From a bacterium (GTDB lineage Bacteria; Patescibacteriota; Minisyncoccia; Ryanbacterales; GWA2-47-10b): a stretch of DNA of 43,421 nucleotides. Each line of letters begins with the position of its first letter. Position 1 is the first letter of the stretch. The stretch spans positions 1 to 43,421 of the forward strand of contig JAQBTR010000007.1 in the NCBI GenBank assembly GCA_027624915.1. Reading direction: 5' to 3'. The notes under the pieces were generated by a model, which worked only from the letters and a program-made list of their open reading frames with translations, searched no databases and was not told the origin of the DNA. Shown in pieces: positions 1 through 43,421 of this stretch. The position numbers were made by a program, and so were the translations under genes.

Positions 1-3000
1 GAGGAGTTGGTGGAGGTGGGGGTGGTTGATTGCCAGATGGAGGAGGTGGAGGTGGTTGGTTACCGGCTGGTGGGGGCGGAGAACCACCGCTTGTATTACA
101 AGCAGCAGACTCGAGTGCAACATACTGTGTGCCACTAGGTGACCTCGAGACAGAAACTGCAGTCCAACCGCTAACACCATTATCCCAAGATATTTCATAC
201 CAAAGATATTGTGAGTCGCCAGATCCATTTCGTTCTGACCTATCTGAAATTACCCTTCCTCGTACATGCCTTTGAGCCTCTCCAACTTTAGTCGCCGAAA
301 TGTTCGGATTTTGACGAACATTTCTATCAGATAATGAAACTACTCGATCGCCAGCTCTAAAATTCAACGTGCCAACCGGATCCGATGGAAAACGACCATT
401 TTCACGACATTGTCCTGGTTGTAGAGGTGGATTACCTGATGGTGGAGGTGGTGGTGGAGGGCCTGAAGTATCAATTGCTTGACACTGATTACGTCCAACA
501 ACTAAATCTGCGTTTGGATCTGGATGTGGGGTGAAGTCGCATGTGCCTAAATACGCATATGGTCTAGGGCCCGCTTCGCCAATTGCATAGGCAGGACTCC
601 CACCACCACTCCAACCGCGTACATCAGGAATACATGTATACGGATTTTGATTAACAACTCGTCCCGGTCTACTGCCATCTGGATTAGCCCCTGCCGGAGC
701 TGACCACCAACCTCGATCGAGACCCATGAGTTGAGTATTTGGATCATAACCAGTACTCATACAACCGGGTACTATGCCTGGACTATTAATAAGTTCTTCA
801 GGGGTTAGATATGTATCCAAGAATTCTTCAGGAATATAATCTGCTTGATGTGACGGTATCCCAAGATATTTGTATGGTCCTTCTGAATACGCACGTGTCC
901 AAAGCCAACGAGATGCGAAATTAACATCAGTCGTTCCAATACCATTGAGACTCATACCTCTAAGCCAATTAGGGTTCCACGCTTCGATTACTAACTTCAA
1001 ACCCTTTTGGTTTATATCCCTATCAATAGCTGGGTTAGGACTACTTGGACCCGTTTGAACTCCCCCAGCATCAATCGGCCAATCATATTTACCATTACAC
1101 CCACCGGCCGTAATACCACCTGCTGGCAAGTTATGAATATTGCACGCATGGTATGGACCCCATTCATTGATACTGATACCTCCTACTCCTCCCCAATTTA
1201 CTTTTGTTGGGTCAAAACCAGCTGGACAAAACTTAGCTATATATGCATCCCGGGCGGCCGCAGAACAACCGGTTGTCCCCCCTTGTCTAATTAAAAGATT
1301 TGCATCATCGCATGCATTAATAAAATCATTACAAAGTGAAACAACGTAATTTCCTGGTTTAGTAAGACGAGCTGTTGATACTGGACTGTCTGGTGGGTCA
1401 AATGTGACACTCCCACCATCTGGTCCACTTTTCATCCGCCACACAACTGGGATACCAGTTGGTGGATTAGTCCATCCGTTAAGTCGTGCCAATAAAGTAT
1501 CTCCCGCCCTATACGAGCCAGATACATCTGGTCCAGCATTAATTACTGTTTCAATATTTGGTGCCCCTTCGGGCTTCAAAAAATCATCAGCAACCCAACC
1601 GTCTGCACCGCCATCAAAATCTACCCACCACCACCAATAGTTACTTGTTGTCCGTATCAACTGTCCCCATATGGGGCCAAACAAAAGCTGCCCACTAGCA
1701 TTAGCCGATTGTCCTCCAGATGCATCACCACCTGGATCCTTTCTAACGTTTACATTATCGTTCGTCTGTACCCTCATTCCAACTCTCAAATTTCCAGTAT
1801 AATTTTGTGGAGGAGGTGGAGGTGTTCCAACAGGAGGTGGCGGAAGACCTGGTGGAGGTGGAGGTACTCCTGGCGGTGGCTCAACTGGCGTTGTACCCCC
1901 CGCAAGACACATTAAACTTGGGTCAGTGTTTTGTCCTACACAAACCGACCCCCCAGGACATGCAATACTAGCCGAGTAACAATAATTACCTAACCCGTCT
2001 CCATTATTGTCTTGATATTTACAAAGTCTTATACCGTTGTTGCTACAGGAATAGATGCCTGCTTCTGATATTGAACATGCGCCAAAATTACAAACTTCTG
2101 AACCTGCGGGAGCTGGTGGATTAACCTCTGGATTTGGTTTTAACCTAAACCAAATATCAGTATACCCACTATTAACAGTTACATTAGCTGTAGCGCCAGG
2201 CTGCCAACTACCAGAGGAGTGACAACCAACCCCATTGGAACAAACGGAATGTTCAGCAGATAAGTATCCGGGACTAGGAATATCAACAGTTACATTATAA
2301 CTACCTGGATTAAGTGCTCCTTCTGACCAATCTGGATTAGCGTATGATTGTTTGTTGGTTGGTCCAACAATCGTAATTGTTGTTGTTATACCGACAGATG
2401 AATTGTCTGCACGAATTACGAGGCCCTGCATTCCAACTACAATATTTGCCGAAGGTGGTGGAGGTGGAGGTGGTGGAGGTTGGTTACCTGAGGGTGGTGG
2501 GGGTGGTGGAAGAGGTCCTCCAGTACAGTATGCTGGGTTGTTTGAGTTTTTGGCTTGATATGTAATAGTATCTGATTCTTGCCCAGCGATACGAATTTTA
2601 TACTTATACGTTGCACCATCACAAAGTGCTGTTGCGGCTGTTGCTTGCCATGCCCCATTACCATCACCGCCAGTAACCGTAACGCCAGTAGTCCAACCAC
2701 CAAAGTTACTGTTCCGGTCAGAAAGATTTACGTCAACTGGACTGTTGGGATAGTTACTCGTTATAATTATTCTAAACTGCTGCCCCGCGACAACCGTTGT
2801 CGGATCAATACGGGTGAATGGCTTATCACCTCGAACATTCACAACAATCGATGCTATGTCATGATCACCAAAAATATTTATATCAAGAATAATGCCATAC
2901 GCACCAGGCTTACTAAAACTCAAGGTGGCGGTTTTATTATTCCCTGATGTATTAATGTTTACGCCACTCTGGTTAGTTAATTCATACCATGTAGCAACAC

Positions 3001-3187
3001 CAAGGAGTGCCTGGTCTATGTTTGCTGTAAGAACAACCGGCTCCCCAAGATTAACCGTTATATCATTATTTGGTGAAATTTTTGCAAAACCAGCTGATCC
3101 AACACTATATGCAAATGCACTACTAGCAAATGCCAAAAATCCAACTCCTATAATCGACCCGAAAAGTACCTTTGAGAATCTACTCAT
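1..3187 (-). CDS. giant secreted modular protein with SH3b-like domains and polyproline linkers (3' end beyond window)
   Basis: Reading the minus strand from the ATG at 3185-3187, I translated 1062 codons to the left edge without a stop, so the C-terminus is missing. The N-terminus is a classical signal peptide (about residues 1-26, ending SSAFA). After it come an Ig/PEGA-like beta region (about 250-350), a cysteine module (about 360-425) shared with the two genes upstream, an SH3b-like domain (about 463-537, with NVNVRKDPGG and DGWVADDFL), an Ig-like segment (538-635), a Trp/Cys-rich part, a second SH3b-like domain (about 925-1020) and at least four polyproline linkers such as PPPPPSGNQPP. 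No catalytic motif is visible. The product is probably extracellular or wall-associated; binding or adhesion is inference. A terminator at 3275-3306 separates it from the 1233-aa gene, so it probably has its own promoter in 3188-3274, where I could not find a convincing -35/-10 pair. Confidence 0.85.
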   Translation of the reverse strand, partial: MSRFSKVLFGSIIGVGFLAFASSAFAYSVGSAGFAKISPNNDITVNLGEPVVLTANIDQALLGVATWYELTNQSGVNINTSGNNKTATLSFSKPGAYGIILDINIFGDHDIASIVVNVRGDKPFTRIDPTTVVAGQQFRIIITSNYPNSPVDVNLSDRNSNFGGWTTGVTVTGGDGNGAWQATAATALCDGATYKYKIRIAGQESDTITYQAKNSNNPAYCTGGPLPPPPPPSGNQPPPPPPPPPSANIVVGMQGLVIRADNSSVGITTTITIVGPTNKQSYANPDWSEGALNPGSYNVTVDIPSPGYLSAEHSVCSNGVGCHSSGSWQPGATANVTVNSGYTDIWFRLKPNPEVNPPAPAGSEVCNFGACSISEAGIYSCSNNGIRLCKYQDNNGDGLGNYCYSASIACPGGSVCVGQNTDPSLMCLAGGTTPVEPPPGVPPPPPGLPPPPVGTPPPPPQNYTGNLRVGMRVQTNDNVNVRKDPGGDASGGQSANASGQLLFGPIWGQLIRTTSNYWWWWVDFDGGADGWVADDFLKPEGAPNIETVINAGPDVSGSYRAGDTLLARLNGWTNPPTGIPVVWRMKSGPDGGSVTFDPPDSPVSTARLTKPGNYVVSLCNDFINACDDANLLIRQGGTTGCSAAARDAYIAKFCPAGFDPTKVNWGGVGGISINEWGPYHACNIHNLPAGGITAGGCNGKYDWPIDAGGVQTGPSSPNPAIDRDINQKGLKLVIEAWNPNWLRGMSLNGIGTTDVNFASRWLWTRAYSEGPYKYLGIPSHQADYIPEEFLDTYLTPEELINSPGIVPGCMSTGYDPNTQLMGLDRGWWSAPAGANPDGSRPGRVVNQNPYTCIPDVRGWSGGGSPAYAIGEAGPRPYAYLGTCDFTPHPDPNADLVVGRNQCQAIDTSGPPPPPPPSGNPPLQPGQCRENGRFPSDPVGTLNFRAGDRVVSLSDRNVRQNPNISATKVGEAQRHVRGRVISDRSERNGSGDSQYLWYEISWDNGVSGWTAVSVSRSPSGTQYVALESAACNTSGGSPPPPAGNQPPPPPPSGNQPPPPPPTP

Positions 3188-3274
3188 GAATTAAATATAA
3201 AAATAGTAATGAATGGTTCTGTGACCACTATAATTAGTATAGGACGTACACGACCATATGGCTTGTGTATAACA

Positions 3275-3306
3275 AAAACCGCCCCGCTATTAGCAGGGGC
3301 GGTTTT
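3275..3306 (-). terminator. Rho-independent terminator of the 1233-aa secreted protein gene
   Basis: Arms AAAACCGCCCC (3275-3285) and GGGGCGGTTTT (3296-3306) form an 11-bp GC-rich stem. On the minus strand it is followed by a T run. It lies just after the stop codon at 3315. Confidence 0.85.
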
Positions 3307-3314
3307 GTTATTTA

Positions 3315-6300
3315 CTAGTTAGTGTCCAATAGATTTCGTAAATCTTCGAGGCTAGAACGTAGACCATCGAGAATGTTTGCTGTGTTTACTGTTCTTGGAG
3401 CTGATACATGACCCGCTGGGTCAATAACATCAACAAATACATGAGTGGCAGAAGAGGTTGTCTCTGAATCAGGTAAGCTCGAAGGACGCCATTCACAAAG
3501 AACAACATACACAGAGTTTCTACTTGGAGTTACAACAAGCTCTCCGTTGGGGCCATAGTCACCATATTGTCCTGAACCATTTTTTTGATATACAGCCCAC
3601 TGCGACGTTCCTTCTGTGAGGGTACAGAATTTTAATCTTTCTGGTGCCTGAGCGGTCCAACCAACACGCACTGACTCTCCTCGATTGATGGTTAGCTTAT
3701 TGTTTCGTGGAGTAAAACCTCCTCCAGATAGTGGCGTTTCATTCATTTTTGATACACCAACGGTAATCCGCGGAACATCGCCCTGCTGTGAAGCGTTATA
3801 AAATCGAGTACCACCACATGCCGGACATGCAATCATATAATTGTAATAATATTCTGATTTAGGCTCTGGTGCTGTAAGTCCAGTTACTTCAGCTATGTAT
3901 ATACCTGGTCGTGCTTGAGAGTAACGTTCATCGCCAACGCCTTGCCACTCCTCGATTAGACACCCAGGAAAATGACCCAAACAACTCTCAATCTGTAAAC
4001 CACTTCCTGGTGGTGGTATAACCGTCATATACCTAGATGACTGTGGATGACCAACGCCCCCAACGTCTGTACGTGTTTGAAACCCAAAACCGCTTCGCGA
4101 TCCCGGAACTGGATTTAATGTGTTACAACGAAAATCACTAGGAGCACATATACTTTCTTGCGGAAATACTGGTCGGTATATTTCTTCTCGAGCATCGGCG
4201 CACCATGTATGCTTTTCACCTATTTCCAAATATTCGCGAGCAAACCCCGTAATCCACTCGCCAAAATATCCAGCCTTCCATCCTGTCGCCCACGATATGA
4301 TTCGTGTGCTTGGATACCCCGAGCAGTCTTCTCGTACCAAGTTTGGATTTCCAACTCGAATTTTAACCATGTCACTTTCAGGGCCAAACCAATCATAAAA
4401 TCCCCATTTCATGCGGACTGCAAAATTATATTCTCCATCTACCGGAGCACGAAGATTCAAAGGAATTGTTATTTCTTCACCTGGTGCTACTGTCTTTGGT
4501 AATTTGACTGGAAGTTGAGGTCTATCAAACTGACCATCATTAATGTAATGCATCCAGTTAGCTTCCAAATCAATGAATGGAGGGGTGTCTACCGTAACCG
4601 GGTTAAGATCATCGTGGTCCCAACTTTCGGTGCCTATATTTTTAAACGTAACTGTACCTGTAAATACTTCGTCAGCGCCAACGCTTGTCGGAAGATTAAT
4701 ACTAATAAACTCTGCTTCATATCCTGGCTTCTTATTTTCACTGGCATATTCCTGTTGTCGCAAAAGTAATCGAGAATCTATTGCAATCCAATTTGGACGC
4801 TGACGAAGGAGCCATTTGTTTTCTTCTGGCATGAGTTTTATAAACTCCTCTGCAACATATCCATCTGTTCCTGTTTCAAAATCAACAAAGTACCAATCAA
4901 ATGCAGCACCATTGGCGGGTCCCGCATGAATCACACCACGAATACCATCGACTTGAGTACCGACGGCATTGCCGTCCGGTGCGTTTCTTACAGTGAGTCC
5001 GCTTCCTCCAGTAGTTGGAGTTACATACGCTCCAAGAAAAAACTCTTCTTCGACTGGTGGAGGTGGCGGTGGAGTAGCTCCACCACACGAAACAAGAAAG
5101 CTACTAGCAACCCAACCATCAGGTCCAGAATTAAAATCTACTTCGCGCCAAACGTGTCCTCCTGTCGTTTGCGGACCATCAGTCACCGTCCCCTCTGTGT
5201 TGTGTAGTTGAGAACCGATACGGTTACCGTTTGCTGTACCACGTACATTAAGACTTGTCGCAGCATTTGTATTTACTCGCACACAACTACCAATACCGAT
5301 CTGTCCAGCTGGAGGTGGTGGAGGAGGAGTAGGTCCTTGTGGTGGAGGTAGTGCACCACCTCCAGAACATAGCTGGCCTGCACTAGCTGCACTACCAACA
5401 GAGCCATTACAACTTCCACCAGCTGGACAAGAGATTGGGGGTGACCAACACCATTCAAGAACTCCATCAAAGTTTTGATCAAAAGCTACACAGGTCTTGA
5501 AAGTACTTCCGTTAGCACACTCGGCATTTCCTGCCTGACTCTGGCTACAAGTTCCATATCCACACGCACCAACATTACCACCTGACGGAGGTGGATTCAC
5601 AGTTGATGGGGATGGCGGTGGAGGTGGTTGTTGCCCAGGAGGGCCACCGTCTACACATTTATTTGGCTCTGGGTGACAATCACATGACGGTCTCGTCCAC
5701 GGTCCTACAGGAGATGTAATGACCGAGCCATCCGGATTAAACTCGTTGCATCCACATGCAGAGTTGTACCATCCACCTACTCCAGAAATGTAAGCTGGTT
5801 GTGTAAGTGGATTTGGACATTGTCGTTTGATTTCTTGTTCTTCACAGAAGTTTGAATTTGGTGAACATTCGCAAGGTCCTCGAACGGTATTATTGATTGC
5901 ATAACCACCTGATTCAGTCCAATAAAAACACGATGAGCAGCTAAGGTTTGGTTCGTCTAAATACCAACCACCATCAGTACTATCCCAAAGATCTGTAGAC
6001 GCACCAAATGTACTACAGTTTGGCGTATCTGTTTTTATGAATGAACCGTCCACCTCTGCTAACCAATAGTTTTCGTTCTTGCCCCACTCTCGAACTTCCC
6101 ACCACCAATATCCATCCAAATATGTATGATGGAGACTTACAAGACGAGCTGGACGATTAGCATTTGATAAACGAATGATGTTATCGCCGATACCTGGAGA
6201 CCTACGAGTATTAAATCCGTACACAGTTGTTATAAAATCTCCTTGAGCAAACGGGCCATTATACGTCGTTGGGACTGTGCCGGAAGGTGGGGGTGGCTGT

Positions 6301-7016
6301 TGTCCCCCACTACAATTTGCTGGTGTTATGCCTAGTGCAAAATTACTTTGAAACTGACCACATCCATTGCTATTACAAGCTCGTACTTTGTATCTGTGAG
6401 AAGACCCATTTACTACACCACGATCAGAAAATGATGTGGCTGTTGGTCTGCTAACTTCTGCATACGGAGTAACGCTATCGTCAGGCTTTCTGTGTAATTC
6501 ATATCGGGTTGCTCCTGTTACTACGCTCCAAGACACATCAACTTTTGATTCATTGTTGCCGGCGCACTGCCCACTTGCACTTAGGTTTGCTGGGATTGAA
6601 AGTGTTACAGGAGATGGAGGTGGTGGTGGTGTTACTGGGTCTGCGTATTTAAAAATTACCCTTTTTATTTTTCCAGATTCTACACTAACATTCTTGGTAC
6701 AGTTTGAATCGTTGCACGTGACCGCACGAAAATTATCTGGCTCACATGGAGTACCAGAAAGATATGAACACTCACCTACGCTTGCAGCAGTATTGGGCGT
6801 TACATATACAGAATGCGTGCCGTTTGCGCGACTCAGATATATTACAGAGCATCCACTTTTCTTGACAGTGTCCTGGCTCTCCCAAATTCTACCTTCCGGA
6901 CAGTTACCCTCTGTCATATATTGTCGATCTACTCTAAGACCCCCAACAGCTAAAGCCGTATGTGCCAAACCTAAAAATAGAGTAACTCCTACTACTAAAG
7001 TGAGTGCTTTTCGCAT
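3315..7016 (-). CDS. secreted multidomain surface protein: FN3, three SH3b-like, cysteine module, NBR1-Ig-like
   Basis: A 1233-residue exported protein with a signal peptide (1-23, ending HTALA). Visible parts in order: a small Cys-rich head; a fibronectin-III-like domain (about 140-235, VDVSWSVVTGATRYELHR); an SH3b-like domain (250-330); a Cys/Trp module containing GVGGWYNSACGC (about 405-455); a cysteine module (482-550, ACGYGTCSQS to CPAGGSC); SH3b-like domains at about 571-644 (TSLNVRGTANG, DGWVASSFL) and 659-729; a segment resembling the NBR1 central Ig domain (about 765-885, TVTFKNIGTESW and later a Gly-x-Tyr); and Ig-like beta regions to the end. Linkers are polyproline. There is no sortase motif or C-terminal membrane anchor. 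SH3b and FN3 domains usually bind wall or glycan; no enzyme domain is present. A -10 box TATACT lies 6 bases before the ATG. It follows the 360-aa paralog at 7067-8149 by 50 bp. Confidence 0.9.
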   Translation of the reverse strand: MRKALTLVVGVTLFLGLAHTALAVGGLRVDRQYMTEGNCPEGRIWESQDTVKKSGCSVIYLSRANGTHSVYVTPNTAASVGECSYLSGTPCEPDNFRAVTCNDSNCTKNVSVESGKIKRVIFKYADPVTPPPPPSPVTLSIPANLSASGQCAGNNESKVDVSWSVVTGATRYELHRKPDDSVTPYAEVSRPTATSFSDRGVVNGSSHRYKVRACNSNGCGQFQSNFALGITPANCSGGQQPPPPSGTVPTTYNGPFAQGDFITTVYGFNTRRSPGIGDNIIRLSNANRPARLVSLHHTYLDGYWWWEVREWGKNENYWLAEVDGSFIKTDTPNCSTFGASTDLWDSTDGGWYLDEPNLSCSSCFYWTESGGYAINNTVRGPCECSPNSNFCEEQEIKRQCPNPLTQPAYISGVGGWYNSACGCNEFNPDGSVITSPVGPWTRPSCDCHPEPNKCVDGGPPGQQPPPPPSPSTVNPPPSGGNVGACGYGTCSQSQAGNAECANGSTFKTCVAFDQNFDGVLEWCWSPPISCPAGGSCNGSVGSAASAGQLCSGGGALPPPQGPTPPPPPPAGQIGIGSCVRVNTNAATSLNVRGTANGNRIGSQLHNTEGTVTDGPQTTGGHVWREVDFNSGPDGWVASSFLVSCGGATPPPPPPVEEEFFLGAYVTPTTGGSGLTVRNAPDGNAVGTQVDGIRGVIHAGPANGAAFDWYFVDFETGTDGYVAEEFIKLMPEENKWLLRQRPNWIAIDSRLLLRQQEYASENKKPGYEAEFISINLPTSVGADEVFTGTVTFKNIGTESWDHDDLNPVTVDTPPFIDLEANWMHYINDGQFDRPQLPVKLPKTVAPGEEITIPLNLRAPVDGEYNFAVRMKWGFYDWFGPESDMVKIRVGNPNLVREDCSGYPSTRIISWATGWKAGYFGEWITGFAREYLEIGEKHTWCADAREEIYRPVFPQESICAPSDFRCNTLNPVPGSRSGFGFQTRTDVGGVGHPQSSRYMTVIPPPGSGLQIESCLGHFPGCLIEEWQGVGDERYSQARPGIYIAEVTGLTAPEPKSEYYYNYMIACPACGGTRFYNASQQGDVPRITVGVSKMNETPLSGGGFTPRNNKLTINRGESVRVGWTAQAPERLKFCTLTEGTSQWAVYQKNGSGQYGDYGPNGELVVTPSRNSVYVVLCEWRPSSLPDSETTSSATHVFVDVIDPAGHVSAPRTVNTANILDGLRSSLEDLRNLLDTN

Positions 7017-7066
7017 GTTTCTAGTATATAACTAATATGACTTTTTTGATGTGTACAAAAATATCT

Positions 7067-8149
7067 CTATTGACTACATAATCTCAAGTATGTATCTGTC
7101 GCCCATCCGTCTGGGTCGGAATCAAAATTGATATCCCACCATGTATAGCCTGAAGCTGTCGTAGGTCCACCAGTGACCGTTCCTTGTGAACCGGTTGGTT
7201 GTGAACCACGAATATTATTTCCGATTGCAGCAGCTGAACGTACGTTGAGACTTGTTTCGTCTCCTGTATCAACCTCAACACAACTATTGATACCAATCTG
7301 ACCTGATGGTGGCGGTGGAGGTTGTGAACCGCATGACCTAATATATTCACCTACAACCCATCCATCCGGATTTTGATTAAAATCAACATTCCACCATGTA
7401 TATCCATTTCCGATTTGAGGACCGTTTGTGACAGTTCCTGTAACACCAGTTGGATGGGCACCAAGTACATTATTGCCTAAAGAAGCTACGGACCGAACAT
7501 TGAGACTTGTTTCGTCTCCCGTGTTTACACGAACACAGGAGCCGATACCAATCTGACCTGATGGTGGCGGAGGGGGTGGAGGTGGCGGTGGGCCAGCGGG
7601 AGGTGGTGGGGGTGGCGGAAGCGAACCAACCTGACAAGAAATCAAACTTGGGCTACAAGAACATGGTTGCTCGACCCCATCTCCAGCATATCTACCAAGC
7701 CCGTCCCAAAGATGACATCCACAACTAGATTGATACCAACCGCCAACACCAGCTACCCATAGATTGTCTTCATTAGCACACTCTCCTTCACCAGCTAGTG
7801 GCGGAGGGGGTGGAGGTGGCTGTTGTGGTGGTGGAGGAAGAACTGGCTGTTGCGCACAACCAGGAAAACCACCACTGCCAACATTCTGACACAAACTTCC
7901 AACAGGACACATAATAGTATTTGTCCAACAAATATCTTGATCTAAATCGCCGTCTGGATCCTCAGACACACAAATACGAAGGCCATTGCCATTACACTGG
8001 ATTGTTCCGATTTGACTGAATGTGCACGGTCCGTGCTCACACGTATACGGAAGATCGACTATTGTGGGTGGCGGTGGAGTTTGAGCAAAGGCTACGTATG
8101 CAAAAATTGACCCAAAAATAACGCTAAAAAACTTTATATACGTATACAT
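7067..8149 (-). CDS. secreted protein with cysteine module and two tandem SH3b-like domains
   Basis: I chose the ATG at 8149 (360 aa) because it begins a clean signal peptide (MYTYIKFFSVIFGSIFAYVA, cut near FAQ). A start at 8194 would add 15 residues in front of it. The mature part holds a cysteine module (about 35-98; CEHGPCTFSQ to CPVGSLCQ), a Trp/Cys module (about 125-166; GVGGWYQSSCGC), and two SH3b-like domains (about 195-275 and 280-360) sharing GDETSLNVRS and a WW[ND][VI][ND]F core followed by DPDGW or NPDGW. The protein ends right after the second SH3b. Polyproline linkers separate the blocks. It is the smallest of three adjacent paralogous architectures and shows their minimal plan. 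Export and surface binding are inferred from the family; the ligand is unknown. Confidence 0.87.
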   Translation of the reverse strand: MYTYIKFFSVIFGSIFAYVAFAQTPPPPTIVDLPYTCEHGPCTFSQIGTIQCNGNGLRICVSEDPDGDLDQDICWTNTIMCPVGSLCQNVGSGGFPGCAQQPVLPPPPQQPPPPPPPLAGEGECANEDNLWVAGVGGWYQSSCGCHLWDGLGRYAGDGVEQPCSCSPSLISCQVGSLPPPPPPPAGPPPPPPPPPPSGQIGIGSCVRVNTGDETSLNVRSVASLGNNVLGAHPTGVTGTVTNGPQIGNGYTWWNVDFNQNPDGWVVGEYIRSCGSQPPPPPSGQIGINSCVEVDTGDETSLNVRSAAAIGNNIRGSQPTGSQGTVTGGPTTASGYTWWDINFDSDPDGWATDTYLRLCSQ

Positions 8150-8221
8150 GAAAATAGAATACAGCCTTATAATAGCTGTATTTATTGTACCCATCTACCC
8201 TAGGATTGTATTGTGTATAAA

Positions 8222-11200
8222 TTATCGCCGTGCGTACTTGGCGTAAAGATGTGGAACCACAAAGAGTGTGGTTATAGTTGAAAATGAAAGACCAAAGATA
8301 ATAGAGAATCCTAAGGGGCCCCAGAGCTCGCTTGAAAGCGTAATAGGCAAAATACCAATCACAGTGGTGATAGTTGTAAGTACAATTGGCTGAAGCCGAG
8401 ACCTGCTTGCATCTCGAACTGCTTCATGGACATCCATGCCATTTTCTTGTCTGTTACGGTTAATGCGGTCAATCAAAATAATGGCGTTATTAACCACGAT
8501 ACCGGTGAGTGCCACAATTCCGATAATACCAGGGAAACTAAGTGGTTTATCTACAAGTACAAGTCCGAAGAATACACCGATAAGCGCAAGTGGAATTGTC
8601 ACCAAAATAAAGAGTGGTTGTCTATACGAACCAAACTGTAAGACCAAAGCACTCGCAATTAAGAAGATCGCCAAAATCATCGCTCGAAACATGTCGTTGT
8701 ATGATTCTTGAATATCTTCACGCTCACCGCCCATCAATACCTCATATCCAGATGGTATAGTGATATCTGACATTTTTTCTGATACTTCAGCAAAAACATC
8801 GGCACTCGCCACGCCTGTCTGCACCTGACTTGTTACGCGAATTACTCGTTTGCCACCATCATGTTGAATTGCAGGACGCGTCCCTGAGAGTTCTGTGGTG
8901 GTAAAAGCTGAAAGAGGTATGTCTCCGCGCCTAGTCGCAATGGTAAGCGACTCAATCGTATTGATATCAACAATATTATTACGTCCATCAACAAATGTTC
9001 GTGGATTTAGTGCATATTTTACGGATACATCAATTTCATCTCCACTCGTACGTATAATAGTTGCATCAGTGCCTGACACGGCATTTCTCAATTCAGATGC
9101 CAATTCAACCGTACTTATCCCATACAACTCTGCTTTTGCTCGATCAACTCGCAACAAAAACTCACCACTTGTTTCTTGAATAGTTGTCTGTACATCCGTA
9201 GCTCCTGGCACTGACTTAACAATATCCTCGAACGTACGCCCAAGACTCTCAAGAATTTCAAGATCCTTTCCTTTGAGAACAATCTCAACTGGAGCACCAG
9301 ACGGTGGACCTCCCTGAATACCACTTACCGATACCTTGTGGTTGACCTCTTTATTAAAGAGTCGTTGGTACTCGTCTACAATTACTAGACTCGTATCATC
9401 TCGCTCATCTCTAAGATTGATAAGTATGCTTGATAGGTGGCTCCCAGAACCACCCCCGTCCTGACTTCGTGAACGTCCAATGTTAGTCGCAAATGATTGA
9501 ATACGCGAGTCTCTTGCTAAAATACTTTCTACTTCCTCAGTAGCCCGTGAAGTCTCTTCTAGTGGTGTGCCAATAGGCATACGAACATTAATAAAGAAAA
9601 AGTCGAAGTCTTCTGACGGGAACATGTTTACTTGCAAAACTCCTATTATTGGAAGTGACATCCCACCAACAAAAAGTAATATCAAAATTCGCATGAACCA
9701 CTTCTGTCGTCTTCGTGAATTAAGAAATTCTTTTAGAGTCTGGTCATAGCTTGAAGTAATTTTGGCAAACATCTCATCTCTATCAAACCATTGTTTTTTT
9801 GATTTTTCTTGATCGTGTCCATTTTTAAGCCAATACACTCCAAGCGTTGTAACAAGTCCAAGGGCAACAAACAATGATGACAACAGTACAATCGTTACCG
9901 TAATTGGAATATGTTTTACAAACTCTCCCAAGATACCGGACATCAAAAACATAGGAACAAACGCAAATACCGTTGTAAGAGTCCCTGATATAAGTGGTAA
10001 TTTAAAATCATTCACCGTACGACAAGCAGCATCGAATGGTGTAAATCCACGTCGCACATGACGATGCATACCTTCTGTTACAACAATTGCACTATCAATT
10101 AAAATACCAAGTGCAAGAATCAAAGAAAACAATGTCAAAAAGTTAATAGTACTTCCAATCGCAAGCAACACGGTAAATGTAATCAAAAAACTGAGTGGAA
10201 TAGCAAGACTTGCAAGAGTTGCCTCACGAAATCCTAAAAAAATAAACAGAAGGATAAACACCAAAACAACAGTACCAATGCCATTGTTTGTCAGTTCTGT
10301 TAAATCTTTTTGAATTTGCTCGGCTTGGTCCTCAATATCCTCAATGACAATATTTACTGGAAGAAAATCAGCACGTGCCTCGTCCATAATGACATTTGCC
10401 TCGTTAACAATGTCTATAATATCCCCTCCCTCCGTCTTAAAGACAGACATCGTGATTGATGGAAGTGCCTCACTGCCCTCAACACTCAATCGTGAAATGG
10501 TGCTCTCGGTACTCAAGCCATCAATCACTTCGGCAATATCATCAACCAAAATAACAACATCTCCCTTGGCAGAAACTGGTATCTCCCTAACATCATGTGC
10601 CGAAAGCACACGACCCGAAAGTCGCACACTGTAACGAACACCGGCAGTTTCAATAGAACCCGTTGGAATGTTTGCATTGGCACGTCTGATGGCTCCCGTA
10701 ACTTGACCGATCGATAGCCCAATTGCATCTAGTTTTGTCTTATCTACAATTACTTGGATTTCGCGTTCGCGGCCTCCCGTAATCTCTACCTTTGAAACAT
10801 TTGAAACACGTTCAATCTCATCCTCTAGGCCTTCTGCAAAACTTTTTAATTGTGTTACAGAATATGGACCACTCAAAGAAAAGGTATATATAGACTCGTC
10901 GGAAAATCGTATCTGTGTAACAAATGCACTCTCTGCATCAATCGGCAAATCTCGTTCTGCCTCATCAACCCGTTCTTTAAGTTCGTCTATTTTTTCTTGA
11001 GTATCAGCTTTTGCATCAAACTCAACAACAATAGAAGACATCCCCTCGCGTGAAGTGGAAGTAACTTTTTCAACCTCGCTAAGTGTGAGTATCTTTGCTT
11101 CTACTACATCTGTTACGAGTTCCTCCACCTCTTCAGCGCTCGCTCCGGGAAAGGGAATGGAAACAACACCAATCGGAATGTTTACCTCGGGGTTAGATTC

Positions 11201-11317
11201 CTTTGGTAACTGAAAAATAGAAGTAGCCCCCAAAAGAATTGCGGCAATAATTATGATATACGTGAATCTATGATGTGAGATAAAAAATTCCCACATTCCT
11301 TTCGGTTTTTCGTGCAT
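8222..11317 (-). CDS. RND-family efflux transporter permease
   Basis: The 1031-residue length and two-halves layout match AcrB/HAE-type RND pumps. A transmembrane helix near residues 17-38 is followed by a large outside domain, then a helix block containing GIGTVVLVFILLFIFLGF and the TM4 region GILIDSAIVVTEG, where the usual paired Asp is Asp-Ser. A second outside domain and a C-terminal helix block (GIVALTGIVVNNAIILIDRI) follow. RND pumps use the proton gradient to export drugs, metals or lipids. It starts one base after the adaptor's stop, so the two are co-transcribed. No TolC-like outer-membrane gene is in the window, which is notable if this organism has a single membrane. The substrate cannot be predicted. 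Confidence 0.93.
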   Translation of the reverse strand: MHEKPKGMWEFFISHHRFTYIIIIAAILLGATSIFQLPKESNPEVNIPIGVVSIPFPGASAEEVEELVTDVVEAKILTLSEVEKVTSTSREGMSSIVVEFDAKADTQEKIDELKERVDEAERDLPIDAESAFVTQIRFSDESIYTFSLSGPYSVTQLKSFAEGLEDEIERVSNVSKVEITGGREREIQVIVDKTKLDAIGLSIGQVTGAIRRANANIPTGSIETAGVRYSVRLSGRVLSAHDVREIPVSAKGDVVILVDDIAEVIDGLSTESTISRLSVEGSEALPSITMSVFKTEGGDIIDIVNEANVIMDEARADFLPVNIVIEDIEDQAEQIQKDLTELTNNGIGTVVLVFILLFIFLGFREATLASLAIPLSFLITFTVLLAIGSTINFLTLFSLILALGILIDSAIVVTEGMHRHVRRGFTPFDAACRTVNDFKLPLISGTLTTVFAFVPMFLMSGILGEFVKHIPITVTIVLLSSLFVALGLVTTLGVYWLKNGHDQEKSKKQWFDRDEMFAKITSSYDQTLKEFLNSRRRQKWFMRILILLFVGGMSLPIIGVLQVNMFPSEDFDFFFINVRMPIGTPLEETSRATEEVESILARDSRIQSFATNIGRSRSQDGGGSGSHLSSILINLRDERDDTSLVIVDEYQRLFNKEVNHKVSVSGIQGGPPSGAPVEIVLKGKDLEILESLGRTFEDIVKSVPGATDVQTTIQETSGEFLLRVDRAKAELYGISTVELASELRNAVSGTDATIIRTSGDEIDVSVKYALNPRTFVDGRNNIVDINTIESLTIATRRGDIPLSAFTTTELSGTRPAIQHDGGKRVIRVTSQVQTGVASADVFAEVSEKMSDITIPSGYEVLMGGEREDIQESYNDMFRAMILAIFLIASALVLQFGSYRQPLFILVTIPLALIGVFFGLVLVDKPLSFPGIIGIVALTGIVVNNAIILIDRINRNRQENGMDVHEAVRDASRSRLQPIVLTTITTVIGILPITLSSELWGPLGFSIIFGLSFSTITTLFVVPHLYAKYARR

Positions 11318-11318
11318 A

Positions 11319-12926
11319 TTATCTAAGTTCTACTTTTTCACCCACCTCAAGTCCCCGAACCGATTTAAGAATCGTCTCATCTTTTGAAATTCCTCCAATG
11401 ATCTCTACAGACTCCCCTATAACACGTCCAAGTGTGACTTCGTGTTCGGTAATATGATTATCGTTATCAAGCTGGTAAACGAATGCTCCAGCAGAAGTAA
11501 CCTTTACTGACTGTAATGGAACCAAGAAAGCTTCACTTCTTGTTGGGTCTTCTTTGATATCTACAATGAGGTTTGCGAACTGGCCGACAATAAGGTTTTC
11601 TTCGCCCTCGGTAATTGCAACCTTAATCTCAACTTTTTGTGTTGTAGGATCAATACTTGGTGCAATTCGAGAAACAACACCTTTTATATTTCCTTCTATA
11701 TCAACAAGGCCTCCTTCTTCGATGAGATTTTTGTTTTTGCTGTTGATAAACGCCTTAATCTGAAGTCCTGATTTATTTACCACTGATACAATCGGCTGTC
11801 CCGGGTTAACTAAGTCTCCCAACCTGACAGAAACAGATGCTACAATTCCACCAATTGGAGAAATGATAGCCGTTTTTGAAAGTCGTGAACGTGCAGATGC
11901 AACTTGAGCCTCTGCAACCTCAACGACAGCTTTTTGTGCGGCAAGTTGTTCGTCAGATGCGCCTGCATCACGAAGATTAAGTTCATCACGTGCGAGATCA
12001 AGCGCATTTCTTGTTGCTCGATATTTTTCATTGGCACTAGATAGTGCAGTAATTGATCCATTGATTGACGTGCGTGCGAGAGAAATCTGTGATTTAAATC
12101 CTACAATTTGAGCTTCGGTAATACTCCCAGTTGCGAACATGTCATTGACAAGAATAGACAAAAGATCCAAGAGTGACTTTACTTCAAGGAGATTAGCTCG
12201 AACGCCATCAACCCGTGAAGGAACATTAGTATCGTCTTCAAGTGTTGTCGTTGAATTTTTCCACCCCTTAAGGAGGCTCTCAATAAAAATGCGCTTTGCC
12301 TCAATGTCAATTTCGAGTTGGGGTCCCGTCAAATAGATAAGCGTGGGATTGTCTGTCTGTGGATCTTGAAAGAATTGGTCAGCTGTCTGTCGAACAGCAT
12401 CATCAGACTTTGAATATGCATCACGAATAGAATTGATCAGGCCAATACGCGCATCAAGAACTGAAGCTTCAGCGCTCCTGACACGTGATTCGACAATTTG
12501 TCGTTCCTCACCTCTCGTGCCACGCTTCAATTCTTCGAGTCGTGCTTGTGCGGCCGCCACATTTGCTTCGGCCTGCTCAAGATCGGCCGCAAGCTCAGAC
12601 CCTGCCAAGCTTACAAGAAGTGTACCTGGTCGTACCTCGTCACCAATGAAAACATGGACTCGACTCACGCGCTCTGATACTTGGCTCTTAAGTTCTACCT
12701 GTTCGAGTGACTCAACAACACCAACGGCGCCAATACCAGCTTCGTCTCGCTCAAACTCTGCTATATGTAAAAGAGAAGCTTTTGAAATTCGAGGCTCTAC
12801 GGGATTTGGGACTCCGCCTCCTATAAATACGCGAATAACAAAGCCGACCGATGCCACCATAACAAAGCCTGCAAGAAACATACGTCCTCGGCTTTGGCCA
12901 TATATATAAGAAAAAATACGCTTCAT
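11319..12926 (-). CDS. RND/HlyD-type membrane-fusion (periplasmic adaptor) protein
   Basis: A membrane anchor (about residues 12-32) is followed by a biotinyl-lipoyl half (VVESLEQVELKSQVSERV), a long alpha-helical hairpin (ADLEQAEANVAAAQARLEEL and LAAQKAVVEVAEAQVASARS), the second lipoyl half (IISPIGGIVASVSVRLGDLV) and beta-barrel domains. About 85 extra residues between the hairpin arms (around RQTADQFFQDPQTD) make it longer than a typical AcrA (535 against about 400). I chose the ATG at 12926 rather than a GTG at 12935 because the -10 box occupies 12936-12941, which puts the transcript start at about 12929; the mRNA would be almost leaderless. It links the RND pump at 8222 to the outside layers. 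Confidence 0.9.
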   Translation of the reverse strand: MKRIFSYIYGQSRGRMFLAGFVMVASVGFVIRVFIGGGVPNPVEPRISKASLLHIAEFERDEAGIGAVGVVESLEQVELKSQVSERVSRVHVFIGDEVRPGTLLVSLAGSELAADLEQAEANVAAAQARLEELKRGTRGEERQIVESRVRSAEASVLDARIGLINSIRDAYSKSDDAVRQTADQFFQDPQTDNPTLIYLTGPQLEIDIEAKRIFIESLLKGWKNSTTTLEDDTNVPSRVDGVRANLLEVKSLLDLLSILVNDMFATGSITEAQIVGFKSQISLARTSINGSITALSSANEKYRATRNALDLARDELNLRDAGASDEQLAAQKAVVEVAEAQVASARSRLSKTAIISPIGGIVASVSVRLGDLVNPGQPIVSVVNKSGLQIKAFINSKNKNLIEEGGLVDIEGNIKGVVSRIAPSIDPTTQKVEIKVAITEGEENLIVGQFANLIVDIKEDPTRSEAFLVPLQSVKVTSAGAFVYQLDNDNHITEHEVTLGRVIGESVEIIGGISKDETILKSVRGLEVGEKVELR

Positions 12927-12935
12927 AGTGCGCAC

Positions 12936-12964
12936 AAAATACCAGAAAAACGGATTTTTTTCAA
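12936..12964 (-). promoter_or_regulatory. sigma70-type promoter of the RND operon
   Basis: On the minus strand, -35 TTGAAA (12959-12964) and -10 TATTTT preceded by TGG (12936-12941) are separated by exactly 17 bases. The -10 lies 9 bases before the ATG at 12926. Confidence 0.75.
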
Positions 12965-12990
12965 GCTATGACAATATCGGAAGTCTTTTT

Positions 12991-13008
12991 TCTTGTAACG
13001 TTACAAGA
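12991..13008. promoter_or_regulatory. perfect 18-bp palindrome upstream of the RND promoter
   Basis: TCTTGTAACGTTACAAGA is its own reverse complement. It ends 27 bp upstream of the -35 box of the RND operon, a usual place for an activator or an auxiliary repressor site. There is no T run typical of a terminator next to the stem. Confidence 0.5.
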
Positions 13009-13029
13009 CTCTATCTGAAAATTTTTCCT

Positions 13030-13051
13030 TAACTATGATGCATCATAGTTA
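13030..13051. promoter_or_regulatory. perfect 22-bp palindrome upstream of the RND promoter
   Basis: Each half is TAACTATGATG or its complement, giving 22 symmetric bases between the GIY-YIG gene stop and the RND promoter. The sequence is AT-rich with no real loop, which fits a dimeric regulator site better than a terminator, although a weak hairpin ending the upstream gene is possible. Confidence 0.5.
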
Positions 13052-13057
13052 TGAAGT

Positions 13058-13297
13058 TTAGTTTATGAGCTCAAGCTTTTTTGCCCGTGGTAATTTTTTG
13101 ATGGCAAATTCGCGCTTGAGCGCCTGTCCCTTGTTTTCAAATTCTTCGGTATAAACTAATTTGCGCGGTGTTCTGCCCTTGGTATATTTGGCACCTTTTT
13201 TGTCTTTGTGGGCTGCCAAACGCCTCGTTATATCATTTGTTATCCCCGTATAAAGACTGTCGTCCTCGCACTCTACTATATATACATACCATTTCAT
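13058..13297 (-). CDS. GIY-YIG domain protein (UPF0213/YhbQ-like endonuclease)
   Basis: A 79-residue protein consisting of a single GIY-YIG domain. The signature is present as WYVYIVECEDDSLYTGITND, followed by the conserved Arg (ITRRLAAH), a KGAKYTKGRTPRKLVY stretch and a Glu/Ala helix (KGQALKREFAIKKL). The Glu usually binding metal in this fold is in EFAIK. Such small proteins are common in bacteria and usually unassigned; some act on DNA. I chose the ATG at 13297 because a -10 box TATACT (13304-13309) lies 6 bases upstream; an ATG at 13315 would precede that box. It points away from the gene at 13382. Confidence 0.87.
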   Translation of the reverse strand: MKWYVYIVECEDDSLYTGITNDITRRLAAHKDKKGAKYTKGRTPRKLVYTEEFENKGQALKREFAIKKLPRAKKLELIN

Positions 13298-13303
13298 GCA
13301 TAT

Positions 13304-13309
13304 AGTATA
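13304..13309 (-). promoter_or_regulatory. -10 box of the GIY-YIG gene, leaderless layout
   Basis: TATACT on the minus strand lies 6 bases before the ATG at 13297. A poor -35 (TAGAGT) is found 17 bases upstream. Confidence 0.45.
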
Positions 13310-13318
13310 GTCCACATC

Positions 13319-13347
13319 TTGACATGACTCTAATATTCGCGTATCAT
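13319..13347 (+). promoter_or_regulatory. near-consensus sigma70 promoter
   Basis: TTGACA (13319-13324), a 17-base spacer and TATCAT (13342-13347). It drives the 84-codon gene at 13382 with a leader of about 28 bases. Confidence 0.8.
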
Positions 13348-13381
13348 CGTAAGTTCACACCTAAATTTCCAGGGAGGAAAC

Positions 13382-13636
13382 TTGGAAACAATCTGGGATT
13401 TACCACGGAACCTTTACAACCTAAGACATAAGCATAACTTTGTTAGACGGGCTTCGATCGCACCACTTGCAAACGGACACCAACCTGAATATCATTTTGC
13501 CGCATGTGATGGAATCGCATGTCGAGCTCTTCAGCCATGGCCAAAAGAGGTGTTCCAGCGTGAATGCTTGGAACATGTTGCGGAGATGAAAGCCTACCTC
13601 CATACACATGACTACGAACTCGTAGTCGCAGAATAA
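13382..13636 (+). CDS. small protein of unknown function (TTG start)
   Basis: I do not recognise this 84-residue protein. It is soluble, rich in His and aromatics, with two cysteines in AACDGIACRAL and a likely C-terminal helix. The support for a real gene is contextual: a near-perfect promoter at 13319-13347, a good Shine-Dalgarno sequence (GGGAGG, 13372-13377) 4 bases before a TTG start, and a strong terminator from 13643. It is one of the few genes here with a clear ribosome binding site, and it appears to be its own transcription unit. Confidence 0.72.
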   Translation: METIWDLPRNLYNLRHKHNFVRRASIAPLANGHQPEYHFAACDGIACRALQPWPKEVFQRECLEHVAEMKAYLHTHDYELVVAE

Positions 13637-13642
13637 CATTTA

Positions 13643-13669
13643 ACCGCCCCAGTGAGGGCGGTCTTTTTT
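13643..13669 (+). terminator. Rho-independent terminator of the 84-aa gene
   Basis: Arms ACCGCCC (13643-13649) and GGGCGGT (13656-13662), then CTTTTTT. Confidence 0.9.
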
Positions 13670-13674
13670 ATTAA

Positions 13675-13698
13675 AAGACAGCCCTAAGGGGCTGTCTT
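13675..13698 (-). terminator. hairpin terminator, convergent with the previous one
   Basis: Arms AAGACAGCCC (13675-13684) and GGGCTGTCTT (13689-13698) with a 4-base loop, overlapping the stop of the minus-strand gene that ends at 13684. The T run on that strand is short, so strength is uncertain. Confidence 0.6.
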
Positions 13699-13989
13699 AC
13701 TTGGGAGATAAATATCAAATAGGTTACTTTTTTCATCAAAAACCCAATAGTGCCAAGCTTCTCCGCCAGCGCTCCAATAGATAGATGACAATAGTGGTGG
13801 CAAACACACTTTATCTAATCGACAAATAATTGCATCTACCTTGATCCAGTGGCGGACGAATGCTCCAAGAAGCATTTGATCGCGAAATGAGACCAAAGAC
13901 CATTTTGGTATGATGAGTTCCCAGTCTTGATGTATACGAGCTTCTTCAAAGCTTGATATGTGAAGATAACAATCTATCGACCGGATCAT
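13684..13989 (-). CDS. hypothetical protein
   Basis: A 101-residue protein I cannot assign. It is rich in Trp and hydrophobics (WELIIPKWSLVSF, IYWSAGGEAWHYW) but has no clear signal peptide or membrane helix. I prefer the ATG at 13989, which has a GGAG sequence 7 bases upstream; an ATG at 14013 lacks one. It follows the VanY-like gene on the same strand by 44 bp and ends in a hairpin at 13675-13698, so the two may be co-transcribed. Confidence 0.55.
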   Translation of the reverse strand: MIRSIDCYLHISSFEEARIHQDWELIIPKWSLVSFRDQMLLGAFVRHWIKVDAIICRLDKVCLPPLLSSIYWSAGGEAWHYWVFDEKSNLFDIYLPSKTAP

Positions 13990-14033
13990 GTCGACTCTCC
14001 AATCTCCACCCAATCTAGCAAATGACTCGTTAG

Positions 14034-14972
14034 TTAGTCAAAAATATTTACAAGAAATTGATCTATCTCACGCTGTTCGAGGTCATAAAAATGTTTTCCT
14101 TCGTTATATAGCTTTGTTGCAAGCGCAACACCAACAAACCGCCAATGCCATGGCTCTGAAATATAGTAATCATTACCTTCTGGGTATGAGAGCGTAAATC
14201 CGTACCTATGCGCATTTTGTGTCAGCCACTGATAATCAGATGTCTCCTCAAATGCTGATAGGTCAGTTCCTGTTCGTATGGTTGTAAAATCAACCGTGGT
14301 ACCGAGCTGGTGCTCTGAGTATCCTTGGTCTGCAGAAAATTGATTAGCAGTCCCCGCGCCATACGTAACGGTATATTGATTCTTTAGATTTTGTTGAGTA
14401 TCAAACGAGCGGTATGCAGATATCACCTGCAAATCAAAATCTGGGTCATTATTATCCCTCAACATATTTTCTAAATATTTGAGAACAGTGGAATGTATCT
14501 GTATATCATTTTTTGAACTATGTACCAGTCCTGCTGGAATCTTGCTTAAATTAGCCGGAATAAAATGCTCATTCAAAAAAAATACTTTCGAATACTTTTG
14601 TAAGAGCTCTTCATCTGTATAGGTAAGTTTTTCGAGTGTTCCGACAGTTCCTGCCACCTCATCGAGATGACGTTGTTGTGCTGCCACTCGCTCTTGCTCT
14701 TGCGCAAGTTTGCCTCGTAACTCTTCTTGTTCTGATTTGGTTAAATTAAGATTTTTATCGATAATGGCTATCGTGTCACTCAATTTTTTTGCAGTTTCAG
14801 CCTGACCAATCTGTAACAATCTAAGATCTTCTTGTAACAAAAGATTCTTTTGTTGCAATGTTCCTATCAGATAGGCGAAGTATGCGATAACACTGATAGC
14901 AATAAATGCAACGGCATACCAAACAATCAAAAGTTGCTTTGGTGAAAGTTCGAATTTGTTCGAAATTTTCAT
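14034..14972 (-). CDS. membrane-anchored D-Ala-D-Ala carboxypeptidase, VanY/LdcB family (peptidase M15B)
   Basis: Trims peptidoglycan stem peptides outside the membrane. An N-terminal helix (about residues 15-37, LLIVWYAVAFIAISVIAYFA) is followed by a coiled coil (about 40-100) that holds the catalytic domain away from the membrane. The M15B zinc site is complete: SAYRSFDTQQ, then SEHQLGTTVDF (His and Asp ligands, about 215-223) and EPWHWRF (third ligand His, about 275). The length of 312 residues is normal for an anchored form. I favour the ATG at 14972, where TATTCT lies 6 bases upstream; the alternative at 14978 adds two residues. A terminator for the upstream copper operon sits directly before it. 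Confidence 0.9.
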   Translation of the reverse strand: MKISNKFELSPKQLLIVWYAVAFIAISVIAYFAYLIGTLQQKNLLLQEDLRLLQIGQAETAKKLSDTIAIIDKNLNLTKSEQEELRGKLAQEQERVAAQQRHLDEVAGTVGTLEKLTYTDEELLQKYSKVFFLNEHFIPANLSKIPAGLVHSSKNDIQIHSTVLKYLENMLRDNNDPDFDLQVISAYRSFDTQQNLKNQYTVTYGAGTANQFSADQGYSEHQLGTTVDFTTIRTGTDLSAFEETSDYQWLTQNAHRYGFTLSYPEGNDYYISEPWHWRFVGVALATKLYNEGKHFYDLEQREIDQFLVNIFD

Positions 14973-14990
14973 ATACATAGAATATACGAA

Positions 14991-15018
14991 AAAATACCGA
15001 CTTGAAAGTCGGTATTTT
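14991..15018 (-). terminator. Rho-independent terminator of the copper ATPase operon
   Basis: Thirteen-base arms AAAATACCGACTT and AAGTCGGTATTTT with a minimal loop. On the minus strand the T run continues to TTTTTT. The ATPase gene stops at 15060. Confidence 0.88.
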
Positions 15019-15059
15019 GAGTAACTGTGACCTTTATCTACTTATTAATAGTGATTAAA

Positions 15060-17093
15060 TTAAACATTCTTTGGGGACAAGTTTGTTCGTTTAAGGGTCA
15101 TTGCGTTGATGACAACAATGACCGTGGACAAGCTCATAACGAGCGCACCAATCTCTGGCCTGAGGAAAAATCCCCACAGAGCAAAAACTCCAGCGGCGGC
15201 TGGAATAGCCACAATGTTATATCCAAGCGCCCACACAAGATTTTGTACCATCTTACGATAAACCTTTTTAGCTAAAATAATGAGACGAACAATGTCTCCG
15301 GGACTATTTCGCATGAGCACTATATCGCCCGCTTCAACCGCAACATCAGTCCCCGCACCAATAGCAATACCAGCATTGGCTTGAGTAAGAGCTGGTGCAT
15401 CATTAACGCCGTCACCAACCATCAAAACAATATGTCCTTTTTCTTGTAGCTCTTTTATATGCTTGTATTTATCCTCAGGAAGGACTTCTGCAAAATAGGT
15501 GTCAATACCAAGGCTCTTGGACACACCCTCTGCAACCTGTTTATTATCTCCTGTAAGCATGGCCACTTTAACCCCAATGCTATGAAGGCCATCCACAGCT
15601 TCTTTAGACTCTTCCTTAATCTGATCGGCGAGCGCTATTGCTCCTACTATTTGTTTTTCGTCCCCCAACAATACGACCGTCTTACCTTCTCCTGACAAAC
15701 GATCATATACTTTCTGAGCCTCAGAGGTTACATCACCAAGCTCCTGCATTAAGGCCATATTTCCAAGTAAATACTTTTTTTTGTTGATAGTGCCCGAGAC
15801 CCCCTTGCCTGCTATATTTGCAAACTGTGTGATCTTCTCCATTGATATGTCTTTTTCTTTTGCATGCTCAACAATAGAAATACCAATAATATGTGATGAG
15901 TGAGCATCAAGGGATGCTGCAAGTCGCAATACACAATCATTTTCGTCTTCGCCCGTTAATGTATTTTCCATCTTTGTGATAGCTAATACATCAGTAACCC
16001 CAAATTCTCCTTTGGTTAGAGTCCCCGTTTTATCAAAGACGACATAATCGGTTTTTCTTATAACCTCTAGTTTTGCAAGGTTTTTTATAAAGATACCATT
16101 TTTTACAGCAAGAGATGTGGTGATCGTTGTAACAGTTGGAATAGCCAATCCCAATGCATGAGGACATGCAATTACCAAAACAGTAATGGCGAGTGTCATG
16201 GCAAAAACAAATGGTTGACCAATAACAAGAGTCCATACGACAAGAGTAAGTAGTGCCGTAACTCCAGCAACGAGCGTCAATATGCCAGAAGCCTTATCTG
16301 CAATGCGCTGAGTCTTGGGCTTGGTCGATTGAGCTTCAGCAATCAATTTTTGTATTTGACCAATTGTTGAATTCTCACCAACACGATCAAGCCTGATCGT
16401 AAGTGAGCCATCCAAACAAATGGCTCCCGCGACAACCTGATCTCCCGACTCTTTGCGCACAGGCTTTGACTCACCACTAATAAGGGACTCATTAACATTA
16501 GCGCCACCACCAATTATTGAGCCATCTGCTGGTATCTTCTCACCAGGTTTTACCAAAACTTGGTCGCCCTCCCTCAAGCTCTCGATATCAACATCTTCTT
16601 CTTTTCCTCCAACTAGTTTATGTGCTTTTTTAGGTAATAACTTTGCCACCTCTTGAAGAGCGTTACCAGCCGCTGAACTAGAACGCGCCTCTAAATAGTG
16701 GCCAAACAAAAGAACCCAAATCAATGTAGAAATTTCTAAATAAAACTCTACATCTATAGATTCAACAAATGTCGAGGCGACAGAAAATAAATAGCCAGAT
16801 GCGACCGCCAAAGAAACAAGAGTCATCATTCCGTATTTACGAGCTTTTATCTCATGCCACGCATGTTGAAAAAATACAAGCGCAAAACCAAAAATAATCG
16901 TAGCAATAACAAATTGAATCCACTTTCCTAGCTCAATTTCACCAATACCAAGAAAGCCTGAGACAGCCTCATTTGTTAGGGCAAGAGGAATAAGCAAAAA
17001 TGTAACAATCCAAAAACGTCGCAAAAAACTAATGGCAGAGCCGTGACTCATTGCTCCTTCGTGGCTATGTTTGTTGTGATGTGAGTGATCCAT
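15060..17093 (-). CDS. copB: copper-translocating P-type ATPase, CopB-like (P1B-3 type)
   Basis: A 677-residue heavy-metal ATPase. The N-terminus is His-rich (MDHSHHNKHSHEGAMSH) in place of CxxC domains. TM6 carries ACPHALG (about 312), the CPH signature of CopB-type pumps; CPC would suggest CopA. The phosphorylation loop DKTGTLT (about 354), actuator GESKPVRKESGD and hinge GDGVNDAPAL (about 563) are intact. The nucleotide-domain motif that is normally SEHP reads SSHI here, losing its Pro. Family knowledge says it exports copper or silver. It is the last gene of the csoR operon, one base after the DUF1573 gene, and ends in a terminator. Confidence 0.93.
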   Translation of the reverse strand: MDHSHHNKHSHEGAMSHGSAISFLRRFWIVTFLLIPLALTNEAVSGFLGIGEIELGKWIQFVIATIIFGFALVFFQHAWHEIKARKYGMMTLVSLAVASGYLFSVASTFVESIDVEFYLEISTLIWVLLFGHYLEARSSSAAGNALQEVAKLLPKKAHKLVGGKEEDVDIESLREGDQVLVKPGEKIPADGSIIGGGANVNESLISGESKPVRKESGDQVVAGAICLDGSLTIRLDRVGENSTIGQIQKLIAEAQSTKPKTQRIADKASGILTLVAGVTALLTLVVWTLVIGQPFVFAMTLAITVLVIACPHALGLAIPTVTTITTSLAVKNGIFIKNLAKLEVIRKTDYVVFDKTGTLTKGEFGVTDVLAITKMENTLTGEDENDCVLRLAASLDAHSSHIIGISIVEHAKEKDISMEKITQFANIAGKGVSGTINKKKYLLGNMALMQELGDVTSEAQKVYDRLSGEGKTVVLLGDEKQIVGAIALADQIKEESKEAVDGLHSIGVKVAMLTGDNKQVAEGVSKSLGIDTYFAEVLPEDKYKHIKELQEKGHIVLMVGDGVNDAPALTQANAGIAIGAGTDVAVEAGDIVLMRNSPGDIVRLIILAKKVYRKMVQNLVWALGYNIVAIPAAAGVFALWGFFLRPEIGALVMSLSTVIVVINAMTLKRTNLSPKNV

Positions 17094-17094
17094 A

Positions 17095-17577
17095 TTATTC
17101 TGTAGTTTTTATTACATTAGCACTAAATCGAACTACTAATTCTGGCGTGGCAGTCGAATTAGTTTTAAGCATGAGCTCGCGAGTAATTTTTCCGGTTTCT
17201 TGTGGCCCGTGTGCAAGTGGATCATAAGTTGCTGTCAGAATCTCTTTACCACCGGCAGGAATGGTAACTCTCTGACCCTGTTGGCCATGCATACCAAAAA
17301 CAAGAGAGCCAATCTTTCCTCCTGTACACATACAGCTTGTTGCAGCCTGCGTTATCGTTACATCTTGCTCGCCGGTATTTTTAAGTACATACTCTGTGCT
17401 AACTTTACCTCCAAATATTTCAATATCACCAAAATCATAAAAATCTTTCTCTGCGGCAATAGCAGATGTGATAGGTCCGCTATTATTTGTTCCAGCGCGA
17501 TCTGAATAATTAAACGCAAGTGCAATGCCTATAACTACTATCACTAATGCTCCTATAATATATTTGTTTGTATTCAT
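17095..17577 (-). CDS. membrane-anchored DUF1573 domain protein
   Basis: A 160-residue protein with an N-terminal signal anchor (about residues 6-23) and one DUF1573-type Ig-like domain outside the membrane: DFGDIEIFGGKVSTEYVLKN, the characteristic cysteine pair in TSCMCTGG, an ATYDPLAHG strand and a C-terminal strand PELVVRFSANV. The function of DUF1573 is unknown. The CxC pair and its place between a rhodanese fusion and a CopB pump suggest metal or thiol chemistry at the cell surface, which is inference. The gene sits 17 bp after the rhodanese gene and one base before the ATPase, so it is co-expressed with them. Confidence 0.85.
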   Translation of the reverse strand: MNTNKYIIGALVIVVIGIALAFNYSDRAGTNNSGPITSAIAAEKDFYDFGDIEIFGGKVSTEYVLKNTGEQDVTITQAATSCMCTGGKIGSLVFGMHGQQGQRVTIPAGGKEILTATYDPLAHGPQETGKITRELMLKTNSTATPELVVRFSANVIKTTE

Positions 17578-17594
17578 AAAAAAATTATTATTAA

Positions 17595-18419
17595 CTATTT
17601 ACCTTCTTCTATGTCCACCTGAATCGACACAATTGCTTCAGGTGTGTTTTGATCATTAGAAGGTATAAATACGGTACGCTTAAAAACATCCAGAGGTTCT
17701 TCATGGAAATCTGGATCAAACACAACTGTCAGCAAAGCTGAATCACCAGGCTCTATTGATGAATTAGATATCTTTGCTGATGTACAGCTACAACTTGTTG
17801 TTAGCTCGCCGATCTCAAGAACTTTATTACCATTGTTATTAATATTGAATATAGTCTCTACTATACCTCCGTATTGTGGAATAACACCAAAATCATGGAT
17901 TGTACGATCAAAACTAATATGTGCGCCATCACTATCTTTCATCATTGAGGCTTGCTCTTTTGGATTATACTCACCGATTTCTGTATATGGATATCCATCT
18001 TCTTCCCAGTGAATCATCCCCCCAGCAATACTTTTAATGTTGGTATACCCGAGGGAGCTCATAATGTCATACGCGGTTTTGCTACGTGCACCAGAACGAC
18101 AGTAAATGATTATTTCTCTGTCTTTTTCATCCTGTCCAAGATTAATATCATTGAGCGACTCTTGAGATAGTTTTTGTACGGGCAAAAGTGTTGCACCTTG
18201 TAAATGTACGACCTCATATTCTTCTGGGGTACGCACATCAAGAAGAACAAAATCCTCTCTATTCTTGATTTTATCGGCAACTGCCCCTGGATATATTTCG
18301 TATGATTCGACGATGTCGTCATGATCAGTCACTTCTTTTTTATCTGAGCCTGTCCTTGTAAAGAATAGAATACCTGCAGCGACCAAAATAACAACCAATA
18401 TACTAACTATTGTTTTCAC
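17595..18419 (-). CDS. exported rhodanese-DUF1573 fusion protein
   Basis: A 274-residue protein with an N-terminal membrane anchor (about 3-22). A rhodanese domain follows (about 45-150: FVLLDVRTPEEYE, active-site loop CRSGARS with the catalytic Cys, and a SIAGGMIHWEEDGYP end). The second half (about 165-270) is a DUF1573 domain with HDFGVIPQYGG, the cysteine pair in TTSCSCTSAK and TVVFDPDFHEE. Rhodaneses move sulfane sulfur or act as thiol transferases. Joining one to DUF1573 and placing it under a CsoR-type repressor ahead of a copper pump is unusual. The start overlaps the csoR stop by 4 bases, so translation is coupled. Confidence 0.88.
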   Translation of the reverse strand: MKTIVSILVVILVAAGILFFTRTGSDKKEVTDHDDIVESYEIYPGAVADKIKNREDFVLLDVRTPEEYEVVHLQGATLLPVQKLSQESLNDINLGQDEKDREIIIYCRSGARSKTAYDIMSSLGYTNIKSIAGGMIHWEEDGYPYTEIGEYNPKEQASMMKDSDGAHISFDRTIHDFGVIPQYGGIVETIFNINNNGNKVLEIGELTTSCSCTSAKISNSSIEPGDSALLTVVFDPDFHEEPLDVFKRTVFIPSNDQNTPEAIVSIQVDIEEGK

Positions 18420-18685
18420 TTCTTTTTTGAAACTTTATAAATTGATAATATCTCATCGATGGCTTTTTTATGTTTACCACCTTTCATTTGTTCAACCACA
18501 TGAGTAGAGAGATGATTCTCAAGCATGTAGTCTTCAACAGAGGACAATGCCTCTTTGGCAGCTTGTGTTTGGGTAATAATATCTACACAATATTTTTCCT
18601 GTTCCACCATATTCTGTAAACCTCGTACTTGACCCTCAATAATCTTTAAACGGCGTAATGTGCGCCTCTTGACATCTTGTTTCAT
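18416..18685 (-). CDS. csoR: CsoR/RcnR-family metal-sensing repressor
   Basis: An 89-residue all-helical DUF156 protein. The family's basic start (KRRTLRRLKIIEGQVRG) and metal-site residues are visible: Cys33 (EKYCVDI), His58 (LENHL) and His62 (STHVV). In copper-sensing CsoR the last ligand is Cys. The Cys-His-His pattern and its spacing (25 and 4) equal those of the nickel/cobalt sensor RcnR (C35-H60-H64), although the N-terminal His of RcnR is absent. Family members bind DNA without metal and release it with metal. It is the first gene of the rhodanese-DUF1573-copB operon and has a matching operator in its own promoter, so it is probably autoregulated. Copper is the likeliest inducer from context; the ligand set leaves that open. 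Confidence 0.9.
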   Translation of the reverse strand: MKQDVKRRTLRRLKIIEGQVRGLQNMVEQEKYCVDIITQTQAAKEALSSVEDYMLENHLSTHVVEQMKGGKHKKAIDEILSIYKVSKKK

Positions 18686-18693
18686 ATGACTCT

Positions 18694-18722
18694 ATAATAC
18701 CCCCATGGGGTATCTACGTCAA
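18694..18722 (-). promoter_or_regulatory. promoter of the csoR-copB operon
   Basis: On the minus strand, -35 TTGACG (18717-18722), a 17-base spacer and -10 TATTAT (18694-18699). The ATG at 18685 follows after 8 bases, leaving almost no leader. Confidence 0.85.
18697..18713. promoter_or_regulatory. CsoR-type operator inside the promoter spacer
   Basis: ATACCCC (18697-18703), 3 bases, then GGGGTAT (18707-18713). G/C-tract inverted repeats flanked by TAT/ATA are the known form of CsoR/RcnR-family sites. It fills the region between -35 and -10, so bound repressor would block RNA polymerase. A further ATACCCC half-like tract lies near 18742-18748, toward the divergent gene. Confidence 0.8.
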
Positions 18723-18765
18723 GTATGGATAAAAGGCCGATATACCCCAACAAACATAAAAATCT

Positions 18766-19191
18766 ATGAAAATATATATTTATATACTATCAGTAGTACT
18801 TGCGGGTCTTCCCCTTATTTCATCGGCCCATAGTAATACCGCGAAGACTACACAGCCCGGCTCCATGATGATGCGTGAAATTGAAGATCGTGTACTTGGT
18901 GACGAAGCACACGAAAATCACGAGCAACTCATGATAAAAATGATGTCTGGGGGGAATCTTTCAGAGGGCGAAATACAAGAGATGATTGATTTTATGGATA
19001 CTAACCCTGGAGTTCACTCAATGATGATGAATCGACTTAATGAGGGCGAATACAGAGGCCACATGAGTGGATTCTCGACAAACAATTATAACCACATGTT
19101 TGGTGGAACATATTGGATAACCGTGGTTCTTCTCTGGGGAGTTCTTGGTCTAGCACTCATTGCTCTTGGAAAAAATGTATTAAAAAAATAA
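18766..19191 (+). CDS. exported Met/His-rich protein with C-terminal membrane helix
   Basis: A 141-residue protein divergent from csoR. It has a signal peptide (about 1-21, ending LISSA), a middle part packed with Met, His and acidic residues (PGSMMMREIEDR, HENHEQLMIKMMSG, HSMMMNRL, HMSGF, NYNHMFGG), and one C-terminal helix (TYWITVVLLWGVLGLALIAL). Met- and His-rich exported proteins often bind Cu(I) or Ag(I). Given the neighbouring CsoR and CopB this is probably a copper-binding protein, but I do not recognise the family. Only half of a CsoR-like site lies upstream, so shared control with the minus-strand operon is a guess. Confidence 0.82.
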   Translation: MKIYIYILSVVLAGLPLISSAHSNTAKTTQPGSMMMREIEDRVLGDEAHENHEQLMIKMMSGGNLSEGEIQEMIDFMDTNPGVHSMMMNRLNEGEYRGHMSGFSTNNYNHMFGGTYWITVVLLWGVLGLALIALGKNVLKK

Positions 19192-19219
19192 TCTTAACAG
19201 TTAAAATACTAGCTTATTT

Positions 19220-19465
19220 ATGGATAAAAAATTAAATGCACTTGCATTGGGCTACTCTGCTGGAATCCTGTCAGCTCTTGCAATGCTTGCAATGTGGATA
19301 CTCGACAAATTCGGGTTGTATGCCGGCGCGATTAACATGATGGAACAGTGGCATTTATTTTTCTCACCATCCATCGGTGGCCTCATCGGCGGCATGATTG
19401 AAGCTGCCATCATCAGCTTCGTATTCGGATATCTGTTTGCTTACATCTACAACAAGCTCGCTTAG
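19220..19465 (+). CDS. two-helix membrane protein, DUF5676-like
   Basis: An 81-residue protein with two transmembrane segments (about 8-27 and 52-75), a His in the link (EQWHLFFSPSIGG) and a YLFAYIYNKL end, the pattern I associate with the DUF5676 family. The family has no known activity and is often found beside heavy-metal genes. It lies 28 bp after the Met/His-rich protein on the same strand and is followed by a terminator, so the two form a short operon. Confidence 0.78.
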   Translation: MDKKLNALALGYSAGILSALAMLAMWILDKFGLYAGAINMMEQWHLFFSPSIGGLIGGMIEAAIISFVFGYLFAYIYNKLA

Positions 19466-19467
19466 TA

Positions 19468-19511
19468 AAAACAAAAATACTCTTCGCTCAAGCGAAGAGT
19501 ATTTTTGTTTT
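19468..19511 (+). terminator. strong Rho-independent terminator after the DUF5676-like gene
   Basis: Perfect arms of about 20 bases centred on TCGCTCAAGCGA, with A-rich left and T-rich right flanks, so it may work in both directions. Confidence 0.92.
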
Positions 19512-19938
19512 AAGCTTGTATGCTCTTTTTGCCTTTGGCTTTAACCATGTCTGTTTGGAGTTCTTGATAGCTTTAACTACAAAGAAGCTACCTTGAACCT
19601 CAAAAACTGCTCCTTTTATAGAAAATGAAACGTGACTACTCCTCTATAATTTACTAGGCAAGAATAATCATAAAACCAGCATATATGCCTCACAATCTCC
19701 CTGTAATACGAAGTTATACACAACTCAAGACCCAGGTATTGACCCCTTATTTAATCTGGGTAATAATCATTTTACCATAGAGATATGGGGTCGATTTATT
19801 ATATATTTCTACAAATATATGATTCCTGAAAAAAATTATGTTCTCCTCAATGAAGATGATGAAGAAACGAGTGCTGATGATGGGGATGGGGACGAAGACA
19901 AGGATAACTAAATAAAGGGGCTATCGGCCCCAACTCTC
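19512..19938. other. gene-poor stretch with fragments of open frame but no convincing gene
   Basis: The plus strand is open from 19636 to the TAA at 19909-19911 (91 codons). The translation looks protein-like (DPLFNLGNNHFTIEIWGRF, later an acidic tail) but has no ATG, GTG or TTG before a Met at 19819, leaving only 30 codons (MIPEKNYVLLN and an acidic tail). On the minus strand a 50-codon frame ending TGA inside the terminator at about 19489 reads GAVFEVQGSFFVVKAIKNSK and also lacks a normal start. These could be decayed genes or chance. Confidence 0.4.
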
Positions 19939-19975
19939 AAAAAAATACCGCATCATTATGATGCAGTATTTTTTT
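19939..19975. terminator. bidirectional terminator-like hairpin
   Basis: An A7 run, then ATAC, c, GCATCAT, t, ATGATGC, a, GTAT and a T run; both strands end in a U tract. A smaller GGGGC/GCCCC hairpin lies just before it at about 19917-19931. Confidence 0.85.
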
Positions 19976-20173
19976 GTGTGTTGCGGGGGGCACTCTTGGT
20001 CACAACTCTCGCTTCGTTCGGTCGCGACCCCGCCTCCTCGTGCTACGCACATCGTCCGGCATGTGACCAAATTTTTAATGAGACTTTTGAATGTAAAAAT
20101 GGAAATGCTCTTGTGGTGCAATTCCTGACGTAGGTAAAGCAGTTTGCCTACTCCCCACGCAAAAGCAAAGAAA
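19976..20173. repeat. GC-rich intergenic island bounded by an inverted repeat
   Basis: TTGGTCACA (19996-20004) and TGTGACCAA (20062-20070) enclose 57 very GC-rich bases with CTCTCGCTTCGTTCGG, in otherwise AT-rich DNA. A second hairpin, GTAGGTAAA/TTTGCCTAC, lies at 20130-20151. No gene is supported. The short GTTGCGGGGG at 19980-19989 repeats the 3' end of the tRNA at 20210-20219. Confidence 0.55.
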
Positions 20174-20202
20174 AAAAATCACATCGCAAGGATGTGATTT
20201 TT
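20174..20202 (-). terminator. Rho-independent terminator of the tRNA-fMet gene
   Basis: Arms AAAAATCACATC (20174-20185) and GATGTGATTTTT (20191-20202), 9 bases past the tRNA end, with a T run on the minus strand. Confidence 0.88.
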
Positions 20203-20210
20203 TCTGCTTG

Positions 20211-20284
20211 TTGCGGGGGTTGGATTTGAACCAACGACCTACAGGTTATGAGCCTGTCGAGCTACCAGACTGCTCCACCCCGCG
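20211..20284 (-). tRNA. initiator tRNA-fMet(CAT)
   Basis: A full cloverleaf of 74 bases without encoded CCA. Initiator marks are present: an unpaired C1-A72 at the acceptor end (CGCGGGG against CCCCGCA), A11-U24 in the D stem, and anticodon loop CTCATAA. The anticodon stem is ACAGG/CCTGT, so the usual run of three G:C pairs is only two, with A:U at 29-41. The gene has its own promoter and terminator. Confidence 0.95.
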
Positions 20285-20289
20285 CAACT

Positions 20290-20318
20290 ACTATACACCA
20301 AAAAAAGAGATTTTTCAA
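20290..20318 (-). promoter_or_regulatory. promoter of tRNA-fMet
   Basis: -35 TTGAAA (20313-20318), a 17-base spacer and -10 TATAGT (20290-20295). The -35 overlaps the gatA stop codon, and the -10 ends 5 bases before the mature tRNA. Confidence 0.8.
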
Positions 20319-21718
20319 CTAAGCGCTTGTTCGAGCTTTTTGGCGGCCGCCAAAAGCTCATAGTCTTCGAATCGCTTACCCAAAAGTTGGACGCCGATGG
20401 GCATGCCATCTATCTTGCCGGCCGGCAATGATATTCCAGGAAGGCCTGCGATGTTGGCAGACACTGTGTAGTTATCTGCCAAATACATTTCGAGAGGATC
20501 TTTGGTTTTTTCTCCGATTTTAAATGGTGGAGCTGGTGCCGTTGGCATTAAAACAGCATCAACATCTTTAAAGGCTTTTGCAAAATCTTCAGTGATGAGC
20601 CGCCATACATGCTGTGCTTTTTTATAATACGCATCGTAATATCCATGAGATAACACATATGTCCCAACAATAATACGACGTCTCACCTCAGTTCCAAATC
20701 CACTAAATCTTGTCTTTGAATATACTTCAGTAAGCGTATCACCGTCTGTGCGCGTACCAAACCTCATACCATCAAACCGAGCTAAGTTGCTTGATACTTC
20801 GGCTGGCACAATAACGTAATAACAAGCAAGGGCATACTTAAGATGTGGCAATGAAATACTTTTTATCTTAAAACCTTCTTTCTTTGCTTTTTCTACGGTC
20901 TCCTCAAAAATTTTCTTAACCGCAGGATCCAGACCATCTTCCGGCAAATCACTAACAATACCGAGTGTAAATTCTTTTTTCTTTGATGGCACATCTTCAA
21001 TATCTTGTGAGGTCATATCCTTTGGGTCTTTGTCCTCGATAGCTCGAAATACAGTTTCTGCATCTTCCACGTTATTTGCCAATGGACCTATCTGGTCAAA
21101 ACTGGAGGCCATAGCAATAAGTCCTGAACGAGAAACTCTTCCATAACTTGGCTTGAAGCCAACGACTCCACAAAATGAAGCAGGTTGTCTAATACTTCCT
21201 CCTGTATCTGAGCCGAGAGAGACTGGAGTCATCCCAGCGGCTACTGATGCGGCCGAACCACCAGAAGAACCACCAGGAACATACTCTGGATTATGAGGAT
21301 TGCGAACAGGACCAAATGCAGAGCTCTCGTTAGAGGAGCCCATTGCAAACTCGTCAAGATTAGTTTTTCCAACAATAATAGCTCCCGCTTCGCGAAGTTT
21401 TTCTACAACGAATGCATCATATGTTGCCGTGTACTCTCTCAAAATATTTGAACCAGCTGTTACATGATACCCTTTAACAAGTATGTTGTCTTTGATAGCG
21501 ATTGGAATCCCCTCAAGAAGTCTAAGTTTACCGCCACTATTTGTCATCCTTTCGTCGGCCAGTTTTGCTTCACTCATTGCCTTCTCTTCGTATACATCAA
21601 GAAAGGCGTTGAACTCTGGGTTTTTTTCTCGAATGACATCCAAATATGACTGTACAACAGTGCGTACAGTTTTACTTCCATCTTTATATGACGTATGGAT
21701 GTCGGATATTGTTATCAT
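20315..21718 (-). CDS. gatA: aspartyl/glutamyl-tRNA amidotransferase subunit A
   Basis: The amidase subunit of GatCAB, which frees ammonia from glutamine to convert Glu-tRNA(Gln) or Asp-tRNA(Asn). The 467 residues carry the amidase-signature triad: Lys76 (IAIKDNI), cis-Ser151 (GGSSGGSAASVAAG) and nucleophile Ser175 (GSDTGGSIRQP), with the family's exact spacing of 75 and 24. The start overlaps the gatC stop by 4 bases. gatB is not in the window, so it must lie elsewhere. Confidence 0.97.
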   Translation of the reverse strand: MITISDIHTSYKDGSKTVRTVVQSYLDVIREKNPEFNAFLDVYEEKAMSEAKLADERMTNSGGKLRLLEGIPIAIKDNILVKGYHVTAGSNILREYTATYDAFVVEKLREAGAIIVGKTNLDEFAMGSSNESSAFGPVRNPHNPEYVPGGSSGGSAASVAAGMTPVSLGSDTGGSIRQPASFCGVVGFKPSYGRVSRSGLIAMASSFDQIGPLANNVEDAETVFRAIEDKDPKDMTSQDIEDVPSKKKEFTLGIVSDLPEDGLDPAVKKIFEETVEKAKKEGFKIKSISLPHLKYALACYYVIVPAEVSSNLARFDGMRFGTRTDGDTLTEVYSKTRFSGFGTEVRRRIIVGTYVLSHGYYDAYYKKAQHVWRLITEDFAKAFKDVDAVLMPTAPAPPFKIGEKTKDPLEMYLADNYTVSANIAGLPGISLPAGKIDGMPIGVQLLGKRFEDYELLAAAKKLEQALS

Positions 21719-22008
21719 CCTTCAAATACTTTTTTAGACTTTAGTAGTCTCCCTACTTTTTCTGGGAACTCATTAATAAGAGCGTCGGCGTCAGATGATG
21801 ATGGAATCATTTCTTTATCTGGCCTAAGCTCAGCGTCTTTTTCTGACAGTATAAGCTCCGTATCAGACCCCTTGCCCTCCACTTCTTTGAGCTGGCCAAC
21901 ATAATCAATAATAGACCCAATCTCTTCTGGGAAGTTTTTTAAGTCTTCTTCACTTGGCTCAATACGTGCCAATTTGAAGAGTCTCTTCATATCATCATCT
22001 GAAATCAT
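21715..22008 (-). CDS. gatC: aspartyl/glutamyl-tRNA amidotransferase subunit C
   Basis: A 97-residue helical subunit that wraps GatA and helps the complex fold. The typical start is visible (DDDMKRLFKLARIEPSEEDL) with IGSIIDYVGQLKEV and a DAELRPDK segment before the C-terminal tail. It is the first gene of gatCA. A promoter, TAGACA-17-TAATGT, ends 6 bases before its ATG, inside a long inverted repeat shared with the end of ligA. Confidence 0.93.
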   Translation of the reverse strand: MISDDDMKRLFKLARIEPSEEDLKNFPEEIGSIIDYVGQLKEVEGKGSDTELILSEKDAELRPDKEMIPSSSDADALINEFPEKVGRLLKSKKVFEG

Positions 22009-22014
22009 ATAGTT

Positions 22015-22043
22015 ACATTACTTAAATTGGTAACCGATGTCTA
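22015..22043 (-). promoter_or_regulatory. promoter of gatCA
   Basis: -35 TAGACA (22038-22043), a 17-base spacer and -10 TAATGT (22015-22020), with the ATG at 22008 after 6 bases. The -35 is within the left arm of the inverted repeat 22030-22153. Confidence 0.7.
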
Positions 22044-22153
22044 CCCAAAGAAACAACACATTACTTTTATGCCTCTGATTGAGCACGAGAGATCATCATG
22101 TACTGGCAAGAATCGCATATAAAGTAATGTGCCGTTTCTTTGGTGTAGGTTAC
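22030..22153. repeat. long imperfect inverted repeat between ligA and gatC
   Basis: The left arm at 22030-22072 and right arm at 22115-22153 match over about 38 positions: GTAACC, then TAC, CCAAAGAAAC and CACATTACTTT-TATGC, with one 6-base bulge, one 1-base indel and a few mismatches. The loop is about 42 bases. The right arm overlaps the ligA stop codon. There is no U tract typical of a simple terminator. Confidence 0.7.
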
Positions 22154-24171
22154 TTAATGAGCTTCAAAAATTCTTCCTCGGACAGAATCTTGACCCCAAG
22201 TTTCTCTGCCTTATCTAGTTTTGAGCCTGGTGAGTCGCCAACCACAACATAGTCAGTACCTTTTGAAACACCACTCACAATATCAGCGCCAAGTACTCGA
22301 GCCTTGGATTTGGCAGCATCCCTCGTCATAGAATCAAGCTCTCCTGTAAATACAAAAGACTTACCTGTTAGTTTGCCTTTTACTTTTTTGGCTGACTTAC
22401 CAACAAGAACACCTGCCTTTTCTAATTTTTTAATATACGCAATATTTCGTTTATCAGAAAAATATTCAACAATGCTTTTGGCTACAATATCGCCGATATT
22501 AGGAACGCTCACTATCTCTTCGGGTGAAGCATTCATGACCTTATCAAGAGAACCAAAGTGTTCAGCCAAATCACGTGAAGTCTCTTCTCCAACATGAAGT
22601 ATCCCTAAAGATACAATAAATCGCGGTAAATTAATTTTTTTGGATGACTCGATAGATTCAACAATATTGCCAGCCGACTTATCACCAAATCGCTCAAGAG
22701 GTGCAATATCACCCTCCTTTAAATCGTAGAGGTCGGACGCGTCCTGAATGAGCCCTTGGTCGAGTAACACATCAATAGTTTTAGGCCCGAGTCCGTCAAT
22801 ATCAAATGCATTCTTGCCAACAAAATAGTAAAGCCCTTCTCGCTTAAAACTCGGACATAATTTGTTTGTACATCGAACAATAATCCCACGCCCATCACGG
22901 TCGACTGACTTGTCGCAGACAGGACATTTTCTTGGCATGTGAAAAGTTTTTTCCTTGCCTGTACGAAGCTCCTTGAGAACTTTCTTAACATCAGGAATAA
23001 CATCCCCGGCACGCGCCACAATAACAGAATCACCAATTTTTATGCCGAGTCTCTTTATTTCGTCTTCGTTGTGAAGTGTCGCACGACTCACAGTAACGCC
23101 TCCTATTACAACTGGTCGTAAGTGAGCAACTGGCGTGAGTACACCCGTTCGTCCCACCTGTACTACAATATCATCTACTTTTGTCGTCACTTCGTGGGGT
23201 GCGAACTTGTATGCGATAGCTCCGCGTGGTGCCTTACCGACAATACCTGCCTCTTCGTATTGGGAATTTAAATCTAATGCCACAACAATCCCATCTATTT
23301 CGTATGGAATTTTTTCACGTAAATCACCAACATTTTTATACAAATCAAAAATCGCTTTCATTGAGGAGCAGGTTTTGGCATGCGGATCAGTTTTAAATCC
23401 TAGATCATGCAAAACCTTATGCTCATCACTATGCAAAGCCGGTGGCAAATCAACAACAAGGTCGTAAGCAAAAAAATCTATCTTACGTTTTGCGACAAGC
23501 TTTGGGTCTATCTGCCTAAGTGAGCCTGCGCCCAAATTGCGGGAATTCGCATATATTTTTTCTCCATTTTTTTCTTGTTCTTTATTAATTGCTTGAAACG
23601 ATTTTTTTGAAATAATCGCCTCGCCCCTCACCTCTATCGTTTTTGATTTTAAAATTCGTTTTGCATCAACTGATGGTTTTTTGCCATGGAGCTCAAGAGT
23701 GAGCGGAATAGATTCCATTGTCCGAATATTATCAGTTATATCCTCACCCTCCGTGCCATTGCCACGTGTTGCCCCTCGTACAAGCTTTCCGTCCTCATAT
23801 ATAAGTGAGAGTGCAAGACCATCAAACTTCAGCTCACCATAAAAAGATGGCTTACCAGAAATCAACTTGGTAAGCCGCACCTCCCATGCTGCCATATCCT
23901 CTTCGTTAAACGCGTCCTCAAGCGAAAGCATCCGTACTTGATGCTTTGCTTTTTTAAAACCCTTCAAGGCTCGACCCGCAACACGCTGTGTTGGGGAATC
24001 TTTGGTTATAAGCTCTGGGTGTTTGTCTTCGAGTTTTTTTAATTCATATTTTAAAGAATCCAAAGCCTCCTCGGATATTTCGAGGTTGTTCTCTACATGA
24101 GATTGATATCTATACTTATGTATGAGTTCACGAAGCTTCGTGACTCGTTCTTTTACTTCTTTTGAAATCAT
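22150..24171 (-). CDS. ligA: NAD-dependent DNA ligase
   Basis: Seals nicks in replication and repair using NAD+. I chose the ATG at 24171 (673 aa, MISKEVKERVTKLREL), because an upstream ATG at 24204 would overlap the pilin gene and add residues unlike the family. Visible parts: domain Ia (HKYRYQSH, with a shortened Tyr motif), adenylation Lys115 (ELKFDGLAL), RGNGTEGEDIT, an OB fold, a four-Cys zinc finger (about 410-435: CPVC and CTNKLC), a helix-hairpin-helix block (IDGLGPKTI, ERFGDKSAGNI) and a BRCT domain (about 595-673). It starts 2 bases after the stop of the last minor pilin gene, so it is apparently co-transcribed with the pilin operon. Confidence 0.97.
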   Translation of the reverse strand: MISKEVKERVTKLRELIHKYRYQSHVENNLEISEEALDSLKYELKKLEDKHPELITKDSPTQRVAGRALKGFKKAKHQVRMLSLEDAFNEEDMAAWEVRLTKLISGKPSFYGELKFDGLALSLIYEDGKLVRGATRGNGTEGEDITDNIRTMESIPLTLELHGKKPSVDAKRILKSKTIEVRGEAIISKKSFQAINKEQEKNGEKIYANSRNLGAGSLRQIDPKLVAKRKIDFFAYDLVVDLPPALHSDEHKVLHDLGFKTDPHAKTCSSMKAIFDLYKNVGDLREKIPYEIDGIVVALDLNSQYEEAGIVGKAPRGAIAYKFAPHEVTTKVDDIVVQVGRTGVLTPVAHLRPVVIGGVTVSRATLHNEDEIKRLGIKIGDSVIVARAGDVIPDVKKVLKELRTGKEKTFHMPRKCPVCDKSVDRDGRGIIVRCTNKLCPSFKREGLYYFVGKNAFDIDGLGPKTIDVLLDQGLIQDASDLYDLKEGDIAPLERFGDKSAGNIVESIESSKKINLPRFIVSLGILHVGEETSRDLAEHFGSLDKVMNASPEEIVSVPNIGDIVAKSIVEYFSDKRNIAYIKKLEKAGVLVGKSAKKVKGKLTGKSFVFTGELDSMTRDAAKSKARVLGADIVSGVSKGTDYVVVGDSPGSKLDKAEKLGVKILSEEEFLKLIK

Positions 24172-24173
24172 AG

Positions 24174-24749
24174 TTAGCAGGAAAGTCCTGTTGGCGCGAC
24201 ACAAACCTCGATAGAACGGTTTACCACGTTAGTCACATTAGTACAGTCACTTATTCCACGAGATTCTATCAAAGTAGTTACACTACCACCAGCGTACACC
24301 GTAGACACAACTCTAAGGTCGGTACACAAATTTAAACCGGAATAGTTGACCTCTGCCGTGAATGTATGAATACAACCAAGATCTGACCTGTCACACCCTG
24401 CGGGGACTGAAGTGTGTGTAACTGGAAAGTTACCGCCAGTACCTCCACATTTTAATGCATCTGCTGCCGCACAATTAAATCCATCATTTTCATAACAAGG
24501 ATTGTCTGGGTCCCAAAAACTTTTAAATCTGTATGTACCACCAGAAAGCTCTACTGGATCACCATTACCGCTATGATAAAAGAGTGCGCACTCCTTACCA
24601 AAATCAGCTGCAAAAAATGCGCTGTATGATTCTTTGGCGGTACGATTAATGTTAAATTCACTGAGTACAATATATGAAATACCAAGTGCTATCGACATGG
24701 CTGAAGTCAAAATAAGAATTGATATAAGTAGTGTTATTCCCCTATTCAT
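24174..24749 (-). CDS. PilX-like minor pilin / type IV pilus assembly protein
   Basis: A 191-residue protein with an N-terminal helix of the PilX kind (MNRGITLLISILILTSAMSI) but no Phe after the Gly, then a cysteine-rich outer region (about twelve Cys; CYENDGFNCAAADALKCGG, CDRSDLGCIHTF). AAD near residue 48 (SAFFAADFGKECALF) resembles the AAxxG(I/A)E motif of PilX_N proteins. It belongs to the tip or priming complex of the pilus by family knowledge. It begins immediately after the stop of the PilW-like gene. Confidence 0.75.
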   Translation of the reverse strand: MNRGITLLISILILTSAMSIALGISYIVLSEFNINRTAKESYSAFFAADFGKECALFYHSGNGDPVELSGGTYRFKSFWDPDNPCYENDGFNCAAADALKCGGTGGNFPVTHTSVPAGCDRSDLGCIHTFTAEVNYSGLNLCTDLRVVSTVYAGGSVTTLIESRGISDCTNVTNVVNRSIEVCVAPTGLSC

Positions 24750-25313
24750 TTATTTATCCAATTTAAGTTGTGAAACAGAAGTCTGTATGTGGGTCTCCGT
24801 CGACAAAGGCCCTGTGCCAGGTGTTGCGAGTGTCAAAGTAATAGTAAGGCGTGGCTGAAATTGATCTCCCTTAACTCCTGGGCCTATTATAAACTCCAAG
24901 TCAGACACGCTCACCTCGCTTCCCGTTAGGGGTAAAAAGTCGTCGATGCCAGGAGTAACAGCACCGTTATCATCTAAATCGACCCACTTCTCGATTGTTG
25001 ATATATTAGGATCTGGGTTAAGACGGTATGCAATAGTATGCGGTTGCGAATTGGTGAATGTAAAACATGTTCCCAGAGGAAGTGTCGCACATTCCGAATC
25101 AGTCAAAGAATATTTGATTCCTGTTCGAATTTCACGAACCATACTTTCTATCGCAAAGCGTGCATTGTCCTGATTGGTTTGCAGATTAAATGCCTTGCGT
25201 TCTGCATCAGTAAGAATCAAAAGCGAACCGACTGCCAATGTAGCAACCATAGTATAGACACCAACAGCTACTATGAGCTCGAGAAGTGTAAACCCCCGCA
25301 CTAATGATGGCAT
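24750..25313 (-). CDS. PilW-like prepilin (minor pilin)
   Basis: I place the start at the ATG at 25313, giving MPSLVRG followed by FTLLELIVAVGVYTMVATLA: a normal short leader, cleavage after Gly, Phe+1 and Glu+5. The frame is open upstream to 25457, but that part is a direct repeat (25288-25433) that differs from its sister copy mostly by amino-acid-changing bases, so it is probably not coding. After the helix the protein has a FAIESMVREIRTG segment and beta strands, as in PilW/PilJ pseudopilins. It sits between PilV-like and PilX-like genes. Confidence 0.78.
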   Translation of the reverse strand: MPSLVRGFTLLELIVAVGVYTMVATLAVGSLLILTDAERKAFNLQTNQDNARFAIESMVREIRTGIKYSLTDSECATLPLGTCFTFTNSQPHTIAYRLNPDPNISTIEKWVDLDDNGAVTPGIDDFLPLTGSEVSVSDLEFIIGPGVKGDQFQPRLTITLTLATPGTGPLSTETHIQTSVSQLKLDK

Positions 25314-25433
25314 TGTGTTTCTACGCCAATTTTTCATTTTTACTAAACAGTGGGGCACAGAGAGCAAACTATATGTTGCACATCTCCCACAAAACACTTG
25401 GCGTAATGCCATTTTTAGTGTGGGGGTAAACCC
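25288..25433. repeat. 146-bp direct repeat, copy 1, upstream of the PilW-like gene
   Basis: Aligned without gaps to 26751-26896, it has about 14 differences, or about 90% identity. It covers the first codons and prepilin leader of the pilin and about 120 bp upstream. The minus-strand frame through it stays open and contains a second leader-like GFTPTL. Confidence 0.85.
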
Positions 25434-25458
25434 TTTTGATGTGATAATTCTTTTCATG

Positions 25459-26127
25459 TTATAGACCTACTTGGAAAATAGGAACAAGAACGGTTCTTAA
25501 AACAAGATCATGGGTACTAAACCGATCCTTCCAAGAAACCGTAACATGCGCTGTCGCGTCTCTTATGGGATTTGGCGTTCCTGGTGGAGTCAAGTTACCC
25601 ATGTCTAATCGAGGTGGGTCATATGGGACTACCGTAATCGTACGTGTAAATTTTGTCTGTGTACCTGACGAATCATGATCATACACACCATTAGCCCCAA
25701 GGTATATAACACAGCCATTTAAATTAGGACAAGAATCAAATGTTATTTGTCCCATTGAAATCGGATTTTCAATGCCACATGTACCAGGGGCATTACATAT
25801 ATCAGTAGCCCCTCCCATAACATTTGTTACCATTCCATCTAGGTTTGCATCATTAGCATTACATGGCGGGAAGAAAAGCGTACATCCACCACTTGCTCGT
25901 AACAAAAAGTTTGAGTCTCTCTTATTTCGTATAAGCTCCAGTCCCTCCTGTGCAAGATTGGCAGCAATCAACTGGTCTTTAAGTATCAAAACTGCCGTTA
26001 TATTTCGTTCGGCTAGCGTAATGGCACCAACAATACCCAACAAAAGAACATATATAGCAACAATACTCTCAAGAAGCGTGAATGACCGACGCCCATTATT
26101 TCCTCTTATGTCGTACCACCTAGTCAT
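25459..26127 (-). CDS. PilV-like prepilin (minor pilin)
   Basis: The start at 26127 gives MTRWYDIRGNNGRRS then FTLLESIVAIYVLLLGIVGA. Here the residue before the Phe is Ser, not Gly, so peptidase cleavage is a question. A frame open further upstream to 26256 overlaps the FimT-like gene and was rejected. After the helix come LAQEGLELIRNKRDSNFL, typical of PilV, and a variable Cys-containing outer domain. It is one base downstream of the FimT-like stop and ends 2 bases before the next frame opens. Confidence 0.75.
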   Translation of the reverse strand: MTRWYDIRGNNGRRSFTLLESIVAIYVLLLGIVGAITLAERNITAVLILKDQLIAANLAQEGLELIRNKRDSNFLLRASGGCTLFFPPCNANDANLDGMVTNVMGGATDICNAPGTCGIENPISMGQITFDSCPNLNGCVIYLGANGVYDHDSSGTQTKFTRTITVVPYDPPRLDMGNLTPPGTPNPIRDATAHVTVSWKDRFSTHDLVLRTVLVPIFQVGL

Positions 26128-26128
26128 A

Positions 26129-26776
26129 CTAACACCCAGCTCCTGATTTAATTGATATCTGTCCTGTAGTCCATATACACACAGTCTTTTTAATGGACTC
26201 GTCAGCGGACTGCAACATAATAGCAAACGGGCCGAAACCTCTATGTTGAACGCCATTCGGACCGGTTATAATTGTATCCGGCCCTGGCCTATAACTCAGT
26301 ACATGGAGAGAGGTAGGAACCATATTCAACGGCTCGGTAGACTCTATTCTAAAAACATGAACACCTCTTTGAAATTGGAATTTCTTTAGAGGTACGACCT
26401 CATCAAAACCAATAGTACACCACCCCGCCCCAATAGGACAAAGTCCACAGCTTGCTATCGAAGATGTATATTTTCCATTACAATCTAAATCACTAAAAAT
26501 AAAAAATGTATCGTTATCAGGCGCCACGGATGTAACATAGACTCCATAGTTATTCGGAAAATTATTGGGGGTTGCAAGTCCGGGAAACGCAACGATACCT
26601 ACTGCTCGCGCTTGAGCTTCACGAAGGGTGGACGACAATTCACGCGCTGCGCGATTCATAGCAATCTGCTCATTAAATTTTGGAAAATTAAAAATTATAA
26701 GTGTCGACATAAGTGTCATAATGCTTATCGACACCAAAAGTTCTGTTAGGGTAAACCCCCGCACTAATGATGGCAT
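26129..26776 (-). CDS. FimT/GspH-like prepilin (minor pilin)
   Basis: From the ATG at 26776 the protein begins MPSLVRG then FTLTELLVSISIMTLMSTLI, a clear class III leader with Glu+5. REAQARAVG after the helix is typical of GspH/FimT, and the C-terminal part is beta-rich with several Cys (CGLCPIGAGWC). It is the first minor pilin after pilD. The N-terminal seven residues and the upstream DNA lie in copy 2 of the 146-bp direct repeat. Confidence 0.8.
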   Translation of the reverse strand: MPSLVRGFTLTELLVSISIMTLMSTLIIFNFPKFNEQIAMNRAARELSSTLREAQARAVGIVAFPGLATPNNFPNNYGVYVTSVAPDNDTFFIFSDLDCNGKYTSSIASCGLCPIGAGWCTIGFDEVVPLKKFQFQRGVHVFRIESTEPLNMVPTSLHVLSYRPGPDTIITGPNGVQHRGFGPFAIMLQSADESIKKTVCIWTTGQISIKSGAGC

Positions 26777-26896
26777 TGTGTTTCTACGCCAATTTTTAAT
26801 TTTTACTAAACAGTTATGCACAGAGAGCAAATTATATCTTGTACGTCTACCATAAAACACCTGACGTAATGCCATTTTTAGTGTGAGGGTAAATCC
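26751..26896. repeat. 146-bp direct repeat, copy 2, upstream of the FimT-like gene
   Basis: This is the sister of 25288-25433. The two open frames read GFTLTLKMALRQVFYGRR here and GFTPTLKMALRQVFCGRC in copy 1. Nine amino-acid changes come from about 14 base changes, which argues against selection on a protein. Confidence 0.85.
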
Positions 26897-26916
26897 CTCT
26901 TCTGAACACTTCTTCA

Positions 26917-27723
26917 TCAGATAATATTTATGTATCTATATAATATCATGGAGAGTGGCGACCACATAAGCAAGAAGGCTGCTAAACTTCCAGTTGCGAG
27001 AAAAGGTGCAAACGGAACTTCTGTCTTAAACTTGTAACCCCTAGCAAAAATCATGATTATGCCATAAATTGCGCCAGACCAAATGGCTATAAGAAAGGCA
27101 AGAAAAATCGCAGGAAAGCCCAAGAAAAGTCCTAGAGAAATAGATAACTTAGCATCTCCAAAGCCCATCCACTCACCCTTTGAGATAAGCCATATACCGC
27201 CGAAGAAAGAAAAAATACCGATTGCGGCAAGCACGTCGCCAATCCACTCGCTTGGCGCAAATGATCCGATTGACCAAAGGTACACAAGCTCTGTGACAAC
27301 TGCTATGACAAAAAGAGTAGCTGAAAATTGATCAGGAATAATCTTGTGTCTTATGTCGTACACGGTGATTGCAAGAAGTAGAGAAAAGAATGAAACGGCT
27401 AGAATGTACTGCACGACATCCATCAACACAAACTGCTCGCTAACAATACTTGGGAACACCAGGGCTACCAATACAAAAATAATACCACCAGCTAATTCAA
27501 CTAATGGATACTGTGCCGAAATCCCGCTACCACAATATCTACATTTCCCCCTAATAACCACATAACTAAAAAGTGGTACGAGATCGTGCCAACCTAGTTT
27601 TTTGAGGCATGAGAAACATCGAGAACGTCCTCGTACGGACACCCCGGTATTCACACGAAGAACAAGTACATTAAGAAAACTTCCGATGGCTATTCCAAAC
27701 AAAAACAAAAGCACGTATATCAT
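26917..27723 (-). CDS. pilD: type IV prepilin peptidase (A24 family)
   Basis: An inner-membrane aspartic protease that removes pilin leaders and N-methylates the new end. All 268 residues fit: GIAIGSFLNVLVLRV at the start, a zinc site made of CFSC and CRYC (about residues 38-41 and 63-66), and the two catalytic Asp in TVYDIRHKIIPDQ and GFGDAKLSISLG. Eight or so membrane helices are visible. It opens the minor-pilin operon and would also process the major pilin at 32156. Confidence 0.95.
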   Translation of the reverse strand: MIYVLLFLFGIAIGSFLNVLVLRVNTGVSVRGRSRCFSCLKKLGWHDLVPLFSYVVIRGKCRYCGSGISAQYPLVELAGGIIFVLVALVFPSIVSEQFVLMDVVQYILAVSFFSLLLAITVYDIRHKIIPDQFSATLFVIAVVTELVYLWSIGSFAPSEWIGDVLAAIGIFSFFGGIWLISKGEWMGFGDAKLSISLGLFLGFPAIFLAFLIAIWSGAIYGIIMIFARGYKFKTEVPFAPFLATGSLAAFLLMWSPLSMILYRYINII

Positions 27724-27842
27724 GTACCACTATATTATCATATTTACTTAGTAGTTCTAATTAGAATATCCTTTTCTCCACACCCCCCATGAGATAGAAT
27801 AACCACATAATCTAAGGCTGGATTTACCAGAATACTCACACA

Positions 27843-29438
27843 ATGAACAGAATTACTCAAAATCTTAATATAATAGCGGTTCCGCTATTTTTTATTTTGC
27901 TCGCCTTGGTGGGACTAGTGATTTATCAGGATTATGGATATTCGTGGGATGAGGGCATCCAGAGAGCTATCGGCCTTCATACGTATAATTATGTATTACA
28001 TGATAGCCAAGAACTCTTTTCTCACCCTGGACAATATTACGGAAGCTTTTTTGAATTCGGACTCATTGGTGCTGAAAGGATATTAAACCTCACATCTACC
28101 CAAGACATCTACTTCATGCGACACTTGGTGAATTTCTCATTCTTTTTTGCAGCAATTTTTGTGTTTTATAGGATTGCAAAAAAAAGATTTGATAATCACT
28201 GGATATCCCTCCTGGGGGTATCCTTCTTGGTGCTGAGCCCGCGAATATTTGCAGATGGTTTTTATAACTCAAAAGATATTATTCTTCTTAGCCTATTTAT
28301 TTTTGCGTTTTATTTTATAATTAAGTTTTTTGAACAGCCATCTTGGCTTAATATAATACTGCTTTCTTTCTTCTCAGCGCTCGTCATTGACTTGCGACTC
28401 ATTGGACTTTTAGTCCCAGTAATTGTTGTTCTTATGGCAAGCATGTTTATTATATTAGTTGACAGCTGGAGCATTAACTGGAAACAAATCTTATTCTATA
28501 TTTTTGTATATGGTGTTTTAACTATAGTTTTTGTATATATATTATGGCCTTATTTATGGCCTGACCCAATTGGTAACTTTCTAGAATCGTTACGTATTAC
28601 AGGAAATTACTCACCGCAGGCAAACATGAAAATCTTCTATCTCGGCTCATACACTACAGCGGATAGCCTTCCAGCACACTATATATTCCTTTGGCTGCTG
28701 ATTACGACGCCTGTCTCATATACCGCTCTTTTTATGTTCGGCCTTAACGCATACAGAACCAGAGTGGTAGATTTGATGAATCTACAAAAATCTAAAACAG
28801 ACCTAATTTTTCTTCTGTGGTTCTTCTTGCCCTTATTGGCACTAATAATTTTAAAACCAATCATCTATGTTGGTTGGCGGCATTTTTATTTTATATATCC
28901 TGCATTCATTTTAATTGCACTTGTCGGACTACATACACTTTCGCAATATATAAATAACAAAATACACTCCCCAAATTTTCAAAGAATAGTTCTCTCACTT
29001 GTATCTGTATTACTACTAGTTAATACTTTTTCAGTTGGACTTTTTATGTATAAAAATCATCCATACCAAAATATGTATTTCAACCTTCTTTCTGGCGGAA
29101 TTGATACGGCACAAAACAACTTTGAGCTAGACTACTGGGGACTGTCCTTCCGAGAAGGTCTAGAATATATAGCAAAAAATGATTCGGACCAGTTAATACC
29201 CATTTCAATTCTTTATGGATCACCACTAGAACTTGAGATTTTGCAAAATGACGTCAAACATCGCTTTGAAATTGTTATGATAAATAACTTAGAGCAGAGC
29301 GCAACCCCACCAAAATACTTATTAACAAACTTTAGGTGGGGACAAGGACCTGACTATTCTCTTGAAAACTTAGAAGACAAAGAATTTTACTCTGTTCGTG
29401 TTGAGGGTACTAAAATCATGTCTATATACAAGCTTTGA
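27843..29438 (+). CDS. GT-C type membrane glycosyltransferase (PMT/ArnT-like, GT39 family)
   Basis: A 531-residue integral membrane protein with about 11 helices. The first outer loop has the acidic pair of the GT-C fold (GYSWDEGIQRAIG), and SPRIFADGFYNSKD resembles the second loop of PMT/ArnT-like enzymes, which move sugars from a lipid-phosphate carrier. WDEG and HPGQYYGSFFEFG are in the expected places. The acceptor is not known. A -10-like AATACT lies 6 bases before the ATG. It heads a plus-strand trio with a methyltransferase and a second GT-C-like protein, lying between two pilus loci, so pilin or surface-protein glycosylation is a reasonable guess. Confidence 0.8.
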   Translation: MNRITQNLNIIAVPLFFILLALVGLVIYQDYGYSWDEGIQRAIGLHTYNYVLHDSQELFSHPGQYYGSFFEFGLIGAERILNLTSTQDIYFMRHLVNFSFFFAAIFVFYRIAKKRFDNHWISLLGVSFLVLSPRIFADGFYNSKDIILLSLFIFAFYFIIKFFEQPSWLNIILLSFFSALVIDLRLIGLLVPVIVVLMASMFIILVDSWSINWKQILFYIFVYGVLTIVFVYILWPYLWPDPIGNFLESLRITGNYSPQANMKIFYLGSYTTADSLPAHYIFLWLLITTPVSYTALFMFGLNAYRTRVVDLMNLQKSKTDLIFLLWFFLPLLALIILKPIIYVGWRHFYFIYPAFILIALVGLHTLSQYINNKIHSPNFQRIVLSLVSVLLLVNTFSVGLFMYKNHPYQNMYFNLLSGGIDTAQNNFELDYWGLSFREGLEYIAKNDSDQLIPISILYGSPLELEILQNDVKHRFEIVMINNLEQSATPPKYLLTNFRWGQGPDYSLENLEDKEFYSVRVEGTKIMSIYKL

Positions 29439-29516
29439 TAGCTTGTTTGGCATATTTGCACATGGTATCGTAACGTGTCGAAGTGATTGATATAACAAAT
29501 ACTTTTTATCCAATTC

Positions 29517-30149
29517 ATGTCTAAAACAGATCATTTATATATGCCCGAGGACCATATGGACCAGCTATACTGTTCTAAAAATCCTCTTGTTAGATATGTA
29601 CACAACAATCGCCTCCTAAACCTAGCCCACCGCATGCCCGCCAAAAGTGGTCTTACTGTTCTTGACGCTGGCTGTGGAGAAGGACATTTATTAAAACTCT
29701 TACACAGCAAGCGACCAGACAACTCCTATTTTGGCGTAGATATAACCGAAGAGGCTCTAGCAAAGGCACGACTACGCTGCCCCTTTGCTGATATAAAAAA
29801 AGAAGATATTTCAAAACTTTCCATAGCTAGCAATTCTATAGACGTAGTAATGTGCACAGAAGTCATTGAACATATTTTTAACTACCAAGACGTATTGAAT
29901 GAATTTACTCGTGTTCTAAGACCAGGTGGTATACTCCTAATCACTTTCCCAAACGAAATAAATTGGAGGATAAGTAGATTTTTACTTAGAAGAAACCCGA
30001 TTATAGTGCCAGATCATGTAAACAGTTTTAACCCAAAAACTATGAAAAATGCACTGTATCTAAACTATGTGACTAAAAAAAATCTTCCTTTTCCTTTCCC
30101 ATTTTACCTCTCTTTAGGAACTCTCATGAAATTTAAAAAAATGGCCTAA
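29517..30149 (+). CDS. class I SAM-dependent methyltransferase
   Basis: A 210-residue protein with the Rossmann-like core of Methyltransf_11: motif I VLDAGCGEGHLLKLL (about 49-63), an acidic strand end in FGVDITEEAL, IKKEDISKLS for the adenine contact, DVVMCTEVIEHI and LRPGGILLITFPNE. The acceptor cannot be told from sequence. Being between two membrane glycosyltransferase-like genes suggests a sugar or lipid-linked substrate, but this is inference. Confidence 0.85.
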   Translation: MSKTDHLYMPEDHMDQLYCSKNPLVRYVHNNRLLNLAHRMPAKSGLTVLDAGCGEGHLLKLLHSKRPDNSYFGVDITEEALAKARLRCPFADIKKEDISKLSIASNSIDVVMCTEVIEHIFNYQDVLNEFTRVLRPGGILLITFPNEINWRISRFLLRRNPIIVPDHVNSFNPKTMKNALYLNYVTKKNLPFPFPFYLSLGTLMKFKKMA

Positions 30150-30190
30150 GACCGTTGCTTTTGTAATAGGTAAGCCACTACAATAATAGA

Positions 30191-32101
30191 ATGTATCAGA
30201 TTCGAGAGTTTATTGAACAATATCGAGAGATTCTCTACCCGTCACTTATTGCAATAGCTGTAATCGTTTCTTTTTATGGAATTCTTTTTAACTCATTTGC
30301 GTATGATGACGACTTTGGTATTTTACTCAATGCAAATATTATAGAAAACAATAGTATTTCGACTTTCTTTTTGAATCCGAACTACCTTTTTTATTCAGAA
30401 CACGCACCTGGAACGTATCGCCCTCTCGCTCTTTGGTTAACCTCTCTGGAGATAAGACTTGTGGGTGTCGATCCATTTAATTTTCATTTAGTAAGCCTCG
30501 TTCTCCATCTAACAAATGCCATTCTTGCATTTTATTTGTTAAGAATGCTTTTTAAGAGTAGTGCAGTAGCTCTGACCATTGCTCTTTTGTGGGGAATACA
30601 CCCAGTACAAACCGAAGCTGTAGCATGGGCCTTTCAGCAAAGTACTCTTGTGTCATTTATGTTTATGACACTTTCTTTGATGACAGCGCTCATTGCATCA
30701 AGAAAGGATAGCCGTATATTCTATGTAACTTCTCTTATTCTAGGACTCATTGCCATGCTCACAAAAAGCCAAGTCTTAGTATTGCCAGTGCTTTTAGCTG
30801 TGGTTCTTCTATATGAACGTGTGCCATGGAAAAAAATAGCCTATATGATCATACCATTCTTCATGCTTGTTTCTGTCATTATGATTGCGCGTGCACTTGT
30901 TGGTGTTGGTACCTCTCAAGTAACTGCTGAGTTTAGTAAAATTCACCTTTCATTAATAATGATAAAGGCTTTTGCCAACTATATCATTCTTATGTTTTGG
31001 CCTAATCCTCTTACTGTTGATTATGATACATTCCTGAAGGTAGCACCGTCATTTTTTTGGTCTGCAACACTTCTTATCTATACTGCCGCTCTGTTTTTTG
31101 TCGCGTCAAGAACTAACAGGGCTATTACATTAGGAATTTTTTGGTTTTTTATAGGATTGGCTCCGGTAAGCAACGTTGTTTTTCTAATGACGCAGTTTAT
31201 GAACGAGCGCTTTCTGTACCTACCTTCTCTTGGGTTTTTAATTGCAATTATATTTTTTTTAAAGGTACTTTATGAAGCAATACAAGAACGAAATAAGCTG
31301 ATCGCACAAGTACTATCTGTGTTGTTCATATCCTCGACTATAATAAGCTTTACATATTTTAGTGTGGAACGCGTAAAAGATTGGAAATCTCCACTATCTC
31401 TTTGGGAGAGCGCTTATCAAGTTAATCCGTTAGGTCTTAGAACTAGAGTTCTTTATGCAGACGCACTCTTTGCTTCAGATAAAACCAAACTAGCTTTTAC
31501 TCACTATATAGGACTAGCAAATGAGCTTGATTTAACTTACTGGCCTTCACTCGCCTATTCTACCCTTAAGGTCTCAATTGAACTCGATGAAATTTACAGA
31601 GGGAATGCAATTGGAAAGAGCATTTTAAAAAAGTACCCGAACAGTGAATTAATTTTTTATGCATACGGACAATTCCTTCTTAAAAGTAAACAATACGCCA
31701 AGGCTGAAAATTATTGGGAACTAATGTTAACTAAATTTCCCGTGAGAAGCTCTAGCGTCTTTTATTTAGCATATTCTAAATATGCACAAGACCGCAACAC
31801 CAATCTAGAGACAACAACACATATACTTTTAGACAAAGACTTTAAAAGAAAAATACCACAACTATTGGAAGGGTTTAATTTTCTAGAAGAACATCAATAT
31901 GTGAAGGCTGTATCAGTCCTTCAACCACTATTGGAGAACCAAGACATTTTGCCAATCGTTGAACCTTATGAGTGGCTTGCAGAGGCGTATGAACATACTG
32001 GAAATATAGACCGAGCTCTTGCAACATACTATCAGTTGTTGCGTCTCAACTCCAAAAGTCCAGATTACTTTAGAGCAACAAAGAGACTTTTAAACCAATA
32101 A
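30191..32101 (+). CDS. Tmtc-like GT-C glycosyltransferase with C-terminal TPR repeats
   Basis: A 636-residue protein in two halves. The N-terminal half is membrane-embedded with the pattern of TMTC-type O-mannosyltransferase-like proteins: FAYDDDFGILLN (acidic loop), GTYRPLALW, HPVQTEAVAWAFQQ and FLYLPSLGFL. From about residue 420 it is soluble and consists of TPR-like helices (LIFYAYGQFLLKSKQYAKAE, EPYEWLAEAYEHTGNIDRAL). TPRs would present or select a protein acceptor. A -10 box TACAAT lies 6 bases before the ATG. The gene ends at a strong bidirectional terminator and faces the major pilin gene, which makes pilin a candidate substrate. Confidence 0.85.
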   Translation: MYQIREFIEQYREILYPSLIAIAVIVSFYGILFNSFAYDDDFGILLNANIIENNSISTFFLNPNYLFYSEHAPGTYRPLALWLTSLEIRLVGVDPFNFHLVSLVLHLTNAILAFYLLRMLFKSSAVALTIALLWGIHPVQTEAVAWAFQQSTLVSFMFMTLSLMTALIASRKDSRIFYVTSLILGLIAMLTKSQVLVLPVLLAVVLLYERVPWKKIAYMIIPFFMLVSVIMIARALVGVGTSQVTAEFSKIHLSLIMIKAFANYIILMFWPNPLTVDYDTFLKVAPSFFWSATLLIYTAALFFVASRTNRAITLGIFWFFIGLAPVSNVVFLMTQFMNERFLYLPSLGFLIAIIFFLKVLYEAIQERNKLIAQVLSVLFISSTIISFTYFSVERVKDWKSPLSLWESAYQVNPLGLRTRVLYADALFASDKTKLAFTHYIGLANELDLTYWPSLAYSTLKVSIELDEIYRGNAIGKSILKKYPNSELIFYAYGQFLLKSKQYAKAENYWELMLTKFPVRSSSVFYLAYSKYAQDRNTNLETTTHILLDKDFKRKIPQLLEGFNFLEEHQYVKAVSVLQPLLENQDILPIVEPYEWLAEAYEHTGNIDRALATYYQLLRLNSKSPDYFRATKRLLNQ

Positions 32102-32105
32102 GAAG

Positions 32106-32144
32106 CTATCAAAAAACCCCAGATACACTGGGGTTTTTTGATAG
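32106..32144. terminator. bidirectional terminator between the Tmtc-like gene and the pilin
   Basis: Perfect 17-base arms CTATCAAAAAACCCCAG and its complement with a 5-base loop; both strands have an A/U flank. Confidence 0.95.
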
Positions 32145-32155
32145 TACGCTTGTAA

Positions 32156-32737
32156 CTAATTAGTTACGTCGTAGTAAGGGAGAGCTACACTGTCTAGATT
32201 ACCATTGAATGGATTTGCGACAGCCGCAGTAAAACACTGCGTACCTCCGGCAGTAGTAGATGAATCGCAGTCTCGGTCACTATCGAAAGCTGAGTTGTCG
32301 ACACCCTCGAGCGCTGCTGCAAGGTGATAATAAGCGACAGCAGCAGTCCCTGACGCATAGTGATAACAACCAGAGTCGACTGTAGCATCAGCTGCAGTCT
32401 TATTAGGATCGTGCGGCAACGTCTGAATGTATGTAGGCGTCAAAGCCTCAAGACCAAAAGCATTGGTCGTAGGAGCTCCAGGAGTACCAGCACACGTAGC
32501 ATTTGCGATTGGATAATTACCACCCCCACCACCACCACTAACTGATGAATCAGCGTAGAGTGCAAGCGCTAACTGAAGCTGACGGATGTCTCCGATACGC
32601 TTTGCGTCTCGTGCCTTTGTTCGAGCCGTGTTAAGAGAGGCCAAAACGATAGATGCCAAGATACCGATGATGGCGATAACCACCAAAAGCTCAATGAGGG
32701 TAAAACCCGCCTTGGCTTTGTTTATTTGTTTAAACAT
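32156..32737 (-). CDS. pilA: type IV major pilin (prepilin)
   Basis: A 193-residue prepilin with a textbook start: MFKQINKAKAG then FTLIELLVVIAIIGILASIV, cleaved after Gly with Phe+1 and Glu+5. The helix continues through RTKARDAKRIGDIRQLQLAL, then an unusual run of six Gly and a variable Cys-containing head domain (CAGTPGAP, CYHYASG, CDSSTTAGGTQC). It is the last gene of the pilus locus, 142 bp after pilC and ahead of a terminator. The long leader suggests its own promoter; an AAATAG/AGG region precedes the ATG, but I see no clear -35. Confidence 0.92.
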   Translation of the reverse strand: MFKQINKAKAGFTLIELLVVIAIIGILASIVLASLNTARTKARDAKRIGDIRQLQLALALYADSSVSGGGGGGNYPIANATCAGTPGAPTTNAFGLEALTPTYIQTLPHDPNKTAADATVDSGCYHYASGTAAVAYYHLAAALEGVDNSAFDSDRDCDSSTTAGGTQCFTAAVANPFNGNLDSVALPYYDVTN

Positions 32738-32879
32738 GTATACCTATTTAAACTGTTAAATAATTAATTATTTTTTTAAAACTCCTTTTAGAGAGTTTTG
32801 TTCGACCGCCCATACTTGGGTATATAGCTATTATACCAAAGGTGTAGGTGTACTAGTAAAGACGCTGTGGATAATATAG

Positions 32880-34094
32880 CTAAAACGCGGCTGTTAGATT
32901 GTAAATTGGGACCAAAACAGATGCAACAATGAGACCTATACCAGCGCCAAGAACAATAATCAACACTGGCTCTATAAGAGACACTAAGTTATCCACCATG
33001 CTATCAACCTCTCGCGCATAAAATCGTGACAAGGCTTTCAAAATTTGATCGAGTTTACCAGTCTCCTCGCCGACCTTCATCATCTGAGTAAGCAAAGGTG
33101 GTATCTCCTTATGTTTCGCAAATGCATCAGCTATCGTACTCCCACCACGAACTGCCTCAACCGCTTCCAAAACTATCCCACGATACACCTCATTACCAAC
33201 AACGTCTGCTGTAATTTGTAGAGCGCGTACAATGGGTATGCCACCGTTAATTAGTGTCTGAAGGTTATCTGCAAGTCGCGCCAAATAGAGTTTCCTAAAG
33301 AGTTCGCCGACGATTGGAAGTGATATTTGTGTACGACTCCATGCGCGCTGTCCTGCCGGCGTCCGCAGATATCTAAATAAGAAGATAATCCCACCAATCC
33401 CAAGAAAGATAAAAATGATGCCGTATGCACGAAGAAAATCACTGGCCGCAATAATAGCTCTCGTATAGATTGGAAGTTGTTGACCGGTTTCAGCAATGAT
33501 AAGTGAAAGCTTAGGAATGATGACAGTGAGCATCAAAATTAAAACAACAAGAAATGCCATCAAAATAAAACCTGGATACACAAGGGCATTACGAGCTTTT
33601 TGTACAAGAATATAGTTACGTTCTAGATAATCTGCCAAATATAAAAATACTTCATCAAGCTTTCCAGATTCTTCACCAGAACGAACCATGCTAACAAAAA
33701 ATGCTGAGAACACTTTTGGATGTTTACTCATGGCCTGAGACATGCTCATACCCCCTTGGACATCTTCCAAAACCTCAATAAGCTGTTTACGGGCACTTGA
33801 GGTAGTCCCAGTACCATCACCTATAAGTGTGCGAAATGTCTGTACGACAGGAACCTTCGCCTCAAACAGGGTTGAAAGCTGACGCGACAAAAGCATGATA
33901 TCTCTTGGCTTAATACGAGTAAATGTACCGAGCGAACGCTCATACCATTTTCCTTTTTGATCCGCCTCAAGCAACGATACAATAATAAGATTCTGTCTCT
34001 GTAGAGACTGCACAGCACTATCTAAAGAGGGTGCCTCAATCGTTCCATTTCGTGTGGCACCATCTGCTGTTCGAGCTTGATATGTAAAAATCAT
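32880..34094 (-). CDS. pilC: type IV pilus inner-membrane platform protein
   Basis: A 404-residue GspF-family protein that connects the PilB and PilT motors to pilin in the membrane. Two GspF repeats are visible, each with LSTLFEAKVPVVQTFRTL- or LQTLINGGIPIVRALQIT-like stretches and helix pairs around about 170-225 and 370-400, together with MVRSGEESGKLDEVF and MMKVGEETGKLDQIL (the twin G-E-x-x-G-x-L motifs). It follows pilT by one base. Confidence 0.96.
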   Translation of the reverse strand: MIFTYQARTADGATRNGTIEAPSLDSAVQSLQRQNLIIVSLLEADQKGKWYERSLGTFTRIKPRDIMLLSRQLSTLFEAKVPVVQTFRTLIGDGTGTTSSARKQLIEVLEDVQGGMSMSQAMSKHPKVFSAFFVSMVRSGEESGKLDEVFLYLADYLERNYILVQKARNALVYPGFILMAFLVVLILMLTVIIPKLSLIIAETGQQLPIYTRAIIAASDFLRAYGIIFIFLGIGGIIFLFRYLRTPAGQRAWSRTQISLPIVGELFRKLYLARLADNLQTLINGGIPIVRALQITADVVGNEVYRGIVLEAVEAVRGGSTIADAFAKHKEIPPLLTQMMKVGEETGKLDQILKALSRFYAREVDSMVDNLVSLIEPVLIIVLGAGIGLIVASVLVPIYNLTAAF

Positions 34095-34095
34095 A

Positions 34096-35160
34096 CTACC
34101 TTGCCATGAGTCGGAACTCCTGCGGATTTAGAGAATAACCAACAGCACTCTCCATTGTAATCTCTCCTTTTTGTAGAAGCTCCATTAAAGACCTGTTTAA
34201 GCTAATCATACCCTCCCCTGAACTCGTATCAATAACAAGATTAATTTCGTGAATACGTTTCTCGCGAATAAGGTTGTTGACCGCAGCGTTGGCAATCAAA
34301 AGCTCATACGCTGGAATAAGCCCGCCAGATACACGCGGTATTAAGCGTTGTGAAAAAATACCAAGCAGAGTGCTCGAAATCTGTGACCGAATCTGATCTT
34401 GCTGACCACCTGGAAAACTATCAATTATACGGTCGATGGTCTGAGCTGCATTGTTTGTGTGTAGTGTAGAAAATACCAAGTGACCGGTTTCGGCCGCAGT
34501 AACGGCTGCCGCCATCGTTTCGTGGTCACGCATCTCACCCACCATCAGCACATTTATGTCCTGACGAAAGACTGAACGAAGACCAACATGAAAATCTGTC
34601 GTGTCAGAACGAACTTCGCGCTGATCAATTATAGAACGGTCGGCCGTAAACAAATATTCGATTGGATCCTCAATTGTAACAATATGCTCTGCACGCTCGT
34701 GGTTAATCATATCAATCAAGGCGGCCAACGTCGTTGTCTTGCCTTGACCTGTAGGTCCTACAACTAAAAAGAACCCTTGCTCCTTTCTTGTAAAATCTTT
34801 TATTTGTGTTGGCAGGTTTAACTCTTCTACTGTGCGAATTTTTACTGGTACAAGCCTCATTGCACACCCAATAAAACCGCGTTGGTAGAAAACGTTAACA
34901 CGAAACCGTGCGCGACCCTTATGTTCAAAACTCAAGTCAAATTCTTTTTTTGCTAAGAACTCTTCTTTCTGCTCTTTTGAAAGCATCGCAAAAACAAGAC
35001 CCTCAACGATATCCGGCGTGAGAACCCCTTTTTTTGTAAGTGGAATCAAAGAGCCCTGTACACGCAGGGTTGGGTGGCGCCCAACAGAAAAATGCACATC
35101 CGATGCACCCTCCCGAATGACAGTTGTAATGAGATCTTCGAGTTCTTTACTAAAATCCAT
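34096..35160 (-). CDS. pilT: twitching/retraction ATPase
   Basis: A 354-residue hexameric ATPase that retracts pili. Walker A is VVGPTGQGKTTTLAAL, followed by the Asp box (TIEDPIEYLF), Walker B (VLMVGEMRDHETM) and the His box (HLVFSTLHTNNAAQTID). A PAS-like N-terminal domain has SDVHFSVGRHPTLRVQG. Retraction ATPases carry a longer C-terminal region (LLQKGEITMESA). It lies 3 bp after the response regulator and one base before pilC. Confidence 0.95.
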   Translation of the reverse strand: MDFSKELEDLITTVIREGASDVHFSVGRHPTLRVQGSLIPLTKKGVLTPDIVEGLVFAMLSKEQKEEFLAKKEFDLSFEHKGRARFRVNVFYQRGFIGCAMRLVPVKIRTVEELNLPTQIKDFTRKEQGFFLVVGPTGQGKTTTLAALIDMINHERAEHIVTIEDPIEYLFTADRSIIDQREVRSDTTDFHVGLRSVFRQDINVLMVGEMRDHETMAAAVTAAETGHLVFSTLHTNNAAQTIDRIIDSFPGGQQDQIRSQISSTLLGIFSQRLIPRVSGGLIPAYELLIANAAVNNLIREKRIHEINLVIDTSSGEGMISLNRSLMELLQKGEITMESAVGYSLNPQEFRLMAR

Positions 35161-35163
35161 ATA

Positions 35164-35574
35164 TTATTCTTTCTTATCCTTTTTAGAAAGATGAAATTCA
35201 ATCTTTTCTACTACCTCACGAGGAGTAAAGTGAGCCTTCACAATATAATCAGATGCACCAAGCTCCATACCTCGTTCAATGTCTTCTTTTTGTCCAAGAT
35301 TAGAAAGGATGATGACAATCGCCCCCTCAGCTAACTTATCTTTCCTGATGCGTGTTAATACTTCGAATCCATCGAGCGTAGGCATAACAACATCCAAAAG
35401 AATAACATCATATGAATCCTTGCCAAGCTTATCAAGCGCATCTTGTCCGCTTGTCGCAACATCTATGTTATACCCAGCTTCTTTAAACTTAAGTGAATAC
35501 ATGTCGAGCAAGAACTCATCATCGTCCACCAACAGAAGTTTTACTTTTACTTTTTGATCTGCCATTGATTTCAT
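35164..35574 (-). CDS. CheY-like response regulator (receiver domain only)
   Basis: A 136-residue single receiver domain. Visible: acidic pocket LLVDDDEF (about 14-21), phospho-acceptor Asp in VILLDVVMPTLDGFE, the Ser switch (IVIILSNLG) and the Lys in DYIVKAHFTP. There is no output domain, so it acts by protein contact, most likely on the pilus motors next to it. The start overlaps the pilB stop as TAATG, so the two are translated together. No histidine kinase is in the window. Confidence 0.93.
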   Translation of the reverse strand: MKSMADQKVKVKLLLVDDDEFLLDMYSLKFKEAGYNIDVATSGQDALDKLGKDSYDVILLDVVMPTLDGFEVLTRIRKDKLAEGAIVIILSNLGQKEDIERGMELGASDYIVKAHFTPREVVEKIEFHLSKKDKKE

Positions 35575-37289
35575 TATACAACCACCTCAAAAAGCTCTTC
35601 AAGGCCAATCTTACCGTTTAATACCTTTAGTATACCATCTTGGCGCATAGTAAGCATATTTTGATGTCTTGATTCTTGAATAATATCAGCCTCTGTAGAG
35701 CCCTTAAGCATAAGCTCTTCAAGATCCTTAGTCATGCTAAGTACCTCAAAGACCGCTATACGGCCACGTGTCCCTTTTGGACACGAAGAAGATGGTAGTG
35801 GCTCATAGATGTTCTCTGGAATCTTCAAATCCTTTCGTATTGCTTCTGGCAATTGTGCTATTTCTTTATCCAAAGACGTCTTAACTGTCCCCTCCACAGC
35901 TATTTCTTTTCTAGACTCTTGACAAAGAGTTCGTACAAGTCGTTGACCCATCGCTAGAACAAGGGTCGATGGAATCAAAAATGGATCAACACCCATATCC
36001 ACCAAACGTGGTATCACACCAATAGCATCATTGGTGTGGAGTGTAGAAAGCACCAAGTGACCTGTGAGCGATGCGTGAACCGCCAATTGAGCTGTTTCCT
36101 TGTCTCTAATCTCACCTACCATGATTACATCGGGGTCCTGACGCAAGATGCTACGTAGGCCTGAAGCAAACGTATAATTAATTTCTGGCCGTATCTGGGA
36201 TTGATTAACACCCTGAATATAATATTCGATTGGGTCTTCAAGGCTCACGATATTACGCTTCTCATCATTTAAAATCTTAAGCATTGCATACAGCGTGGTT
36301 GATTTACCTGAACCAGTAGGACCCGTAATCAAAATCATGCCAAATGGACGCTTAAGTCCCTTTTGTATAATCTCAAGGTTACGCCCATCAAGTCCAAGGT
36401 CTGCGAGCGTGCGAACACCAACGTTGGGGTCAAGAATACGGATTGCCGCCTTCTCACCATAGTACGTAGGAAAGGTTGATACACGAAAGTCGATATCACG
36501 CTTATCGATAGTCGCGCGAAAACGACCATCTTGAGGTTTTCGGTGCTCATCAATCTTCATATTTGTCATGATCTTGATGCGAGAAATTATTGCCTCATGA
36601 ACATTCATTGGTAAAAAGATACTTGTGTACAAAACTCCATCGACACGGAATCGAACTCGAATTTGTTCACGTGACGGTTCAATATGCACATCAGATGCAT
36701 GACCTTCTACGGCGTGTCTCAAGATTACCGCAACCATCTTTGTTACTGGTGCATCTTCGGTAATCATCTCCTCAACTGCTTTTTTGGAATCTATATTTGA
36801 AAGGTCAATAGTATCACCAAGAACAGTTTGGAGTTCACCAACCGCCCTGGAAACCTCCCCTCCAAGACCTTTGTATCCCTCCAAAATCCTATTTAAATCT
36901 GCGCGAGAAATCAAAAATATCTTGAAAGGTAGGTCGAGATTTGAAGAAATAAATTGTAACGCTTCTCTCGCCTCTAAATTTTCTGGGGCAACCATACCAA
37001 CCTCAAGAACCCCTTCACTCATTCCAATTGGCACCATTTGATAATGACGTGCAGACTCCTCGGAAACATTCTTAAGAACGTCAAAAGCAATTTGAGCCTC
37101 ATTAAGTCGTTTAGACGGAATTCCCAAAAGCTCCGATTTGGCATTAAGAACAGCGCCTTCGGAAACGCCCTGGTCAATAAGTATGGTTTCTAAATCTTTT
37201 TTTGTCTTTTTGGATGTTTCCTTGGCAGATCTTGCGCCTGCCTCATCAATAACCCCCTTAGCTATTAAAAGGTCGAGAATAGACCGCAT
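35574..37289 (-). CDS. pilB: type IV pilus extension ATPase
   Basis: A 571-residue GspE-family ATPase. It has an MshEN-type N-terminal domain (about 1-145), a second N-terminal part with SDVHIEPSREQIRVRFRVDG, Walker A (LITGPTGSGKSTTLYAML, about 317-334), SLEDPIEYYIQG, Walker B (VIMVGEIRDKETAQ) and the His box (HLVLSTLHTND). The usual zinc-binding pair CxxC...CxxC is degenerate: it reads LCQESRK and SSSCPKGTRGR, so two of four Cys are lost. It follows a small unknown gene by 2 bp and overlaps the response regulator gene. Confidence 0.95.
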   Translation of the reverse strand: MRSILDLLIAKGVIDEAGARSAKETSKKTKKDLETILIDQGVSEGAVLNAKSELLGIPSKRLNEAQIAFDVLKNVSEESARHYQMVPIGMSEGVLEVGMVAPENLEAREALQFISSNLDLPFKIFLISRADLNRILEGYKGLGGEVSRAVGELQTVLGDTIDLSNIDSKKAVEEMITEDAPVTKMVAVILRHAVEGHASDVHIEPSREQIRVRFRVDGVLYTSIFLPMNVHEAIISRIKIMTNMKIDEHRKPQDGRFRATIDKRDIDFRVSTFPTYYGEKAAIRILDPNVGVRTLADLGLDGRNLEIIQKGLKRPFGMILITGPTGSGKSTTLYAMLKILNDEKRNIVSLEDPIEYYIQGVNQSQIRPEINYTFASGLRSILRQDPDVIMVGEIRDKETAQLAVHASLTGHLVLSTLHTNDAIGVIPRLVDMGVDPFLIPSTLVLAMGQRLVRTLCQESRKEIAVEGTVKTSLDKEIAQLPEAIRKDLKIPENIYEPLPSSSCPKGTRGRIAVFEVLSMTKDLEELMLKGSTEADIIQESRHQNMLTMRQDGILKVLNGKIGLEELFEVVV

Positions 37290-37291
37290 AG

Positions 37292-37681
37292 CTAAAATTC
37301 TCCCTCTTCTGGTGATACTGTACTTGGCTTAAATAGCTCAAGAATTCGCCTTTGTGGTTGTATAAAGTCTGGAACAACAAGAGGTGTCTCGCGCAAATCA
37401 ATAAATCGCTTGTCGTCTAAGAATCTTGTATCTAAGTTAATGGTTTTGAGTACATTAATGGCCGCCCTAATCTCATCCGCCTCAGCTCCAAGCTGAACAT
37501 TTGCTATTGGAACAGTGGCAGAAGACACAAAATCAGTAATTACGATAGTTGCTGAATCATCCCCAGAGCGTGTAGTAATCCACCAGGCCACAATACCTAT
37601 AATTATAAGTATAACTACTCCAATAATAATCTTGTTCATTGGCAGCTTGGATCCAGATTTTTGTGGAACGTTAGTTACCAT
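37292..37681 (-). CDS. pilus-operon membrane protein of unknown function
   Basis: A 129-residue protein with one N-terminal helix (about 18-38, IIIGVVILIIIGIVAWWI) and an outside part of Ile/Val strands, ending in PSTVSPEEGEF. It is not similar enough to PilP to be named, though its position after pilO and before pilB, and its size and topology, would suit a PilP-like alignment protein. Its first codons overlap the pilO end by 11 bases, so it is co-translated with it. Confidence 0.7.
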   Translation of the reverse strand: MVTNVPQKSGSKLPMNKIIIGVVILIIIGIVAWWITTRSGDDSATIVITDFVSSATVPIANVQLGAEADEIRAAINVLKTINLDTRFLDDKRFIDLRETPLVVPDFIQPQRRILELFKPSTVSPEEGEF

Positions 37682-38192
37682 AGTAAATAAGTCCGGTTAC
37701 TGATAAATTGAAATCTCCGTCTTCGTCCTGCTCAAAACCCAACGCGCTTATATCCATAATGCGCAAATTATTTTCCATAATGTCTAATAGAAGTCTCATC
37801 TTTTCATACGGGCCATCTACCTTCATAGAAAATGTAATGGTTGGCCTAGAGACGCCAGTGGAGGATGAGGCGTCATTAAGTTTTACTCCATTAAACTTCA
37901 TCCCGCTGTCGACAACAATTTTCTGGAAGAAAAGATACAGATCCTCTCGGTCTGACACGGGAGGAATAAGCTTCTCGAGTCTATCGAGCTGTTCTTGTTT
38001 ATTGCGTGAAGCTTTATATCTTTCAAGAACGCTATCTCGTTTTTCAAGAATTTCTTGTACATCAGCCTGTATGGCATCAACCGAACTAATTTCTGCTCGG
38101 TGTATTTGAACCTGCTCCCAAGAAGGAAGGGCAAATGCATACACTCCGTATGCCGCTCCAGCTAAAATTATGACAACAATAATATTTTTCAT
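37671..38192 (-). CDS. pilO: PilO-like alignment-complex protein
   Basis: A 173-residue bitopic protein: a short N-terminal helix (about 2-20), a coiled coil (about 27-75, IQADVQEILEKRDSVLERYK) and a ferredoxin-like outer domain (FQKIVVDSGMKFNGVKL, then MRLLLDIMENNLRIMDIS). With PilM and PilN it links the cytoplasmic pilus base to the outside. It follows pilN by 13 bp. Confidence 0.82.
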   Translation of the reverse strand: MKNIIVVIILAGAAYGVYAFALPSWEQVQIHRAEISSVDAIQADVQEILEKRDSVLERYKASRNKQEQLDRLEKLIPPVSDREDLYLFFQKIVVDSGMKFNGVKLNDASSSTGVSRPTITFSMKVDGPYEKMRLLLDIMENNLRIMDISALGFEQDEDGDFNLSVTGLIYYGN

Positions 38193-38205
38193 AAAGTACT
38201 AAACA

Positions 38206-38802
38206 TTAAAATTCAAAACCTCCTGTATCATTCGCAACAGTATTATCGACACTGGGCTTGTCATGAATAAATGATGATGTCAAAGAAAGATCTATAGAAA
38301 AACTTACCTCGCCTCTCTCGTTGAGTTCTGGTGGTGGAAAATTAAAACCCTTCTCAATTTCATCAACGGTTCTAAAATATTTTATTTGCTGAGCATATAC
38401 AAGATATCCTGGAGCCAAAAGATCGAGGCTCACTTTTTTATCAGCATATGCAAAAGAGATTACTCTAACGCCGTCTAAAATATTTGACTCAACAAAGTTA
38501 AGAGCTTGTGAGCCATATACGTGACCATTCAAAATTTGTTGTGCAATCTCAATCCTGTTTTGGAGTGTTTTAGCAGCATTGATAGAATCAATCTCGAGCT
38601 CTCGTCTCAGCTCAACAAGACGCCCCTTGGCGTCATCCGCGGAGGCCGCCAAAGATCGCTCAAGAACAACAAGGCCGCCCGTAAGAGCCGCCGCTAGTAT
38701 CCCGACTACAATCCCAACAGCACCAAAAAGGCCGATTCCTCGCCTTGGCACCATTGCTGGTGGAACCACCTGAGAATGAGATATGAATTGGGTTTCCGCC
38801 AT
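38206..38802 (-). CDS. pilN: PilN-like alignment-complex protein
   Basis: A 198-residue protein with a Pro-rich cytoplasmic start (VVPPAMVPRRGIG), a helix at about 25-48 and a coiled coil (AASADDAKGRLVELRRELEI), then an outside domain with LQNRIEIAQQILNGHVYGSQ and a beta core (SFSIDLSLTSSF). A short N-terminal segment for PilM is expected in the family; I could not identify it with certainty. It lies 72 bp after pilM and 13 bp before pilO. Confidence 0.75.
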   Translation of the reverse strand: MAETQFISHSQVVPPAMVPRRGIGLFGAVGIVVGILAAALTGGLVVLERSLAASADDAKGRLVELRRELEIDSINAAKTLQNRIEIAQQILNGHVYGSQALNFVESNILDGVRVISFAYADKKVSLDLLAPGYLVYAQQIKYFRTVDEIEKGFNFPPPELNERGEVSFSIDLSLTSSFIHDKPSVDNTVANDTGGFEF

Positions 38803-38874
38803 ACTTTAATTAAAAAAGTTCTCTAGGAATTGCTATAAAATTTGATAGTAATTCCTCTATATATAATAGTATGT

Positions 38875-39981
38875 TTACTTCTGCTGTTGAAGTGCACGTA
38901 GGGCAAGACCGGTGGATACACAAAAACTAGGTGCAATTGTTTTAAGTGTTGGCTGTAAAAATGCGGGATATTCTACTTGATTGAAGGGATTTGCGAGTAA
39001 AACCTCTATTCCGAGCTTTTCTATTGCATAGTCCACGAGTCCTGGCATAAGACTTCCTCCTCCTATAAGAATAGCCCTATCCACAGTTACACCTGATTTT
39101 CTTCTGTAATTAGAACGTAATCGGTCAGCTTCATCAAAAATAGAGTCCAATAGAGGAGTGATTGTGTGTCGGACACCTGCAGCTTCAGGACGCCCGGTTA
39201 TACCCACATCTTTTTTCATTTGTTCGGCACGTTTGAAATCGATTCCGAGTGATTGAGAAATCGCCAAAGAAAAAGCCTGACTCGCACGATCAACATGATG
39301 GACTTGTCTGATGATGCCATGATCAACAACAGCAATCTTTGTAGAAAGCGCACCAATATCAAAAATCATATAGGCAGTTCGTATACGCGAACCAATGGCA
39401 CGAATTGCGCTAAACACCTCGATTTCAAATCCAACTGGCTCAATCTTGGAATCCGTTAAGATTCTTTTGTATTTTTCTATTACATCTTTTTGAATAGCCG
39501 CCAACAAAACTGATGCAGTTTTTTTCTTTGCTGCCGCCTCAGGGTCTGGCTCTGGAATACGCCACCAGTCGAGTGCGACATCAGCTAGTGAAATCGGAAT
39601 ATAGCGGCGCGCTTCAAAAGAGATGGATTCGGCTAATTCCTGGTCTGACATATCTGGCATCTCAATTACTGTGATGAAACTATACCTAAGAGGTATAGAA
39701 ATAATACCCTTTGTGGATGTGGCACCGGCTTCCTGCTTTAAGTCGATAATCATTGCTGAGACTTTTTCATCCATCAAAAGTTGGGCGCGACCTTGTTCGC
39801 CCCCACTGTAACCTGCAGTCGAAAGCTCTCCATATGTCTCGAGTACAGCACGCTCACTTTGTTTCCGGATCTGTATAAGCTTGAGCGTTGACGCTCCAAC
39901 ATCTATACCAATAACACTCCTGTCCTTGGAGAACATGCCGATCATGCTTTTGGTCAAATTTTTTGGTAGGAAATTCTTCAT
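38875..39981 (-). CDS. pilM: actin-like type IV pilus protein PilM
   Basis: A 368-residue actin-fold ATP-binding protein that anchors PilN on the cytoplasmic side. Phosphate-1 loop IGIDVGASTLKLIQI (about residues 24-38), the phosphate-2 stretch YMIFDIGALSTKIAVV and the adenosine motif AILIGGGSLMPGL are present. It is the first gene of the pilus operon; its promoter region holds a 16-base palindrome between weak -35 and -10 boxes. Confidence 0.93.
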   Translation of the reverse strand: MKNFLPKNLTKSMIGMFSKDRSVIGIDVGASTLKLIQIRKQSERAVLETYGELSTAGYSGGEQGRAQLLMDEKVSAMIIDLKQEAGATSTKGIISIPLRYSFITVIEMPDMSDQELAESISFEARRYIPISLADVALDWWRIPEPDPEAAAKKKTASVLLAAIQKDVIEKYKRILTDSKIEPVGFEIEVFSAIRAIGSRIRTAYMIFDIGALSTKIAVVDHGIIRQVHHVDRASQAFSLAISQSLGIDFKRAEQMKKDVGITGRPEAAGVRHTITPLLDSIFDEADRLRSNYRRKSGVTVDRAILIGGGSLMPGLVDYAIEKLGIEVLLANPFNQVEYPAFLQPTLKTIAPSFCVSTGLALRALQQQK

Positions 39982-39988
39982 CCCGTAC

Positions 39989-40017
39989 GAAATAGGAAAT
40001 CCGTGGATTTCTGTTCT
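39989..40017 (-). promoter_or_regulatory. putative pilM promoter with a palindrome filling the spacer
   Basis: -10 TATTTC (39989-39994) lies 7 bases before the ATG. The 17 bases upstream of it contain GAAATCC-ac-GGATTTC (39996-40011), a perfect dyad. The -35 would be AGAACA (40012-40017), a poor match. Confidence 0.4.
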
Positions 40018-40181
40018 TCAAATTGATAAATGTAAAAGGTAGATATATTAAACATAATCTCATGTATGGCTGGCATAGATACAATGTTATTTCGTACGGG
40101 ATTCATGCAACAAAAGGGATCCCCGTCTTGTCTTCTAGACACACTGGAGTATGGTTATATGGTATCACAGAGATACGTAAT

Positions 40182-40793
40182 ATGCTTGATTTTAATAGAG
40201 TTATACGCACAATAGGAGGTCTTTTATACCCAACTTCATGCGCCGGATGTGGTGCTTTTGATGTTGAGCTCTGTGAGACATGTAAAAATCTTTTTCAAAC
40301 ACCACATACGGAGCAGATCGAGCAATCATTGGATGTCATATGGTTCGCAAACTTCAAAAACCCCTCAGTAAAAAAGATTATTAAAGCATTCAAATTTCAA
40401 AACCAAAGAAACCTGGCAAAACTCCTAGAGCCCATCATAAAACCACACGCACCAAAAACTGATCTTGTGGTTCCTATTCCCCTTCATTCAACTAAACTTT
40501 TAAAGCGTGGGTACAATCAGGCAGAATTAATAGCAGAGCAGTGTGGGACACCCACACGCGCGCTTGTACGTATCAAGGAAACACCCCCTCAAGGACATGC
40601 CGATTCTAGGGAAGCAAGATTTGCCAATTTGTGTGGAGCATTCGCGGTCATCGACCCAATTATCATCAAAGACAAAACAATCTTGCTTGTAGATGATGTG
40701 ATGACAACGGGCGCCACGCTGAGCTCAGCCACTCTAGAACTAAAAAAAGCGGGCGCCAAAGAGGTTGCCGCTCTAGTCCTTGCCCATGGGTAG
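40182..40793 (+). CDS. ComF-family phosphoribosyltransferase
   Basis: From the ATG at 40182 (203 aa, MLDFNRVIRTIGGLLYP) the protein has a short zinc-ribbon start (CAGCGAFDVELCETC, C-x2-C twice) and a type I PRTase core with KRGYNQAELIAEQ, DSREARFAN and the PRPP loop LLVDDVMTTGAT. ComF is linked to DNA uptake in competent bacteria and is often found with type IV pili. An open frame extends 53 codons upstream to 40023, but that part crosses the pilM promoter and lacks family similarity. It points away from pilM. Confidence 0.87.
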   Translation: MLDFNRVIRTIGGLLYPTSCAGCGAFDVELCETCKNLFQTPHTEQIEQSLDVIWFANFKNPSVKKIIKAFKFQNQRNLAKLLEPIIKPHAPKTDLVVPIPLHSTKLLKRGYNQAELIAEQCGTPTRALVRIKETPPQGHADSREARFANLCGAFAVIDPIIIKDKTILLVDDVMTTGATLSSATLELKKAGAKEVAALVLAHG

Positions 40794-40831
40794 ATTTAGA
40801 GCCAAAATTATGATATTGTGGCGAAACGAAT

Positions 40832-40919
40832 GGAGGCGTGGCTGAGTGGTTGAAAGCAGCACACTGCTAATGTGTTAAGGGCCAAAAGCCCTTCGGAGGT
40901 TCGAATCCTCCCGCCTCCG
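40832..40919 (+). tRNA. tRNA-Ser(GCT)
   Basis: An 88-base gene with a class II long variable arm (AAGGGCCAAAAGCCCTTC). The acceptor pairs GGAGGCG with CGCCTCC, the discriminator is G, and the anticodon loop is CTGCTAA. CCA is not encoded. Confidence 0.95.
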
Positions 40920-40928
40920 CAAAAAAAC

Positions 40929-41072
40929 CCATGTGCTATTTTGTACTTCCGACGCGTACTATGCCAGTGACATAGTACGCGGTTTTGGGCGAACGATAGT
41001 AAGTCATAGCCAAAAACCTATCCTACTCTCGAACCACCAAATGGCTAAGGTCGTGCATCAAATAGCACATGG
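40929..41072. repeat. nested inverted-repeat element, candidate structured RNA or MITE-like element
   Basis: Perfect 13-base outer arms CCATGTGCTATTT (40929-40941) and AAATAGCACATGG (41060-41072) enclose an 11-bp hairpin (40953-40963 with 40971-40981), then a GGTTTTGG..GCC / GGC..CCAAAAACC pairing (40981-40990 and 41009-41018). On the minus strand the outer stem is followed by GGGTTTTTTT, resembling a terminator. No known RNA family is recognised. Confidence 0.6.
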
Positions 41073-41090
41073 TGTTCTGCCCAACTTATC

Positions 41091-41120
41091 CCTAGGTTTA
41101 ATCCTAGGTTTAAGCCTAGG
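41091..41120. repeat. three CCTAGG palindromes at 12-bp spacing
   Basis: CCTAGG at 41091-41096, 41103-41108 and 41115-41120, with TTTAAT or TTTAAG between them. The remaining intergenic sequence to 41162 shows nothing else clear apart from TATAAT at 41132-41137. Confidence 0.7.
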
Positions 41121-41162
41121 AATCGATTCTATATAATTTTTAAATAGCATAATGATTTTCGG

Positions 41163-41807
41163 CTAGCTATATCTCTCTTCAATCCACGGGTCAGCATGAT
41201 TGTTATACCCACGAATCTCCCAAAAACCTGGTTGGTCATGGTCCAAAAATTCGATTCCTATTACAAACTTGGCTGACTTCCATCCGTAGAGTGATGGGAT
41301 AATCATGCGCACTGGTCCACCATGTTCTGGTGGGATGTCTTTGCCCTCAAGTTCATACACCAAGAGCACTCGCTCATCTGTAAGTTCGTCGAGCGGAACA
41401 TTGGTTGTATAGTCATCATAACTATGAAAAATAACGTGTGTAGCATTTTTTGCTACTTTTGCTCGTTCTGCGATTTTATTAAACTCTACGCCGGCCCATG
41501 GCAAGTCGTATCGGCTCCAACGCGTAACACAGTGAAAGTCGAGCGTGCGTGCATCCCCTCCCATATTCTTTAAATCATCAATAGATAGGGTTTCTTTGTT
41601 TTCAACCAATCCTTTTACATCGACTTTCCAATCTGCATATTCATCTAGCTTGGGACGAATACCAAGATCTAAAATCGGAAACTTGTCAGTCTCAATCTGT
41701 CCTGGAGGTAAGCGATCCCTATGGCCTTCATCGGTCTTGCCCGTTATTTTATGTTGCGAAGCTTGCTGAGTCTTCGCCTTTATATAACTTTTGTTGTATT
41801 CGGTCAT
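41163..41807 (-). CDS. sulfite oxidase-like molybdopterin oxidoreductase
   Basis: A 214-residue protein of the Oxidored_molyb (sulfite oxidase/YedY) fold without heme or dimerization domains. The Mo-ligand Cys is in DFHCVTRWS (about residue 93), with DLPWAGVEF, GGPVRMIIPSLYGWKSAKFV and a C-terminal FWEIRGYNNHADPW as in YedY-like enzymes. It has no Tat signal visible, so it is probably cytoplasmic, unlike MsrP. The natural electron acceptor is unknown. Its reading frame begins inside the end of the mutY-like gene, a 59-base overlap; no other start fits. Confidence 0.88.
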   Translation of the reverse strand: MTEYNKSYIKAKTQQASQHKITGKTDEGHRDRLPPGQIETDKFPILDLGIRPKLDEYADWKVDVKGLVENKETLSIDDLKNMGGDARTLDFHCVTRWSRYDLPWAGVEFNKIAERAKVAKNATHVIFHSYDDYTTNVPLDELTDERVLLVYELEGKDIPPEHGGPVRMIIPSLYGWKSAKFVIGIEFLDHDQPGFWEIRGYNNHADPWIEERYS

Positions 41808-42588
41808 TATTTACAGTATATCTGTTATTTTTGAATTGTAGGAAACCCTCTTTTTTGAGATCCTCAAGAATACCCTCTACATCATGCTTAGTCTTTACTC
41901 GAGCTTTAATGGCTCTTTTACTCATACCGTTCGATGCCAAAAGCACCTTTACGATTCCAGCTCGCACCTGACGGCGCGAACCCTCAAATCGTGATTGTTT
42001 CTGATAATGACGACTTCGTCTATTTGGATTAGGTATCTTGGCCATAGCCATAGCCCCATAATCCATAAGCGCCCAATACCATGTTCGTGGGTCTTTTTTA
42101 TCCATAGTACTTTCTATAACGCGCTCGAGCTCTTTGTCGGTCACATTTTTTTTATGTGGAAAGAAAAAGTGAAGGTACACTCGTCGAATATTCGTCTCAA
42201 GGAGCACCTCTGGCTTGTTATGTGCAAAAACCATGATGGCGCGTGCCGTATACGGACCTATACCGGGTAATGCTTCCAGCCCCTCTATACTTTTGGGTAT
42301 TGGCCCATGGACAGCCTTTTGCAAGTTAAGTACACGCCGATTGTATCCAAGCCCCTGCCAATACGTTAGGACTTCTTTTGTACCCGCCTCAGCTAGTTTC
42401 TTTTGAGTTGGAAATGCTTTGAGAAATTCTTTGTATTTGCCCTCAACACGACTTACTTGTGTTTGTTGGAGCATGACTTCGGATACAAGGATGCGGTAAG
42501 GATTTTTGGTCTTGCGCCATGGCAAATTATGCCTGCTATTTTGTTTGTGCCAAGCAAGTATCATATCCTGAAAGACCTTTGTATCCAT
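41749..42588 (-). CDS. clusterless MutY-like A/G-specific adenine glycosylase
   Basis: A 279-residue HhH-GPD DNA glycosylase. The catalytic acid region is VSEVMLQQTQVSRV, the hairpin is LPGIGPYTARAI, and the usual DGNV motif reads ETNIRRV. The four-Cys iron-sulfur motif is missing: KIPNPNRRSRHYQKQSRFE occupies that site. The C-terminal part is a winged-helix-like segment (about 215-260) where MutY has a NUDIX-like domain. It probably removes A opposite 8-oxoG, but the ETNIR subgroup is less studied. It is divergent from the 42603 gene and overlaps the Mo-enzyme gene at its end. Confidence 0.87.
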   Translation of the reverse strand: MDTKVFQDMILAWHKQNSRHNLPWRKTKNPYRILVSEVMLQQTQVSRVEGKYKEFLKAFPTQKKLAEAGTKEVLTYWQGLGYNRRVLNLQKAVHGPIPKSIEGLEALPGIGPYTARAIMVFAHNKPEVLLETNIRRVYLHFFFPHKKNVTDKELERVIESTMDKKDPRTWYWALMDYGAMAMAKIPNPNRRSRHYQKQSRFEGSRRQVRAGIVKVLLASNGMSKRAIKARVKTKHDVEGILEDLKKEGFLQFKNNRYTVNNDRIQQKLYKGEDSASFAT

Positions 42589-42596
42589 GATATACT
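42568..42596 (+). promoter_or_regulatory. promoter of the proline-rich membrane protein gene
   Basis: -35 CTGAAA (42568-42573), a 17-base spacer and -10 TATACT (42591-42596); the ATG at 42603 follows after 6 bases. It overlaps the start of the mutY-like gene. Confidence 0.65.
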
Positions 42597-42602
42597 TACT
42601 CT

Positions 42603-43214
42603 ATGCCAAAGATGACAGATGTAAAACGGCAATTCAAAAAGCCGCCACCTCCGCCAGAGAAGCCACCTCCACCATCTCCTCCTCCGCCAGAGCCGGAATC
42701 TCAAAAAGATTTATCCGCAAATTCTTATCAAAAAGAATCGGCGGAGCCGGAAAAGAAATCATCTATTAGCTGGGAAGCCCCGGAGTATTTAGATTATATA
42801 AAAACCAACGACTGGTACTGGTCACTTCTTATTATTACTATCGCCCTTAGTGTTGGTGGAGTTTTAACAAAGAATTTTCTTTTTGTGGTACTTGTGATTG
42901 TAGGGGGCTTTTCTATAGCCATATATGGCTCGAGAAAACCAAAGATTGTTTCTATTTCTATCACGGGAAGAGGAGTACAGATAAGGGATAGACTTTTCCC
43001 GTTCGAAACGTTACAATCATTCTGGATTTTCTATCGTCCTGGAGAACTCAAGGAGCTCTCATTTCGGTCAGAAAAGACATTTGCTGGCAATATAAGAATC
43101 CCACTTGGGGATACAGCCCCAACAGAAGTACGAGAACTATTACTCGAGTTTCTCCCTGAAAAAGCACAGGAGGAATCACTCATCGATACGATTTCAAGAT
43201 ATTTGAAATTTTGA
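42603..43214 (+). CDS. proline-rich two-helix membrane protein of unknown function
   Basis: A 203-residue protein. The N-terminus (about 10-60) is a disordered Pro/Glu tail (KKPPPPPEKPPPPSPPPP), then WEAPEYLDYIKTNDWYW leads into two helices (about 72-107, YWSLLIITIALSVGGVL and FLFVVLVIVGGFSIAIYG), followed by a beta-rich, possibly PH-like cytoplasmic domain (IVSISITGRGVQIRD, LQSFWIFYRPGEL). I recall similar proteins in Parcubacteria, without function. It ends 3 bases before tRNA-Arg, so the two are probably transcribed together. Confidence 0.78.
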   Translation: MPKMTDVKRQFKKPPPPPEKPPPPSPPPPEPESQKDLSANSYQKESAEPEKKSSISWEAPEYLDYIKTNDWYWSLLIITIALSVGGVLTKNFLFVVLVIVGGFSIAIYGSRKPKIVSISITGRGVQIRDRLFPFETLQSFWIFYRPGELKELSFRSEKTFAGNIRIPLGDTAPTEVRELLLEFLPEKAQEESLIDTISRYLKF

Positions 43215-43217
43215 TTT

Positions 43218-43289
43218 GCCCTCGTCGTTCAACGGATAGGACGCCGGCTTGCGGAGCTGGAAATAGGGGTTCGATTCCCTTCGAGGGCA
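43218..43289 (+). tRNA. tRNA-Arg(GCG)
   Basis: A 72-base cloverleaf: acceptor GCCCTCG/CGAGGGC, anticodon stem CCGGC/GCTGG with loop TTGCGGA (anticodon GCG), T loop TTCGATT and discriminator A. CCA is not encoded. Most bacteria use ACG, deaminated to ICG, for this codon box. Confidence 0.9.
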
Positions 43290-43332
43290 CACATAAATAA
43301 AAACACCCAAGTTGGGTGTTTTTATTTATGTG
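43290..43332 (+). terminator. long hairpin terminator after tRNA-Arg
   Basis: Twenty-one-base arms CACATAAATAAAAACACCCAA and its complement around a single G; both strands have U tracts. Confidence 0.9.
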
Positions 43333-43421
43333 TGGAATTATACAACTCTGCTCGAACATTTTTTGAACGGAACTGACCGCCTCCGCTTCGCTCCGGCGGA
43401 ACGCTCGGGCGCGGCGGAATT
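43333..43421. other. intergenic sequence to the window edge with GC-rich palindromic island
   Basis: No gene is visible. From about 43376 the composition changes to GC-rich with CTCCGCTTCGCTCCGGCGG (43381-43399), similar in character to the island at 20005-20030. Confidence 0.5.

Follow-up and report, generated by a model that had tools for sequence, protein, structure and literature searches.

Three adjacent secreted SH3b proteins with family-specific cysteine modules, probable surface proteins of a Ryanbacteria-type patescibacterium

Other Patescibacteria are reported to have large, modular surface proteins that bear adhesion domains (PMC13059738, PMC11809585), and in archaea-parasitic Paceibacteria secreted proteins with peptidoglycan-binding domains and Ig folds are highly expressed (PMC10936435). 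Within the literature searched, we found nothing on the surface proteins of Ryanbacteria. Here we describe three neighboring genes, P1, P2 and P3, from this group. Like the proteins of the Absconditicoccaceae (PMC13059738) and of Patescibacterium (PMC11809585), their products are large and exported, carry adhesion-type modules, have few or no full-length homologs and bear signs of domain shuffling. They differ in combining SH3b domains with two new cysteine modules and polyproline linkers, whereas domains of the FhaB, DUF2341, concanavalin and integrin types were not seen in them, and they are shorter than those proteins of 4,000-6,000 aa. Signal sequences, SH3b domains, FN3 and Ig-like stretches give the trio the profile of large, exported, multi-domain proteins with adhesion-type folds, and it probably represents a kind of surface or adhesion protein already known from Patescibacteria.

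A second point of comparison is provided by wall-attached proteins of monoderm bacteria that carry the SH3_3 domain, a peptidoglycan-binding, non-covalent anchor exemplified by structure 4KRT (reviewed in PMC5817068). The trio shares the SH3b domain with these proteins, such as the SH3b part of the phiSM101 endolysin (4krt), as judged by sequence and by model, and in P2 and P3 the domains occur in tandem. Unlike these proteins, the trio has no recognized catalytic domain, and its SH3b copies are scattered among new modules.

Layout of the locus and its proteins

The window, the whole stretch of DNA analyzed, is one entire contig of 43421 bp (G000:C10). A preliminary description had proposed three adjacent minus-strand genes encoding proteins with signal peptides, SH3b-like domains, polyproline linkers and a common cysteine module, and the reading frames, profiles and sequence bear this out for all three. 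P1 (2..3187, minus strand, as are all protein features below) encodes more than 1062 aa; its reading frame is still open at the 3' end where the contig starts at base 1 and, since the window is the entire contig, P1 is truncated by the assembly. P2 (3315..7016) is an ORF of 1233 aa followed by a GC-rich terminator-like hairpin (3282..3298, minus strand). P3 (7067..8149) has 360 aa from the favored start, or 375 aa from the opening of the ORF at 8194; we favor the start at 8149 because of the signal peptide that follows it and a weak hairpin at 8158-8182, between AcrB and P3. A HlyD-AcrB RND pump locus lies just upstream of P3 on the strand of P3 and P2, with 27 bp between AcrB and the P3 ORF start (72 bp to the favored start) and about 50 bp between P3 and P2. 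Read from sequence, all three proteins begin with Sec-type signal peptides, ending in AFA in P1 (3110..3187, ASSAFA/Y, with a hydrophobic core), ALA in P2 (6948..7016, HTALA/V) and AFA in P3 (8084..8149, YVAFA/Q).

P3 is the minimal protein, and the plan first proposed for it was recovered by profile scores: an 8-Cys module (7850..8053, leave-one-out E 2.1e-11), a GGW/Cys module (7625..7780, 1.9e-7) and two SH3b domains, SH3b-1 (7328..7558, 100.5 bits), which is modeled as beta strands with block pLDDT of ~69-82, and SH3b-2 (7073..7303, 100.1 bits, block pLDDT ~68-90). The overall pTM of the P3 model is 0.29, so the local SH3b folds alone are usable. Beyond the 8-Cys module, present once in each protein, the SH3b domains (two in P1, three in P2, two in P3) and the polyproline linkers found in all, the three proteins are not uniform in build.

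P2 continues from its signal peptide into an FN3-like domain (6333..6587, Pfam fn3 E 0.0026) with a 42% match to L053, a second FN3-bearing protein of the source genome; PHROG tail-protein matches to P2 fall on this stretch and are uninformative about phage. There follow a divergent SH3b-a (6024..6257, 78.1 bits), two successive GGW/Cys modules (5829..6008 and 5649..5828, leave-one-out E 1.4e-4 and 1.5e-4), the 8-Cys module (5361..5576, 2.3e-13), SH3b-b (5082..5306, 89.6 bits, 61% to P3) and SH3b-c (4827..5048, 82.0 bits). An NBR1-like Ig domain (4332..4721, Pfam N_BRCA1_IG E 0.032) has relatives in G001 and in other members of the class (best E 2e-9). The adjoining region of ~195 aa (3747..4331, P2 896-1090) has no convincing Pfam family and no PDB relative. 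At the C-terminus lies a leucine-rich segment (ILDGLRSSLEDLRNLLDTN, 3318..3383), a putative helix judging from its heptad-like sequence, and a tail profile search found this terminus to recur in other proteins of the family.

The visible portion of P1 carries several polyproline linkers (one at 2453..2509), an 8-Cys module (1892..2104, leave-one-out E 1.4e-13), SH3b-1 (1565..1795, 85.8 bits), SH3b-2 (140..367, 70.9 bits, Pfam SH3_3 E 0.0076) and Ig-like stretches; the GGW/Cys module is absent from it, and the cut-off C-terminal end of P1 was not recovered elsewhere in the genome. Between the two SH3b domains lies a family-restricted domain of ~270 aa with eight conserved cysteines (473..1279, P1 637-905), strongly conserved with invariant His, Cys, Asp, Glu and Trp. 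Convincing matches were confined to G000, G002 and G004 among 384 genomes of the class, and the 379 other genomes sampled from the phylum gave none; two weak matches (E 0.001-0.008, short ORFs) were taken as chance. The domain has no Pfam or PDB match, and an AlphaFold model built from two sequences gave no usable fold (pLDDT 29).

SH3b domains and cysteine modules

A local profile built from the trio's own copies places seven SH3b domains in the three proteins. Pfam SH3_3 (PF08239) matches 7 of 10 SH3b copies at E<=0.1 (best 4.7e-7), with whole-protein scores that fall under the curated cut-off, and the bacterial SH3 domains 2kyb and 2kt8 of the PDB match by sequence at 5e-5 and 8e-5. A Foldseek search with the P3 model returned the phage phiSM101 endolysin (4krt, 2.6e-6) and other wall hydrolases, and its weaker matches include SH3-like S-layer domains. 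Sequence and model together assign these domains to the bacterial SH3 (SH3b, PF08239) proteins.

The 8-Cys module is recovered across the trio at leave-one-out E of ~1e-11 to 1e-13, and its cysteine spacing alone reappeared in no more than 5 of 5000 shuffles of each protein. Neither Pfam nor the PDB gave a match to it, and across two genome samples (238 and 287) it turned up in no family but that of the window. Weak matches in other members of the class (E 0.02-0.1, many with in-frame stops) and one in another member of the phylum (3.8e-4, three in-frame stops) were taken as chance. The GGW/Cys module occurs once in P3 and twice in P2 (leave-one-out E 2e-7 to 1.5e-4). As far as sequence comparison reaches, these small, clade-specific cysteine modules are the new part of the trio and have to date been seen in no other bacterial family. 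Disulfides within them are not assured, because the disulfide-forming enzyme VKOR was not found in the genome, which is 98.6% complete.

Origin and distribution of the trio

The three genes had been proposed to be one family expanded in place. This holds for P2 and P3, whose SH3b copies are sisters in the tree (UFBoot 97, SH-aLRT 94) with 68-74% DNA identity, but not for P1, which groups with stand-alone, single-copy relatives in a sister genus (39% over 614 aa) that lie at an unrelated locus. A locus search with the P1 alignment found one Ca. Ryanbacteria contig, in line with the original assignment to Patescibacteria, and a search of genome contigs with P3 alone found no related locus. The P1-like proteins of Ca. 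Ryanbacteria (L057/L043 in G004, SICQ01000001.1; L041 in G002) have the 8-Cys module, SH3b, an Ig-like stretch and the 270-aa domain in the order of P1. They differ from it in being encoded by single genes at another locus, with no P2 or P3 neighbors and a different C-terminal half. A conserved three-gene unit was not seen in 92 relatives, all from outside the source genus; instead, relatives in the family carry single or differently built genes, in whose products the trio's parts stand beside PA14, CARDB and Ig-like stretches. Searches of phages for P3, with PADLOC, and of viral contigs with the P1 domain and the 8-Cys module found nothing. We envision a scenario in which local duplication of a block of 8-Cys, GGW/Cys and SH3b, followed by divergence, gave rise to P2 and P3, with P1 an older protein, common to the sister genus, that now adjoins them.

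Anchoring and proposed function

The model we favor, with rather better than even confidence, is that P1, P2 and P3 are exported by the Sec pathway and act as surface proteins with no enzymatic role, held to the wall by their SH3b domains and displaying cysteine, Ig and FN3 modules, with P2 and P3 locally duplicated and P1 older. The SH3b domains would hold the proteins non-covalently on peptidoglycan and the polyproline linkers would act as stiff spacers, while the cysteine modules, the Ig and FN3 stretches and the family-specific domain of P1 would form the outward, variable part that touches other cells or surfaces. The C-terminal ends of P2 and P3 have neither a transmembrane helix nor an LPXTG motif in their sequence (the end of P1 is missing). 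Because the signal peptide is the only transmembrane segment seen and a sortase motif was not found, the producer's own wall is most likely the one bound, although the SH3b domains could bind the wall of a partner instead. A role in adhesion is probable, and the kinds of domain present, together with published work, make attachment to a host plausible. More tentatively, and with considerable doubt, the 8-Cys and GGW/Cys modules, the 270-aa domain and the C-terminal leucine-rich helix may constitute a family-specific surface-protein kit of Ryanbacteria-type Patescibacteria, in which the helix would serve as a signal for assembly or non-covalent anchoring, with partner recognition falling to the cysteine modules.

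The absence of enzyme domains had also been proposed, and no recognized enzyme was found in P1, P2 or P3 with Pfam or NCBIfam; matches to DUF2752, DUF6182 and Imm72 were rejected as weak. Since ~270 aa of P1 and ~195 aa of P2 have no match to any characterized family, either protein could still hold one. The trio might then be cell-wall hydrolases or effectors, in which SH3b, in the manner of endolysins and autolysins, would direct a catalytic part of P1 or P2 to the wall of a neighbor or of the cell itself. That the top Foldseek matches are wall hydrolases bearing SH3b domains, and that P1 637-905 is so conserved without a known fold, would fit this idea, but the lack of any Pfam or NCBIfam enzyme match and the size of P3, too small to contain an enzyme, make it unlikely. 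We give slightly less credence still to an envelope scaffold or coat, cross-linked and stabilized by SH3b and cysteine modules on the cell's own surface with no role in cell contact. Non-covalent wall-binding domains, cysteine-rich modules and the S-layer resemblance are what a coat might offer; however, a structural coat would not be expected to differ so strongly in architecture among family members, nor to elude the search of sister genera, as the trio did. It is highly improbable that P3 and P2 share a transcript with the HlyD-AcrB pump and serve as its extracellular partner: the shared strand, the short gaps and the terminator-like hairpin after P2 would suit such a unit, but the weak hairpin separates AcrB from P3, family genomes that lack the pump carry P1 relatives and the 8-Cys and GGW modules, and the sole relative of the pump in the order (G007) has no such neighbor.

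How Patescibacteria recognize and hold other cells is understood in very few lineages. For wall-bound surface proteins of the kind we favor, P3 offers a compact subject: at 360 aa it contains the main parts and is small enough for expression and for tests of wall and cell binding. The new modules are markers for locating surface proteins in this family.

Architecture of three adjacent secreted proteins

The window spans all of contig C10 of an 839-kb genome (98.6% complete). Within its first 8.2 kb, three open reading frames follow one another on the minus strand: P1 (1062 aa at 2-3187, running off the contig end), P2 (1233 aa at 3315-7016) and P3 (375 or 360 aa at 7067-8194 or 7067-8149, from two candidate starts). 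Of the two, 8149 is the more likely start: a hairpin (8158-8182) separates it from the other candidate, and a signal peptide counted from there is canonical. Each protein opens with a Sec-type signal sequence, read from sequence as ending AFA in P1 and P3 and ALA in P2, and proline runs of length 3-10 are repeated in all three. These features agree with the preliminary description of consecutive genes with signal peptides and proline linkers.

That description had also assigned SH3b-like domains and the same small cysteine module to all three proteins, with P3 comprising a cysteine module, a Trp/Cys module and two SH3b-like domains, and profile searches bear this out. SH3b (bacterial SH3) copies number two in P1, three in P2, two in P3 and one in a protein encoded on contig C13 of the same genome, a count (7/8 in the trio) biased towards this locus by a profile built from trio copies. 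Matches to Pfam SH3_3 and to bacterial SH3 domains in the PDB confirm the assignment. In the P3 model (overall pTM 0.29) only the local SH3b folds are usable; the two domains are modelled fairly confidently, at a block pLDDT of mostly 70-90, and Foldseek matched the model to the phage phiSM101 endolysin (4krt, E 2.6e-6), which P3 resembles in predicted SH3b fold.

The 8-Cys module occurs once in each protein (leave-one-out E 1e-11 to 1e-13), spaced roughly C-x4-C-x9-C-x6/8-C-x13-C-x6-C-x5-C-x(n)-C with a C-W/Y pair and CP. P3 has one GGW/Cys module and P2 has two; beyond the window, the module was seen in two further proteins of the family. Neither module matched Pfam and the 8-Cys module had no PDB match; no convincing 8-Cys copy was found outside the window's family in samples that overlap one another (92 relatives, 384 and 238 genomes of the class, 287 of the phylum). 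Weak matches beyond the family were dismissed as short or carrying in-frame stops. VKOR was not found in this 98.6% complete genome, so disulfides are not assured.

P2 additionally carries an FN3-like stretch, an NBR1-like Ig domain and ~195 aa with no convincing Pfam family or PDB relative. In P1, Ig-like stretches can be recognized by eye, and a domain of 270 aa has eight conserved cysteines. Convincing copies of this domain came from only three genomes of one family (384 class genomes searched) and from nowhere else among 380 phylum genomes. AlphaFold, given a two-sequence input, returned no usable model of this domain, which could possibly be an enzyme.

Relatives and local duplication

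P2 SH3b-b and both P3 SH3b domains group together in the tree (UFBoot/SH-aLRT 97/94), with 68-74% DNA identity among these copies, which argues that P2 and P3 have a local duplication in common. Support is lower (84/74) for placing the first P1 SH3b with its relatives from the sister genus, in which two genomes encode a protein like P1 (39% over 614 aa). There it is a single gene at a different locus, adjoining putative aspS and histidine kinase genes named from sequence alone; one such contig is SICQ01000001.1 (Ca. Ryanbacteria bacterium isolate Baikal-deep-G209). The earlier view of one family expanded in place therefore holds for P2 and P3 but not for P1. None of the relatives searched, a set in which this genome alone represents its genus, was found to carry the trio.

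A different pair of large secreted proteins, containing 8-Cys-like repeats along with CARDB, PA14 and FN3-like stretches, is encoded in a third genus. In a sister genus, locus L090 (3626-14895) is a second kind of modular protein locus with PA14, CARDB and 8-Cys-like repeats; one reading is split into two ORFs, masked bases are present, and each large secreted ORF is preceded by a small one (138 or 142 aa) ending YWE.

Genomic neighbourhood

Directly upstream of P3, on the same strand, lie genes for an HlyD adaptor and an AcrB-type RND pump (8222-12935, minus). A terminator-like hairpin follows P2, with P1 beginning beyond it, and HlyD-AcrB-P3-P2 could possibly form one transcript. The pump was not found in the four other family genomes; one order-level genome has a relative (about 40%) whose next gene is unrelated. 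An outer membrane is usually considered absent from this lineage.

The window also holds a type IV pilus group (26917-39981: prepilin peptidase, pilin-like, PilC-type, two T2SSE ATPases, PilM), two adjoining DUF1573/HYDIN-like Ig proteins, one with a rhodanese domain (17098-18419, minus), and a 203-aa protein (42603-43214, plus) with a proline-rich N-terminal stretch, PPPPPEKPPPPSPPPPEPE, and a relative in another genome (G015).

Retention and proposed role

P2 and P3 have neither an LPXTG motif nor a TM helix, whereas the C13 protein is membrane-anchored by a C-terminal TM helix. P2 ends in a leucine-rich tail (3318-3383, minus) whose pattern, ..LxGLRxxLxxLQxLL.., recurs on otherwise different secreted family proteins (loci L041, L043, L105 and L044). 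Of the five tails, P2 included, four went into the profile, and L105 came from the search. The proteins sharing the C-terminus with P2 are P1-like proteins, a further SH3b/GGW protein and, in the sister genus, a probable metalloprotease that carries a PG-binding domain. The tail may be a common assembly or retention signal.

On the simplest reading, the trio are probably wall-held surface proteins for adhesion. We envision that the SH3b domains would hold P1, P2 and P3 on the producer's own wall, with the proline runs as rigid spacers and the Cys and Ig modules pointing outward. SH3_3 is listed as a non-covalent, peptidoglycan-binding anchor in a review of monoderm surface display (PMC5817068). 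Patescibacteria have been reported to encode surface proteins of very large size that bear adhesion domains (PMC13059738); such proteins have few full-length homologues, and domain shuffling is suspected (PMC11809585). Secreted proteins with PG-binding domains or Ig folds are expressed by Paceibacteria that parasitise archaea (PMC10936435). The trio would belong to an already known kind of Patescibacteria surface protein; what is new is the modules with no Pfam family match.
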